A stretch of DNA of 64,000 nt from Spinacia oleracea (lineage: Eukaryota; Streptophyta; Magnoliopsida; Caryophyllales; Amaranthaceae), in assembly GCF_020520425.1 (NCBI RefSeq), contig NC_079492.1, positions 140,248,361-140,312,360 on the forward strand, in the 5' to 3' direction. Made by a program: the position numbers and the translations under genes. Below are positions 1-64,000 of the stretch, piece after piece. The notes beneath the pieces were generated by a model. The model searched no databases. It had not been told where the DNA came from and saw only the letters and a program-made list of their open reading frames with translations. The number at the start of each line of letters is the position of its first letter. Within the stretch, counting starts at the first letter, position 1.

Positions 1-89
1 TCATTAAGGGTATTATAGTCTATTCCATAGGGGGACACCAAAAGTGCAATTACTAAATTGACCCCAAGAGTTCCCTTATAGAATAGAGA
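1..89 (-). mobile_element. Helitron, 5' terminal piece
   Basis: On the minus strand the segment starts TCTCTATTCTATAAGGGAA next to an A, and continues into a stretch with GGGGACACCAAAAGT on the plus strand. The same start and subterminal words recur at 14470-14560 and 61880-61942, so this is the 5' end of a Helitron of the same family. The rest of the element lies outside the window. Helitrons are rolling-circle DNA transposons; no Rep/helicase coding is visible here. Confidence 0.6.
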
Positions 90-240
90 TTATTTATTTT
101 ATTTTTTCATAGAACAAAGTTTTGTATCATGAGATTTGGCATTAAAAACAATGCATATAAATGCTTACAAAAACAATACGATGTACTACGTATATTTTTC
201 CAGTGCATCTTATGTTGTGTAGAACAAGAAATGTTTATTA

Positions 241-1590
241 CTCTTTCCGTATTTATTTAAGAGATATGTTTGGCCGAATATGGGTATTAAGAAGAAGAAT
301 AAAATGAAATAAAGTAATAAAACAAGTGGGGTTGAGTAGATATTTCAATAAGAAAAACAACTGGGGACCATGTCATTTTAGGGAGTGGGGGGTGAGGGTG
401 GGGTAGAGCTGATCATTTGCGGGCTTGGGCCGGACACGGGCTGGGCCATGCTCCAAAATTTTGTCCAACGGGCCTGCTGAGGTAAAGCCCGGCCCTGTTT
501 GCGGGCTAAAAAATGGTGCCGCTACCCGTCCTGTAAAAGGGTCGGGCTGTCCACGGGCTAACGGGCTTTTTAAAAATACAAAATTTCTATTTTCTAACCA
601 TTTAAATGATACTTGCGTCGTGCAATTTAAAACAATTTCCATGACATTACCTGCATCCTTATTACAACTTTGAAATATGCTTTGAGAAAGTCCAAAACAC
701 AAAGTTCAGATATTATATTAATACAAATCAGACAATAAGTTATCAAGACAAATTTACAAAGGAAAGACTCGCATTAGCTCAATTAGTTTAATCAGCTACA
801 ACTTACAATCCATTACACAAGAAAGTTTTCCTAAGTTAACAATAAGACATTATCTAGAAACGAGTCACTCAACCACCATATCCTTGCATTAGTAGATTCT
901 CTAACACTTTGTGATGAAAAGGCCTAAGATCAAAGAAAACATAGATAAAATAACTATATTAGTTTAATATAACTGAACTTACCGTAGAAATTGAAGTATA
1001 AAGATGAAGATTGTAGAGAATCTCCCAAAAACAAATCCCACAAAGTTTGATATTGAGGTAGAAAATTGAGAGCTAGGAAAGAGAGAGAAGATGAAGAGAC
1101 TAAGAGAGTGGCGGCTTTTTTCCTTTTTGGCTGGGAAATGAGAGTGGTCTAGGGTTTAGGTGTTTTGGTTTGATGAGAAATAGTTAAACAAAGAAAAAAA
1201 AAATTAACTGTAGAGATCCTTGTAATCCAGAATCTCTAATTCTCTACATTTTTTTTAAAAAAAAATCACTCGTCTTTTTTAACGGGCCTGGCGGGCTGGC
1301 CCGGTAAAATTTTTTGTTGTCGTTATCCGCCCGTTATCTTAAACGGGCCGGGCTTGGCCCTCCCAATTTTTTTTTTTTTTAATAAAATGTTGTCCGAGCC
1401 CGCTTTTTTAGCGGATCGGGCGGGCCGGGCCTAGCGGGTTGTCCCGTCCATGATCAGCTCTAGGGTGGGGTGTAGATAAATTATTTAATTGGATAGTGTG
1501 GTTGATAAGTTACTAAAAATGACAAGTGTATCTCTTAAATAAATACGGCCGGAAAAGGCAAGTGTATCTTTTAAATAAATACAGATGGAG
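241..1590. mobile_element. Stowaway/mariner-like element, split by a hAT insertion
   Basis: The ends are CTCTTTCCGTATTTATTTAAG and its inverted counterpart ending AATAAATACAGATGGAG, each flanked by TA (239-240 and 1591-1592), as expected for Tc1/mariner-type MITEs. Without the hAT element at 404-1462 and one copy of its duplication, this MITE is only about 280 bp. A second, partial copy of the terminal motif lies near 1530-1555. Confidence 0.7.
404..1462. mobile_element. non-autonomous hAT element
   Basis: Perfect 12-bp terminal inverted repeats TAGAGCTGATCA / TGATCAGCTCTA are flanked by an exact 8-bp duplication GGGTGGGG (396-403 and 1463-1470). This is the signature of hAT transposons. GC-rich subterminal words (GGGCCGGGC, CGGGCC) occur at both ends, and the centre is AT-rich with no transposase frame. 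It sits inside the Stowaway-like element at 241-1590 and is therefore younger than it. Confidence 0.9.
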
Positions 1591-2772
1591 TACTAGCCTA
1601 TCTATAATATTTAGGCAAATCAACTTGATCATCATTTCTCCATTTGCGTAGCTACTTGATAATCTTTCCGAAATTCATTGCATATTGATACCTCAAAGCT
1701 AAGCGAAAATTACAACAAGTGATATGTTCGAGAAACTAGAGGCGACGTTACTTGGTTGAAGCGAGTTGGTTCTATATCTAGTCAACATGATAATTTAGAA
1801 GGTGGACCATGGTGCACAACTGCACATAGAGCATGGTTGCATCCGATGTAAAATCAGACTCCCAAAATTATACTTGCATTTGCATATCCAGGTATTGGGC
1901 ATGATGTCAAATTGCCGATATACGATATGGAGATTTTGGCGCTAATTTAGGTTTCAATCAATTTGACTTATTTTGTCTGAACTTATATCTTCTGAATTCA
2001 ACTAAACTTAATTTATTTTCTGAAATTAGTCAAAATAAACAAGTTATGACATGCTTACCCTAACCTAGGCATGACATTAAGAATGTGTTTGGTAAAACTA
2101 AATGAAATAGAGTTAAAAATGATAAATTAGCTGAAACTGAAAAGGTTGTAACTAAAACTGATAAGGTGCTGAAATTAATTAGGTACCTGATTTCATGAGT
2201 TGTTTGGTAGAGTCAATGGTTTAAGGAGCTGAAATTTATAAAATAAATATTTTAAATAAAAAAATTAAAGGTAAAATACATTAAAATTTAAGAACCTTAA
2301 ATGAAAACGTTACTCAAATTGAAAACGGGGCCTTTCATGCATATTTGGGCCAACTCAATCCTCGTACACAAAATTCAACCCATTTCCAAAAACTAGAGTT
2401 GTGCTGGGTTGACCCGTTTTATTCTGGGCCGTACTATTTTCTATGTATCATGTGAATATGTGATCAACTGGGCAAGCCCGGCCCTTTATCACCTCTAGTT
2501 GGACCCGTATAAATATCGTCATCAACATTTAACATTGCTAATTAACTTGCATGCGAAGAATCTGACAAGGGGAGGATAAGACTCCCCCACGTAATCGTAT
2601 ACTCATTCATTTGATTGATTCATTTCTAAAACTGCCACATTTGTTGCTGTTCTTATTCGATTTTGTGTTCACATTTTCTAACACCCATTCAGAGTGTTCA
2701 CACTGTCCGCAATTGACTAATTTCCATAATTGATTAATTTCCATACCATTTCAAACATTTATCAATTTACAC
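1591..2772. other. intergenic, no gene seen; upstream of GPX6-like gene
   Basis: AT-rich DNA without a convincing coding frame. A degenerate stretch with CTGGGTTGACCCGTTTTATTC and GGGCAAGCCCGGCCC (about 2390-2510) looks like an old fragment of the CCCG-rich hAT families found elsewhere in the window. The last part should hold the promoter of the downstream peroxidase gene. Confidence 0.5.
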
Positions 2773-2780
2773 TATAAATA
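2773..2780 (+). promoter_or_regulatory. TATA box of GPX6-like gene
   Basis: TATAAATA lies only about 30 bp before the first ATG (2809). A start site about 30 bp downstream would leave almost no leader before that ATG, which makes initiation at the second in-frame ATG (3013) plausible. Confidence 0.45.
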
Positions 2781-2808
2781 TTGGCCATACCTTCTCCTGT
2801 CTACTTCC

Positions 2809-5800
2809 ATGCTTCGGTCTTCTTCATCCTCTATTTTCTCTCTCCTCAGACAAATATCTATACCAGTTTCTTTCGCTTCAATTGTTTCATACAATCAATT
2901 ATCTTTCATTTCTAAACCAACCCAGTTCAGATCTTCCTTCAACTTTGCTACTTTGTCTTCTGGGTATTTTAATCAATCCCCCTTTTCTCAAAGTTTTAGG
3001 TCTCAACAAACTATGGCAAGTGACTCTTCTGCTCAACCCAAATCAGTTCACGAGTTTGTTGTCAAGGTTGGTTATAATCCTCTTTTAATAACTCAATTTT
3101 GCAACTTGATTGTAACTTCAGTTCATTTCATTGTCAAAAGTTCCAACCTTGCAGTAATTTATTTTGTGTTTTTTATTTTTTATATTTTGATAGTACTGGA
3201 TTTAATGGATGGTTTTCAATTGGATTTTTTCGGATAATTTTGGGAAATTGATGTGAAAATTGGGGAAAAGGTAGAATTGGGCCTTTTTTGTTGCTGTATT
3301 TAATTTCAGTCAAGTGGCACCTAGTTTACAAGGTTAAATGTTATGGTTTTGATGGTTAATTGAGAAATTGTTTTAAGTTTGATAAACGAATTATTAGCTA
3401 AATCTTGTATTATCAGTGTATCATGTTGCTAGTTCAATTCTAACTAGCAATAGGGAATTAGGGACAAATAGTTTAGAATGGTCATTCGGTTTTACTAATT
3501 TGATTAGAGCTGTGCCTGTGTCCTTTACTATGTTGCCGAACGGCCAGGAATACAGAGATTAGGAACCCATGTTACAGGTAAACCCTGGCCGGTTCGCAGG
3601 GGTTTAGGGCCGCTGGGAGTGGGCGGGGGAGGGTAAGAGAATCCACACCCCAAAGTACCCCTAATTGGGGTTTGATCCCGAGTTTGTGAGTTTCAAACCT
3701 TAACTCTTTGCCTACTTGGTTGTAACAGTAATGTAGTTTTGAATGAAGAATTCGAGAAACGTAGGTTGTTTGTCACTTTATTCATGATCAGCTAATGACA
3801 TTAGTAAGGTTTTGTTTTGGTGGAGGAAGTGAGTCTGTTTTGAGGGCTTTGTTGTGAAAGAATGTAAAGTTCTCTTGTGTTAGGTTTTCATCTATGTTTT
3901 GTTACTAATAGAATCATGTCGTGGTAGAAAGGAAGGATGACGCTTTTTATTCAGAATAGTGTATGGAGTATGTAATAATGCCCAAGATTTTAGACTGCAT
4001 AGTTGACATTAATTGATAAATTTGCAGGACGCCCGTGGAAATGATGTTGATCTTAGCATTTACAAAGGGAAGGTGCTGTTGATTGTCAATGTTGCATCAC
4101 AATGGTATGTTTTGGCTTGAATTCTCATTATAAAACTCTACAAACTACTGCTGGATATTTCACTTTTCTTAAGTATCAATGGCTCTTATAACCAAGGCTC
4201 TTATTATACTTTAACTTGTGTATACCCTTGTAATTTATTCCGACCTCTCATATTCAGGACGTGGGTTGGTTGGACAGAAATAATCTCAATCATGTTAAAT
4301 TATGGAATCATATGTTAACTGTTAAGGTTTGAGAAATAATTTGAAGCAAAGTAAGGATCCTTTTAGCATTCACCTTTCACCATGGAGCTCCAAAGAACAG
4401 TAGAATTGCATTCTCTCCACTTAGCATGCTGGCTATGTGCATATACGTGCCAGCGTGCATCACAACTGACACATGTTGTATAAGGAGTGAATGCAACTCT
4501 GTGGATAATGAGTGTGATACTTTGTATATGATTGCAATAAACCTCCGGTGATGAATTGATGATTGGAGGGTCTTCTCTCTTTCTCTGTTTTTCATCTCCA
4601 AAAGTCCACCTTTGCTTGACCTTCTGTTCTTGTATCAGAATTTCTGAGCGCATGAGCTTTGCTTTGGAAACCTCTGTAGCTGAAGCCCAGACCTGGCTTC
4701 TGGACCATGACTTTTGTGTTGTTATTACTCTTGAGTTTGTATTGTCATTGGACTATTGTGCTGTACCTGGACCATGACTATTGCATTGTTGTCACTCTTG
4801 GGTTTGTATTATCATAGGCCTATTTTTCTGTGCATGATTTCTTTTTTTATATTACATGTTTAGAAGAAAAGAATTTGATTTGTCGCCTTTTGTCAGTGCG
4901 TACCAAATATCATATTTTGATGATATGCCGAATTCCTATTGACATCCCAAAATAGTAAGTGGGAGGTGTGACTACTATTTCTCTAGAGTAAATGAAAGAG
5001 ACTGAACTGGTGATTCTATGCTGGTGGAGTGGTGGTGAAGTGGGCGTGTGTAAGGCTAGTTGTAATGATTTGAACTGGTGAAGCTATGCTGGTTTTCAGT
5101 GTTGGTGTGACCACGTATTTGGAAGTCTTGGAACTTAGGTTCTGGGATAGTGGGATTCCTGTTGCCCTTATTGCCTTCCTGCTTGTAGCTTTTAAATGTT
5201 TTAATCGACGGAAATCACCATTTGCATTTGTGCTTAACTCAGCTGACTCTTTTTTTTCACATTTTGTTGCAGTGGGCTTACCAACTCAAACTACACAGAG
5301 ATGACTGAATTGTATGAGAAGTACAGGGAACTAGGTAGGTTGTCGTGCTTCTTTTCCTTTCTGTTGGCACTGTTATATGGAAGGTTGAGCTTATAAACGT
5401 CTGAATTGTATGCAGGTTTGGAAATCTTGGCATTTCCATGTAACCAGTTTGGTAATCAAGAGCCAGGAAGTAACGAGGAGGTCTTGGAGTTTGCATGCAC
5501 GCGTTTCAAAGCTGAATACCCCATTTTTGACAAGGTATTTTGTTAATCATTTACAAAAAACCATGATATTCCTTTTGTTCATTTGTTAGATAAGATTGGC
5601 TGGCAACTTCATGAATTTGGAAGCGTTATAGAGAATGTGAATCCTCCTCCCCTCTTGTTTCATGTTTTGCGCAAGAATGAGTACTTACCGAAAAGACAGA
5701 GCTGAACTCACAGCTTTGATGGTTTTTCTTGAACATTTTGCCTAATATTCTGTTTACAGGTTGATGTGAATGGTAGTAATGCTGCCCCAATCTATAAGTT

Positions 5801-6053
5801 CTTGAAGGCAAGCAAAGGTGGACTTTTTGGAGATGGACTTAAGTGGAACTTCACCAAGTTTCTCGTTGACAAAGATGGCAACGTTGTTGATCGTTACGCA
5901 CCTACTACTTCACCAAAGAGCATCGAGGTAAAAGCTAATTTCGACTACTTTGGTACTAAGAACACAGTAGTTTTTCAGAGTGCTGGTGTTAACCGTTAAG
6001 TCTTTTTCCTTTTGCAGAAAGATGTGAAGAAACTGTTGGGCATCCAAAAATAA
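2809..6053 (+). CDS. GPX6: phospholipid-hydroperoxide glutathione peroxidase, GPX6-like, organelle-targeted
   Basis: Six exons: 2809-3066, 4028-4104, 5273-5334, 5416-5534, 5760-5927, 6018-6053, all GT-AG, giving 239 aa. Residues 1-68 are Ser/Phe-rich without acidic residues, like a mitochondrial or plastid transit peptide; the core begins at MASDSS. Family motifs: NVASQCGLTNSNY (peroxidatic Cys about 112, Cys rather than selenocysteine), [12 protein letters not shown] (Gln about 147), [15 protein letters not shown] (probable resolving Cys about 160) and [13 protein letters not shown] (Trp). Plant GPXs are known to reduce peroxides mainly with thioredoxin. The codon of the catalytic Cys is split by intron 2. 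A second in-frame ATG at 3013 would give a 171-aa cytosolic form. Its closest relative in the window is the GPX8-like gene at 33072, which has the same internal exon lengths. Confidence 0.93.
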
Positions 6054-6601
6054 GGGGTAGGTTTAGAAGCAAGCATGTAGCATGTTGGCCAAGATATGAA
6101 ATATTATGAATAATAAGAGTGACTATGAACATCATATCCTTTTTCGTTTGTTTCGCTATCTCATGTAGTATTTTGCTTTCGGTTTGTATAAAAACTGTTG
6201 TTTCAATGTACACTATATTTGTCAGATTTCCAATTTGATAATGTAAAATTAGAAGTTGCCCTTAAGTCGTGTATTTTTGCTCAACAACTGCTAAAGATTT
6301 CTGAATCACTGTTTTGCTAATAAGTTGAAAATTATTAGGTGCACCGTGCATCAAAAAGTATTTTAATATTAACTACCCCTTGGTAGTTGTTATCCGTTGT
6401 GCGCTATTGCCTGTATATCACTACCTAATAGTCTAATACTGCATTAGCATTAGTGTTCTTCTTCTACCCTACCATTTCACAATCAATTATTGTTTTTCTT
6501 TGTAAGTTTCTTCTTGTTTCGTGTTCCCTGTTTCTATTCTTTGGTTTCTTACCTTCCCCCTCCTACTCTCCTCTTTTCTATGTGACCGACAAATCTGGGC
6601 T
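6054..6601. other. intergenic between GPX6-like gene and UGT A
   Basis: About 550 bp holding the 3' UTR of the peroxidase gene and the promoter of UGT A. No coding frame or clear transposon is visible. A pyrimidine-rich tract (about 6530-6580) precedes the TATA box. Confidence 0.5.
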
Positions 6602-6608
6602 TATATAG
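6602..6608 (+). promoter_or_regulatory. TATA box of UGT A
   Basis: TATATAG about 60 bp before the ATG at 6667. UGT B and UGT C have TATA boxes at nearly the same distance, consistent with common descent of their core promoters. Confidence 0.5.
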
Positions 6609-6666
6609 AACATACACAAAACTTTCTTACTAATGAACTCAAACTCATAAACACCGACTGTCGGAA

Positions 6667-8797
6667 ATGGCTGACAACAGAAAAAAGCCTTTGCATATAG
6701 CAATGTATCCCTGGTTTGCTTTTGGTCATCTTACTTCTTTCCTCCATTTAGCTAACAAACTTGCGGAGAAACACCATAAAATCTCCATTTTCCTTCCAAC
6801 TAAAACCCAGACCAAACTAGCCTCCCACAACCACCACCCCAACCTCATCACTTTCATCCCCCTCACTCTTCCAACTGTACCAGGGCTACCTCCTGAGGCG
6901 GAGACAACCAATGATTTGCCACCCTCGGCATGGCCTCAGTTAATGGATGCAATGGATATGACTAGAGACATCATTGACTCCCATCTGTCAAATCTCAAGC
7001 CTGATTTTGTGTTCTATGACTTTGCCTTTTGGCTACCTGAGGTAGCCTGCAAGCATGGTTCAAAGTCCATTTGTTATTACGCAACCTACTTAGTGAATCT
7101 TGCTTATGGTCACCCGCGCAGTAGAAATCAGCCTGCAAACCATCAGTTTACAGAGGCTGAATTGATGCAGCCACCGCCTAATTCTCCTTGCGAAGCTGTT
7201 AGGCTACTGGGCTGTGAGGCCCGGGAGTTGTCACGTGTATTCAAATTTGAATTTGGTGGAGGGATATCGTTCTTAGAAAGGATTACCATCTGTTTTGAAG
7301 CAGGAGATGCTCTTGCTGCTAAGACTTGTAGGGAGATGGAAGGAACTTATTGTCACTTTGTTCAACAGATTTTGAAAAAGCCAGTCCTTGTGATAGGGCC
7401 TGTGGTGCCTGAATCACCAGCTTCCCAGCTTGATCATCATTTTGATTGTTGGCTAAAAGAGTTTGGCAGTGCTAGTGTCATCTATTGTGCTCTTGGAAGT
7501 GAGCGTGTCCTAGATAAGGATCAGTTTCAGGACCTTGTTCTAGGATTGGAGCTCACAGGTATACAATGTTAAAAAAGTATTTGCACGCGTGTTTTTCTTT
7601 ATTTAACTAGCTTCTGAGCCCGTTCAATGAACATCCAATTATATAGTAGTTGTTAAAAGGTATTTTTTGTTAGAGTTATCATGAATCATCATAGCAACGA
7701 GCTAAAAGCCCGCGTTGATATTATCACCGGATTATGATTTATATAGAGGTGAAATTTGAAAGTTAAAAAAAAATCTAAATTAGATGGTGGATTAATATCA
7801 AGTGTTAAAGAGGGAAATGAGGTGGAAGAGATTATATGAATTAAATGGTGAATTGATGTTGTATGAGGAAGATGGACTGGAAGAAGTGTTGAAGCTGTAA
7901 AATATTTCGTAGAACAAGCAACAAAAGGAATAATTGAAAAAACAGAACAAATTAATGGATGAAAGATGAGAATGACATATGTCATCTAATAATCTATGGT
8001 CTGCTCTCTAAATACTAGGTATAGATTCGTTGATCTAATGATCTCTCATGGGCAGTTGTTATGTTTCAAGTGTTGGTAGATAGTGAAAGTGTTCTAGGAA
8101 AAGACCAGTTTCAGGAGCTTGTCTTTAGACTTGAGCTCATAAGCATGCACTTAGACCTGTTTAACGGGTCGGGCCACCCCGGGATTATACTATATTTTTC
8201 GGGCTGGGCTATATTTACAAAGAAGTGCTCTTTATACAACACCACAATACCCACTAAAGATGCCACAGCACTATATATACCTTTTAATTTGACTATATCC
8301 TTGCAGGTAGGCCATTCCTGGCGGCCCTGAAGCCACCTACAGGTTACAAAACAATAGAGTCAGCCTTACCTTCCGGGTTTGAAGAGAGAACAAAAGGAAG
8401 GGGAATCGTGCACGGAGGTTGGGTACAACAACAGCTGATCTTACAACATCCTTCAGTGGGATGTTTCGTGACACATTGTGGAGCAGGATCTCTATCAGAA
8501 GGTATGGTAAGTGAATGTCAACTAGTGTTTTTACCTCAAGCAGTGGATCAGTTCCTGAATGCAAGGTTGATGAGCTTAGAATTGAAGGTTGGAGTGGAGG
8601 TTCAAAAGCAAGAGAATGATGGTTTCTTCACCAAGGAGGCTGTTAATAAGGCGGTGTCGACGGTGATGGAAGAAGGAAATGAAATTGGGAAAGAGGTGAG
8701 GTCTAACCATGCTAAATGGAGACAGTTTTTGTTGTGGGAAGGTCTTGAAGAGTCTTATATGAGTAGCTTCATTCAGAGCCTGCAAGAGTTGCTTTGA
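6667..8797 (+). CDS. UDP-glycosyltransferase A, UGT79/cyclo-DOPA 5-O-glucosyltransferase-like
   Basis: Two exons, 6667-7558 and 8307-8797, phase-1 GT-AG intron, 460 aa (usual size of plant family-1 GTs). The N-terminal acceptor domain has [20 protein letters not shown] with the catalytic His (about residue 21) and FYDF with its partner Asp (about 118). The C-terminal PSPG box is 44 residues, 336-379, starting at W of [15 protein letters not shown], with HCGAGS and ending AVDQ; the final Gln is usual in UDP-glucose users. The style of the PSPG box and the [13 protein letters not shown] start are those of UGT79-type glycosyltransferases, a group that to my knowledge also contains the cyclo-DOPA glucosyltransferases. 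The substrate is not decided by sequence. First of three same-strand paralogues. Its intron holds a small Helitron and a relic of an exon-1 3' end, hinting that the gene is a fusion of two tandem copies. Expected to be cytosolic: no signal peptide seen. Confidence 0.9.
7607..8025 (-). mobile_element. small non-autonomous Helitron in UGT A intron
   Basis: Read on the minus strand it starts TCTATACCTAGTATTTAGAG after an A and ends in CTAG followed by T. Before that 3' end lies a weak palindrome (GTTCATTGAAC on the minus strand) that would form the terminal hairpin. The interior is AT-rich and has no Rep/helicase frame. Ends are more decayed than those of the Helitron at 9226-14560, so the call is moderate. 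Confidence 0.5.
8069..8145 (+). pseudogene. relic of a UGT exon-1 3' end inside UGT A intron
   Basis: The segment reads [21 protein letters not shown], the counterpart of the last codons of exon 1 ([14 protein letters not shown] in UGT C). It is an additional copy, lying between the real exon 1 end (7558) and exon 2 (8307). QFQEL matches UGT B and C better than UGT A's own QFQDL. The donor site is lost (ACAGGT has become ATAAGC), so it should stay in the intron. After it comes a CCCG-rich fragment of hAT type (8146-8210). Confidence 0.75.
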
Positions 8798-9225
8798 TGA
8801 TTTTAAAATGTTAGTTGAACAGAATGGGGAAGTAGTAGCAGCAACAATAAAAAGAGAGTAACAAATAATTCATACTTCCTCCTTCAATTAAACATGACAC
8901 GTGACACTCTCCACCTTCAATTAAACATGTGTTATACCATGTCATCCACACAGATGTCATCTATATACATTTAAAAGTTAGATTTATATAATTTGCATAA
9001 GATTCGAACATTCAACCTCATAATTAGAATACGTACGATTTTTCCATTGAACAATATTATTTTGTACGTTACCTATTGCAAACAATTATTTTAATAAATT
9101 AAGTTAGGAGCCGGTTATGATTTTCCCCCCAAAGACATCATAATTATCCAAGTAATGACGCCGGCCCAAAAACTGGTGGTTAATTCAAATGAAGTTGTAT
9201 ATTGTGCTCCTTTCGTCATACTATA
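8798..9225. other. intergenic, no gene seen
   Basis: 3' flank of UGT A. It contains a short direct repeat of CCTTCAATTAAACATG (about 8882 and 8912) and AT-rich sequence up to the Helitron end. Confidence 0.5.
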
Positions 9226-9684
9226 CTAGTCTTATATGCACGCGATGCGTGCGAGATTGTATAAAAACTAAAAATTGCGTATTGATAAACTCGTCAAAAT
9301 ATACTTAAGTCACTATCTAAATAGAGATTACATTGATCAAATTCCATCCAAGCAACATTTATGTTATGTTACTCATCTGCTTCTCATTGTTCAATTTCAT
9401 AAACCCAATCAGATCCTAAAAAAATTCAAAATAGCTAAAAAGCAGTTCGCATCATACAAAATCAGTAGATCAACATAAACTGATAGGAATTAAAGAAGCT
9501 ACAAAACTATATGGCGGGCTTAAAATGAGTCATGTAGTCAATCAATCACCAATATAGCATTTAGATGACTCAACTTCTTGTTCTCGCTCATAGCTTCCAT
9601 GGTATCTCATAATCTCAACTAAATACAACTAAATACATATTCTAATAGCATTGGCTATCAAGCAATTTCTTTCATTCTAACATT

Positions 9685-9825
9685 ATGATATTGGAACAAA
9701 AAAATAAAAGAAGTCCAACAACATATAAAAGAAGGGTCCAAAAAATAAAAGAAGTCCAACAACATATAAAAGAAGTCCAACAACATTATGGTAATATTGT
9801 GCCAGTCCAACAACATATATCAAAA
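9685..9825. repeat. short tandem repeat AAAAGAAGTCCAACAACATAT
   Basis: A unit close to AAAGAAGTCCAACAACATAT is repeated about five times with variation (one unit has GGGTCCAAAAAAT). It lies near the 3' end of the large Helitron; no function can be assigned. Confidence 0.6.
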
Positions 9826-10145
9826 AGTAAAGTATCTAGATTTAGACCAGCCAGTCTCCTGCAAAAGAATATGTCTTCTTTGCAGCTCAAATTTAACCTG
9901 CAAATTAGTTCATAATTAGTGTCAAAGAAATCACCCATATTGTAAGACTTAACAACGGCAAGAGATCTAAACCTGAAAGAATGTAGTAGGTGATATAGAG
10001 AACCGAAGATTGGCAATATAATCATGAATCATGGGTTCTTTGATATCCATGACCACTTCAATCTCAGAATGAGATGTAAGTATAGGTAAGAACAAAATGG
10101 ATTATCAGCAGGAGCTGCATTGGATATGCCTTTATGCTAAGACAT

Positions 10146-10257
10146 CAGCAGAACACTGCAGCAGAACACAGCAACTGCTACTTTCCTAACCTGTCCTTGG
10201 TTTCTCTTGACTGAATCCTATGAATTTGATTCACTCTATTGCTGCAGTGTTCTGCTG
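10146..10257. repeat. inverted repeat around CAGAACACTGCAGC
   Basis: The left arm CAGCAGAACACTGCAGC (10146-10162) is exactly complementary to the right arm GCTGCAGTGTTCTGCTG (10241-10257), with a loop of about 78 bp. It lies inside the large Helitron and could fold as a short stem-loop in a transcript. Confidence 0.6.
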
Positions 10258-10958
10258 CTGTCTCACGGTATTGAGCAACAACAAAAACCATAAGCATCGA
10301 GCGATGAGTTGACAGGGTGTCGTATCACTGCTCTTGTCGAAGCTAATCGCCTCAACTTTTTCCGATTCCTCACATGATATTCTCTCAAAAAAATATAACA
10401 GAATCATCCTTCAACTTTGACCTGCAAAAAAATCAACCAAATTCAAACAAAGATCGTTGAAAATTCTGAGGAAACCACCAATCAATATTCAATCACCAAA
10501 AAATTCAATCACCAATCAAATTCAACCACCAAAAAGTTCAAATTATGTACCCAACGACAGACAGAAAGAAGAGTAAATTGCGGTATTACTGTGGCAGAAA
10601 GTATATAATTAGACTTCAGAACAAAAATCAAAATACCTATTCTCAATTTCTATAATTTGCTGATAGAATCACACAAAAAACGCAAGATTGATTTCCAAAT
10701 GAACAAGGATGGAAAACCCACGCTTTGTTCTTCAGATAAAATTTAAGCAAACCCGAAAAATTCGCAGATCAAAAATCAAATAAAGATTGATTTTATTTAC
10801 ATATCATAGAAAAATCTAAGAAATTGATGGACGACAGCGACGGAAAACCCCCAAAATCATCCCTCAAAATTATAAATCAATTCAGACAAAAATTAGTTTT
10901 CCTTCAACTTAATTATCAATAATTAAACAATAAAATAATAATTAAGCGGTAAATATAC

Positions 10959-11225
10959 CTTATGATCGGAAGATAGAGGAATTGCGACGCCTTTACGGCA
11001 AAGGACATTGCGTGAATCGCCGTAATTAGATACGACGATTTTCTCCGGGGTTACAGCAGAGACAACGGTGGTAGATCCCACGGCGTCGCACTGAGGTGTT
11101 TGATACTCACGACAGCTCATTGACGTCGTAGGGCCGGCGTTGTTCTTTGATCTCTCTCCTACCTCGTTGTCCATCAACTTAAAGCTCTGAGACATCGTCT
11201 CAGTCCACTCGATATTTTCTTCTTT
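10959..11225 (-). pseudogene. captured exon of a clade-A protein phosphatase 2C
   Basis: An 89-codon open exon bounded on the minus strand by an acceptor (TTTTTTGACAG) and a donor (AAG|GTATAT). It encodes QTPQCDAVGSTTVVSAV, TPEKIVVSNYGDSR and VLCRKGVAIPLSSDHK. These match the PP2C core of ABA-signalling (AHG3/HAB-type) phosphatases, where ANCGDSRAVLCRNG is usual. An internal Met (11195) opens a 90-residue frame running past the donor. Metal-binding motifs before and after this exon are absent, so no active phosphatase is expected. It lies downstream of the RGTA fragment in the same orientation, within the Helitron. Confidence 0.85.
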
Positions 11226-11333
11226 CTGTCAAAAAATAATCAGAAATATAATTAAAAAATTGCAATAAAAAAATACAGAAAAGTAAATCAAACCTATGCA
11301 AATTAATCTATAAAAGTAAAACGGAGCACTTAC

Positions 11334-11680
11334 AACGCGGAGTTCCTCATTCAAAATAGAGACAGGATCAGAAAATGCTCAACAGCAAGTTTCCAATAGT
11401 TCCAGGCAGTGGAGAATTCTGGATTAATCTCAAGAAGCTTTGCGCTGATTTCTACAGCTTCTTTGGCGTAACTGAAACCCATATTCAAAAAAGATATATA
11501 CATTAGATATCATAATTGTGTGTAAGAGAGAGAGGGAGACACACACACATAGAAAGATAAATACTTTAGATTGTGATGATAGTTGATAAATTGGGATTGA
11601 AGAGTGCGTTATTGAGCGGTTTTGGCAGCAGAAGCGGCTTCATCTTCGGGCTTTGAAGGGTTTCTAGGTTGTCCATGCAT
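11334..11680 (-). pseudogene. captured exons 1-2 of Rab geranylgeranyl transferase alpha subunit
   Basis: Exon 1 (about 11564-11680) begins [20 protein letters not shown], the start typical of plant RGTA1, and after an in-frame TAA continues RTLQSQFINYHH. Exon 2 (11334-11471) reads YAKEAVEISAKLLEINPE and WNYWKLAVEH, an alpha-prenyltransferase repeat; after a frame change it reads DPVSILNEELRVV before a GTAAGT donor. The intron between them keeps a TTTCAG acceptor. The copy is damaged by the stop and by a small internal deletion or frameshift, and lacks all later repeats. It is a Helitron passenger. Confidence 0.85.
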
Positions 11681-12090
11681 TTTTCCAACAATGTCACGCC
11701 AGCTGCAAATGGAGAAGGTTAATTGAAGATAAAATATGTGTTTGAAGGGTTTCACTGCAAATCATGACTCTAGCTCTATATTCATACAGAGTTCAGAAAT
11801 TCAATAATTCTCATAAAATAGTCGATCAGAATGGAGTCATACACTCAAACAAACATTGATACATCTATCTCAATCTCCAGTTAATATGCACAGATCAAAC
11901 ACAAAACAAACGGGACCGATGATAACTGTTTTCTTCCAGCAAAAATCAACAAAACCCGGAATTTGACTCACGAAAAATGAACATAGAATCATATAAAGCA
12001 TCAAAACAACAAATATTCCCAGAAATCAATCGATCCAGATAATAACTGTTGCAAACAATATTGAGTAATTTTTACAGTCATATATTGGAG

Positions 12091-12258
12091 TACTATTTCA
12101 ACCAAAATCAATACCAATATCTAGCCTTATATTGGAGTACTTTTGAATTTCATCAAAGCAAGTACTATTTCAACCAAAATCAATACCAATATCTAGCCTT
12201 ATATTGGAGTACTTTTGAATTTCATCAAAGCAAGTACTATTTCAACCAAAATCAACCA
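12091..12258. repeat. 72-bp tandem repeat, about 2.3 copies
   Basis: The unit starting TACTATTTCAACCAAAATCA recurs at 12091, 12163 and 12235, exactly 72 bp apart, and the first two units look identical. It lies inside the large Helitron. The 24-codon period keeps one frame open, which explains the spurious reading frame over it. Confidence 0.85.
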
Positions 12259-12339
12259 GCCAACTGTCAAATCCCATAAAAATAAAAATTCACAAATAGG
12301 TAAAATTAAATTAGTAAAAACAAATTAATAAAATTAAAT

Positions 12340-13860
12340 CAAATGAAACTCACCACTGATGTGCGATTTATGCTGCATCATACTTGAACTTCAGTTTGTT
12401 TGCATTTACAGTCTCCATAACATTGAAGTCTGGCATTGTCATTTAGTTGAGCTGGTATCTTTGAATAAGCTTCTTCTGCCACCCTCATTTAATGACACTG
12501 GCAGATTCCGTTCACACATGGACAATCCTCTAATTTGCAGTCATTGAGGCTGCTATACCGATCTGGCTTTGCTTCAGTTCCAGATTCTTTTGAAAGTGTT
12601 AAACCTGGTAAGACTCACAATGATGTATTAGATACTTTTAATAAATGCTAAATTATTAATTGTAGTGTCACATCTGTAGTTATGTAAATAGTGGGAAGAA
12701 GAATAAGCAATGCACTTCTGGTAAGGAAGGGATTGTGTTTTCTTTACCAAATGAAATAGCGAAGAGGATCACCAACAGAACTCAGACCGCCAAAGCGAAA
12801 GCTTTAGTCAAGCGAAAACTTTTGTGAACCAATTTCTTTTACAAAAATAAATAAATTAATGGATCTGTCACCCAAGTCACCGCATCATAAGCACAATTAT
12901 ACTTATGTCAACAATATAGTTATGGAGTCGGAGAGAAATATGTGAAGCATTAAGCAAAATCATACACTCCCAAAATTAATCAAAACAGAAGAGCAAAACC
13001 CATGTTAACAACAAACCTAAGTAGGTGATCTCTATGCCTCTATACCAAAAATAACAACTCACTCGTCAAAATGGTTTCTCGTCGCAATCCGGAAACCTCA
13101 ACCGCAAAATAGATGAGAACAATTACTCTTAAATTTTGAATTTATCCAGAAAAAAGCAACAAAAGCTAATAGTTTTAGGTACATGATCTCATTTAGCATC
13201 AAATCTTGGCGTTGCAAATTACATCAAAGATTTTAAACAAATAGAAAAACGATCGTCAAAAGTCGTAACTACAAAAACACAATGCACTAATATTTACCAA
13301 TTTACTTAAAACAAATTATCAATTGAAATCTCAACTTAATTATCCCGTGTAAGGAAGAAGCAGGTTCACTTATATCGACAAAAAAATAAAATTACAAAAA
13401 AAAAAAGTGTTTCAGTCCTTCGGAATTCGACTAAAATAAGGGAACACACACAAAAATCAACAAACCCACACTGATGCACCAGAAAACAGAGTAGGAGCAT
13501 AGAAATCATGGCAAAAAATCACCTATCCCAGTAACCCTTCATTCATTATGCACAAAGCGCAAATTACAAATTAATTAAGTACCCTTCAATTCCAAATAAA
13601 AGAACTTAAATTGAACCCTAAAAATCCAAATCCCCAAAATTTTAGAACACCCAAGTTCATAATTTTCAAAAGAAAAATCAAAAAGAACTTGAAACCTCAA
13701 AATTCCGACTTTTGGGGAAAATTTGAAATTTCCACCATATCTACATTAAAATCAAACAAATTAACCTCAAATCAAATTCAAAATTAAAAACTCTAGGAGT
13801 GATAAACAAATAATTCCATAAAATAACAACAACAAAATTCAAACAAAAATAAAAACCCTA
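12340..13860. other. interior of large Helitron without recognised gene
   Basis: About 1.5 kb between the SF3B14 and RGTA passengers. A GC-richer patch at 12360-12620 has exon-like features on the plus strand (TTTGCAG at about 12532-12539 and CTGGTAAG at about 12606), but no family was recognised from any frame. The remainder is AT-rich. Confidence 0.35.
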
Positions 13861-13944
13861 GGAGAGAGAAAGGTACCTTGAGGACATCATCGGTGTGCTA
13901 AGGAGCTCGATCTTATTCTTCAGGTGGTGATCTTCTGAGTATTT

Positions 13945-14019
13945 TTCACGAATTTGGCGAATTGATCCCTAATTCCCGAAAATGTCGTACATTTCTTCCC
14001 TGGTGATGTTGAAGTGCAT
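13945..14019 (-). pseudogene. captured piece of SF3B14/p14 RRM protein
   Basis: The minus strand reads [15 protein letters not shown], one stop, then GSIRQIR. This matches the RNP2 and first helix of the branch-site protein p14/SF3B14 (usual form [25 protein letters not shown]). Downstream codons to a donor at about 13877 do not continue the RRM and may come from another source. It is too short and broken to function; a passenger of the large Helitron. Confidence 0.75.
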
Positions 14020-14106
14020 ATCAGAGGAAGAATTAACCAAAATGCGTCAAGTGCAAAGGACCTAAAACCCTAAAACTAAGTTTAACCAAAGATCTAATCA
14101 AAATAC

Positions 14107-14299
14107 CTGAAGATTATGAAGCTTGATGTAGTTCCAAGTCGCTGAGGGTGGGAGAGACCAAAATACCTCTATTATTTTTGCAGAAAGGAGGCTTCGATCT
14201 TTTTGCAGCACCAGTAGCGGTCGTTGATGCGGTGGTGAAGGAATTTGCTGCCGCCAATAGAGCTCTGCATTTCCCTCCGATTGACCTCAGAGTCGCCAT
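14107..14299 (-). pseudogene. captured N-terminal exon of a SWIB/MDM2-domain protein
   Basis: Starts MATLRSIGGKCRALLAAANS, an organellar presequence-like N-terminus, then ILVSPTLSD, and after a frame change [10 protein letters not shown] before a CAG|GT donor at 14107. SPTLSxFLG and WxYIKxHNLQ are both characteristic of plant SWIB-domain proteins. The stretch that should link them is missing, so the fragment is internally deleted. It is the passenger nearest the Helitron 5' end. Confidence 0.8.
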
Positions 14300-14566
14300 T
14301 AAAGAGGGACGACGGCGAGGAAGTGTAACCTAGGAAGTCTAACCTAGAAACGAAGGTGAGAGGAGAGAGAAAAGTGAGAGGGAGAGAGAGAGAGGGGCAG
14401 GTGAGAGGAGAGAGATGGGATAAACGAAACCTCGCCCTAGAAACGAAGGCTCAGCAAGCCCCGATAAACAACCAATGAGGGGTATTTTCGTCTTTTTGCT
14501 TGGGGACACGAAAAGTTGAGTTACCAAAATACCCTCAGCTGTTCCTTTATATAATAGAGATTACTA

Positions 14567-15190
14567 CTAGTCTTATATGCACGTGATGCGTGCGAAATTA
14601 TTGAAAAAAATTCAAATTGTGTTGCTATAACTAATTAGGACAAATATTAAACATTAAAAAATCATTCGCAAAGTTCATATTTAAAAAGAATGAGACATAC
14701 ATTACGTCAATCTTGCAATCTAAATAGTGAAACAGTTTAATACTCATACCATTACATGACGAAAAATCTAAATCTTAGTACCAAAGTAAAGTAATAAAAC
14801 ATATAAAGTAGTGTCTTCCACTTTTTTCTCTTGCTCGCGATGTATTTGCTTAACCACATGCACTTCTCTGCCCAATCGATGTGCAACGCATAACTAACAT
14901 TATAAGAATGTTATGGATTAAAATCACTAATTGGTGAAGGTAACACCCACGAAAAAGCACTACCTCAATAAAGCCAAAAAAACCACCTAAAAGCTCCTTA
15001 AGAGACCCCAAGAGAGGCAGTCTTAAGGTCACATATCTCTTAAGTCCTTTTTTCGAGGAGTTTTCTTAGTTTAAAGTAAAAAAAAACCACTTGTCTAAGG
15101 AAATATGTATCTTTATCATTGTTTATTTTAATTTAAATAGAAAAAAAGGAATCGTTTTAGTGAGAAAAGAGGTATCTTATAGAATAGAGA
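14567..15190 (-). mobile_element. second, short Helitron placed end to end with the first
   Basis: Minus-strand 5' end TCTCTATTCTATAAGATACC at 15190 after an A; 3' end CTAG at 14567 followed by T, with the hairpin GCACGCATCACGTGC. It lies only 6 bp from the 5' end of the large Helitron and shares its termini. No coding capacity is seen in its 624 bp. Confidence 0.75.
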
Positions 15191-16663
15191 TTTTTGGAAT
15201 CTGTTATGTCAGAAATGTGGTTTCTTTGCTTATATTTTTTTTAAAAAAACAAAAAAGTGCACACGCGCCTATATCAATCTATTCACATTATTCATTTTGT
15301 TTTTGAATTTGGAATTCAATTTAGTGTCACATTATTGATAAATCTCAAATCCTAAATCACATTTCAATATTAGAAATTACATTGATGTACTAAATTACAT
15401 CAACTAAACAATCTATTAGAGTACATGAAAATGTTTCAAAAGTAAAATTAAAAATTATATCATACTCTGTATATTAGAGCAACAAAACATAATCACATCA
15501 CAAACTCTCACGCACAATTACAACACCACACATGCCCAAAACTACCAAAAAAGTTCTGAAATCGTTGCCGAAAGTCGATAATATCATCAGCGGTGGACGA
15601 TATATCGGTGGCTTCAATTTGGCATTAATTCATCCAATATTCTCCTTATCTTTGAATTTTTTTTTGTGAGAAAAAAACATAATTCACATTTAGATCAAAT
15701 GAACATTTCAAATTAAAATAAACTTCTTAATCCTCTCCAAAATTATAAAATCTACAATACACTAAGAAAATACTAAAACGTTGAATTGGATTAATTAAGG
15801 AAACCCGAAGGACGAAAAAAAAATGTTAAATAAACGTGTCAATGTGAGCAACAGGAAACAACTACATTCCCCATTCCTCCTAACTCAATTAATTTTTCTT
15901 TAACCAAGAAATGAAATTGAAATTGGAGCATGCTTCAAGAATGTCTTCAAGGCTTGAATTGTGAAGTAAATTTCAGCCTTGGTTAAAGACATTCTTGATG
16001 GCAAATTTAGCTTCTTTGTCGTGATGGATCGAGTTTTACCGTGCCTTATGGTGCTTTTTAAGGACTGCGGTACCGGGCCATCCATCTTTAACAATAATTA
16101 GTAACTACACGACTTTTACAAATTGCCTTAACAATAACTAGAAACATATCAGTAGACATTAGTTCTGTTCAATACACTTGTCGTTGGGTTCAATGGTTGT
16201 AGTTCATTTGGAAGGCTAACATTATTGGTTTCCATTCAATACCAATAGATACTTCATCTGTTCCGGAAATATCTCACCATTTATTTTTTACTCTATTCAC
16301 ACTAGGACTTTGGCTATTTTTTATGGTTCGTACGTAATGAAATTTTAGTCATGTGGGTCATGTTAGATTCGTATCGATATATATTTTCTAAATATTACAG
16401 AGTAACTTTTTATAACTTTTACTTGCACACAATTTGAAATATTAAGAGTCAAAATAATAGTTAAAAGAGTAAAAGTCAATCATGATGCGATATTTTCGTA
16501 ACGGAGAAAATATGAGAAATGGGAAACTCAAACAGATGGGGAAATGTTTGATGAAACCCAATTATTTGGCTGTCAACGTCAATTAAATCTCTCAGCTGGC
16601 AAATTGCACACACCTCAAGAAGGCAATAACCACAACAATAACACATTAACGCCGAAACAGATG
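15191..16663. other. intergenic, no gene seen
   Basis: About 1.5 kb of AT-rich DNA. Minus-strand frames near 15900-16094 show no recognisable domain. I see no clear transposon ends. Confidence 0.45.
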
Positions 16664-16671
16664 GCTGGGCC

Positions 16672-17559
16672 TAGAGCTGTCAAAAACTGACACGACCTGA
16701 AAATCCGACCTGAATCGACCGAATCCGTAACCGATCATGACCCGAAATTACGGTAAAATAGGTAACCCGAAATCCGACTTGTACCCGACCCGAAAAAACC
16801 AATAACCGATTTTAACCCGATTTTGTAACACCCGAACCCGAACCCGACCCGAAAATGACCGATAACCGAACTGACCCGACCGAACAATGACCCGAACCCG
16901 ATTCGATACCCGACCCGATGTCAACTCAAAACCGATTGTAACTCGATGAAACCTGCTATTGACCCGACTTGTGACAACCCGCTACCCGATTTACCCGAGT
17001 TATCAATGACACGACCAAATATTAACTACATTGATAAATCTATTTTAATTATTTATTGCTAGATATTGAAAAATTTAACTCTAAAATAAGTTAAACAAAA
17101 TTTTTTAGAATATAATATAATTAAAATGTATAGGTTAATTATCAGTTTATCACACCCGGGTTTGACCCGTCCTTGAGAGTGACCCGATCTGAATTCTATT
17201 TGATCTGATTATTATCCGATCCAAACTAAGACACGAACCCGAAAATAACTGTGTTGCAAACCGACTTAAACCCGACTCGATAAGACCCGAACCCGATATT
17301 ATCTGCTACAAACCGACTTAAACCCGACCCGATAAGACCCGAACCCGAAATCAAACCTGACCGAAATGTAACCCGACCCGAACCCGACCTGAACCCGGGA
17401 TAGGAAAAAACCAGATATGACCTGACCTGAAATCGACCCGACCGAACCCGAACTCAACCCGAATGAAATATTGACCCGACACGACCCGACCTGATCATGA
17501 CCCGAGACCCGAGATGACCCGACCCAAACCCGATCCGATAACCTGTTTTGACAGCTCTA
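16672..17559. mobile_element. non-autonomous hAT element built of ACCCGA repeats
   Basis: Terminal inverted repeats TAGAGCTGTCAAAA / TTTTGACAGCTCTA are flanked by an 8-bp duplication with one mismatch (GCTGGGCC 16664-16671, GCTGGGCT 17560-17567). Most of the body is a degenerate repetition of ACCCGA/GACCCG words with a small AT-rich centre. No transposase. Confidence 0.88.
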
Positions 17560-17567
17560 GCTGGGCT

Positions 17568-18376
17568 TGCATTGACAACGGTTGGGCCCTGATGAAAATT
17601 GGTACTTTCTCCCTTTTTTTCGAAAATTGGTACTTTCTCCTTTTTTTTCTTTACGTTTGACATTTTGTATATTTATTAACGATTAATTATTGTGTATTGA
17701 GATTTCTCAATTTTTAAAAAATTACGTTTATTTATAATGTTTTCACTCTTATTAAAATTCTGATATTGGGAAAATGAGAAAACTTTAATGTCCCAATAGA
17801 GTGTGAGATATTAAATACCCAATAAATTTAATTAATTGGTTAAAATAATCATTTGACACAAATTTTGATAGAATTTTAAAACATTTATGTGATAATGTAA
17901 AAGGAAATGTAAAGAACATTTTGAAACACCCAAAAAGAAAAACGTAAAAAACAAAAAGAAAGTGGGAGAGTATTATGTATAAATGGTCATATACCCAAAT
18001 CTCGTAGGGCCGTTAAATTGGATTATTAGTCAGTTACAGATCGGATATAATTGGACAATGTTTTTATGCGGTATTATTATGCTCATGTAGATTGAATATG
18101 TATTTTTTTTTCTTCCAATAACTTCTATTTTTGTTAGATATCAGTCAAATTGAGTCAGCTTTTTACTGCGCTGAAATCTCCACGCCATTTTCCCATTGTT
18201 TTGACAAAAATGTCACTCCATAAGTAGATGTTAATCTCCGGGTCACAAATCGTACACGTACGTTCTATTTATAGAGTACCTTTTGTACAGTCTCTTAAGA
18301 CACATATTTCAGTATTTGTGCACAATATTAGTTGTTGCGTTGCGACAATTTTTTTCCGTTTGAATGAATCATATGG
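17568..18376. other. intergenic, no gene seen
   Basis: About 0.8 kb AT-rich spacer between two hAT elements; a short duplication of GAAAATTGGTACTTTCTCC occurs at about 17595-17641. No coding frame. Confidence 0.45.
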
Positions 18377-18384
18377 ATAATACT

Positions 18385-19422
18385 TAGAGGTGTCAAATCG
18401 GATCAACGGATCGGGTTTGGATCGGACTCATCGGATTCGGGTTGAAACGGATCGGATTGGAACGGATTAATTTGGCTAACGGGTCGGATCGGATCGGATT
18501 GAAAACTTAACGGACCGGATCGGGTCGGATTTTTTATTCACGGATTCATATCGGATCGGGTTGTAAACGGGGCGGATTGTAGTCGGTTTGGGTCGGATCG
18601 GATCGGATTGGAATATGACGGATTGTTAACGGGTTTAGTCGGACTAGAACGGGTTCGGGTTCATGTCGGTCGGATTCATATCGGATCGGATTCATTTCGG
18701 GTCGGATTCATATCGGATCGGATTCATTTCGGATCGGATTCATATCGGATCGGATTAATCGGTAACAGACTAAAACGGGTTGGAATGAAACTAATTTAGC
18801 CTGGTTACATTGGATTCAGTTTTATATTGGTTCGGGTAATTATCGGATCGGGTTATTTGGTAGCGGGTTGGAATTTGGGTCAGTTCGGTTCCAAATTATA
18901 TATTATCATATCGATGACTTAATTAGGGGACGAAAATAATAACCAACTTTTAAAAGTAATTAATAAGAATTTAAGATCAGTAATATAAGTTATTGAATAT
19001 ATTATTATATCGATGGGTTGGAATTAGTTAGGATTAAACAGGTCACGGATTAAAAACGGATCGGATTAAACGGGTCACGGGTTGAAACGGTCGGATTAAA
19101 CGGGTCACAGATTAAAAACGGATCGGATTAAACGGATATTCCTCGGGTTGGAACGGATTCGGATTGAAACGGATCGGATCATAAACGGGTTTCAGATCGT
19201 TTCGGATCGGATTAAATGGATCCGGATTGTCACGGATCGGTCTGTTAACGGATTCGGATCTTAATCGGATCAATACTAACGGGTTGGGTCGGATTCGGGT
19301 TGAATATAATCGGATCGGATCGGATTTCGGATTTTAACTCGCGGGTTCTAAACGATTCGGATTCTAAACGGTCGGACAAATCCATCGGGTTCACTGGGTC
19401 GGATTGAGAATTGACACCCCTA
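18385..19422. mobile_element. non-autonomous hAT element built of CGGATCGG repeats
   Basis: Ends TAGAGGTGTCAA / TTGACACCCCTA (11 of 12 paired) are flanked by an exact 8-bp duplication ATAATACT (18377-18384 and 19423-19430). The body is dominated by CGGATCGGATT-type words with an AT-rich centre at about 18890-19010. The duplication includes the first two bases of the neighbouring mariner-like element, so this hAT copy inserted 2 bp inside that element. Confidence 0.9.
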
Positions 19423-19428
19423 ATAATA

Positions 19429-20937
19429 CTCCCTCCATTTCTAAATGTTGTATCCATTTGGAATCTTGGGGGGTTTTTAAGAAAAATAGAATCTTGGTTT
19501 GTATGGATATAAGTGTAATGATTGGGTGTAAGAGAAATGATTGTGTGATTGGAATAAAAGAAGGAGAGAGAAAACAATGGAGATATTTATTATTATTACT
19601 AAAACAAATCAGATTTACTCAAAGGATTTATATACCGGAAAATTCGAACTAAAATATGAACAAAAAATCGACCCAGAAATTTCGAACAAAAATCAACAAA
19701 AAAAAAACAAGAAATTTCGAACAAAAATCAACAACAAAAAAATATGAACAAAAAATCAACCCAGAAAATCAAGAAAAATCAACCCAGAAAATCAATTCGA
19801 ACAAAAATCAAGAAAAATCAACCCAGAAAATCAAGAAAAATCAATCCAGAAAAATCAACATAACTCAACCCAGAAATTCGAACAAAAATATCAACAAAAA
19901 ATCAAAAACTCAAGAACAAAAACCCAGAAAATTCGAAAACTCAAGAACAAAAACCCAGAAAATAATTCGAACATAAATATCAACAAAAAATCAAAAACCC
20001 AGAAAATTCAAAACCTCAAGAACAAAAACCCAGAAAAAATCGAAAATACAAGAACAAAAACCCAGAAAAATTCGAAAACTCAACCCAGAAAATTCGAAAA
20101 ATCAACCCGGAAAATCAACAACAAAAACCCAATCTAAATCGAACAAAAAAAAATCAACAATTCGATCCCAGAAATTCGAGAATTCGAACCCAAAAAACAA
20201 GAACGCGAACCCAGAAATTCAAACCCAGAAATTCAAACCCAAAAAACCCAAAACTCGAACCCAAATTCGAACCTAAAAAATCAACAAAATAAAATAAAAA
20301 TCAACAATTTTACCATGAATCCAAGATTTTGAAGATTTAGAGGTCAAATTCGACCATGAAAACTCTAGATCTAGAATTTTTATGGTCGAATTTCACCATC
20401 TAAAGCTTTAATATAGAGTTTTTTTTCCCGGAGATGGTGGTGGAGGCACAAAGGCGGCGGAGGTGTGGTGGTGGTGGTGAAGGCGGAGAGGTTTCGGGAG
20501 GAGAGATAGTGAAAAAATTGAGGGAGGAGATTGAGGTAGGAGAGAGAGTGAAAAAATTGAGGGAGGAGATTGAGGGAGGAGAATCGGAGATTGAGGGAGG
20601 AGAGAGAAAATGAAATCAGAAGAGGGGAGGGGAGGGAGGGACGTGAAATCAGGAGGGAGAGAGAGTGAAAATATGAGGGAGGAGAGAGAGTGAAAGTGAT
20701 GGGAAGGTAATATGAATTAAATAATTATTTTTGGGAAAATAAATTGATTAAATATTATGGGTGGGGAAAATTAGGTGGGAATATGGGTAGAATCTTTAGG
20801 TATTATGGTAATTAGATTGAAATGTAAGGGTATTTTAGGAAAAAATATATATCCAAAAATAGAAAAGATTCTAAGTGGATACAACATTATGAAACGACTA
20901 AAAAGGAAACGGATACAACAAAAAGAAACGGAGGGAG
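19429..20937. mobile_element. long non-autonomous mariner-like element
   Basis: Ends CTCCCTCCATTTCTAAATG and its counterpart ...AAAAGAAACGGAGGGAG are imperfect inverted repeats that both also carry GTTGTATCC; TA flanks both sides (19427-19428, 20938-20939). At 1.5 kb it is much longer than a usual Stowaway MITE. The left half (19630-20310) is a low-complexity array of AAATCAACCCAGAAAATTCG words, the right half (20420-20710) is GA-rich. No transposase frame. Confidence 0.75.
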
Positions 20938-21093
20938 TACATATTATAAATGTGGATGAATGATTTGAAAGTTGAAACTACTATATATTGTCTCAACTAG
21001 GCCAATAGTCTCAATACTTGATTGGTTTATTGCCGACATTGTGTCTATCTAAGGTTCAAATTTAGTTTTGACCTAAGTAATACTTCGTATTAG

Positions 21094-21103
21094 TTATATA
21101 TAT
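21094..21103 (+). promoter_or_regulatory. TATA box of UGT B
   Basis: TTATATATAT about 50 bp upstream of the ATG at 21151, in the position seen for the two paralogues. Confidence 0.5.
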
Positions 21104-21150
21104 TGCGGCTAAACTTCAAAGTAACATTAAACAGAAATTTGGCAATCAAG

Positions 21151-24100
21151 ATGTCACAAAACAAAGACTCTTCCCCTGTTCTTAAAGTAGCATTTTATCC
21201 ATGGTTTGCACTAGGCCACCTAACCTCATTCCTCCGCTTAGCCAACAAACTTGCTGAAAGAGGTCATCACGTCTCCTATTTTATCCCTCCCAAAACACAA
21301 TCAAAATTAGCTTCTCAAAACCACTACCCTGACCACCTTACCTTCATCCCCATCCCCGTCCCACCGGTGGACGGGCTTCCTCCCGGGGCGGAGACCACCA
21401 ACGATGTCCCCGCCTCGGGTGGTCCCCTCATCATGACTGCCATGGACATGACTCGTGACACCATAGAAGCCCATTTGGTCCGACTCAAGCCCGATGTCGT
21501 CTTCTATGACTTCACCTGTTGGATGCCTGAACTAGCCCGAAAACACGGGTTCAAAGCCGTACACTATATAACCGCATACATAACAAGGTACGCTTATCTT
21601 GCTCCTTACAAAAAGGTAGCTGGCTACCACCCCACAGCAGCCGAACTATTGACGCCACCTCCGGATTTCCCTTCACAGCTAATCAAGATGCAGCCCCAAG
21701 AGGCTGCTATCATGTCGGGTTTAGGTAAGACGGAATTTGGACTAGGAGGTTTAACATTGGCTGAAAGGCTAGGTGTATCGTTTCGAGAATGCGATGCTTT
21801 TGGAGTCAAGACTTGTGAGGAGATGGAAGGGGCTTATTGTAAATATTTTGAGGATATTTTTGGTAAGCCTGTGCTACTAGCAGGGCCAATGGTCCCTAAA
21901 CCGCCATCTTCGAAACTTGATGAGTGTTTTGATGATTGGCTTAAGGGTTTTGGTACTTCTAGTGTTGTATATTGTGCTCTTGGAAGTGAATGTTCTCTAA
22001 AATTAAACCAATTTCAAGAGCTTCTTCTTGGACTTGAGCTCACAGGTATGTCCAATCTCGTTTTTTACTCTGTTTATTGCATTATTGTTGTTATCTAGGT
22101 GTTCTGCTCGTGGGAAGAGTATCCTAAGAGCATCAATACTAGCACATTCTTAAAGAGAGAAAAATATTTAAGAGTTAGCACTTAATAAGAAAAAAAGAGT
22201 TAACTCTTAATTATGTTTTATTTAGAGGTTGATTAAGACATCGTTTAAATATCCGATAACTCTTAGAAACAAGAGGGGTGGTGATGTGCATGATTGTAGG
22301 ATTATTGTATATGCTTTTCACATTTTAGTTATTAAAAAAAACATGTAAAAAAAATATACTTCTTCCATATTTTAAAAAGTATAAAAGGTATTTAAGAGTT
22401 AAGAGGGAGTAAAAACTACTTAAGAGGGAGTAAATAAGAGATACTCTATTTCTTAATTTTATTTTATTTTAATTTTTATATATAACTCTTACTCCCTCTG
22501 TATTTTTAAAAAATATACATATTAATCGGCACATAGTTTTAGGAGAGTGAGTTAAATTTATTAAAATAAGATGAAAGCGGGGTAGTAGGTGAATTATTTA
22601 TCATAGTAAAAAGATGATGTAAGTAAGTGTAAGAACCACAAGAAAGAGAGAAATATTATAATGGAAGTGGGTACCAAAACATGTCAAGAAAGAAAAGTGT
22701 ATCTCTTTTTTAAAATACAACCGTTTAAAGAAAATGTATCTCTTTTTAAAATATAGAGGGAGTATTAAGAATTTAAGAAAGGATATAGATGAAGAGAGAG
22801 ATTAAGAGTGGGCAAATAACAGATACCTCTATTATTGATGTTCTAATGTTAATTTAACATTGTTGGGAGGCTCAATTGTGGTGAGACAATCATGTATTCA
22901 TGTGCCAGTACAGAAGAACTATATTCCAATCTCAGATATATTTTTGTCAAAACATATCAGACAAAAAATAATACTCAGAAGTCCAAAAATGGTACTCGGA
23001 AGTTCAAAATGGTGTTCATTTCTCAAATATGGTACTCAAAAGTTTTCAAAATAATAGTGAAATTACCGCATAGCCCTCGAATATGTGTTTGGAAACACAT
23101 CTCTAAGACAAACCTCTCCGCCCTCGTCATGAAGACTTACAGAGTACTCCATAGACCGTAGTGGGCCTAGTGGCGTAGTTGGTTCGCTTAGCTAGTTTGC
23201 CTGTTTGGCTAGCATATAAGTATGCGCTATGTGCGTTGGGCCTATTGCGCCTTGGCTACACTCGTCTGCTAGTATTTGTTACATACTCGTACTTAATTAT
23301 GTACAGTAGACCAGTAGTGTGTATAAAGAATTAATTAAAGATGTTAGGTAACATTAATATTAAGAAAACTAAAACTTTTGACTTTTTGAGCAAGCTAGTA
23401 AAACAAATGGTTATTGGGGAAATTTTGATTACAAATGTTTTATGGGTTATTGCGTGTACCTGATCCATAATACTCTATTAGAGTGGATCTAAAGTCAGTA
23501 CGAAGTAGTTTTTCTACCAATCCTTTTACATAATATATAATGACTATAATAAATTAAACACCGATTTTCTTATATAAAGCAATCATTTTTTTGAATCAAA
23601 GTAATCCTTTTTTTTTAAAGTAAAACTTGATTTAAAATCACATCATTCAAACGCAATTTGTATTAACGATACCAATTTGATATTATTTTCCTAATAACCT
23701 ATAAATATGCCAAAATAATTTAGAAACAAATTGTTGAAAATAAATTTTGATGGATTAGGTCCATCTAAGAATTGGTGATGTACTTTTTATATGCGTGTTT
23801 GATACCCTAAACAATTAAGCATAAACCAAGATACTAAAATCGGTTAGCGAAAAACCAATTTCCCTAGACAAATAAACAAAATTTGTGTGATGTGTAGCAA
23901 GTAATATGCATTAGTTTGCAGGAATGTAAATATGTAATGGGCTATAAATATCATTACCTTTGCAGGAAGGCCATTTTTGGCGGCCTTAAAACCAGCAATG
24001 AATCACGAAACAATAGAGTCGGCTTTGCCAGAAGGGTTTGCAGACAGAATTAAAGGAAGGGGGATCATACACGGTGGTTGGGTTCAACAACAACTGATCT

Positions 24101-24456
24101 TACAACATCCATCCGTGGGATGTTTCATAACTCATTGTGGGGTTGGATCTATTTCCGAAGCTATGGTAAGCGAATGTCAAGTGGTGTTCATGCCTCAAGC
24201 AGTCGACCAGTTCATCAATGCGAGGCAGATGACATTAGATTTGAAGATAGGTGTCGAGGTTGAGAAAGATAATGATGGTTTGTTCACTAAGGAGGCCGTC
24301 TGTAAGGCGGTCTCCTTGGTGATGGAAGAAGATAGTGAAGTAGGGAAAGAGGTAAGGGCTAGTCATGCTAAATGGAGAGAATTTGTTTTAAGGGAAGGTG
24401 TTGAAGATTCTTATATTAGTAGCTTCATTCAGAGTTTACGACAATTGATTGCATAA
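21151..24456 (+). CDS. UDP-glycosyltransferase B, UGT79/cyclo-DOPA 5-O-glucosyltransferase-like
   Basis: Two exons, 21151-22045 and 23966-24456, joined in phase 1 exactly as in UGT A and C, 461 aa. The acceptor domain has FYPWFALGHLTSFLRLANKL (catalytic His) and VFYDFTCW (partner Asp); the PSPG box runs from [15 protein letters not shown] through HCGVGS to QAVDQ. GLPPGAETTNDVP and ALGSE are shared with the paralogues. Exon 1 has more GC at third positions than its surroundings. The 1.9-kb intron contains a Tourist-like MITE that itself holds a Stowaway MITE. No lesion is seen, so it should be functional; substrate is inferred only from family resemblance. Confidence 0.92.
22128..22843. mobile_element. 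Tourist-like MITE in UGT B intron, split by a Stowaway
   Basis: Ends GAGCATCAATA / TATTGATGTTC with a 3-bp TAA on both sides (22125-22127, 22844-22846), as in PIF/Harbinger-related MITEs. Subterminal AAGAGAGA..TTAAGAGT words are mirrored at the far end. The Stowaway at 22492-22762 is nested within. Confidence 0.7.
22492..22762. mobile_element. Stowaway-like MITE nested in UGT B intron
   Basis: Inverted ends CTCCCTCTGTATTTTTAAAA and TTTTTAAAATATAGAGGGAG flanked by TA (22490-22491, 22763-22764). Confidence 0.8.
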
Positions 24457-25483
24457 ACATTTTGGTATCAAGTCAACGTGTTTTTTTTCATATACAAAGG
24501 TTGCTTCATCGAACCTGTTACGTACAATTGCATGTATTCCACTCTAGCTTCACAGTTAATGCCTCTTGTTTTATAAATTGGTCTTATTTCAAGTGTTGTA
24601 CTTTGTCATTTCTATGGAATGCTTTTTAACGAATAGTAAAATGTCTTTTGGCCATTTTAGTGTAACTGCATCTAAACCACATTGTCATTAATTGTTTTCG
24701 ATTTGTACCATTTATAAACTCTTAAAACTAAGCCGAGCTTGCCTTTGGAGAAATTATTCCCTCTCCAATTAATATCAAGGTTTGAGGGAGCCAAGGGGAT
24801 ACAATACATAGAAATGGTGTGCAATATAAAGATGACACTGGCCGGGTCGGGCTGCATGTCACAAAGCACGATAAGGCTCAACACGAATAAAGTTTGGCAC
24901 AACATAAGCACAAAGTTGTGGATCGTCCTCGTAACAATTTTTTAAACAAAGTACGAGAAGACACATCACGACAAATCACGTCAAATAAAGTAAAGTTAGC
25001 TTATGCACATAAGTATGACACCACAACGCCAAGAGGGAGTGTGTGCTTGGGCTAGGCTTGGACCATCCTTTTGAAACTTTTGTCACGACACAAAAAACTA
25101 GTGGGTCGGATCTGTTCACACCCAAATTAAACACAAGAACTCGACTCGAGACACGATCCGACATGATCCACTACCATCTTTACGGTAATATAATTATTTA
25201 TACGATGAAATCTTCTAGAATAGACTTAGACTTGGACCACCTTGCGACTTTGGTACTTTTTTGAAGTCAACAAACAACTAATAGTTTCATAATTTCATTT
25301 GACTACTATCTAGAATACGTTAATGGGTGACTACGTCAGTGCTTAGGTTTGTGCCTTGCCATCAATTATTCTGGTTTGCATATTTTAGTAAGATTTTCCT
25401 GTTATTGTCACATGAGCTGCATAGGAGTTTGAATTCAAAATATATTAAAACTTTATCAATTTTATTTTTTCTTACAAAAGGGC
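24457..25483. other. intergenic between UGT B and UGT C
   Basis: About 1 kb with the 3' UTR of UGT B and the promoter of UGT C. A degenerate CCGGGTCGGGCTG / GTGGGTCGGATC stretch (24840-25165) looks like an old fragment of CCCG-rich transposons. No gene is seen. Confidence 0.5.
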
Positions 25484-25492
25484 TATATATAT
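25484..25492 (+). promoter_or_regulatory. TATA box of UGT C
   Basis: TATATATAT about 65 bp upstream of the preferred ATG at 25553. Confidence 0.5.
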
Positions 25493-25552
25493 CTTTTAAT
25501 AACTTGTTATTACTTAAGAGTCAAATTAATGTTGCAAAAGACAGAAAACAAA

Positions 25553-28107
25553 ATGTCCAACAATAACAAAAGCAAGAGTTTGCACATAGCAATGTACCCT
25601 TGGTTTGCTTTTGGACACTTTACCTCTTTTCTCCATTTAGCTAACAAATTTGCCGAAAGAGGTCACAAAATCTCATTTTTCCACCCTACCAAAACACTCC
25701 CTAAATTGTCCACCCATAACCACCATCCCAACCTCATTACCTTCATCCCTATTAGTGTCCCGCCTATCGACGGGCTGCCTTTAGGGGCCGAAACAACCAA
25801 TGACGTGCCGGCCTCAGCCCGACCTCTCATTATGGACGCCATGAACCTTACTCGGCCCGTTATTGATTCGCAACTTGCTCTTCTTAAGCCCGACTTCATC
25901 TTTTTTGACTTAACTGAGTGGTTGCCGGATGTGGCTCGAAAGCACTCTGTGAAGTCAGTATACTTTTCGACCGTTTACGCCGTCGCTTTTGCTTATCTTA
26001 GCCCACCGGCTCGTAACGTGCCAGATAACTATCGCTTCAACGAGGCCGACCTAGTAGACCCACCACCGGGTTTTCCATGCTCCGATATAAGATTACGGGC
26101 CCACGAGGCCCGTGAATTCGGAGATCTATGTTCGAGGGACTTTGGAGGGTTGCCGTTTATGGAAAAGAATGTAAGGAGTTTTAAAGAATGTGATGTTGTT
26201 TGTTTCAAGACTAGTAGGGAGATGGAAGGGGATTACTGTGATTATGTTGAGAAGCATTATGGGAATAAACCTGTATATCTAACGGGACCTATGGTGCCTA
26301 AACCGCCATCGTCGAAGCTCGATGACTCCTTCGATTGTTGGCTGAAGGGTTTTGGTAATGGTACACTCGTGTATTGTGCACTTGGAAGTGAATGTGTTCT
26401 TGACAAAGATCAATTTCAAGAGCTTATTTTGGGGCTTGAACTCACTGGTACGTAGTATGACATAGCCATTTTTTTTGTCCGTAATTAATTAAAAGCCGCA
26501 TTTTATTTATTTATCAAATATAAAAAAGTGTGACTTATCCTTAAAAAATATCTACATTTTCAACAAATGGAGGCCATTTTTCCTAATTCATACCAATATG
26601 TCAACGTATACGTTGTACTCCCTCCGTCCCTTAATACTCGCACCGATTTGATCGGTGCGGAGTTTAAATTATTTGAATTGATTTATTAATTTGATGGATG
26701 TTAGTTGATAGTGGGGTATTTTTTTAATATTGTTAATGGGAAATGTGTAAGGGTAGGGAGTGGTGAGTGGGAGGTGTGGATTTTTAAATGATTTTTGTAG
26801 GGAGTAGGGGTGTAGGTGGGGTAGTAGGTAAGTGTGAGAAATGATATAATATTGGTAAAGATTTCCATTTATAGAAGCGGTGCAAGTATTAAAGGACAAC
26901 CCGAAAAGAAAAACGGTGCGAGTATTAAGGAACGCAGAGAGTATAATTTAAAACAATAAAATTTTCACCTTGTGTTATCGTACACCACGATGAGTTTTAC
27001 CCGACTTTTCTTTTTTTATAACCTTTACCTAATTTTTTATAATTTTTATTTATAAAAGAAAAAATTGATCGATAGAAAAATATTTTAAAAGGTTTAATTA
27101 TTAATTTATATGATTTTGAAGAAATAACTTTTATTAAAATGAAAAATTCCATCACTAAAAAGATAACTTTTACATATATAAGGGTAAGTATTAAGCATTT
27201 TGAGTTTGTTTTTACCGTGTTGTATAATATTTATTGTACATGCACCACTTGTAAATATAACACTACAAGAAATTGTACCATTAACGACGGGAAATCCCGT
27301 CGCTAAAGGCCAATAGTCGTTGATTAATGACGAGATTTCTTGTCGCGAACCCGTCATAAAAGGGGACTGTCGTTAATGAAAAATCCCATCGTAAAAGACA
27401 TTTGCGACAGTCGTTCCCGTCTTTGTTTGGTTGTTAGCCCCATCGCAAAAGGTTTTTGTGACGAAATTTTTAACCCTTCAATTCGTAATTAGGTTGTTAT
27501 TAAAAATACAAATTCTTGTAGTGTAAATCCGTGATAATCTATTCCTATAAAATTTTAAATTAACTAAGCAATTGTTCTTTTTTGTTGATAAAAATGTTCT
27601 CTTTTCATACTTCCAGGTAGGCCATTTTTAGCTGCATTACGACCACCTAGCGGATATGAAACAATTGAACAAGCCTTACCAGAAGGATACTCAGAAAGAA
27701 TTAAAGGGCGAGGAATAATTGATGGTGGTTGGGTGCAACAACAATTGATGTTACACCATCCTTCCGTAGGGTGTTTCGTGACTCATTGTGGCGCGGGATC
27801 TTTATCAGAAGCTATGTTAAGTGAGTGTCAAATAGTGTTGATACCTCAAGCAGTAGATCAATTTATCAATGCAAGAATGATGAGTCTCGATTTGAAAGTT
27901 GGGGTTGAAGTAGACAAGGGAGAAAATGATGGTTTGTTTACCAAACAAGATGTTTTTAAAGCAATAGAGGTGGTAATGGAGCAAGAGAGCATAGTAGGGA
28001 GAGAGGTGAGAGCTAACCATACTAAATGGAGAAACCTTTTATTAGAGGAAGGGCTTGAGGAATCCTATATCGATGGATTTGTTCAAAGTCTACAAGGTTT
28101 ATTTTGA
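25553..28107 (+). CDS. UDP-glycosyltransferase C, UGT79/cyclo-DOPA 5-O-glucosyltransferase-like
   Basis: Two exons, 25553-26447 and 27617-28107, phase-1 intron, 461 aa. I chose ATG 25553 (MSNNNKSK) because it aligns with the starts of UGT A and B; an in-frame ATG at 25529 would add eight residues. [20 protein letters not shown] carries the catalytic His, FFDLTEW the partner Asp, and the PSPG box runs from GWVQQQLMLHHPSVG through HCGAGS to QAVDQ. DGLPLGAETTNDVP and [18 protein letters not shown] match the paralogues. The gene follows UGT B by 1.1 kb. Its intron contains a Stowaway and a CACTA MITE, unrelated to the insertions in the sister introns. Probably active; acceptor unknown. Confidence 0.92.
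26618..26941. mobile_element. Stowaway-like MITE in UGT C intron
   Basis: Inverted ends CTCCCTCCGTCCCTTAATAC and GTATTAAGGAACGCAGAGAG with TA on both sides (26616-26617, 26942-26943); subterminal CGCACCG/CGGTGCG. Confidence 0.85.
27261..27523. mobile_element. CACTA-type MITE in UGT C intron
   Basis: Ends CACTACAAGAAATT / AATTCTTGTAGTG with a 3-bp duplication TAA (27258-27260, 27524-27526). The body has repeated CGTCGTTAA / CGACGGGAAATCCCGTCG words. Confidence 0.85.
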
Positions 28108-28350
28108 TAAATTTGAGAGCTAGCGGTTAAGACTGAAGGTTTATGTAAAACAAGTTTCAAGTTTGAATTTCCTCTTCGCTAATTATATAACTTATATTGC
28201 ACTTGTGGTTCATTCACGAAATTAAAAGAAAATCTATTATTATCCTTAATTTTATATCAAACCATAATTTCAAAATTTCAATATATTATTCACAAAGTTT
28301 CTTTTAAAATGGGTCTTGACTCTTAGAGGTAGGTTGGGCCCCTCTATGTA

Positions 28351-29395
28351 TAGGTATGACTGTCAAAAGTGACCCGATTCGAGAAACTGAACAAATAAAC
28401 AGACATTCATCCAAGAAACTATGATCTCAAAACTGACCCGAGTCAATCCGTCGTTGACCCGAAATTCGATTTAACCCATGAATTCAAGACACGAACCCGA
28501 ACCACAACCGTTAGATACCCGAAGAGAGTTGTAACCTGATTTGCATCCGTTCCGATAGCAATCCGAAAACTGGTTTAACCCGATAAAAATCCCACGCAAT
28601 CGACTTGATCGGATTAACCCGATATCTGATTTATATAATCCTGTGTGTTCTGACCGAAATCCAGATTCAGCCGAATTGTTGGCAGTCCGACCCGTTTAAT
28701 CCGATATTAAAAAATAACCCAACTCGAGTTAACCCGACAAACGAAAGCCATCCAAGATAACATATATCCGATTTAACCCCAAACCTATCCAAATTACTCG
28801 TTATTAATCTGACTCAAGTTAACTGAATTAAACTATTTATTATGTAAATGTATCTCGATATATATATGAAAATTTATTCTATGTCCTTTTCGTATCGGAT
28901 AATTTGGAGACAGGGTAATAGAAGTTTCAAAAATCTTTGTTTTCCATGAAGTCTTAGAATAACTAAGTGATGTGAATTTTATTGCGAACTCGGGAGCTAC
29001 TCAATTCATCAAACACAAAAGTACAAAGTTAAATCGATCTAAACTTGAACCACAAACTCAATCTGTAATTAACCCGAATCCGAGACACATCTGATCCGAA
29101 GTAAGACAGTCAAAATTGTACCCGTATCCGATATGCACCAACCAAACTCAATCCAAACCAAATCAAACTGATACAATTAAAACAATTTTAAATCCAACCA
29201 GTTCCAACCGAACCCTAGATTGACCCGAACCGAAACCTAGTTATACCCGAAACCTTTTATGACTCGACTTCATCCGAATCAAAGTTATTCGAACCAATCC
29301 GAATCGATCCGAATGGAAATATTGACCCGACATTAACCGTTTTCAACGTACCCGGAACGTTTATAACCGATCCAATACCCTGATTTGACAACCCT
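28351..29395. mobile_element. decayed hAT-like element of the ACCCGA type
   Basis: Left end TAGGTATGACTGTCAAAAGTGACCC and right end TTTGACAACCCTA are imperfect inverted repeats related to those at 16672 and 60463. The body is rich in CCCGA/ACCCG words with an AT-rich centre. Flanking 8-mers agree in only five positions, so it is an older copy. Confidence 0.6.
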
Positions 29396-29579
29396 ATCAG
29401 TATAGGCAGGTCAGTTTTCATTTTCGCTTCTTAATTATTTTGTGCTCCAAAATGAATGTTTTTACACCCACCTTATTGCGTACCCGCGTTAATTAAGAAC
29501 TTGCATTGTTTGATTTTGTGGCCCGAAAACATAGAAATCAACAACACTTTTTGCAAACTACTCTAAATTGAGTGAAATA

Positions 29580-29780
29580 TAATTAGGATTAGACACGAAG
29601 GCACGATCCGACCGGACACGAAGGAACATGGGCTTGAATTATGTTTGGGCCGCATTTTTTTACTTTTTTTTTATCCGGCCCATGTATACCTAGTGAGCTT
29701 GGCATGTGTTGGGCACAATCAGGCCAAGACACGCGGGCTCGGCACGATACACGGCTCAACTCGACCCACAACCATCATTT
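29580..29780. repeat. fragment of a CACGA/GGCCC-rich repeat
   Basis: GACACGAAGGCACGATCCGACC and GGCTCGGCACGATACACGG face each other across a T-rich stretch. It resembles another repeat family with degenerate CG-rich ends; no duplication was found. Confidence 0.35.
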
Positions 29781-29865
29781 TTTTTTTACTATTACTCTTT
29801 CCCTTCATTTAAGCAAATTTTAAAATACTTCGTATAAAACAATAATCCATTCATCCGTGAGTTTA

Positions 29866-30121
29866 GGGCTCGTTCAGTATCATTGTCAGTTTCCAGTTTT
29901 TAGATTTTTGGTTATGTAAGTCATATGAATTAGATTGAATCATAAACCGAAAGATAGTCATACCTATAGTAATTATGTTTTTTTTGACGGGTATAGTAAT
30001 TAAGTTGATTTTGAAAACTGACAACAAAAACTGAAAACTATTTTTTATGGTTTTCAATTTTTGGTTTTTAATTTTGTAAAAAACAGAAAACTGGAAACAA
30101 AAAATGATATCGAACGGGGCC
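29866..30121. mobile_element. Tourist-like MITE
   Basis: Imperfect terminal inverted repeats GGGCTCGTTCAGTATCATT / AATGATATCGAACGGGGCC, each continued by a CAGTTTTTAG/AAAACTGG region, flanked by TTA (29863-29865, 30122-30124). This fits PIF/Harbinger-derived MITEs. Confidence 0.8.
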
Positions 30122-30249
30122 TTAATTGTTGCCACAAAAAAGAAAACGTACCCGTTAGTCATATAATTTTAACCGTTTGATCCCGGATCGATGAATGCGG
30201 GTGGTAAGTCAAAGGGGGACGAATAGGAGGGAGTCTCAACCCATAATGG

Positions 30250-30883
30250 CTTGTGTCATTTTTGGACACAAGTAGCAATATAATAATATAAAGTGATGAA
30301 ATAAAAAAGAGAAGTGAAAATAAAATCCATAAAGGTGGATAAAAAAGAAGGGAAAAAGATAAGATGAAAGTGACAGGAAGAGAGAGAAAATAATAGATGC
30401 AGAAAAAGTAGCTAAACGAAAGTGGTGGGAAGAGAGAGAAAGAGAGAGATGCATAGGAGAGAGAAATGAGAGAAATGAGTATATAATAAATGGTATTTTG
30501 TACGTACGATTATAGGGTATTTGGTACCAATTGAACTTCGTTAGTATACCTATTGCACTTCGTTGGTACTACAAATTACATATCCAATACTTTATAATAG
30601 TAATTACACACTCGTTGGTACGCTGATTGGTATTGCAAGTTACATACTTGGTACTCTGTAGTACCAATTGCACTTTGTTTGTATACTTATTGCACTTCTG
30701 GTATACCAATGGAACTTCGTTGGTATACTAATTTCCTGTTGCACCGCTTCTCTCTCTTTTGACCCCCTTTCTCCCACTTTTTTTGTTTTTTCTTCCGCCC
30801 TTTTTTCTCTCTCCTCCATTAGATCGTACCCACTCTATTAAAATTACTACTATATTTCCACTTGTGTCATATTTGGACACAAG
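30250..30883. mobile_element. Mutator-like MITE with 9-bp duplication
   Basis: Ends CTTGTGTCATTTTTGGACAC and GTGTCATATTTGGACACAAG are inverted repeats, each nearly palindromic itself. An exact 9-bp CCATAATGG flanks both sides (30241-30249, 30884-30892), the duplication length of Mutator-like elements. Inside, GGTATAC/TTGCACTTCGTTGGTAC words repeat between 30510 and 30735. Confidence 0.82.
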
Positions 30884-30960
30884 CCATAATGGTTAGAGAC
30901 TTCCTCGGACGAATAGAGGTGGACAAAGCCCGTTCTATTGCCCCTACCTCAATTGCTAAC

Positions 30961-32842
30961 TGCTGTACCCGGGTACAGCCAACTCTGGCTGTACCCCCCA
31001 AAAATGACGCGCTCATATTGTTTGTTCATTCTTGTCGACTGTTTGTTCTTTTTTATTGTACTGTTTGTTCATTCTTATTGCACTGTTTGTTCTTTCTTGT
31101 TGTACTGTTTGTTCATTTTTGTTGTACTGTTTGTTCTTTCATGTTGTTTTTTAAATTCATCATCAAATTTTCATAATTGTTGTATTTTTTGTTCTTTCTT
31201 CTAGAACTTTATGTTTTTTTTAATATTGTTTGTTCTTTCTTGTCTATTTGTTTGTTTATAATAATCATATGGTTAATGACCATAATTAAACTCTTCATTA
31301 ATATTTTATTATTTCTTTTTGTATTGTTTGTTCTTTCTTGTTGTACTGTTTGTTCTTTCTTGTTGTTTTTTAAATTCATTCATCAAACTTATTGTTGTAT
31401 TGTTTGTTCTTTCATGTTGGCTTTAAAATTCATCATAAAATTGTTCATAATTGTTGTATTGTTTGTTCTTTTTTCTGGAATTTTATGTTCTTTTTTATAT
31501 TGTTTGTTATTTTTTGTTGAATTTTTTGTTATTTTTTGTTTATTTTTTTGTTCATAATAATTATCTGCTTTATTGTTTGTTCTTTCTTGTTGTATTGTTT
31601 GTTCTTTCATGTTGGCTTTAAAATTCATAATGAAATTGTTCACTTCATTGGTCTTTTATGTTTTTACAAGCGCCTATATTGTTTATTTCCCAATAAATAA
31701 ATAAATGTTCATTTCCAAAATAGTAAATGTTCATTCCAAATAAATAAATAAATGTTCATTTCCGAAATAGTAAAAGTTCATTTTTGTAGTTTATTTCCAA
31801 ATAAATAAATAAATGTTCATTTCCAAAATAGTAAATGTTCATTCCAAATAAATAAATAAATGTTCATTTCCGAAATAGTAAATGTTCATTTTTGTACCAG
31901 TATTTGTTCTTTCTTGTTGTATTGTTTGTTTTTTCATGTTGGCTTTAAAATTCATCATAAAATTGTTCATAATTGTTGTATTGGTTGTTCTTTTTTCTGG
32001 AATTTTATGTTCTTTTTTATATTGTTTGTTCTTTTTTGTTGAATTATTTGTTCTTTCTTGTTTATTTGTTTGTTCACAATAAATATATGTGTTCATTTCC
32101 AAAATAGTAAATGTTCATTCCAAATAACTAAATAAATGTTCTTTTTCGAAATAGTAAATGTTCATTTTTGTAGTTTATTTCCAAATAAATAAATAAATGT
32201 TCATTTCCAAAATAGTAAATGTTCATTCCAAATAAATAAATAAATGTTCATTTCCGAAATAGTAAATGTTCATTTTTGTACCAGTATTTGTTCTTTCTTG
32301 TTGTATTGTTTGTTTTTTCATGTTGGCTTTAAAATTCATCATAAAATTGTTCATAATTGTTGTATTGGTTGTTCTTTTTTCTGGAATTTTATGTTCTTTT
32401 TTATATTGTTTGTTCTTTTTTGTTGAATTATTTGTTCTTTCTTGTTTATTTGTTTGTTCACAATAAATATATGGTTAATGTTCATAATGAAATTGTTCAC
32501 TTCATTGGTCTTTTATGTTTTTACAAGCGCCTATATTGTTTATTTCCAAATAAATAAATAAATGTTCATTTCCAAAATAGTAAATGTTCATTCCAAATAA
32601 CTAAATAAATGTTCTTTTTCGAAATAGTAAATGTTCATTTTTGTAGTTTATTTCCAAATAAATAAATAAATGTTCATTTCCAAAATAGTCAATGTTCATT
32701 CCAAATAAATAAATAAATGTTCATTTCCGAAATAGTAAATGTTCATTTTTGTACCAGTATATTAATGTTCATTTTAAACAACACAAAACGACATCGTTTT
32801 GGATGGGGGTACAGCCAGCTTTGGCTGTACCCGGGTATAGCC
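30961..32842. mobile_element. MULE-like element with internal tandem repeats
   Basis: Left end (30961-30998) carries TACCCGGGTACAGCCAACTC and right end (32808-32842) the inverted counterpart with GGCTGTACCCGGGTATAGCC; about 32 of 38 positions pair. I could not find a clear target duplication. The interior is made of TTGTTTGTTCTTTCTTGTTG and TGTTCATTTCCAAAATAGTAA words; the reading frames on it are composition artefacts. Confidence 0.6.
31500..32790. repeat. higher-order tandem repeat, 384-bp unit
   Basis: Segments beginning at 31860 and 32244 are identical over at least 200 bp, exactly 384 bp apart; a further partial copy follows from about 32480 to 32760. Each unit contains several TGTTCATTTCCRAAATAGTA words and a TTGTTTGTTCTTTTTTCTGG block. 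The matches are so close that the amplification must be recent. Confidence 0.85.
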
Positions 32843-33071
32843 AAAAATTTGCGCCCCTACATGCCTATATGTGACTGGCTTTTGCTTTTGGGCCAAGATT
32901 CCAACTCCATGGTCCAAAGTCCAAACTCTAAACTCCAAAGGTGCGACTCGTTCGAGGTTGCTAAATTAACCAGGCCAAAAAAAAAAAAAAAACACAAAAC
33001 GGAAAACAAATAAACAGAAGAAGAAGACGACGATCAATTTGGGTATTTTGATTTTTGACCACCTTAATCAA

Positions 33072-35766
33072 ATGGCAAATCAACCCACTGAAATCCCACA
33101 ATCAATCTACAATTTCACCATCAAGGTCCGTGCTTTCTCCCTCCTCCTAATTTTTTTGAATACCCTTAAAATTTCTAGTAGCTTAATTCTTAATTATTTT
33201 TTGTTAATTAACCTAGAAAACAGCTTTAGTTATTAGTTTAATTGCGTAATTTCTTATGATTTGTAGGATACCAAAGGAAATGATGTCAAATTAAGTGCGT
33301 ATAAGGGCAAAGTTTTGTTGATTGTTAATGTTGCTTCAAAATGGTGAGTACTGCTCCTCATTTTGCAATTCATATATTGGGCTAATTAGCGGCTTATTCG
33401 GTAATTAATTACTTATTAGCTGTTTCTTGTTTAATTATTGGCAAGTGGAATGACAAATTCCAATTACACTGAGCTAAATCGATTATACAACAAGTACAAA
33501 GATCAAGGTTTTTATCCGTTTCTTTTGGTTTCAATTTTGTTTGCCATTGTGCTCCTGTGATTTTTTTGAATTAGTGATTAATTAGCATTATGATAGTATA
33601 TGAATAAGCTGGAATTATTGTGTTTTAGGTCTTGAGATACTGGCATTCCCATGTAATCAGTTCGGCGATGAGGAGCCGGGTAGTAATGCTGAGATTCTTG
33701 AATTCGTTTGCAGTCGTTTTAAGTCCGATTTCCCTATCTTTGATAAGGTACACCACCTTAAACAATGTAGTTTTTCCTTTTTCTAATACTTTGTAGTGAA
33801 ATTGTAGATTTAAGCTCACAAGATCCTACACGAAGTACTACGTATCTGTTTCTTTGTTTATGCTTTGGGATTAACTGTTTGATTGTTATGGCCGTTGCAA
33901 CTATGGCTTTGCGTACTTGCACCTTAAACCAAGTTTTAGGCATAGTGCCTATTACAAATTTACAATCTGATAGGTAAGTGTTTAAACAGTAACTGCCACT
34001 GTCTTCTCTTGCGACATGGGTAATTCTACCTGCACACAACACCTGCTGCAACTACCTGCACAATGTCACGGTATTGCTAAAAAAATCAGCACCCACAATT
34101 TCCTTGCTGGTAATTGTCACTGCAACTAAGCAATCTGACATCACCCAATGCATTCTCCGTGTTTTCAGTTACAAAAATAAGAGATTCCTCGATGCTCAGG
34201 ATCTCTGCATGAAGGAGGATTGATGGTATAGCATATAGGTCTTCTTACAAAACCCTTTCAACCATCTGCTCCCTTGAAATCCCTGCCCACCCTGCTATAC
34301 TTGATGAATAAAACTAGCATCCACATTTATGTGAACCTAAACTTATTTGCAGAGGTAGGGAGGTGATATTTTGCACTTGCGTAAGTGTAGGAAAGGATGG
34401 TTTCCATTCCTATGCAAGGACTAGGGACTTTCTAATGATTTTCTGTTGAGTACTTAGAGTGTCATGGATTTTATCTTAAAAATGAACGTATTCCTTTGTG
34501 TCCTGATTTCAATACAAACAAATGGGAACGAGAAATTCCATCTAAGTGGTTTCGTAGTACTTGCACTTGAAGTAGTTTTCAAGGGAAATACCCATGTTCT
34601 TGTTCATTTTTTAGTGACCCATATTGGCAGAAAAAATCGCTTTTGCTAGAATTTATCTAAATAGCCATTCTTTACCAATTTTTGTGGTCATATCCCTCTA
34701 GAAAGTGAGCACAAAACATGCAGTACATACTACATAGGTTGAAATTTTAGCATCGCAAGCTTATAGGAGGTTTGAGCTCAGACATTAGACATCATTATCT
34801 GTAAGACTGTAACTGTATGCATATATAATGGTGCATCTCCTGTGTGCTGCTACAATGATTCTGTCACCTCAATATCATAGAAACATGTCCTTGTCAGAAT
34901 AGGATACTAGTACATGATTCTTTTATCGAGTTGCCACCTTGATTTAGTACAGTATCCTCTTGTTCGTGGCTCAAGAAGTCAAGAAGGCACATGGTATTGG
35001 GATGATTTCAAATAGTTAGTTTGTTTCTTCAAATTCGATATGTCTGTAGCTCTGTTAAGCATTATTTGGTTGCAAGTGGTAGAGGGAAGGGGATAGAGGA
35101 TAGAGGGGGAGGAGAAGGAAGGGGAGGGAGATAAGAGTATAAGACAAAGGGAAGGGAAGTCAAATCTCTTAATATTTCTCACTTTTTCATGACATGAAGT
35201 GGCTACAAAAAGAATTTTTCACTGTGCATCTCCAATCCCTCCCCCCGAGTGTAGAAAAAGTATCATTCGGCTTTATCCACTATATCGAATTTTCTTGGTA
35301 ATGTAAATTAGAGGATCCAATCACATGCTTCAACCTCTTCATATGAATAATTTAGTTTCTTTGAGAATTCTGTAGTAATCTGGTAGATGCCCATGAAGAT
35401 CTCTGAGGTCATAACAGTTATGGTGTTATTGTTTTGAATTTTTATCCTTGTTGCATGTTGTACTTGTAGATTGAAGTCAATGGAGAAAATGCTTCTCCCT
35501 TGTACCAGTTCTTAAAGTTGGGTAAATGGGGAATCTTTGGAGATGATATCCAGTGGAATTTTGCCAAGTTCCTTGTTGATAAGGATGGTCAGGTTGTTGG
35601 TAGATATTATCCCACAACCTCACCTTTCAGCCTGGAGGTAAGAGGAGGTTCACTGTGATAAGTTAGTGATTGAGATTCCTTCTGGATCTACGTCATCCTG
35701 GAATCTTTACTCATGGTGATTTTGTGGTTGCAGTACGATATAAAAAGCCTATTGGAGATTGCATAA
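33072..35766 (+). CDS. GPX8: glutathione peroxidase, GPX8-like, cytosolic
   Basis: Six exons: 33072-33125, 33267-33343, 33446-33507, 33629-33747, 35470-35637, 35734-35766; 170 aa. Start [10 protein letters not shown] has no transit peptide. Motifs: NVASKCGMTNSNY (peroxidatic Cys about 44, Cys form), [27 protein letters not shown] (resolving Cys about 92) and [14 protein letters not shown]. The Gln of the usual catalytic tetrad (FGxQEPG) is Glu here. The core resembles Arabidopsis GPX8 as I recall it. Exons 2-5 have the same lengths (77, 62, 119, 168) and phases as in the GPX6-like gene 27 kb upstream. Intron 4 is 1.7 kb. Expected to be a thioredoxin-dependent peroxidase. Confidence 0.93.
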
Positions 35767-36640
35767 ATTGCTGCCTTGCTCATGAAATACGTATAGTGCA
35801 CTTTCTCCCAACATAAGGTACAAGTCATATAACTAAAACTCGGTTTCTCTGATAAAATTTTCCGACTTGGTTGGAATTTAATCATTTGACATTCATCTGT
35901 GGTTCTTAAGGGTTGGATTTTGTTGGGGTTTTTTCTTTTACATTATTCGGCTCCTTTTTTGTTTGTTTATTTGGAGTATGCAAGTGTCATGTCCTTTTCG
36001 ACACTCCTAGAATTCTAGAAATGAAGCATGAGAGTTCTACTAATGCAATCCACAATACAGGACATTGATTCATATAGCTGATCGAAACATTATATGCCTG
36101 GACAAGGAATGGCAGCCGATGAAGCTGAAATTTGCAGTATATCAGAAGATGTTGTATAGTCGTGTCATTGAATATGTAGTTGGATTATGTCCTGAAAGCA
36201 ATGGACTGCCTAATGTTCTTATTGAAGTGAACAAAGAAGAAAGGTTTATATTTTATGTTGTAATGTTGTACAAATATGAATATGATGAACCTAGTTATAT
36301 TGGTCTGCAACTGATATGAAATTCAGAATGCTGAAAACTAGTTGAAATTTGAAACAGTATTGTTCACAACAAAATGTGCAATTAATTGAAAAATGAGGGT
36401 CGCAGTACTATTTGCTCATTTTCTCAATTGGATTCTTCAAATGTGCAATGAGCTTGTACCGTTTTATTTTTGTTCAGGAAACAGCTTGTACTAGTAGTAC
36501 CTAGCATTATTTAGCAAGGTACAGTATAATGAATGTTCTGAAAAATGAATCTGATGCACAACATGCAGTGGAGTAACAATTAGGAAATTTTTTGTACGGG
36601 GTTCTCCCTCTTTTGCATTAAAAAATTAGGAATTTTTCTC
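35767..36640. other. 3' flank of GPX8-like gene, no further gene recognised
   Basis: Contains the 3' UTR. A plus-strand frame at 36065-36319 (84 residues) has no recognisable domain and lacks support from neighbours. The rest is AT-rich. Confidence 0.4.
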
Positions 36641-36643
36641 ATA

Positions 36644-37012
36644 AAACACCTTAAAAAAAATTAGTTTTTGTAATTTAACACCTTAGTTTTTATAATATTT
36701 AAACACCTTAAAAAACTAATTTTTTGAAATCGACACTGCTTAACGATTTCCATAAGAAAAAACTTTAGTTTTTAACCATGCTATAGATCCCAAAGTATAA
36801 TTTAATGGTAGAAGGAGTTGTTTACCACCAAATCATGCAGTGGGAACTTTAGCATAGTTAAAAACTAACGTTTTTTCTAACGAAAATCGTTAAGTGGTGT
36901 CGATTTCTAATTTTTCTTTTTGTTTTTTAAGGTGTTTAAAAACAATAAAAAGTAAGTAAGTGTTAAATAACAAAAACTAATTTTCTTTAAGGTGTTAAAT
37001 GACAAAAAAATA
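36644..37012. mobile_element. foldback MITE with long inverted arms
   Basis: Left arm (36644-36778) and right arm (about 36860-37012) are complementary over about 140 bp with some mismatches: for example AACACCTTAAAAAACTAAT and AAATCGACACTGCTTAACGATTT pair with inverted versions. A unique loop of about 80 bp separates them. The structure would give a long hairpin RNA if transcribed. I did not identify a certain target duplication. Confidence 0.7.
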
Positions 37013-37714
37013 CTTAAAAAATAACAATTATGAAATTTTTTCTAGCAAAACGTTTGTGAAAAGACTGAAAACTACTTTATAAAAAGATGTTGCAAAAAAT
37101 CTTATGAGATATCTGTGACTAATTATTTATTTTAGTTAAAATAAGTTTAGATCAGTATACTCATATTTACAAATTGAAAACCTCTCTTCTCTCTACTCTC
37201 TTCTCTCTCTTCGAATCCTAAGACTCCCAACTCTGTCGCCCTAAGCAGCCGAGTAGATTGACGTCTTGTCGTTGCCCGATTGAAGGAGAAGCTGCTCCGG
37301 TGGCACTGGAAACAACTCAACATCTCTAATCCCATTGGTTCTCGATTTCAGGTGCTTAATTTCTTTTTAAATTGAACTTAAAATAGTTACTAGTTAGTAG
37401 TTAGGGTTCTTCACTTATTTCCTTGTAAAATTGAATTTAAAATAGGTTTGCATTTACTTTGTTAAATGTTGTTAGATTGGTAATTGACAGTTTATGATCA
37501 GATTACTCACCTAGTTCATTTGTCATTTGTAGATTAGAACTCTATTTAGTATTTACCTTATTGATTTTATTATGTTGATGGTTCATGATTTATGAATTCG
37601 TATTTGGTAGTACCGTAGTTGAATACAGACTAAGATTAGTATTTTGGGCTACCGCATGAAACTACATTCTACTAATCTATTATTGTTCCTCATTACAAAC
37701 TCCTTGCATTACCA
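37013..37714. other. intergenic, no gene recognised
   Basis: 37160-37350 is CT-rich and exon-like (TCTCTTCGAATCC...CGCCCTAAGCAGCCGAG, then TTTCAGGTGC), reminiscent of a 5' UTR with a donor, but no downstream coding exon could be tied to it. Confidence 0.35.
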
Positions 37715-37719
37715 ATTGA

Positions 37720-37905
37720 GGTTGGCATTAGTGGTTAAGGACCTCTTGCTCGGGTTCGAGCCTTGTGAATGGAAAAAATACAACAGGGAGGGATGTTGCC
37801 CATCGAGGTACCATGCAAACTCCCCCAGGAGATTACATCGCCGACGGCGGTGGGAACTCCTCGTAGTAGAACCAAAAAACAATTTCACAAACAATTGAGT
37901 CAACT
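37720..37905 (+). mobile_element. tRNA-derived SINE-like element
   Basis: TGGCATTAGTGGTTAAGG fits an RNA polymerase III A box and GGGTTCGAGCC, 21 bp later, a B box, the spacing of tRNA-derived SINE heads. A GC-richer body follows (GGGAGGGATGTTGCCC, CCGACGGCGGTGGGAACTCC) and an A-rich tail (ACCAAAAAACAATTTCACAAAC). It cannot fold as an intact tRNA. Confidence 0.6.
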
Positions 37906-38555
37906 TCAGATTATATAAGTTTAAATTAAAGAAAAAAATATCATTTTACCTAAGATAACTTTAAATAAATTTAGAAAAAATAAGTTGAACCAAACATTTC
38001 ATCCACTTCCTTTCCAAAAAGAAAAAGAAAAAAACAAAAAAAAGGCCATATCGGTCACAACCCAAGCCCAGAGACGAAACCCGATTGATTCAAAGACACC
38101 GGTAATTCTTTTTCTTCTTTCTTCCTCCTTTCGTTTCCAGTAGAAACCACCTTCTCAGAATTCTAACGCGAAATTTTAGTAACCTGGTAGGAGATCAATG
38201 GTGGGTTTACATTCAATTTTCTCTTTATCAACTTTAGTTGATTTATGATAATTTCATCTTAAATTCGTAAGTGTCTTCTGCCATTATGTTTTTGATTTCC
38301 TGAACTATATGAAGACGAAATTTCATGAATATGGATTAATTAGTAGCAAAAGATTTCTTTAACCAGTTTTCTCGCCTAAAAACAATTGAAGATTTCACAG
38401 AATTGTAAAGTGCTAGATTTTGTATCAAATGTGCATACCAACTGTTTGATAAAATGCCCCAATGAACTAGTGCTGTATTTTCCTCTATAATATCTACTGA
38501 TACTTATTATTACTTGTGAGTGTACTGATTCTTTGCTAAATGGGTTGCAGTGATA

Positions 38556-39776
38556 ATGAGGTATGTGAAACCACTATGCTTGTTTCAAGATTTGGTTAAG
38601 ACGACAAATGCACTCGAACGAGGTCGATTTTTGGGCTTAGATGTTGGTGGTAAATACGTCGGACTTGCAGTTTCAGACCCAGATAACAAAATTGCAATAC
38701 CTGTAAGGTAAATTTTGCAATCTATGCATTGCAAAGGAAATTCCAACTTGAGTACTTTTAGTAATGTTGAAATAAGCATGGTTTTGATGGCTTGTAAATT
38801 TTGTTTCTCCTGAATGAAAGTTTGCAGCATTTGACAGTTATGCAGTCCATACTCGAACTTAGTCTTGTAGTCGATACTTATTTATCTTCGTATGTTGTAC
38901 TTCTGTTCTGGAATTTTACATGAACCTGTTGTTACCTTGCAGTGTTTTACTCCGAAAGAAATCCAATATTAACATGATGGCTGCTGATTTCACAAGTTTG
39001 GTAAATTTGTCTCATCTTTATACCTTCCTATACAGGGCTTTGTTCAGACATTTCAGTTTGATTATGATTGTTATTTTCTTATGTCTACTTACAATGGAAC
39101 TGTACTATTTTTAATTCTAACAATTCTTTCTTCTTACTTGTAGATATCAGAGTTTTCTCTATCAGGCTTTGTTGTTGGTTGCCCTTTCGATAGACAGCGT
39201 CCAAGTGCAGATGTATGTTCTCCTAATGGTCGTGGAATATATGAGTTGTTAACACTTTTTGTTTAATGCTTTTCCACTGTGTTGATCAGGCTGCGCAAGT
39301 GAAAGTTTTTGTAGATGATCTGTGCAACACTGGGAAACTAGAAGGTGTGAAATATACATATTGGAACGAGTGCTATACGTCAAAGGTAACTAATATCCAA
39401 TAGATTCTTCCTCGGTAGAAATCATTCCTCAAAAGTGTAATACCTCTTTTATTGATGATTTTATTTGGGGTTTCAGAATGTCGACTTACTTTTGAAGCCA
39501 CTGTCGTTACATCCAGTGGAATTAAAAACTATGCTTGACAAATTTGCCGCCGTGGGAATTTTGCAGGTAAGAGTTGCGAAATGCTTGAGCCTATCCATAT
39601 TCTTGATGTTGTCCAAATTGTTTATAGGTTTAACTGTGAAACCAATTAGAACACGTGTAACATATGCATTGAAATATTTATCTGAGAATACCCTATTATT
39701 GGAACAGGGGTATCTGGATTATGTCAACCGGTGTGGCGTGAATCCTGATGTCAAAGATCATGCTGGGAACAGTTGA
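38556..39776 (+). CDS. YqgF/RuvX-family nuclease (putative pre-16S rRNA nuclease), RNase H fold
   Basis: Six coding exons: 38556-38707, 38943-39000, 39144-39212, 39290-39385, 39477-39566, 39708-39776; 177 aa, all GT-AG. FLGLDVGGKYVGLAVSDPD is the first YqgF motif with the catalytic Asp of the RNase H fold. FVVGCPF is the central strand and DKFAAVGILQGYLD corresponds to the last motif (DExAAxxILQxYL in bacteria). The middle motif, DER in bacteria, reads YWNECYTSK, as I believe is common in plant homologues. In bacteria the family processes 16S rRNA ends; the plant role is not settled. An upstream non-coding exon probably ends near 38100. No obvious transit peptide. Confidence 0.85.
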
Positions 39777-41091
39777 GTAGCTCTTTCTCCATTGTGTGCT
39801 GATATGTTGTCAAATTGTTGTACGTTTGCATAGGGATGTTTCATGTTTAGCTCTTGGATTTCCCTCTGCGTTGTGTTTTAACTTGTATGAAAAACATTAA
39901 CCGGATGAGCTAACATTGCTATGTTATATGGCCTTTTCCATACAACAATTCAATCTCTAACTTGGGGCAATATGTCTAAGCTCTGTTTCATTTGAATGCA
40001 ATACTCGAGGACTGGAAAGTGAATACATAGAGCAATATGTCTAGCTCTTCAAAACATTTTTCTCAGAAAATTGTTTCTGGGAACTGGTTTGAACATATGG
40101 TAGGGTAGGTAGACTTGGGGTGAACATAACTGTAGGCTAAATGGTAGCTAGAGAAACTTAACCAGAACAGTGAACTAAATCCCCTATAACAAGAACCAAA
40201 ACAAACCTCCATTTCATCGACATTAGCGTTTATCATACCTTCTTGAGCGAAGAACACTGAACTAAATCCCCTATAACAGGGAATTTAATGTAATGAAGAC
40301 AGTAGGATGCCACGAATATTCAACATATATAGTCTTTGCCATTGGACCAACACCTCATATTTGAACAAAATCTCAATACAAAATCATAAACATGTGCTTG
40401 CTGCCTCAAGCCACATAGATGGTGTAAGTTTTATATAACGTAAAGCATTCGATAGCTGGGGATTTTACAGATAGATGATAAATGTGACGGAAGCATAAAA
40501 AGCAATGTGAATACGGTGGTCACAAGCCGAACTCTAACATGACTCGTTTCAACCAACTCAAACCGAGTTCGAACTTGAACTCGCCTCAATCTTTAAAATC
40601 TTTATCAAGCTATCAAGCTAGGTTTTATAAGTATTTTTTGAGTTCGAGTGAAACTTCAAGCCTTTTTCAAGCCTGCACAACTGCACACGATAAAAAGTAC
40701 GGAGTATATGCTGATAATAAACGGAACAATATATTAAAAAGTTTCTTAATCAATACTAAATTAAAAGATTATTGGAAAATTTATGTAAAAAGTTCGACAT
40801 TAGGCATTACGGAGTAGTATAATTATTCTTAATCAACATGTATTATTTTTAACGAGCGCTTTCGAGCTGAATAACAATTTGAGTTTGGTTCATTTAGTTA
40901 CCAAACAATAAATTCAAGCTTAAGCTTGATTCATTAACAAACGAATCGAGCCGGATCTAAATAATCAGGACACATGAGGACATGAATTGGTGTAAATTCA
41001 CTTGAACATATAAATTAATAACTTAAAAAAGAAGAAGCATAAATCATATTTTTTTTTTGACAACTAACTACACAATCATAAGCTTAGTACC
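39777..41091. other. intergenic, no gene seen
   Basis: 3' UTR of the YqgF gene, then AT-rich DNA. A duplicated AGTGAACTAAATCCCCTATAAC / CTGAACTAAATCCCCTATAAC occurs at 40168 and 40257. 40520-40960 has inverted GAGTTCGA/AAGCTTGA words typical of a decayed repeat. Confidence 0.45.
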
Positions 41092-41563
41092 TCAAGGCTC
41101 AAGCCACATAAATGGTGTAGATTTACTATAATGAAATGGACCATCATAATAGCTATGAATATGATTGCCTGCTAAACTGTAAACACCCATGTCCTTACCC
41201 CTGCTATTTGATTCATACATATGTCTATGGCGATCCGCCTTAAAATCATCTGTAAAATAAATGGAGTTAGGTTTAAAGACATTATCAACAGAGACATTAA
41301 CGGAATAAGAAGAGTTTGAACCCACGAAAATTGCTATATCCTCCAAGTGAACTACTCTGTCAGCCGTCCCATTGTGAATATTTAGCTCAAATACCTCGAA
41401 TGACATGGTTCGATAGATTTGATCACACAATCTTTTCCGTCTACAAACAAGCAATAATCGATCCGAAGATTCAACCAAGTAGTTAATTGTAAGTCCATGA
41501 GCTGCTTCCCTTTCCTTGATCAATCGGCCATGAGGTTCACCCGATTGGTCGAATTCAAAGCAA

Positions 41564-44500
41564 CACTAGTGGAAAAACAATCATTTGCATCACCACATTT
41601 GCCTCGCACATTTAAACATGTGACGCAATTGACAGTTCTAAGCTTTAAAATTAGTCATTTGCGTCGCAGAATTATTAATCTGCGACGCAAATGACTCTAA
41701 AATGTTCTCAGAGTCATTTGCGTCGCAGATTAGTAATAATGCGACGCAAAATATTACCTCCTTTGCGTCGCAGAATTACTAATCTGCGACGCAAATGACT
41801 CTTTAAGTCACCTGCGTCGCAGATTAGTAATTCTGCGACGCAGAGGAGGTAAAAAAAATTCGGAAGTTTTTAATTATTCCTCACCCACGCGTACTGCACC
41901 CTAATTTGTCGAAGAACAAAACAAACAGGCGCAGCTACCTTCACGACTTCACCCTCATCCTCCATCGATCTTCGATCTTCTTCACCCTCATCCTCCATCG
42001 ATCTTCTTCACCCTACACCAGGCGCAGCAACATTTAGAGAGAGTTTCGCTGGAACCGTAGGCCACAGCCGCCGCCGCCGCCGCCTCCATTGGAGAATGCC
42101 CACTGAATAGGAATCGATCCCTGTCTCCATCAGGTACACTTACTTACCCTCAATTTCCATCTTCTTCACCCTAATTCTTCAATTGATTCCCTTATTTACT
42201 CAATCAGGTACACTTTCATTGAATTTTGTGGTTACTTTTTTGTTTAATTTGAAAGATTTAGGGTTTCATTTTTTGGGTTTGGGATTTGGTGAGAAATTAC
42301 GTGAATTAGGTCACTAATTTCCAATAATTTAGAACAATGAGGGGGTGAGTGTGCGTAATATTTTGCTAGGGATTATGAATTTGTTTTTGTTAATTTTGCG
42401 CAGATTTTTTTTGTTCTGACATTGTGTTCATTTGAATGTTCTGTTGCAGTGGTTTGGCTGAATTGAGTCTCGTTTGGGAGTAAGAAGATTTACTCCGATG
42501 GTAAGTTTCATTCCTCATGTTTCCAAAATGTATGAGACTATAGTAAGACTTTGAATTATTGTTGTTTGTTCTTGATTAAGCTATACATTTTGGCTTGCAA
42601 ATGTTAATCAGCTTGAAGTTGTATGAATTCAGATAGAAGTTTGTATCTTTCTTCTTTACTTACTGACTTTGAATAACTCTCTTTGTTTCCTTTTTTTCTT
42701 CTTCTTAATTTTAGTTTTCATCCGAAATTTGCATTGTTTGTTTTAGAATGATTGATTGTTGTGATATATTGTGATTTCTTTGCTAGATTTTTTTACTCTT
42801 TCCCCCCTTAATTTCCTGGTATATTTCTTGTTGATTTCATAGATGTTTTTATTGATTTGGATTGGTTAGTTAGTGTTATAGTTGAGAATAATGGTTGGTT
42901 ATTGATCTGGTTAGCGCTTTTAGAGTTTTGTTGGAAAGTTGAGAATTTTTGGTTTAATTTCTGAAGTAGACTAGAAATGTGTCATGAGGAAGGGGAATAA
43001 GGTGCAGTGATATACAATGTCCTCTTAATAGTATCAGTTAATGGCGACCAATTTGACCATAGACTGGTCGTTCCAGACTCCAGAACGAACTTGCTTAAAG
43101 TTATAGTAAAAAGCCTAGAACATCAGTTAGGACAGATTTGTGGCTTAGTGTCGCACGAACGCTGTAAATTCATAATTTAGTGTGCTTCAATTTTAATTTC
43201 TCGGCTTTTTTTTTCTCGGTTCAAATTTTTATTTTTATTTCATATTGTAATTTGTTTGATTTTGGTCTGACAATGGAGTTTTTTTATGTAACAGGCGAAT
43301 ATGCCGGAGAAATTAAACCAGTGTAAGCTTGATGCTCGCCGTGAACAATGCCTTTCGCAAGGTCCTGCATTCATTTTCTTTTCTTTTTTTGATTTTTACA
43401 GTTGTGTATTTTTCTTGCATAAATTAAATTGGAATCTTGCATCCACTAATTATCTAGAGCTTGCTCTCTTTTTTTCATTCACAATGAATTTCCTGGGCCC
43501 TTTGATTGTATTGGCATATCTTTCCTTTTATATATTGTGACTGTCAGGAAGACGTAGGATAACCTTGGTTATTATGGGTGCTTCATATGTAACCATATCT
43601 AACTTGGATGTTGGATAACCTTTATTTTTGGTTGTTTCTGGTTGGTAGTCTTTGTGATGATCAGTTGGGAAGTGTATATATGCCTGCTTGCTATGGTTGT
43701 TTTATTATTAATGAAACTTGCAAGTGTCCTGAGGTTTGTGATGATCAGTTGGGAAGTTGTTTATTCTAATGAAACAGAGAGCAGGTTGCGTAGGTTGTAC
43801 TATGGCTATCATGAAGAATGTTTTAAGGTGTCTTTCGGTGAGTTTCTATTGCTTCAACTGTTGTAGGAGCTTACAACTCCAATGTAATACGGGCGAAGTT
43901 TATTAAAAGTTTGTAAACTAGAATTATGAGTTTGTACAGCAGATAAGTATTGTGGTTTGCGTGGGTTTATTTTCTTCAGTTTTTCCATCGCCTTGATGAA
44001 TTTTGCACGCACAAACAATTTTTTGAGCTTGCTGAAACTCTTGGACATTTGTTTTCATGAACTCTTATGTTCATCTGGTTCTTTTTGTAGGATCTTTTAC
44101 CTGTTTGCTGTTTGCTGTTGCTTTTCTGCTGATCTACCAGTCACTTTTCCATCTATTTCACCACCTTAGCTGCAATTTTCTTCGATGGAGGTTGTAGGAG
44201 TTGAAATTCTCTCTCTGACAGAACTATTAGCCATTTCTTGGACTGGATTTGGCTGTTGATGAAATGACTCTGCATCATATTTGCATTAAGTGCTTCTTGT
44301 ACTAACTTTATGGCTGCAGTCTGTTGCAGTCCAAGTTTCTCTGTCTTTGCAACTTGGTCATCAACTTCCTAGAGATTGTTGCTGTTTTTACTCAGCTCCA
44401 TATTCAAGTTACTCATCTCATGGCTATTGTTTCCATCTCCACTTTCTTTTTCATCTGCTTGAATTATATCTTGGGCCTCATTCGTTTATGGTTCACTTAA

Positions 44501-44927
44501 ACAATTTGCCTTTTATTGGGTTGTAACTAAAATATTAAAAAACGATTTTTTTTTTTTAAAAAAAAAGTCATTTGCAACGCACATTTAGCAACGCACATTT
44601 AGCTAATGTGCGTGGCAAATGACTTTTTTTTTTCCGCCTAAAAGTCATTTGCATCGCACATTTAGCTAATGTGCGTTGCAAATGACTTTTCAGGCATGGT
44701 GCTGAAAAGTCATTTGCGTCGCACATTTAGCTAATGTGCGTTGCAAATGACAAGTCATTTGCAACGCACATTTGCTAAATGTGCGACGCAAATAAGGTTC
44801 ATTTGCGTCGCACAAATGTGCGACGCAAATGACTTTTAGTCATTTGCGTCGAGAGCTTTTGCCACGCACGATGTGCGACGCAAATGTGCTTAAAAGTGCG
44901 ATGCAAATGACCCTTTTTCCACTAGTA
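41564..44927 (+). mobile_element. 3.36-kb CACTA (En/Spm-like) element inside the F-box gene
   Basis: Left end CACTAGTGGAAAAA, right end TTTTTCCACTAGTA, 3-bp duplication CAA (41561-41563, 44928-44930). Both ends carry dense subterminal arrays of TCATTTGCGTCGCA/TGCGACGCAAATGA (41580-41850 and 44565-44910), typical of CACTA transposase-binding regions. No transposase frame is seen, so it is non-autonomous. The interior carries the 5' part of a host-like gene. Strand refers to that cargo. Confidence 0.85.
41930..43361 (+). pseudogene. 5' end of an unrecognised host gene carried by the CACTA element
   Basis: Three exon-like blocks: a CT-rich leader ending TCCATCAG|GTACAC (42133), a second exon 42450-42500 ending in ATG|GTAAG, and a third 43295-43361 beginning after ACAG. 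Spliced, the ATG joins directly to MANMPEKLNQCKLDARREQC. I recall similar K.ARREQ.LSQ starts in uncharacterised plant proteins but cannot name the family. After 43361 (CAAG|GTCCTG) no further coding exon is evident, so the gene is truncated. Confidence 0.5.
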
Positions 44928-45637
44928 CAAACAATGCTTCCCATTTCATCAACACCATAGAATTCTCCCCGGTAAAAAGTGATATCATGGCAATTATATA
45001 ATGTGGAGTAAACATCCCCATATTTCACAAACGTATCCCATTCACAACTCCCGTTCCTCCAGAACGACACGATTTCGTGACGGATACTTAAGTTTAAATA
45101 AGGTTCGGATAAAACCAACGCGATTGTGTAATCGGAAGTGGTTGAAGGGTTCTCTGACAAGACGAATTTGTCAAAACAATGTATTCCATATTTATCATGA
45201 TAAATATACCCACCACGTCCGGCTTGATTCCAGATCCTTACTTTAGGAAGGTTTATTACGACACCGGACAAAGGATTTAGGAGACACAGATTTTTACCCT
45301 CTTCTGTCACAGATAGCAACCATCCACGTGATGATAACAGCCTTTTCTCGTTAGGGTTAGGCTGCGGGAGACTGAAACGGCGAACTTGCTGGTTATAGAA
45401 GCTATAAAAACGACGTTGATTCGAGGTGTCGTCTTTCTCAGGAAGCATAAGCCATGGCACCCTTGATACTGATACTGTTAATGATTTGCTGTTGGCTTGA
45501 AATTTGGCCTGCTTGGCGGCTGATCGCCAACGTGAGCACACAAACCCGAATACCTCAAAGTCTTCTAACAACTCAAAGTGTTCAGCAATTTTAGTGGCAA
45601 GATCATTGGGTATATGTATATTACCCCAGTCTGCCAT

Positions 45638-45996
45638 TATTGATGCTGTTTAACAAAATAATCTAAGAGGAAATCAATTAATAACAAAAAACCTAAGAGG
45701 AAATCAACTAAGAAGATTATTATGATTCGTTATAAACCCTTCAAATTCGGCCATGGAAATGCCAGAGTTTAGGGTTTTTTTTTCTTCCGCCTCTTATTAA
45801 TAGTGGTTTCGGGTTGAATATTTTGGGCTCAAGTACAAATGAAACTAGTAAACCTATGAGGTCTTAGCCCAAACACTGAGGGTTTTAGTACAACATATAT
45901 CAATTACTCCGTAGTAATTTATATTGCATTTGCACCCAAAAAAATTAATTTTAAGTGGTCGTGTGGGTTGATGCGTGTAATTTTCAGTTTATAATA
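45638..45996. other. upstream flank of the F-box gene
   Basis: About 360 bp containing the promoter and leader of the minus-strand F-box gene; a near-duplicate AAACCTAAGAGGAAATCAA occurs at 45664 and 45693. No gene. Confidence 0.45.
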
Positions 45997-46030
45997 CTAG
46001 TGTTATATGCACGCGATGCGTGCGAGATTA
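45997..46030 (-). mobile_element. Helitron 3' end, 5' end not found
   Basis: Minus strand ...GCACGCATCGCGTGCATATAACACTAG followed by T: the same hairpin and CTAG end as the 9226-14560 element. The matching TCTCTATT start was not found before the LTR-element fossil at 46.3 kb, so the copy is truncated. Confidence 0.6.
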
Positions 46031-48003
46031 TATATTGTCTCTATTTTATAATACGATAGTACTACGTATCCCTCTTACTTCGCATAACCTCCAATGTGCC
46101 CTTATTAGAAAATAAAATTTATCTCTCTGATTTGTATATTTTGATTATGAACGACTCGAGGGACGGCTACCATCGAAATGAAAGAAAACTTAACAACGAG
46201 ATTAAATGTGATCAACCAATATATAATGAACCATATAGAATTTTTACGTTCTTTTTGTTTGACAACCGAATACGAAGTACAATATTAGAAGCTTTCAAAA
46301 TACCAAATGGGGATTGTAAAACAAATAGGGCCCAATGTTGCTAGCCATTGAACTCCAAGAACCATATCACAACCCCCCAAGGATATCAACATCATATCAG
46401 CTGTAAAAGTTCTCCCTTGCATGGTCCAAGTGAACCCTTTGGAGACATGTTGACATGCTAGGTGATTTCCATCAGCTACTGTTACATGCTGAGAAGGTAT
46501 GGATTCAATAGTACAACCCAATTTCTTAGCTAACTCCAAATCCAAGAAGTTGTGAGTGCTACCAGAATCAACCAAAACATGGAACAATTTATTATTCCTA
46601 GTGCCTGTCACCCTCATTGTTTGGAAATTCTGGTTGCCAGACAATGCATTAAGAGATAAAATTGGTTCAGCTACTCCAGTACTATCCAACTCATCATCCC
46701 CATCATCCTCACTAACATCTGACCCTTTCTCCTCATTACTACTGGATATTTCCACAGTGAACAACTGTGGTTCTTTGATTTGGCATTTGTGTGTTCTGTC
46801 ATATGGTGCATCACAGTAATAACACAAACCCTTAGCAATTTTGCCAGCCCTTACATCTGCTGGAATGTGCCTAAAGTTCTTGGCATATCTTGGGTTGAAT
46901 TTGGTCATTTGAGTAGGTTTTGTATTTGGTGTAGGTAGTAGTGCAGGCAGGCTAGCATTTGTGGGTTTGCTGAAGTTCAAAGGTATGGCTTGAATGGCTT
47001 TTTGTGAATAAGAATTTGGCTTGGTTGTATAAGGTTCCTGTGAAAAAGCAATAGTCTGTTCTTCTTGAAGCCTAGCAAATTCAACAGCTTCAGCAATGGT
47101 AATAGGTCTAAAAGCCCTAACAAAAGGTTTCACAGTTGGGTTTAAGCCTCCAATAAAACTTTCCAACACAAACTCTTCAGGCAATTCATGGTGAGTGTTC
47201 AAGACATCAGACTTTAAATCTTCAAAATTGTCTAAATATGACCCTATGGAATCAGTTTGCTGCAACTTATTGAATTGTTCTACTGTGTTAGTTCCCCTTA
47301 CATCTTTAAATCTTGCAGACAAATCCAGACAAAATTCACCCCAATCAACATTCCTTTTAACTGACAAATAACTTGTCACCCATTTTTCTGCCTTGTCAAT
47401 CATGTTCAATGATGCCAAATCCACCTTATGTTCATCACTCACATTACACCTGCACTTTTTAATCCAAACTCTACTGTTTGTACCATCGAATTTTGGAAAA
47501 GAAATTTTAGGATTATACCCAAAAGTTTTAGGAGAATTACCATCCTTGGTAGCACCAGTATTCTTACTGTTTTCAGAAGTGGAATCTCTCATATTATTCT
47601 TCATCTCCAGCAGCAGATTCATCAAACCATCAAGTTTCTTGGACTGATCTTCAATCTGAGCAGATTGACTTTCCACTCTTCTTGATTGCTCGAGCATTTT
47701 CTCCTCCAATTGTTTCAGATGATCATCCATTGCACGTCGAGTTGCAGGAGCCAAATTGCTTTGATCAATCAATTCCAGAAGTTTCTGTTCCCTAATGTGA
47801 ACCCAGATTCTGCGATTGATTTCTTAATAGACTACACTAGATTAGCAATCATCAAGTGTAATCAGAGTAGCTCTGATACCAATGTTGCAGGATACTTGAT
47901 CCTGTTGCCAACTTTGTGACAGATTACAGAATTAAGAAGAAGAAGAAGAAGATAGTTTGCACCAGAAGAAAGAAGAAGAAGATTCAGAAACAGGAGAAGA
48001 GAA

Positions 48004-50095
48004 TGTTATTCGGATGGAACACTACAAGAGGGGGGGTGAATTGTAGTATGGAACTTTCTAGCCAATTTTGCGGAATTATAAAGAAACTTTAAGCAAGTAG
48101 AGAAACAATGCAAGAGAGATTTTACGAGGAAACTTTCTACGCCCAACTAGAAAGAAAACCTCGACCCACTAGGGATTTCAACTTAAACTCTTTTCACTAT
48201 AGGGCAACAACTCAGTTACAAACCTATAAGGAACTCGGGCATTACTTGAGTTCCTCTACGAACTCAAGTTCCAATAGTTGTTCCTCAAACAACTACGCTC
48301 TCACTGACTTCCCTAGAAGTCTCTCTTGACTCTTTTGCTTCACTCAAAGCCTATCAGCTTCTCTCTCATAGACTTCACTCAAAGCCTCCCCAAATACAAC
48401 AGGAACTCACTCAAGTTCCTACCCCATACACATCAGGAACTCACTCAAGTTCCTGCCCAAAACTTATACAAGAATTCACTCAAACCCTTGACAAATTACC
48501 CATTACAAGAGCTCACTCAACCCTTGAACAACTCTTAAAATATAGACATTTGATAATTGATTAAACTCTAATATGTAGAGAGTGAATAACTGTAAAGGAA
48601 CTCGGAACTGTCAGGAACTTGGAACTGTAGGAACTGACTCTAAAAACGTGGAAAACAAAATATAATTTCTGTAAAATTATTCCACATAAACCAGACCCTT
48701 TTTGGAATGACAACGCAAGTCAGACACTCTTGAATGAATGAGAAAGCTCTCCTTTTATAGAGGAAGAAACCTCAACCACTTTCTCCATAATCTTCTCCAC
48801 TAACAACCACTAAGCCCTTCAATTTAGGCATGATCCCATGACTTTAGTCAGTAGAGAAAATCATGGAGTTAGGGCTAAGCATAATCAGGTTTTCCATGAT
48901 CTCCTATTATTTCTCCACTAATGTAGTTTTTCCAAAACAACGTAAAACAATGATTTTGATTTTCTAAAACAAAACCTTTTAAATCTGATTTTAATAAAAT
49001 AGAAAAATAAATTTTATTAAAATAAAATAACTAACAATCAGATTTTATTTTACAAAAAGATTAATTATTTTTTATTTATTAAAAATAAAATTTTAAACAC
49101 ATTAAACTACAAAAGATATTCAAAACAAATCCTAGAATGAATAGGACATTATTAAAAACGAATTTTAAATAATAAATAAATAAATATATGATATAAAAAT
49201 CAGAATCCTAACTAGAATAAGATTTTATAAAAATTATCTTTTATTTTAAAAACATAAATAAATAGAGTTTTACTAGGAGATAAATACTCAAAGTCAAAGG
49301 TAAATCCCTAACAACTAGGAGTGTTAAAAGCCACGTTATTGACACTTAAAATTACCTTAAAACTAGGAGTATTCTAGGAAGATAAACTGACGTTATTTCT
49401 CATAAGTTCCGACAAGTTCCTTTTGGCACCGTGTTCCTCAATTATTCAAGTTTCTACATACTTACATGAATCCTAGAAAATAAACTCTTATTTTCTTCTT
49501 CATGCTTCATGATGCTCCAACTCAAGAGCCTCATGTTGATAGTTCCGCCTCTGGAACTTCTCCATGCTTGTTCCTACTCAGGAACTTTATACTCGTTGTT
49601 CCTCGTAGGATCTGCTGAGGAACTGATCTGTTTGTGTTCCTTTGAAGAACTTTGTTGCAGCTTGGATACTTGATTTATTGACTTGAACTCTTCATGTTTG
49701 TTTCTTCATCAAACCTATATTTGTTTCGTATACATATTGAAACTCAAACATAGGTTAGTCGTTTGCTAGTTGTCATCAAAACCATAAAGTCAGTGATGAC
49801 AACCAATACAAGCAAGATGAAGAAAACCAAACTAATAAACAAGTATGCAGTAGTTAAGGACACAAACTCTAAGTCTAATGGTATACTTATATAATTAGAC
49901 TTCTCTTCTGAAGTTCCCTTCACTTCTTGAGTTCCTTTCAGGAACTTCACTTCTTCTTGTATATATATTCAGAAATTTCCAACTAAATGATCTTTATTAA
50001 CCTTCATTACTTGTTCATGCACATCTAAACAATACACACATTAGTTAGATAATCATCATTTGTTCATAATCATCAAAACACTATATTACTCAACA
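48004..50095 (-). repeat. LTR, left copy
   Basis: 2092-bp long terminal repeat beginning TGTTATTCGG and ending TTACTCAACA. It is dense in AGTTCC/GGAACT words and has an AT-rich centre (48950-49270). The short frames on it are not considered genes. Confidence 0.92.
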
Positions 50096-53000
50096 ATATT
50101 CCCCCTTTTTGATGATGACAAACAAATGATGCTTATCGCAAATTAGACATTAAAGATTTACATTAATTCCCCCTTAATAATACAGACTGGAAACTATTGA
50201 ACAAGTCATGCATAAGAGGATTTAGACTTGACTATATTAGACAATAAGCATTATACATAATCTTCCCCCTTTTGTCATTATCGAAAAGGACATTCTTACA
50301 CATATTTGCTTTAGGTAAATCATATATACATATTGCTATATGCCACAATTACCACCATAAAGGTTAAACACTTGTTAGTCCTAAAAGTCTCAAGATGCTC
50401 AATTTTCAAACTTAGGATGCATATGCTACACGAATTTCCAATTCACAATCCAAAGATCCAACTTTAAAATTACTGAAGGAACTTGACAAATAATAAATTA
50501 AAGTCAAGCATAGATCAAATTTGAAAGTCAAAAATGGATTAAGAGAGTATGATATTGTAATATCGGGCTCAAAGAAGTATGAGAGAAATTTATGGAAAAA
50601 TTTGAATAGAGGGAACTTTGAGATAGATAGTGTGCTCTATAGTTAGGTTTTCAAAGTGAGGTTCTTAACAATCATTAGAGTTTATCACTTTACCTCACAA
50701 TCTTGAAATTTCTTCTAAACATAACACACGTTCACCATGATATGTACCAATCAAGTTCACTTCTCTTCAACCACCAACTTTCCTTGAGAAACACACTGAT
50801 AAAAGGAACTTGAACGTATTTCATCAAGTTCTTTCAATTTTTGTTTATGTTCCCCTTTCAACTGATTCCATGAGTAAACGTCTTCAGAATCATATGTCAT
50901 CTAGGAAATAATAAAGATTTGATCACCCTTGTTTTTCTTTTTCTTTTTTTTTTTTATTTTTTTTTTCATCATACCTTTTTTTTTTTTTTGAAACAAGGGT
51001 GTCATTACACGTTGTGGCACTTTCCTAGAGTTTTTAAGTACAACAGTAAAGAGAAAATATATTCATACATACTTGAGTTCCACCACCAAATATGAATCAT
51101 TTACATTTGTTCCTCTCTTATTCCCCCAGAGTTTCTTACCATTCCTCTCTTCATTTTGGAGCTTGTAAGTGTAGCTCCATCTAATGATTTCCCTCGAAAT
51201 ATCAATTGATAAAGTATAATAAACTTGCTTCTCACTTCTTCCACAAACTTCCCCCTCAAAATGTATCCATCCATTTATAACTCTTTATGTATCATCAAAC
51301 CATACAAATCAATGAATATTAACTTAGAGCTCGTGGGAAGTAGTATATTTGAAGTGTCGGGATATGAGTGGAATGATAATTTTGGAAATAAGGATCTTCG
51401 AAGTTATGAAATGTTAATGATAGGAATAAAGAATACAACGTAGAGATACAATACTGGATTGTAGAGTATGATTGTACTTAGCACGGACACACAACCCAAA
51501 GGTTGTAGAATAATGCTAATGGCTCGGCACAATAGAACACTCTTTGCGAATGTAGTATAATGCTCAACCCAATCACGAACACACAAACCAGTCTTGTGGA
51601 AAGATGTTGTTCTTCAAATACATATGGTGTGGATAAGTGGAAGTTGGTTAAAATATAGGTTTGTTCCCTCTGACAATATTAAGCAAGATAAAGAACTATT
51701 TTTATGGGAATCTACTTGCCTAGTTCCATCAATGTTTCTTCCATTGTTTCTTTGGCAACTTAGGATTTTCTTGTTTGATAGCATCCATATAGTTCTATTA
51801 TGAGACCTCTAATACTCTTTGGGCAAGTGAGTATGCCTTTTACAGCACAAAATATAACTGCGACACATTTACTTTAAGCATACATAATTGCCTTATCTAA
51901 ATATGTATAGGAGCTCCAAATCAACAAAACTCATAGAAAAGACTAGGTTATGCTCATGTCATTGCTTCATTAAGTATTGATCCTCTAAACAGTCCATGAA
52001 TAGATGAAATCATAAGGAAAGCATAATCACATAATGCATTTCAAGACTTGTACAATTAAATTAATAAGTAAACAATATAACACATTAAAACATGATATGA
52101 TATGAATAAGAAAAATGTACCTTATATAATTTTTTATCATGTGTATGATTACTTTGAGGTGCTGGACTAATTTTGATGAATTTATGTTCGAGTTCCTTGA
52201 GTGCTAGTTCCATCATCTTGATGCCCTCATATCTTATGGAAACTTTCACTTACACTCGAATATTGTCAATCATTCTTCAAAAGTTCCTTCATCATGTTAA
52301 TATAAACACTTATGCTCATGAACCCTTTAAAAAAATTCGTTAGGATCTACACTTATGTATATATATCATTGTAAATATATATACTAATGAATCAGTTTCT
52401 CTTGAAAACAAAAAATAGTAATTTTAAAATCATTTTTCAAGAAGGAACTTGACATTGTTCCTTATAGGCAAAAGAAGTCATATTCTGTTTGGAACAACCT
52501 AAGTCCCATATGTGCATCAACATAAAATTATACATAATTACCTTATAAGCAAGCTAATGGAGTGAGAGTCTCCTAAAAATCAATACCTTTTTTACTGGTT
52601 GTTCCTTTCAAGAACCAACCTTCTCCGAGTTCCTTTGCCGATGTCATTGATAAATTGATTAAATGAAAGTTGTAGTGCACATAGGAACTCGATGACTGAA
52701 ATTGGCAATTTCTCTACTACTAGAGAAGTAGTGGAACTTGTTGCATGATATTGATTGATCGAGTTGATCTTTTTAGTTGTCCAAAGTTACAACCATTGTA
52801 GGTAGAACCAAACAATATAGTGAATTTTCTCTCATAGAACAATCGTTGTCGAGATATAACGAGGTGTTCCCCCTTAGTTGGAGCCACCTCATTTTTCATG
52901 TTTCAAGTAAGCTAGAACATGTTCCTATGGTATTCATGAAAATTGTCCATCTTGAGCTATTTTAATATGAGTAATTTGGAAAAAAAATAAAACTCAAGTG

Positions 53001-55197
53001 TAATACTTTTGTGCAAATTTATGATTAGCAAGTTAGTCTAAATAAATATATACTCAAACATAATAACAACATATAATGTTCCTGGAAAATTTACTTCACG
53101 AAAGAAACATGAAACATATATTTTGTTCCATGGAACTTAGGTTAACAAGAATCAAGAACTTGTACATGAAAAACTTTGACACCATAAATTTAATGTCAAA
53201 TAGTTTATGTACCATTTATCAAGTTACTGTAACCTTGAGTTCGTTGATTGTTCCACCAGATCTTAGGAAGAGTTCCTTTGATCAATGGAACTTATTATTA
53301 TGCATTTTATAAATATTAAATTTCAAAATAAAACCTATGACACAAATAAGGTTAGTTTGCACAACAATTTAAGGGAAACAGGTTATCAAAAAAATATTCA
53401 ACATTAATTAACACAAGTAAAATGAGGGAACAACCTTACTAACATTTCACATGATTGAGTTCCTTTGAGATGTTCAAAGTGACTTCCAATTATATAGTTC
53501 ATGTGAGTTGATTCGCTGATATGACCCATCATATTTGAAAGGAACTTACATGTTGGTGGAACTGGAACTAGTTTACATCTTAAGTTCCAAGTTCCGAGCC
53601 TGAGTTCCTCTTCACTGTTCCAACGAATCTAATGGATTTCCAACTCATTCTTTCTTGGTGTAGTTCTGATGTTGTTCCTTTACCTCATACACACACTCAA
53701 TCATGAGTTATAAACCTGTAAAAATAATTTCGCTTCTACTACCTTCCAAAATCATGCATTAGTAGTAAATATATTTAGGTAGCATAATTTAGAAGATTAA
53801 AGTATACAAAAATTGTATACTAACAGACCTGTAAACAATTCATGGTCTTGGGAACCTGACATAATTTCAGTTCCTTTCTTTTTAGCAGTAGCATCTTAGA
53901 AAATGATTATTTTAAACTGCTAGATCTAAGATTTAACATGCATACATATAATAAATATTCAATATACTCATAATACATGAAAAATCCGTTATTTGGACAA
54001 TAAAATGATATAACATTAAATTATGCAGCCCAAAGAATAAAGTTTCCTTTGCAGGGAAACCAAGTTCCAAGAGTGGCTATATGCATTGTTCCTTTGTCTT
54101 GTTCCTTGAACCATTCAAATAATGCATGAATGCAAAATCAGTTTTAGAATCTGAAATTTGTCTCACAAAAACATATTTGAGACAATCCAAAATCGATTAA
54201 ACAAATTTTAAAATATATTTGAACAATTTTCATAAAACGTTGTTAGGAACTTGATTTAAATAAATAGCGTATGCATATAAAGATCTCAAAAATTAGATGT
54301 TTACCTTAACTGTATCATTAAGGATCTTTTCGTTGCAGCCTTTATCTGTTCCTTGGAATGGTGCTGAAATGAGTTCCTTTATTCGAAAGTTTCTCTTCGG
54401 ATTTTGATCCTTGTTCGGATGTGGGGAGATGATGTAATGTATTTTTATAATGTCGCACCTTCGTGAGTTCCTAAGTATAACTCGTGGGTCAACAATGATC
54501 CAGCGAGTTCCTCAATGTAGAACTTAAATTAACAGGAACTCTGACATATTAATGTGCACCTTTGTTTGTTCCTGTACCAATTTCTTTGTCGAGGGAACCC
54601 AACAGATTTGGGTCCCTTCTTGTTAGTAGTAACTGTTAAGAAATTAATCAACACAACAACTACTACCAAGATACAATATGCCTTCATATAAATGATATTC
54701 AATATATTCATGAAGCATATAAAATAATAGTTTTTAGGCAGAGAAAAAATAAGTAGGATATTTTGTTGCCTAAAAATTAAAAACTCCGAGTTCCACATAT
54801 ATGCATTTTCAAAATACGTTTCCTTGAAATAAATTTAATGTACTGAAGTTTGAAAAAATAAATTGAAAAATCATTTATTAAATATAGATTTTAGATTTTT
54901 CAAATTCAATTTTAAATCAAAACAAAACAGAAGTTCCATTAGAAACAATGCAAGGAACACGCAATAAATTAATGTATGCACACAAAGAAGGTCTAAAGGA
55001 ATAGATATTTACCTTAGAAGATCGCCAGTTATACCTTGACTGACTTTTATTCAACAATAAAAGTCAGATCTGCCTTGTTCCTTTGAATGGGTAGGATCGA
55101 GTTCCTTTCATCAAGTTTCTTGTAATTGTTCCTCCTTCCAGGAACTTAACTCAGCAGGGTTTCCTGCTTATCAGCGAGTTCCGGCTCTGATACCAAT
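50096..55197. other. interior of the LARD-like element, no coding domain seen
   Basis: 5.1 kb of AT-rich sequence with no long frame on either strand. GTTCC/GGAAC words continue at high density through the right two thirds. A poly-T/A run lies at 50930-51000. Confidence 0.7.
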
Positions 55198-57289
55198 TGT
55201 TATTCGGATGGAACACTACAAGAGGGGGGGTGAATTGTAGTATGGAACTTTCTAGCCAATTTTGCGGAATTATAAAGAAACTTTAAGCAAGTAGAGAAAC
55301 AATGCAAGAGAGATTTTACGAGGAAACTTTCTACGCCCAACTAGAAAGAAAACCTCGACCCACTAGGGATTTCAACTTAAACTCTTTTCACTATAGGGCA
55401 ACAACTCAGTTACAAACCTATAAGGAACTCGGGCATTACTTGAGTTCCTCTACGAACTCAAGTTCCAATAGTTGTTCCTCAAACAACTACGCTCTCACTG
55501 ACTTCCCTAGAAGTCTCTCTTGACTCTTTTGCTTCACTCAAAGCCTATCAGCTTCTCTCTCATAGACTTCACTCAAAGCCTCCCCAAATACAACAGGGAC
55601 TCACTCAAGTTCCTACCCCATACACATCAGGAACTCACTCAAGTTCCTGCCCAAAACTTATACAAGAATTCACTCAAACCCTTGACAAATTACCCATTAC
55701 AAGAGCTCACTCAACCCTTGAACAACTCTTAAAATATAGACATTTGATAATTGATTAAACTCTAATATGTAGAGAGTGAATAACTGTAAAGGAACTCGGA
55801 ACTGTCAGGAACTTGGAACTGTAGGAACTGACTCTAAAAACGTGGAAAACAAAATATAATTTCTGTAAAATTATTCCACATAAACCAGACCCTTTTTGGA
55901 ATGACAACGCAAGTCAGACACTCTTGAATGAATGAGAAAGCTCTCCTTTTATAGAGGAAGAAACCTCAACCACTTTCTCCATAATCTTCTCCACTAACAA
56001 CCACTAAGCCCTTCAATTTAGGCATGATCCCATGACTTTAGTCAGTAGAGAAAATCATGGAGTTAGGGCTAAGCATAATCAGGTTTTCCATGATCTCCTA
56101 TTATTTCTCCACTAATGTAGTTTTTCCAAAACAACGTAAAACAATGATTTTAATTTTCTAAAACAAAACCTTTTAAATCTGATTTTAATAAAATAGAAAA
56201 ATAAATTTTATTAAAATAAAATAACTAACAATCAGATTTTATTTTACAAAAAGATTAATTATTTTTTATTTATTAAAAATAAAATTTTAAACACATTAAA
56301 CTACAAAAGATATTCAAAACAAATCCTAGAATGAATAGGACATTATTAAAAACGAATTTTAAATAATAAATAAATAAATATATGATATAAAAATCAGAAT
56401 CCTAACTAGAATAAGATTTTATAAAAATTATCTTTTATTTTAAAAACATAAATAAATAGAGTTTTACTAGGAGATAAATACTCAAAGTCAAAGGTAAATC
56501 CCTAACAACTAGGAGTGTTAAAAGCCACGTTATTGACACTTAAAATTACCTTAAAACTAGGAGTATTCTAGGAAGATAAACTGACGTTATTTCTCATAAG
56601 TTCCGACAAGTTCCTTTTGGCACCGTGTTCCTCAATTATTCAAGTTTCTACATACTTACATGAATCCTAGAAAATAAACTCTTATTTTCTTCTTCATGCT
56701 TCATGATGCTCCAACTCAAGAGCCTCATGTTGATAGTTCCGCCTCTGGAACTTCTCCATGCTTGTTCCTACTCAGGAACTTTATACTCGTTGTTCCTCGT
56801 AGGATCTGCTGAGGAACTGATCTGTTTGTGTTCCTTTGAAGAACTTTGTTGCAGCTTGGATACTTGATTTATTGACTTGAACTCTTCATGTTTGTTTCTT
56901 CATCAAACCTATATTTGTTTCGTATACATATTGAAACTCAAACATAGGTTAGTCGTTTGCTAGTTGTCATCAAAACCATAAAGTCAGTGATGACAACCAA
57001 TACAAGCAAGATGAAGAAAACCAAACTAATAAACAAGTATGCAGTAGTTAAGGACACAAACTCTAAGTCTAATGGTATACTTATATAATTAGACTTCTCT
57101 TCTGAAGTTCCCTTCACTTCTTGAGTTCCTTTCAGGAACTTCACTTCTTCTTGTATATATATTCAGAAATTTCCAACTAAATGATCTTTATTAACCTTCA
57201 TTACTTGTTCATGCACATCTAAACAATACACACATTAGTTAGATAATCATCATTTGTTCATAATCATCAAAACACTATATTACTCAACA
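55198..57289 (-). repeat. LTR, right copy
   Basis: 2092-bp repeat almost identical to 48004-50095. It ends CTCAACA directly before the GAGAA duplication. Confidence 0.92.
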
Positions 57290-57537
57290 GAGAAGAAGAG
57301 AATTAAGGAAGGAGAATTTAGAGAAAGAAGTTGTAATATATTTCATGATTCAATCGTAGCTTACATCATTTGTCTATATACTACAATTCTTGTTAGTTAG
57401 CTTGAAAAACAAGTAACTCAAGCATAACAGAATTCAGTTAGAATTCAGTTGCAAACAATAACAGAAAGTCAATGCTAAATCATAAAGTCAACATATTGAC
57501 TTCTAAACCTTGACTTTGTATATAATTTCCCTTAACA

Positions 57538-58210
57538 TATAATATAAGCCTTAACTTGAGTCTCACCACACTAGTAATTATGCAAGTGCTTTTCGTTGTT
57601 CCGAACAGAAAAATATTTCAAAGATCCAAATGAAAACAAACTAATTAACTTGAACATGACTAAACCACAATGGTACGTTATTGGTTAAGAATCACTCTTC
57701 TGAGCTAAATGATCCAATCATCCAATCCAATCCAATGATACGAACAAACTACGTGGTGACGTGGAGTCAATTAGATATATTTGTATAAGTAGGAGAATCA
57801 AACCACTTGATAATCCAATAACAAATAAGAAATTAATGAACTGATCAATAACCTAGCAAGAAAACATGTATGAAGTACTACGTACGAGGCTAATATAAAT
57901 AATATGGGAAATATTATTGATAAAAGTAGGTGGGTACATCGTACATATTCGTGTTCTGTTCTCCATATATGATATATGGAGTAGTACACAATTCTACTAC
58001 GCATAAGATAGTGTAAGACGACATACAACAATAATGTAGAAGTAAAATAGAAAATGCTTCAAACCTTGAAAGTAATAAGAAAAAAACTTCATGCTTGTAT
58101 TTGGTAAATTAATTTTTTTTTAACATGCTTTAAAATTATATATTGAAATATTAAGAAATTACATATCGCCGTATAATGCATATATAGAGCATATGCATGT
58201 CTGATGTTAA
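57538..58210. other. intergenic, no gene seen; 3' flank of alpha-amylase
   Basis: About 670 bp AT-rich sequence between the gypsy LTR end and the amylase stop codon; includes the probable 3' UTR (minus strand). Confidence 0.5.
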
Positions 58211-60174
58211 TTAGGCTTGCTTCTCCCAAACACAATAGTCATTTCCATAAGTAGAAACTTTAAAATTGGAGGGAATAAGATTTCCAAGATCAGTTCTTGT
58301 TCCAAGCTTAACTATAATCTTGCCATCAATCATTGCTGCATATAAGTCTGCATTAGAGGCCATTATATTGACACTACTTGTTTCACTTATTGCGTTCCTT
58401 TGCCTGATCGAAGTCAGTTTTACAATTTCTTCCTTGAGCCCCCATTGAAAATAATGATCATAGAACTGCATAACAAAATATCGTAGAGAATTTAATTAAA
58501 CATAATAAACAATTAAACATAACATCAAAGTACGTATAGTTGTGTTAAAATCGAAATGAAAGTACTTACTATGGATGGAATTCCTGGGTGTGTGAGAATA
58601 TAAGCATATCCTAGCATGACTTTGTCAGAGGGAAAGGGCCATAAGTTTTGGGTTGATCCGGTATCATGATTATCAATAAAAGTAACTGCATTTTTGGGCA
58701 TAATTCCTATCAACCCACTGGGCCTGCCATTCGGGTCCTTCATCCTCCACCATTCACCTTCAACAGCAGCTGCAAGAATACATTTGGTAGTGAAATCAAA
58801 TGCAGAAACAACACCACCACCAGCAGCTTGTACCCATCCTGCAAGTTCATTTCTGGGGCCGTCTTGGTTGTAGTCTGGTTTGCCATCAGGATCATAGTTT
58901 TCTTTATCCCACAACTCTCCAACTGCAAAATCTGGGTTTGTCTTTTCCATGTAAATTTTGGTAATGCTAGGAGCATATCCCTTTACAAAATCAAATCTCC
59001 AACTATCAAAACCAATCTCAGACTTAAGCCAATTCATCCAATCTATCAACTCCTTTTGTACTCTTGGATTAAGATGGTCAATATCAGGGGCTGCACCATA
59101 ACCAGCCCCTGTGTCTAGATTACCACTCCCATCAGAATATGGAGTATCATCCCTACAGATAGCCCAAGGACCCCAATCGAGGCGATCATCAGGCGTACCA
59201 CCTTCGAAAATGCAGTATATTCCTCTTCCATCTTTTTTATCAGCACACCTATGATTTATGACTATATCTGCAACACACTTTATTCCTTTTTGGTGGAAAG
59301 CACTAATCAAGCTCTTCAAATCAGCCGCATTTCCGTATCTAGATGAGTCAAGATCATATAATCTTCCAGGTAAATATCCTGAACATCACACACAAACATA
59401 ATTTAAAAGACAAGTTAAATTAATTGATTAAGCTTCTTTGTTGATCGATATTACATGCAATCCAAAATGACTCTGTATGTTACCTTGAGGAGAAACAGAG
59501 TGAGTTGGTGGAGGAAGCCAGACATGGGTAACTCCGGCTCTAGCTATGTCATCGATCGAGCTTCTGAGTGAATTGTACCACCCTCCTGGTTTGTTGCATG
59601 ATTCCCAGTTGAACCCCTGAAGACCAAATAAGGATTAAGGATGATGATATGATATTCATTAATCATGCTAGCTAATTAGAAGCTAAGACATTTAATTTAC
59701 AGAGTGTGTACTCCCTCCGTCCCGGAATACTTGACCTGTTTTTCTTATCGGGTCGTCCCTTAATACTTGACCTGTTTCTAAAAATGGAAATATTCTAACA
59801 ATATTATATTATTTCTCACTCCACCCCTACTAACCCACCTACCCCCTACTCCATACAAAAAATAATTAAAAATTCAACTCCTACTCTCCCCAACCCTACC
59901 CCTTTACACATTTCCCACTAACTACATTAAAATAATACCCCACTATCAACTACTACCTATTAAATTAAATAAGTTAATTCAAGTCCCTTAAACTCTGTGC
60001 CGGTCAAACCGGGTCGAGTATTCCGGGACGGAGGGAGTAATAATTAATCATGCATGCATGCTAATAAGATCGATTACTGACCTGAAACAATAAGGTAGAA
60101 GAAGTACCAAAATGGAAGTGAAGTAAGAATGAGATATTTAGGCAAAGGAAAGTGAGAAGATTGAAGATCTTCAT
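58211..60174 (-). CDS. AMY1: secreted alpha-amylase (AMY1-like, GH13)
   Basis: Four exons on the minus strand: 60174-60082, 59616-59484, 59378-58570, 58465-58211; 429 aa. The first 30 residues ([20 protein letters not shown]...) are a signal peptide, so the enzyme enters the secretory pathway. Then [37 protein letters not shown] (nucleophile Asp about 205), AVGELWD (acid/base Glu about 230) and FIDNHDTGS (Asp about 314) give the complete GH13 triad. It hydrolyses internal alpha-1,4 bonds of starch. Length fits plant AMY1 (about 420-430). Exon 3 holds most of the barrel. The C-terminus ends [11 protein letters not shown], the C-domain sheet. Intron 1 contains a Stowaway MITE. No lesion seen. 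Confidence 0.94.
59711..60037. mobile_element. Stowaway MITE in alpha-amylase intron 1
   Basis: Inverted ends CTCCCTCCGTCCCGGAATAC and GTATTCCGGGACGGAGGGAG (20 of 20) with TA on both sides (59709-59710, 60038-60039). A second internal copy of the CCCTTAATACTTGACCTG motif follows the left end. It looks young. It is a close relative of 26618-26941. Confidence 0.93.
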
Positions 60175-60260
60175 ATTCACTCTGATAAATGATAATAGAT
60201 ACTTATTGAAGCTAACTTCGTACTATGGATGAGTTTGATAGAGTGGGCAATCGTACGAGG

Positions 60261-60268
60261 TATATATA
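60261..60268 (-). promoter_or_regulatory. TATA box of alpha-amylase
   Basis: TATATATA about 90 bp upstream of the ATG at 60174 on the minus strand. Confidence 0.5.
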
Positions 60269-60407
60269 GGTACCAAAAGTATGGGGGTCAGATATAAAAT
60301 ATTAATAAAAGTAACGCACAAATCGAGGAATGACTGGTACAACAATTGAACGTAACCGTCCAGCCGCAGCTCACTTGATATGATGTTTTAATTTTCTGGT
60401 AATCGGA

Positions 60408-60413
60408 TGGATA
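60408..60413 (-). promoter_or_regulatory. possible TATCCA (amylase) box
   Basis: TATCCA on the minus strand about 145 bp upstream of the TATA box. In cereal amylase promoters this element mediates sugar and gibberellin responses through MYB factors; its use here is inference, and a 6-mer can occur by chance. Confidence 0.3.
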
Positions 60414-60462
60414 GTCCTAGGATACGATCCTATCCTTTGTGACCACTAGCTTGCAGGGTAGT

Positions 60463-61095
60463 TAGAGCTGTTAAAATAGGCCATCGGGTCGGGTCATTTT
60501 GGGTCTCGGGTCATGATCAGGTCGGGTCATGTGGGGTCACTTTATGAATTGAGTTTGGTCGGATCATGTCGGGTTTTTTTCCCCATTTCAGGTACAAGTC
60601 GGGTTCGGGTCGAGTCATATTCGAGTCGGGTTCAATTTCGGGTTTGTAGCAGTTAATCTCGGGTTTTGGTTCAAGTTCGGATAGAATAATTTTTGGGTCG
60701 GTTAAAATTTACGTCGAGTTCACTCTCAGACATGGGTTAAGAACGAGTCAATAACTGATTTGGTCATCTCAAAATTTTCAAGCGTCAAATATTTACTCCA
60801 CAAGTCGAGTCACTAATAGGCTATGTGGTAAATCGGGTTAAGGTCAATGTCGGGTCGGGTACTGAATCGAGTTACGGTCATTGTTCGGTCAGGTCAGTTC
60901 GGTTATCGGTCATCTTTCGGTCGGGTGTCGGGTTCGGGTCATACAACATCGGGTTAAAATCGATTATTGATTTTTCGGGTCGGATACAGGTCGGGTTTCG
61001 GATTACCTAATTGACCAAAGTTTCGGGTCCTGGTCCGTTACGGGTTCGATCGGTTCAGGTCAGATTTTCGAGTCCGATCAGTTTTAACAGCTCTA
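60463..61095. mobile_element. non-autonomous hAT element of the TCGGGT type, upstream of alpha-amylase
   Basis: Perfect ends TAGAGCTGTTAAAA / TTTTAACAGCTCTA with a decayed 8-bp duplication (AGGGTAGT, GGGGTAGC; six of eight). The body is degenerate GTCGGGT words. Its end lies 50 bp upstream of the TATCCA box, so it bounds the amylase promoter to about 290 bp before the ATG. Confidence 0.85.
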
Positions 61096-61103
61096 GGGGT
61101 AGC

Positions 61104-61541
61104 CAGTTGGTGTACAGTGTATTGAGCATTTGTTACGGAGTACAGTATTTGATAAGGAGTACTTAATTATTCAAATAATGAACTGATTATAATGGAATAA
61201 AGGTGTTCATCTTTCGGTCATGTAACAAACAGGTCTCCTCCAACCCTTTATGTCAAGTGCAATGCATAACGCCAACGAGAATTAGCTATATGGGATGTTA
61301 ACAAGTGACCGAAATCAGTTATACCGGTGAGTATAAGTAAGAAAAAGAGATTGAAATCCAATGGTTATCCACGTGTACGTTGTCCCACATTGGAGAAATG
61401 AGAGAGAAGATACGGAGTATGGAACTCGAACTTTCTTCCTCACTGGGTTGGCCAGCCTTTAAAAGGCAAAAAACATACGAGTAGGGGGTTTAAGACCATT
61501 TACAAGCTCAATGGAAATTCGTACTTAGAGCCTATTAGCAA
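61104..61541. other. intergenic, no gene seen
   Basis: Contains TGTCCCACATTGGAGAAATG (61380-61399) and, about 60 bp later, TTTAAAAGGC, a combination often seen in plant LTR/TRIM promoters. No repeat ends could be fixed. Confidence 0.4.
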
Positions 61542-61942
61542 CTAGTTTTAAATGCACGCGATGCCTGCGAATATAAGAAACAGATATGTGTTCTTACATT
61601 TAAACCTGAAATAACATGTAAAAAATATAATATAAATGTGATACGTGCGAATATAAGAAACATATAAGTTAGATAGAGTCGAGCGCATAAAAATAGATTG
61701 TTTAAAATAGTAAGAATTTATTTAAGGGGCTAGATTGATTAAAATGCTTCTTTGGGCTTTTCCTATTGGTAGGTTGTCATTATATTCTCTATTCAGCTTT
61801 GTTGGAGATGATTTTTATTGCAGAGAGGGAGCTAAACGTATGTAATCGCTAAAGCAAATTGTGGATGATATTTTAGTAATCCAAGGGGGACACGAAAAGT
61901 GTATTTACTAAAATAACATCACTTTTTCACTTATATAATAGA
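61542..61942 (-). mobile_element. short non-autonomous Helitron
   Basis: Minus-strand 5' end TCTATTATATAAGTG at 61942 and 3' end CTAG at 61542 followed by T, with a mismatched hairpin CGCAGGCATCGCGTGC. The subterminal GGGGGACACGAAAAGTG (plus strand) matches the ends at 14505 and 35. About 400 bp, no coding. Confidence 0.7.
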
Positions 61943-63018
61943 CGTTATTGCAGAATTACCACTTACTACGTATGTATTACTACCTCCACTTCTAAATGGT
62001 CTTTACTCTTATCATTTTAGTCTATTTAATAATTTTCTTTATACTTTGTTTTATTTTTATTTTTTTTTATATGAAAATTTACTATCTAACCTTTCTTACC
62101 CCATAATATTTACAATTTTCACTCAATTCCTTTTACTCTATTATTTTTTCTTACATTCACCCAACATTTTACATATTTCTCTTACTTTATCCATATTTTA
62201 TTATATATAACCAACTTTTCTACTTTTGTCTTAATATTTGTGCAAATAGTAGTCCTAAAAATCTTTATAAAACAGAGGTAGTACTAATTATCCCTCAATT
62301 TTTATAACTTGGTATTTTTCTCATTTTTCTTAATGGGGGAGCGACCATAAAAAGGTGAATGCGGACTATGCGGTGGGCGTAAGAAAAAATCAACGTAGTA
62401 TAAAGTTTATAGCTTGGTATTTTACGCTCATTTTTCTCCAATGTGAAAAAGATATGTACGTAAAAGGGTTGATGCGATGGGTGTCAAAAAAATTATCAAT
62501 AATGTTTTAAGGTTTTTATGAACTTAGTTTTTTCACGATGATAATCAGTAGTTGCAATATCTAATGCTCTATTTGTTTGGACGGAAATTAAAACACTTTT
62601 TCATAATTTTTTTTTAAGGTTGGCAACCATTTGTTCGTTTAATTCACTTTCCCAGAACATAAACGAATTTTTTTACAACTCTTTTGTAAGCTAAGAAACA
62701 TGTGAAGGAAAAGTTTTCCTTCATGATTTCCCTATAAAATAATTTTCATGAAAAATTATTTTCCTTTGAGTGGTTTCAGTTGAAATTAACCGAGTCAAAA
62801 TGAGATATCAAGACTTTAAAATTGAGATATAGAGTTCCCCTTATCTCTTCTTGTCGAGAAGTGATTATTTAATATTCATCACTACTTAAATGGACCTATC
62901 ACCTGTGTACGTATTATGTGACAATTGTTTGAGAAGAGATGATATCATATTACTGTAGTTTCTGTTCATATCCAATTGTTGCATATGGTGAATATCCTTC
63001 TTTTATTTATCTAACAAA
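61943..63018. other. intergenic, no gene seen
   Basis: About 1.1 kb of AT-rich DNA. ACTACCTCCACTTCTAAATGGTC at 61979 resembles one degenerate Stowaway end; its partner may be near 62275 (AAAACAGAGGTAGTAC). No coding frame. Confidence 0.4.
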
Positions 63019-63294
63019 CTAGTTTTTAGGCCCGGACGATGCCCCGGGTTACTACATTAATAAAATTTACGTTTACTTATATATAATTTTTTGTAATGAT
63101 AACATGAAGAATGTAATAGCTTAGTGGTAAAAGCTTTATTCTTTAAACTCAAGTTCATGAGTTCAAACCTTACACAAACCATATTTGCCATTTTGTTTTT
63201 ATGTAGATGAATATTACATGGAGAGAACGACCCATAAGTAGAGCGCCACGTGTCACGTATACTTTCTTATAAACGTCTTTTAATATATAGTATA
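63019..63294 (-). mobile_element. Helitron 3' end of a second family
   Basis: Minus strand ends CCCGGGGCATCGTCCGGGCCTAAAAACTAG followed by T: a GC-rich hairpin and CTAG end, different from the GCACGC type. The 5' side reaches ATATACTATATATTAAAAG directly beside the LTR element start at 63295. Inside, TAGCTTAGTGGTAAAAGC with GAGTTCAAACCTT looks like polymerase III boxes. Confidence 0.55.
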
Positions 63295-64000
63295 TGTTAT
63301 TCGGATGGAACACTACAAGAGGGGGGGTGAATTGTAGTATGGAACTTTCTAGCCAATTTTGCGGAATTATAAAGAAACTTTAAGCAAGTAGAGAAACAAT
63401 GCAAGAGAGATTTTACGAGGAAACTTTCTACGCCCAACTAGAAAGAAAACCTCGACCCACTAGGGATTTCAACTTAAACTCTTTTCACTATAGGGCAACA
63501 ACTCAGTTACAAACCTATAAGGAACTCGGGCATTACTTGAGTTCCTCTACGAACTCAAGTTCCCAATAGTTGTTCCTCAAACAACTACGCTCTCACTGAC
63601 TTCCCTAGAAGTCTCTCTTGACTCTTTTGCTTCACTCAAAGCCTCTCTGCTTCTTTCTCATAGACTTCACTCAAAGCCTACCCAAATACAACCGGAACTC
63701 GCTCAAGTTCCTACCCCATACACATCAGGAACTCACTCAAGTTCCTGCCCAAAACTTATACAAGAATTCACTCAAACCCTTGACAAATTACCCATTACAA
63801 GAGCTCACTCAACCCTTGAACAACTCTTAAAATATTGACATTTGATAATTGATTAAACTCTAATATGTAGAGAGTGAATAACTGTAAAGGAACTCGGAAC
63901 TGACAGGAACTCGGAACTGCAGGAACTGACTAAAAAACGTGGAACAAATATATCTTCTTTAATTACCTTCCACGTAAACCAGACTCTGTGGAATGACCGA
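63295..64000. mobile_element. third copy of the LARD-like LTR, cut by the window end
   Basis: Begins TGTTATTCGGATGGAACACT like the LTRs at 48004 and 55198 and follows them for over 600 bp. It differs at many more sites than those two do from each other, increasingly towards the end, so it derives from an older insertion. Whether it is a solo LTR or part of a full element cannot be told. Confidence 0.85.

Follow-up and report, generated by a model that had tools for sequence, protein, structure and literature searches.

Background

Helitrons are recognised by a TC start, a CTRR end and a hairpin (PMC12477314). In maize, elements of the helA family carry 0–12 gene fragments each, with a mean of 3, gained stepwise, and PP2C-like fragments have been captured there too (229 helAs) (Dong et al. 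2011, PMC3288121). For spinach, the accessible text of a survey by HelitronScanner gives 1,297 elements amounting to 0.91% of the genome (PMC6337768), and that of a read-based survey puts Helitrons below 0.1%, its Helitron cluster not being found in Spinacia (PMC7840529).

Here we describe a Helitron from Spinacia oleracea, located in a stretch of 64,000 nucleotides of contig NC_079492.1 that we refer to as the window. Judged from its sequence, this element very probably (probability about 0.93) contains pieces from six or more host genes that were copied from genomic DNA at different locations; the figure covers the capture reading and not the joining step proposed below.

Results

A non-autonomous Helitron with exact ends

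The element is non-autonomous, 5.3 kb long and lies on the minus strand, with its 5′ end at 14560 and its 3′ end at 9226.

9226..14560, minus: whole non-autonomous Helitron, with termini, A/T flanks and three other near-complete copies
14480..14560, minus: Helitron 5′ terminus, 75-100% identity where matched among other fetched loci
9226..9277, minus: Helitron 3′ terminus; hairpin GCACGC-ATC-GCGTGC at 9238-9252, then ATATAAGA, CTAG at 9226-9229
Insertion site, flanks joined without the element (expected sequence): ...TAGTAA / TATAGTATG...

The 5′ terminus, TCTCTATTATATAAAGG, begins at 14560 with TC and is identical in the three other near-complete copies; the 3′ terminus ends at 9226 with ...GCACGCATCGCGTGCATATAAGACTAG, and the stem of its hairpin is predicted. 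Together with an A before the 5′ end and a T after the 3′ end, these termini fix the coordinates exactly where the initial annotation had placed them. All four near-complete copies have the A and T flanks. Termini and flanks were mapped in 11 elements: the base before a clear TCTCTA start is A in seven of nine and T in two (L019 and L009; L012 and L027, with unclear 5′ starts, omitted), and T follows a clear CTAG end in 10 of 10 (L013, with an unclear 3′ end, omitted). At L015 an 18-bp direct repeat is present at both flanks.

The three further near-complete copies in the ~894-Mb genome differ from the window copy by a K2P distance of 0.008-0.020, and internal deletions are common.

C4:119.03M: near-complete copy
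C5:97.83M: near-complete copy, 1.2 kb deleted
C4:42.60M: near-complete copy, ~0.18 kb deleted and 0.26 kb extra

Termini recurring with empty sites had been named as a check on the capture reading. Recurrence is plain, the last 27 bases of the 3′ end and the following T having 790 exact genomic matches against 0 for a reversed control. Insertion-free paralogous sites were found for L028, a sister element that shares the 5′ cargo. They run across its insertion point at 63-73% identity, the window having two, L046 one and L023 a weaker one, and are diverged, with T after the junction in only two of the four junction-spanning matches. L028 accords with insertion free of target-site duplication. 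A search for an empty site of the window copy itself found none, and the paralogous UGT downstream flanks within the window yielded none either. For L017 the search returned a half site only, the sole paralog matching the upstream flank and diverging just past the insertion point.

The 790 exact 3′ ends fit poorly with the read-based survey of Spinacia, as far as its accessible text goes (PMC7840529).

RepHel-type matches (PF14214) number at least 154 in the genome, a lower bound with 150 of 353 candidates scored. None was tied to TCTCTATTATATAAAGG / GCACGCATCGCGTGCATATAAGACTAG termini, and no autonomous partner was identified among the matches scored. Comparison by eye with the listed 3′ ends, covering contig 1 to 108.8 Mb and hence part of the genome, gave no RepHel match in matching orientation within ~20 kb.

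Cargo from six or more host genes

The initial annotation had read four gene fragments in the element, namely SWIB, SF3B14/p14, RabGGTA and PP2C. All four are real, and a parent or parent-like locus was found for each; the count of sources was too low, eIF3e and a cysteine-rich exon having been missed.

14018..14306, minus: captured SWIB-domain gene, internally deleted exon 1 and the intron start
13947..14021, minus: captured SF3B14/p14 RRM fragment, containing an in-frame stop
13731..13961, minus: captured eIF3e (INT6), intron 1 with the end of exon 1 before it and ~10 nt of exon 2 after it
12383..12781, minus: captured cysteine-rich exon and upstream non-coding DNA, 92% to L064 (C1:124.546M)
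11313..11797, minus: captured RabGGTA, exons 1 and 2 with intron 1 between them, up to the splice donor of intron 2
10874..11227, minus: captured clade-A PP2C, the greater part of exon 2 and then the next intron, which lacks its interior and keeps its two ends

The PP2C piece is recognisable by itself (Pfam PF00481, 3.4e-12; top PDB match PP2C 37, 2.8e-29) and is 92% and 96% identical to its parent or parent-like locus (L056, C1:113.005-113.007M). Searches of the raw window fragments against Pfam missed SWIB, p14, eIF3e and RabGGTA exon 1, whose identities were settled by comparison with the genomic parents. The RabGGTA piece aligns with L057 (C5:23.1226-23.1238M) across 523 columns at 87% DNA identity, and in a PDB search the exon of this parent or parent-like locus finds RabGGTA alpha at 6.2e-11; in the window piece a PPTA repeat scores 1.1e-4, below the curated cut-off, and RabGGTA itself is matched in the PDB only at 0.014-0.11. 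The designed TPR proteins that top this last list were rejected as repeated weak matches, the parent exon leading to RabGGTA.

The SWIB piece is 76% identical at the DNA level over 355 columns, gaps counted, to a SWIB exon (L051, C2:95.762M; Pfam 1.1e-8), parent or parent-like, where a second SWIB exon was not detectable; two SWIB ORFs of the window had no Pfam match, and a PDB search with one of them yielded no relevant protein. The p14 piece shares 88% identity across 75 bp with an intact p14 ORF, parent or parent-like (L063, C2:99.741M; p14/SF3B6 match 1.7e-52), and alone matches p14 in the PDB only at E=0.1. It meets the eIF3e piece at a shared CGTG. The latter contains deletions and is 90% and 85% identical to L060 (C3:3.685M), a parent or parent-like eIF3e locus (eIF3_N 1.1e-26; eIF3e in the PDB 5.7e-23). 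The counterpart of the cysteine-rich exon has an 83-aa open frame; a PDB search with the exon gave a best E=0.92 and no gene identity, and the Pfam candidates EGF1_RECK, Il13Ra_Ig and EB, all below cut-offs, were judged to be chance.

The best alignments of the element to the six candidate parent loci score 96-662 bits, compared with at most 37.4 bits for 100 first-order Markov shuffles of the element. These loci are megabases apart or on different chromosomes (PP2C at C1:113.0M, the cysteine-rich exon at C1:124.5M, SWIB at C2:95.8M, p14 at C2:99.7M, eIF3e at C3:3.7M, RabGGTA at C5:23.1M), which bears out the earlier reading of separate host genes captured by a Helitron. As also claimed there, the pieces share the element's orientation, the coding strands of parents and element agreeing for all six.

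Other segments and neighbouring genes

12889..13526, minus: possible seventh capture, non-coding DNA lying 5′ of an exon that weakly matches Myb
9347..10136, minus: 3′-side DNA common to other loci, 93% in L018 and found in further loci
10140..10263, no strand: 24-nt inverted repeat, arms 10140-10163 and 10240-10263, the enclosed segment inverted in related loci
12089..12255, no strand: 72-bp perfect tandem repeat, 2.3 copies, one unit fewer in three sister copies

The segment at 12889-13526 is 87% identical to L010 (C5:34.464M) and 81% to L011; these two share 1.39 kb at 87%, and either, or neither, could be its parent. Derivation from a Myb-like gene is weakly supported, the exon downstream of the homology matching Myb at E=0.0054, below the cut-off; TSL-kinase interacting protein 1 might be a candidate source. 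On the 3′ side, two ORFs overlapping 9347-10136 had no Pfam match, and a search of 9280-10870 gave further matches with no gene identified.

The element had been described as adjoining a metabolic gene cluster. The genes in question seem to be three UGT genes in tandem: three second-half ORFs have Pfam UDPGT matches, and the ORFs that precede them, without a Pfam match at E 0.001, resemble each other as DNA. Nothing was found linking this array to the capture.

Captured modules in other Helitrons

The fetched loci are a selection from the matches; within them, further Helitrons contain the fragments one at a time or in different sets. Thirty of 57 loci match at least one of eight modules; none of the eight is found in L010, L011, L065 or the SWIB-family loci besides L040, L048 and L051. 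SWIB-p14-eIF3e, with or without the cysteine-rich exon, and RabGGTA-PP2C form separate blocks, and between Helitron termini L028 has the 5′ block only and L019 the 3′ block only. In the RabGGTA-PP2C tree the four full copies are one supported group (100/99); in the 5′-block tree they fall into one supported set with L020 and L028 and are not a group of their own.

12357..12382, no strand: proposed join of the RabGGTA-PP2C block and the SWIB-p14-eIF3e-Cys block, given as homology limits

Discussion

How the fragments were acquired is indicated by their introns: four of the six pieces (PP2C, RabGGTA, eIF3e and SWIB) retain an intron or intron ends and hence were captured as DNA. Each capture may have occurred by replication running past the element end, or by a template switch at short homologies. 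Trapping of retroposed cDNAs would account for the intronless p14 piece, but the parent p14 ORF is intronless as well, and the introns or intron ends in the other four contradict an RNA-mediated route, to which we give next to no credence. Most captured frames are broken, and the fragments are most likely passengers and not a gene. One could picture a functional chimeric transcript or protein, that is, exon shuffling toward a new gene, from the single orientation, the splice donors kept for RabGGTA exon 2, eIF3e exon 1, PP2C exon 2 and SWIB exon 1, and a PP2C exon free of stops in all four full copies. Against this, RabGGTA exon 1 and p14 contain stops, SWIB, RabGGTA exon 2 and eIF3e contain deletions, and no clear constraint is seen. 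Codon changes between window copy and parent are 6 synonymous, 8 non-synonymous and 2 gapped for PP2C; 1 synonymous, 3 non-synonymous and one stop for RabGGTA exon 1; and 3 synonymous, 3 non-synonymous and 6 gapped for RabGGTA exon 2. A functional product is very unlikely.

Since the two blocks are found separately, the window element may itself be a join of two loaded Helitrons. We lean slightly toward a history in which a SWIB-p14-eIF3e-Cys Helitron fused with a RabGGTA-PP2C Helitron near 12357-12382 and the composite then reached four genomic places. The competing account, which concerns this joining step only, is purely stepwise capture in one lineage, with smaller-set elements as earlier stages or deletion derivatives and fusion never having occurred. 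It is the published maize model (PMC3288121) and agrees with the frequent internal deletions and with graded sets such as L009 with just RabGGTA and L012 with just PP2C; less easily explained are the blocks standing apart between Helitron termini in L028 and L019, and homologies to two lineages that stop ~25 bp apart, at 12356 for L023 (a single locus, 75% identical in this part) and at 12381 for L028 and L020. We rate stepwise capture somewhat short of an even chance, and the mosaic could partly reflect module loss. Whether the Helitrons of this genome act more generally as a pool of multi-gene cassettes, in which captured blocks merge by element-to-element fusion and load grows by merging and not by gene-by-gene regain, we regard as evenly balanced.

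In this dicot case a Helitron family with several captured genes can be viewed in a single assembly, together with its parent-like loci, its junctions and its sister elements, and with empty sites in the case of one sister. The succession of captures and the part played by fusion between elements could therefore be reconstructed. For annotators there is also a caution, since apparent 'genes' for PP2C, RabGGTA, p14, eIF3e and SWIB in the assembly may be fragments carried by transposons.

Multi-fragment gene capture is a well-known habit of Helitrons, and the window element is a well-resolved example of it, not a new phenomenon. Four sources had been thought a striking case; the load is not exceptional, six or seven falling within the range for maize helA (PMC3288121). 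The HelitronScanner set comes from the same species and element order, and captured genes are not described in its accessible text (PMC6337768). Like the bat Helitron Helraiser, the window element has a 3′ hairpin, which in Helraiser serves as terminator, and bypass of the Helraiser 3′ end takes flanking DNA along, one of the mechanisms that may apply here; Helraiser is autonomous and cell-tested, whereas the window element is known from sequence alone (PMC4778049). There is also a close likeness to helA as reported in the accessible text: helA elements are likewise mostly non-autonomous, end in CTAG with a palindrome, carry several host-gene fragments each and share the same fragments in differing combinations, and a nested-Helitron origin has been proposed for some (PMC3288121). 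The window element differs from helA in its host plant and its termini, in having six parent or parent-like loci located, and in its possible origin from two multi-gene Helitrons joined together.

Captured fragments and their parent or parent-like loci

Six captured gene pieces make up 1,814 of the 5,335 bases of the Helitron at window positions 9226-14560. Each was aligned to a locus elsewhere in the same spinach genome, in which the window occupies C6:140248361-140312360, and a further 638 bp match non-coding DNA.

Captured DNA and best-matching loci
SWIB: exon 1 with deletions and intron start; L051 (C2:95.76M)
p14 (SF3B14): 75 bp, 88% to the intact p14 ORF of L063 (C2:99.741M), which matches PDB p14 at 1.7e-52
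eIF3e: exon 1 end, intron 1, about ten exon 2 bases; L060 (C3:3.685M)
Cys-rich exon: 92% to L064 (C1:124.546M)
RabGGTA: exon 1, intron 1, exon 2, next splice donor; L057 (C5:23.123M), 6.2e-11 to PDB RabGGTA alpha, with more PPTA exons just beyond the match
PP2C: the greater part of exon 2 with the two ends of the following intron, lacking about 430 bp of intron interior relative to L056, a PP2C gene (C1:113.005-113.007M; PF00481 in its three ORFs at 0.086, 4.5e-18 and 4.2e-31)
12889-13526, a possible further capture: non-coding DNA of L010, upstream of a weakly Myb-like exon

The best alignments of the element to the six putative parent loci score 96-662 bits versus at most 37.4 bits in 100 shuffles, far beyond chance. 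The initial annotation named SWIB, p14, RabGGTA and PP2C as sources and proposed locating their parents; all four were matched (L051, parent-like; L063; L057; L056), and eIF3e had been overlooked. L051 may not be the true SWIB parent, because whole-genome search found no second SWIB exon there. A SWIB paralog with both domain halves (L040, C4:149.47M) gives shorter, weaker matches to the element.

Introns or intron ends persist in four fragments, so the captured copies derive from genomic DNA. The CGTG shared at the p14/eIF3e junction would fit template switching. All six fragments share the orientation of the element; in maize, antisense cargo reduces Helitron survival, according to the sections used here of a review (PMC12477314). 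The window copy carries one stop in RabGGTA exon 1 and one in p14, with deletions in SWIB, eIF3e and RabGGTA exon 2. Its PP2C exon is stop-free, and codon changes in its captured exons revealed no clear constraint.

Termini and copies

On the minus strand the element starts at 14560 with TCTCTATTATATAAAGGAACAGCTGAGG; its 3′ end has a hairpin, GCACGC-ATC-GCGTGC (9238-9252), followed by ATATAAGA and CTAG at 9226. The flanks are A on the 5′ side and T on the 3′ side. These termini and flanks are Helitron features and agree exactly with the coordinates first proposed. The termini also recur, as had been suggested for checking: in 894,210,420 bases searched, the final 27 bases plus the next T have 790 exact matches (reversed control, 0). 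Three more near-complete copies were found.

Near-complete copies, with K2P to the window copy
L015: C4:119.03M; 0.0078
L016: C5:97.83M, 1.2 kb missing; 0.0140
L017: C4:42.60M; 0.0200

Given at least 154 PF14214 (RepHel-type) matches, the genome probably holds a transposase source; none of these matches was tied to the termini of the window element.

A 72-bp perfect tandem repeat (12089-12255) is one unit longer in the window copy than in its three sisters. At 10140-10263, a 24-nt inverted repeat surrounds a segment of opposite orientation in related loci (for example C6:125.232M, C3:87.481M and C4:175.068M), as though inverted between the two arms. The L015 copy is bracketed by an 18-bp direct repeat, TCTATTAGAAATCAAGCA, around L015 2329 and 7586. 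Target duplications are not expected from Helitrons.

Module combinations and a possible join

We surveyed eight modules in 57 loci fetched from a chosen part of the genome matches; 30 of the 57 match at least one.

Module combinations
Full set: window, L015, L016, L017 (RabGGTA partly missing in L017)
SWIB-p14-eIF3e-Cys: L028, L020, L021
SWIB-p14-eIF3e: L013, L062
p14-eIF3e: L058, L059
SWIB next to 5′ terminus: L048
Cys only: L025, L027 (between termini), L061
RabGGTA and PP2C, some partial: L018, L019, L022, L023, L026
RabGGTA only: L009
PP2C, whole or part: L012, L014 (L012 also matches eIF3e over 54 bases at 76%, perhaps by chance)
3′ terminus only: L024
L058, L059, L061 and L062 are short stretches, beyond which further modules may lie.

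Two Helitron lineages may have been joined in the window element, because homology to the lineage carrying the 5′ block (SWIB-p14-eIF3e-Cys) ends at 12381 and homology to L023, of the lineage carrying the 3′ block (RabGGTA-PP2C), ends at 12356, with 75% identity there. The four full copies group together in the 3′-block tree (100/99). In the 5′-block tree L020 and L028 fall beside them in a supported six-row set (95/92), so this tree does not decide for or against a single join.

Empty sites

Paralogous sites lacking the insertion were found for a sister element, L028; the search gave no empty site for the window copy. L028 has intact termini that enclose the same 5′ block, and it lies inside a dispersed repeat. 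Four insertion-free copies of that repeat (window 26614-26943, window 59649-60039, L046 and, weakly, L023) span the insertion point at 63-73% identity. The junction shows neither gap nor duplication in the four, and the base after it is T in two and A in two. A paralog of the L017 site matches one flank and loses similarity just past the insertion point.

Surroundings in the window

The element sits between the first and second copies of a tandem array of three genes resembling two-exon UDP-glycosyltransferases, with UDPGT matches in the second ORFs only.

Other features
6637-8794, 21094-24453, 25433-28104: tandem gene copies
44843-45649: KIB1-4 beta-propeller ORF
46288-47823: Ty3-type gag/protease ORF
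58528-59385: alpha-amylase-like fragment
14567-14595, 45997-46034, 61542-61570: other Helitron 3′ ends

The 3′ end at 14567-14595 lies six bases past the 5′ end of the element, which places two Helitrons in head-to-tail order. Helitrons are described as inserting close to other Helitrons (PMC12477314, sections used here).

Comparison with known Helitrons

For spinach, one survey lists 1,297 Helitrons (PMC6337768) and another reports no Helitron cluster in Spinacia, at <0.1% (PMC7840529), in the sections used; the former agrees better with the 790 exact 3′ ends counted here. The portions used of spinach repeat surveys in the open-licence literature describe no captured genes in spinach Helitrons.

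A PP2C-like gene heads the captured genes named for maize helA, with 229 elements (PMC3288121, in part; compare window 10874-11227), and the recurrence of PP2C among the cargo of two plants so far apart may reflect chance or a bias. The four-source load, initially held to be striking, loses that standing beside maize, where 1,515 helA elements carry 4,645 gene fragments, 0-12 per element with a mean of 3; the same sections already describe multi-gene, stepwise loading and shared fragments (PMC3288121). Read-through beyond the 3′ hairpin has been demonstrated for Helraiser (PMC4778049, in part). Multi-gene Helitron capture is thus a known type, and the value of the spinach case lies in its resolution.
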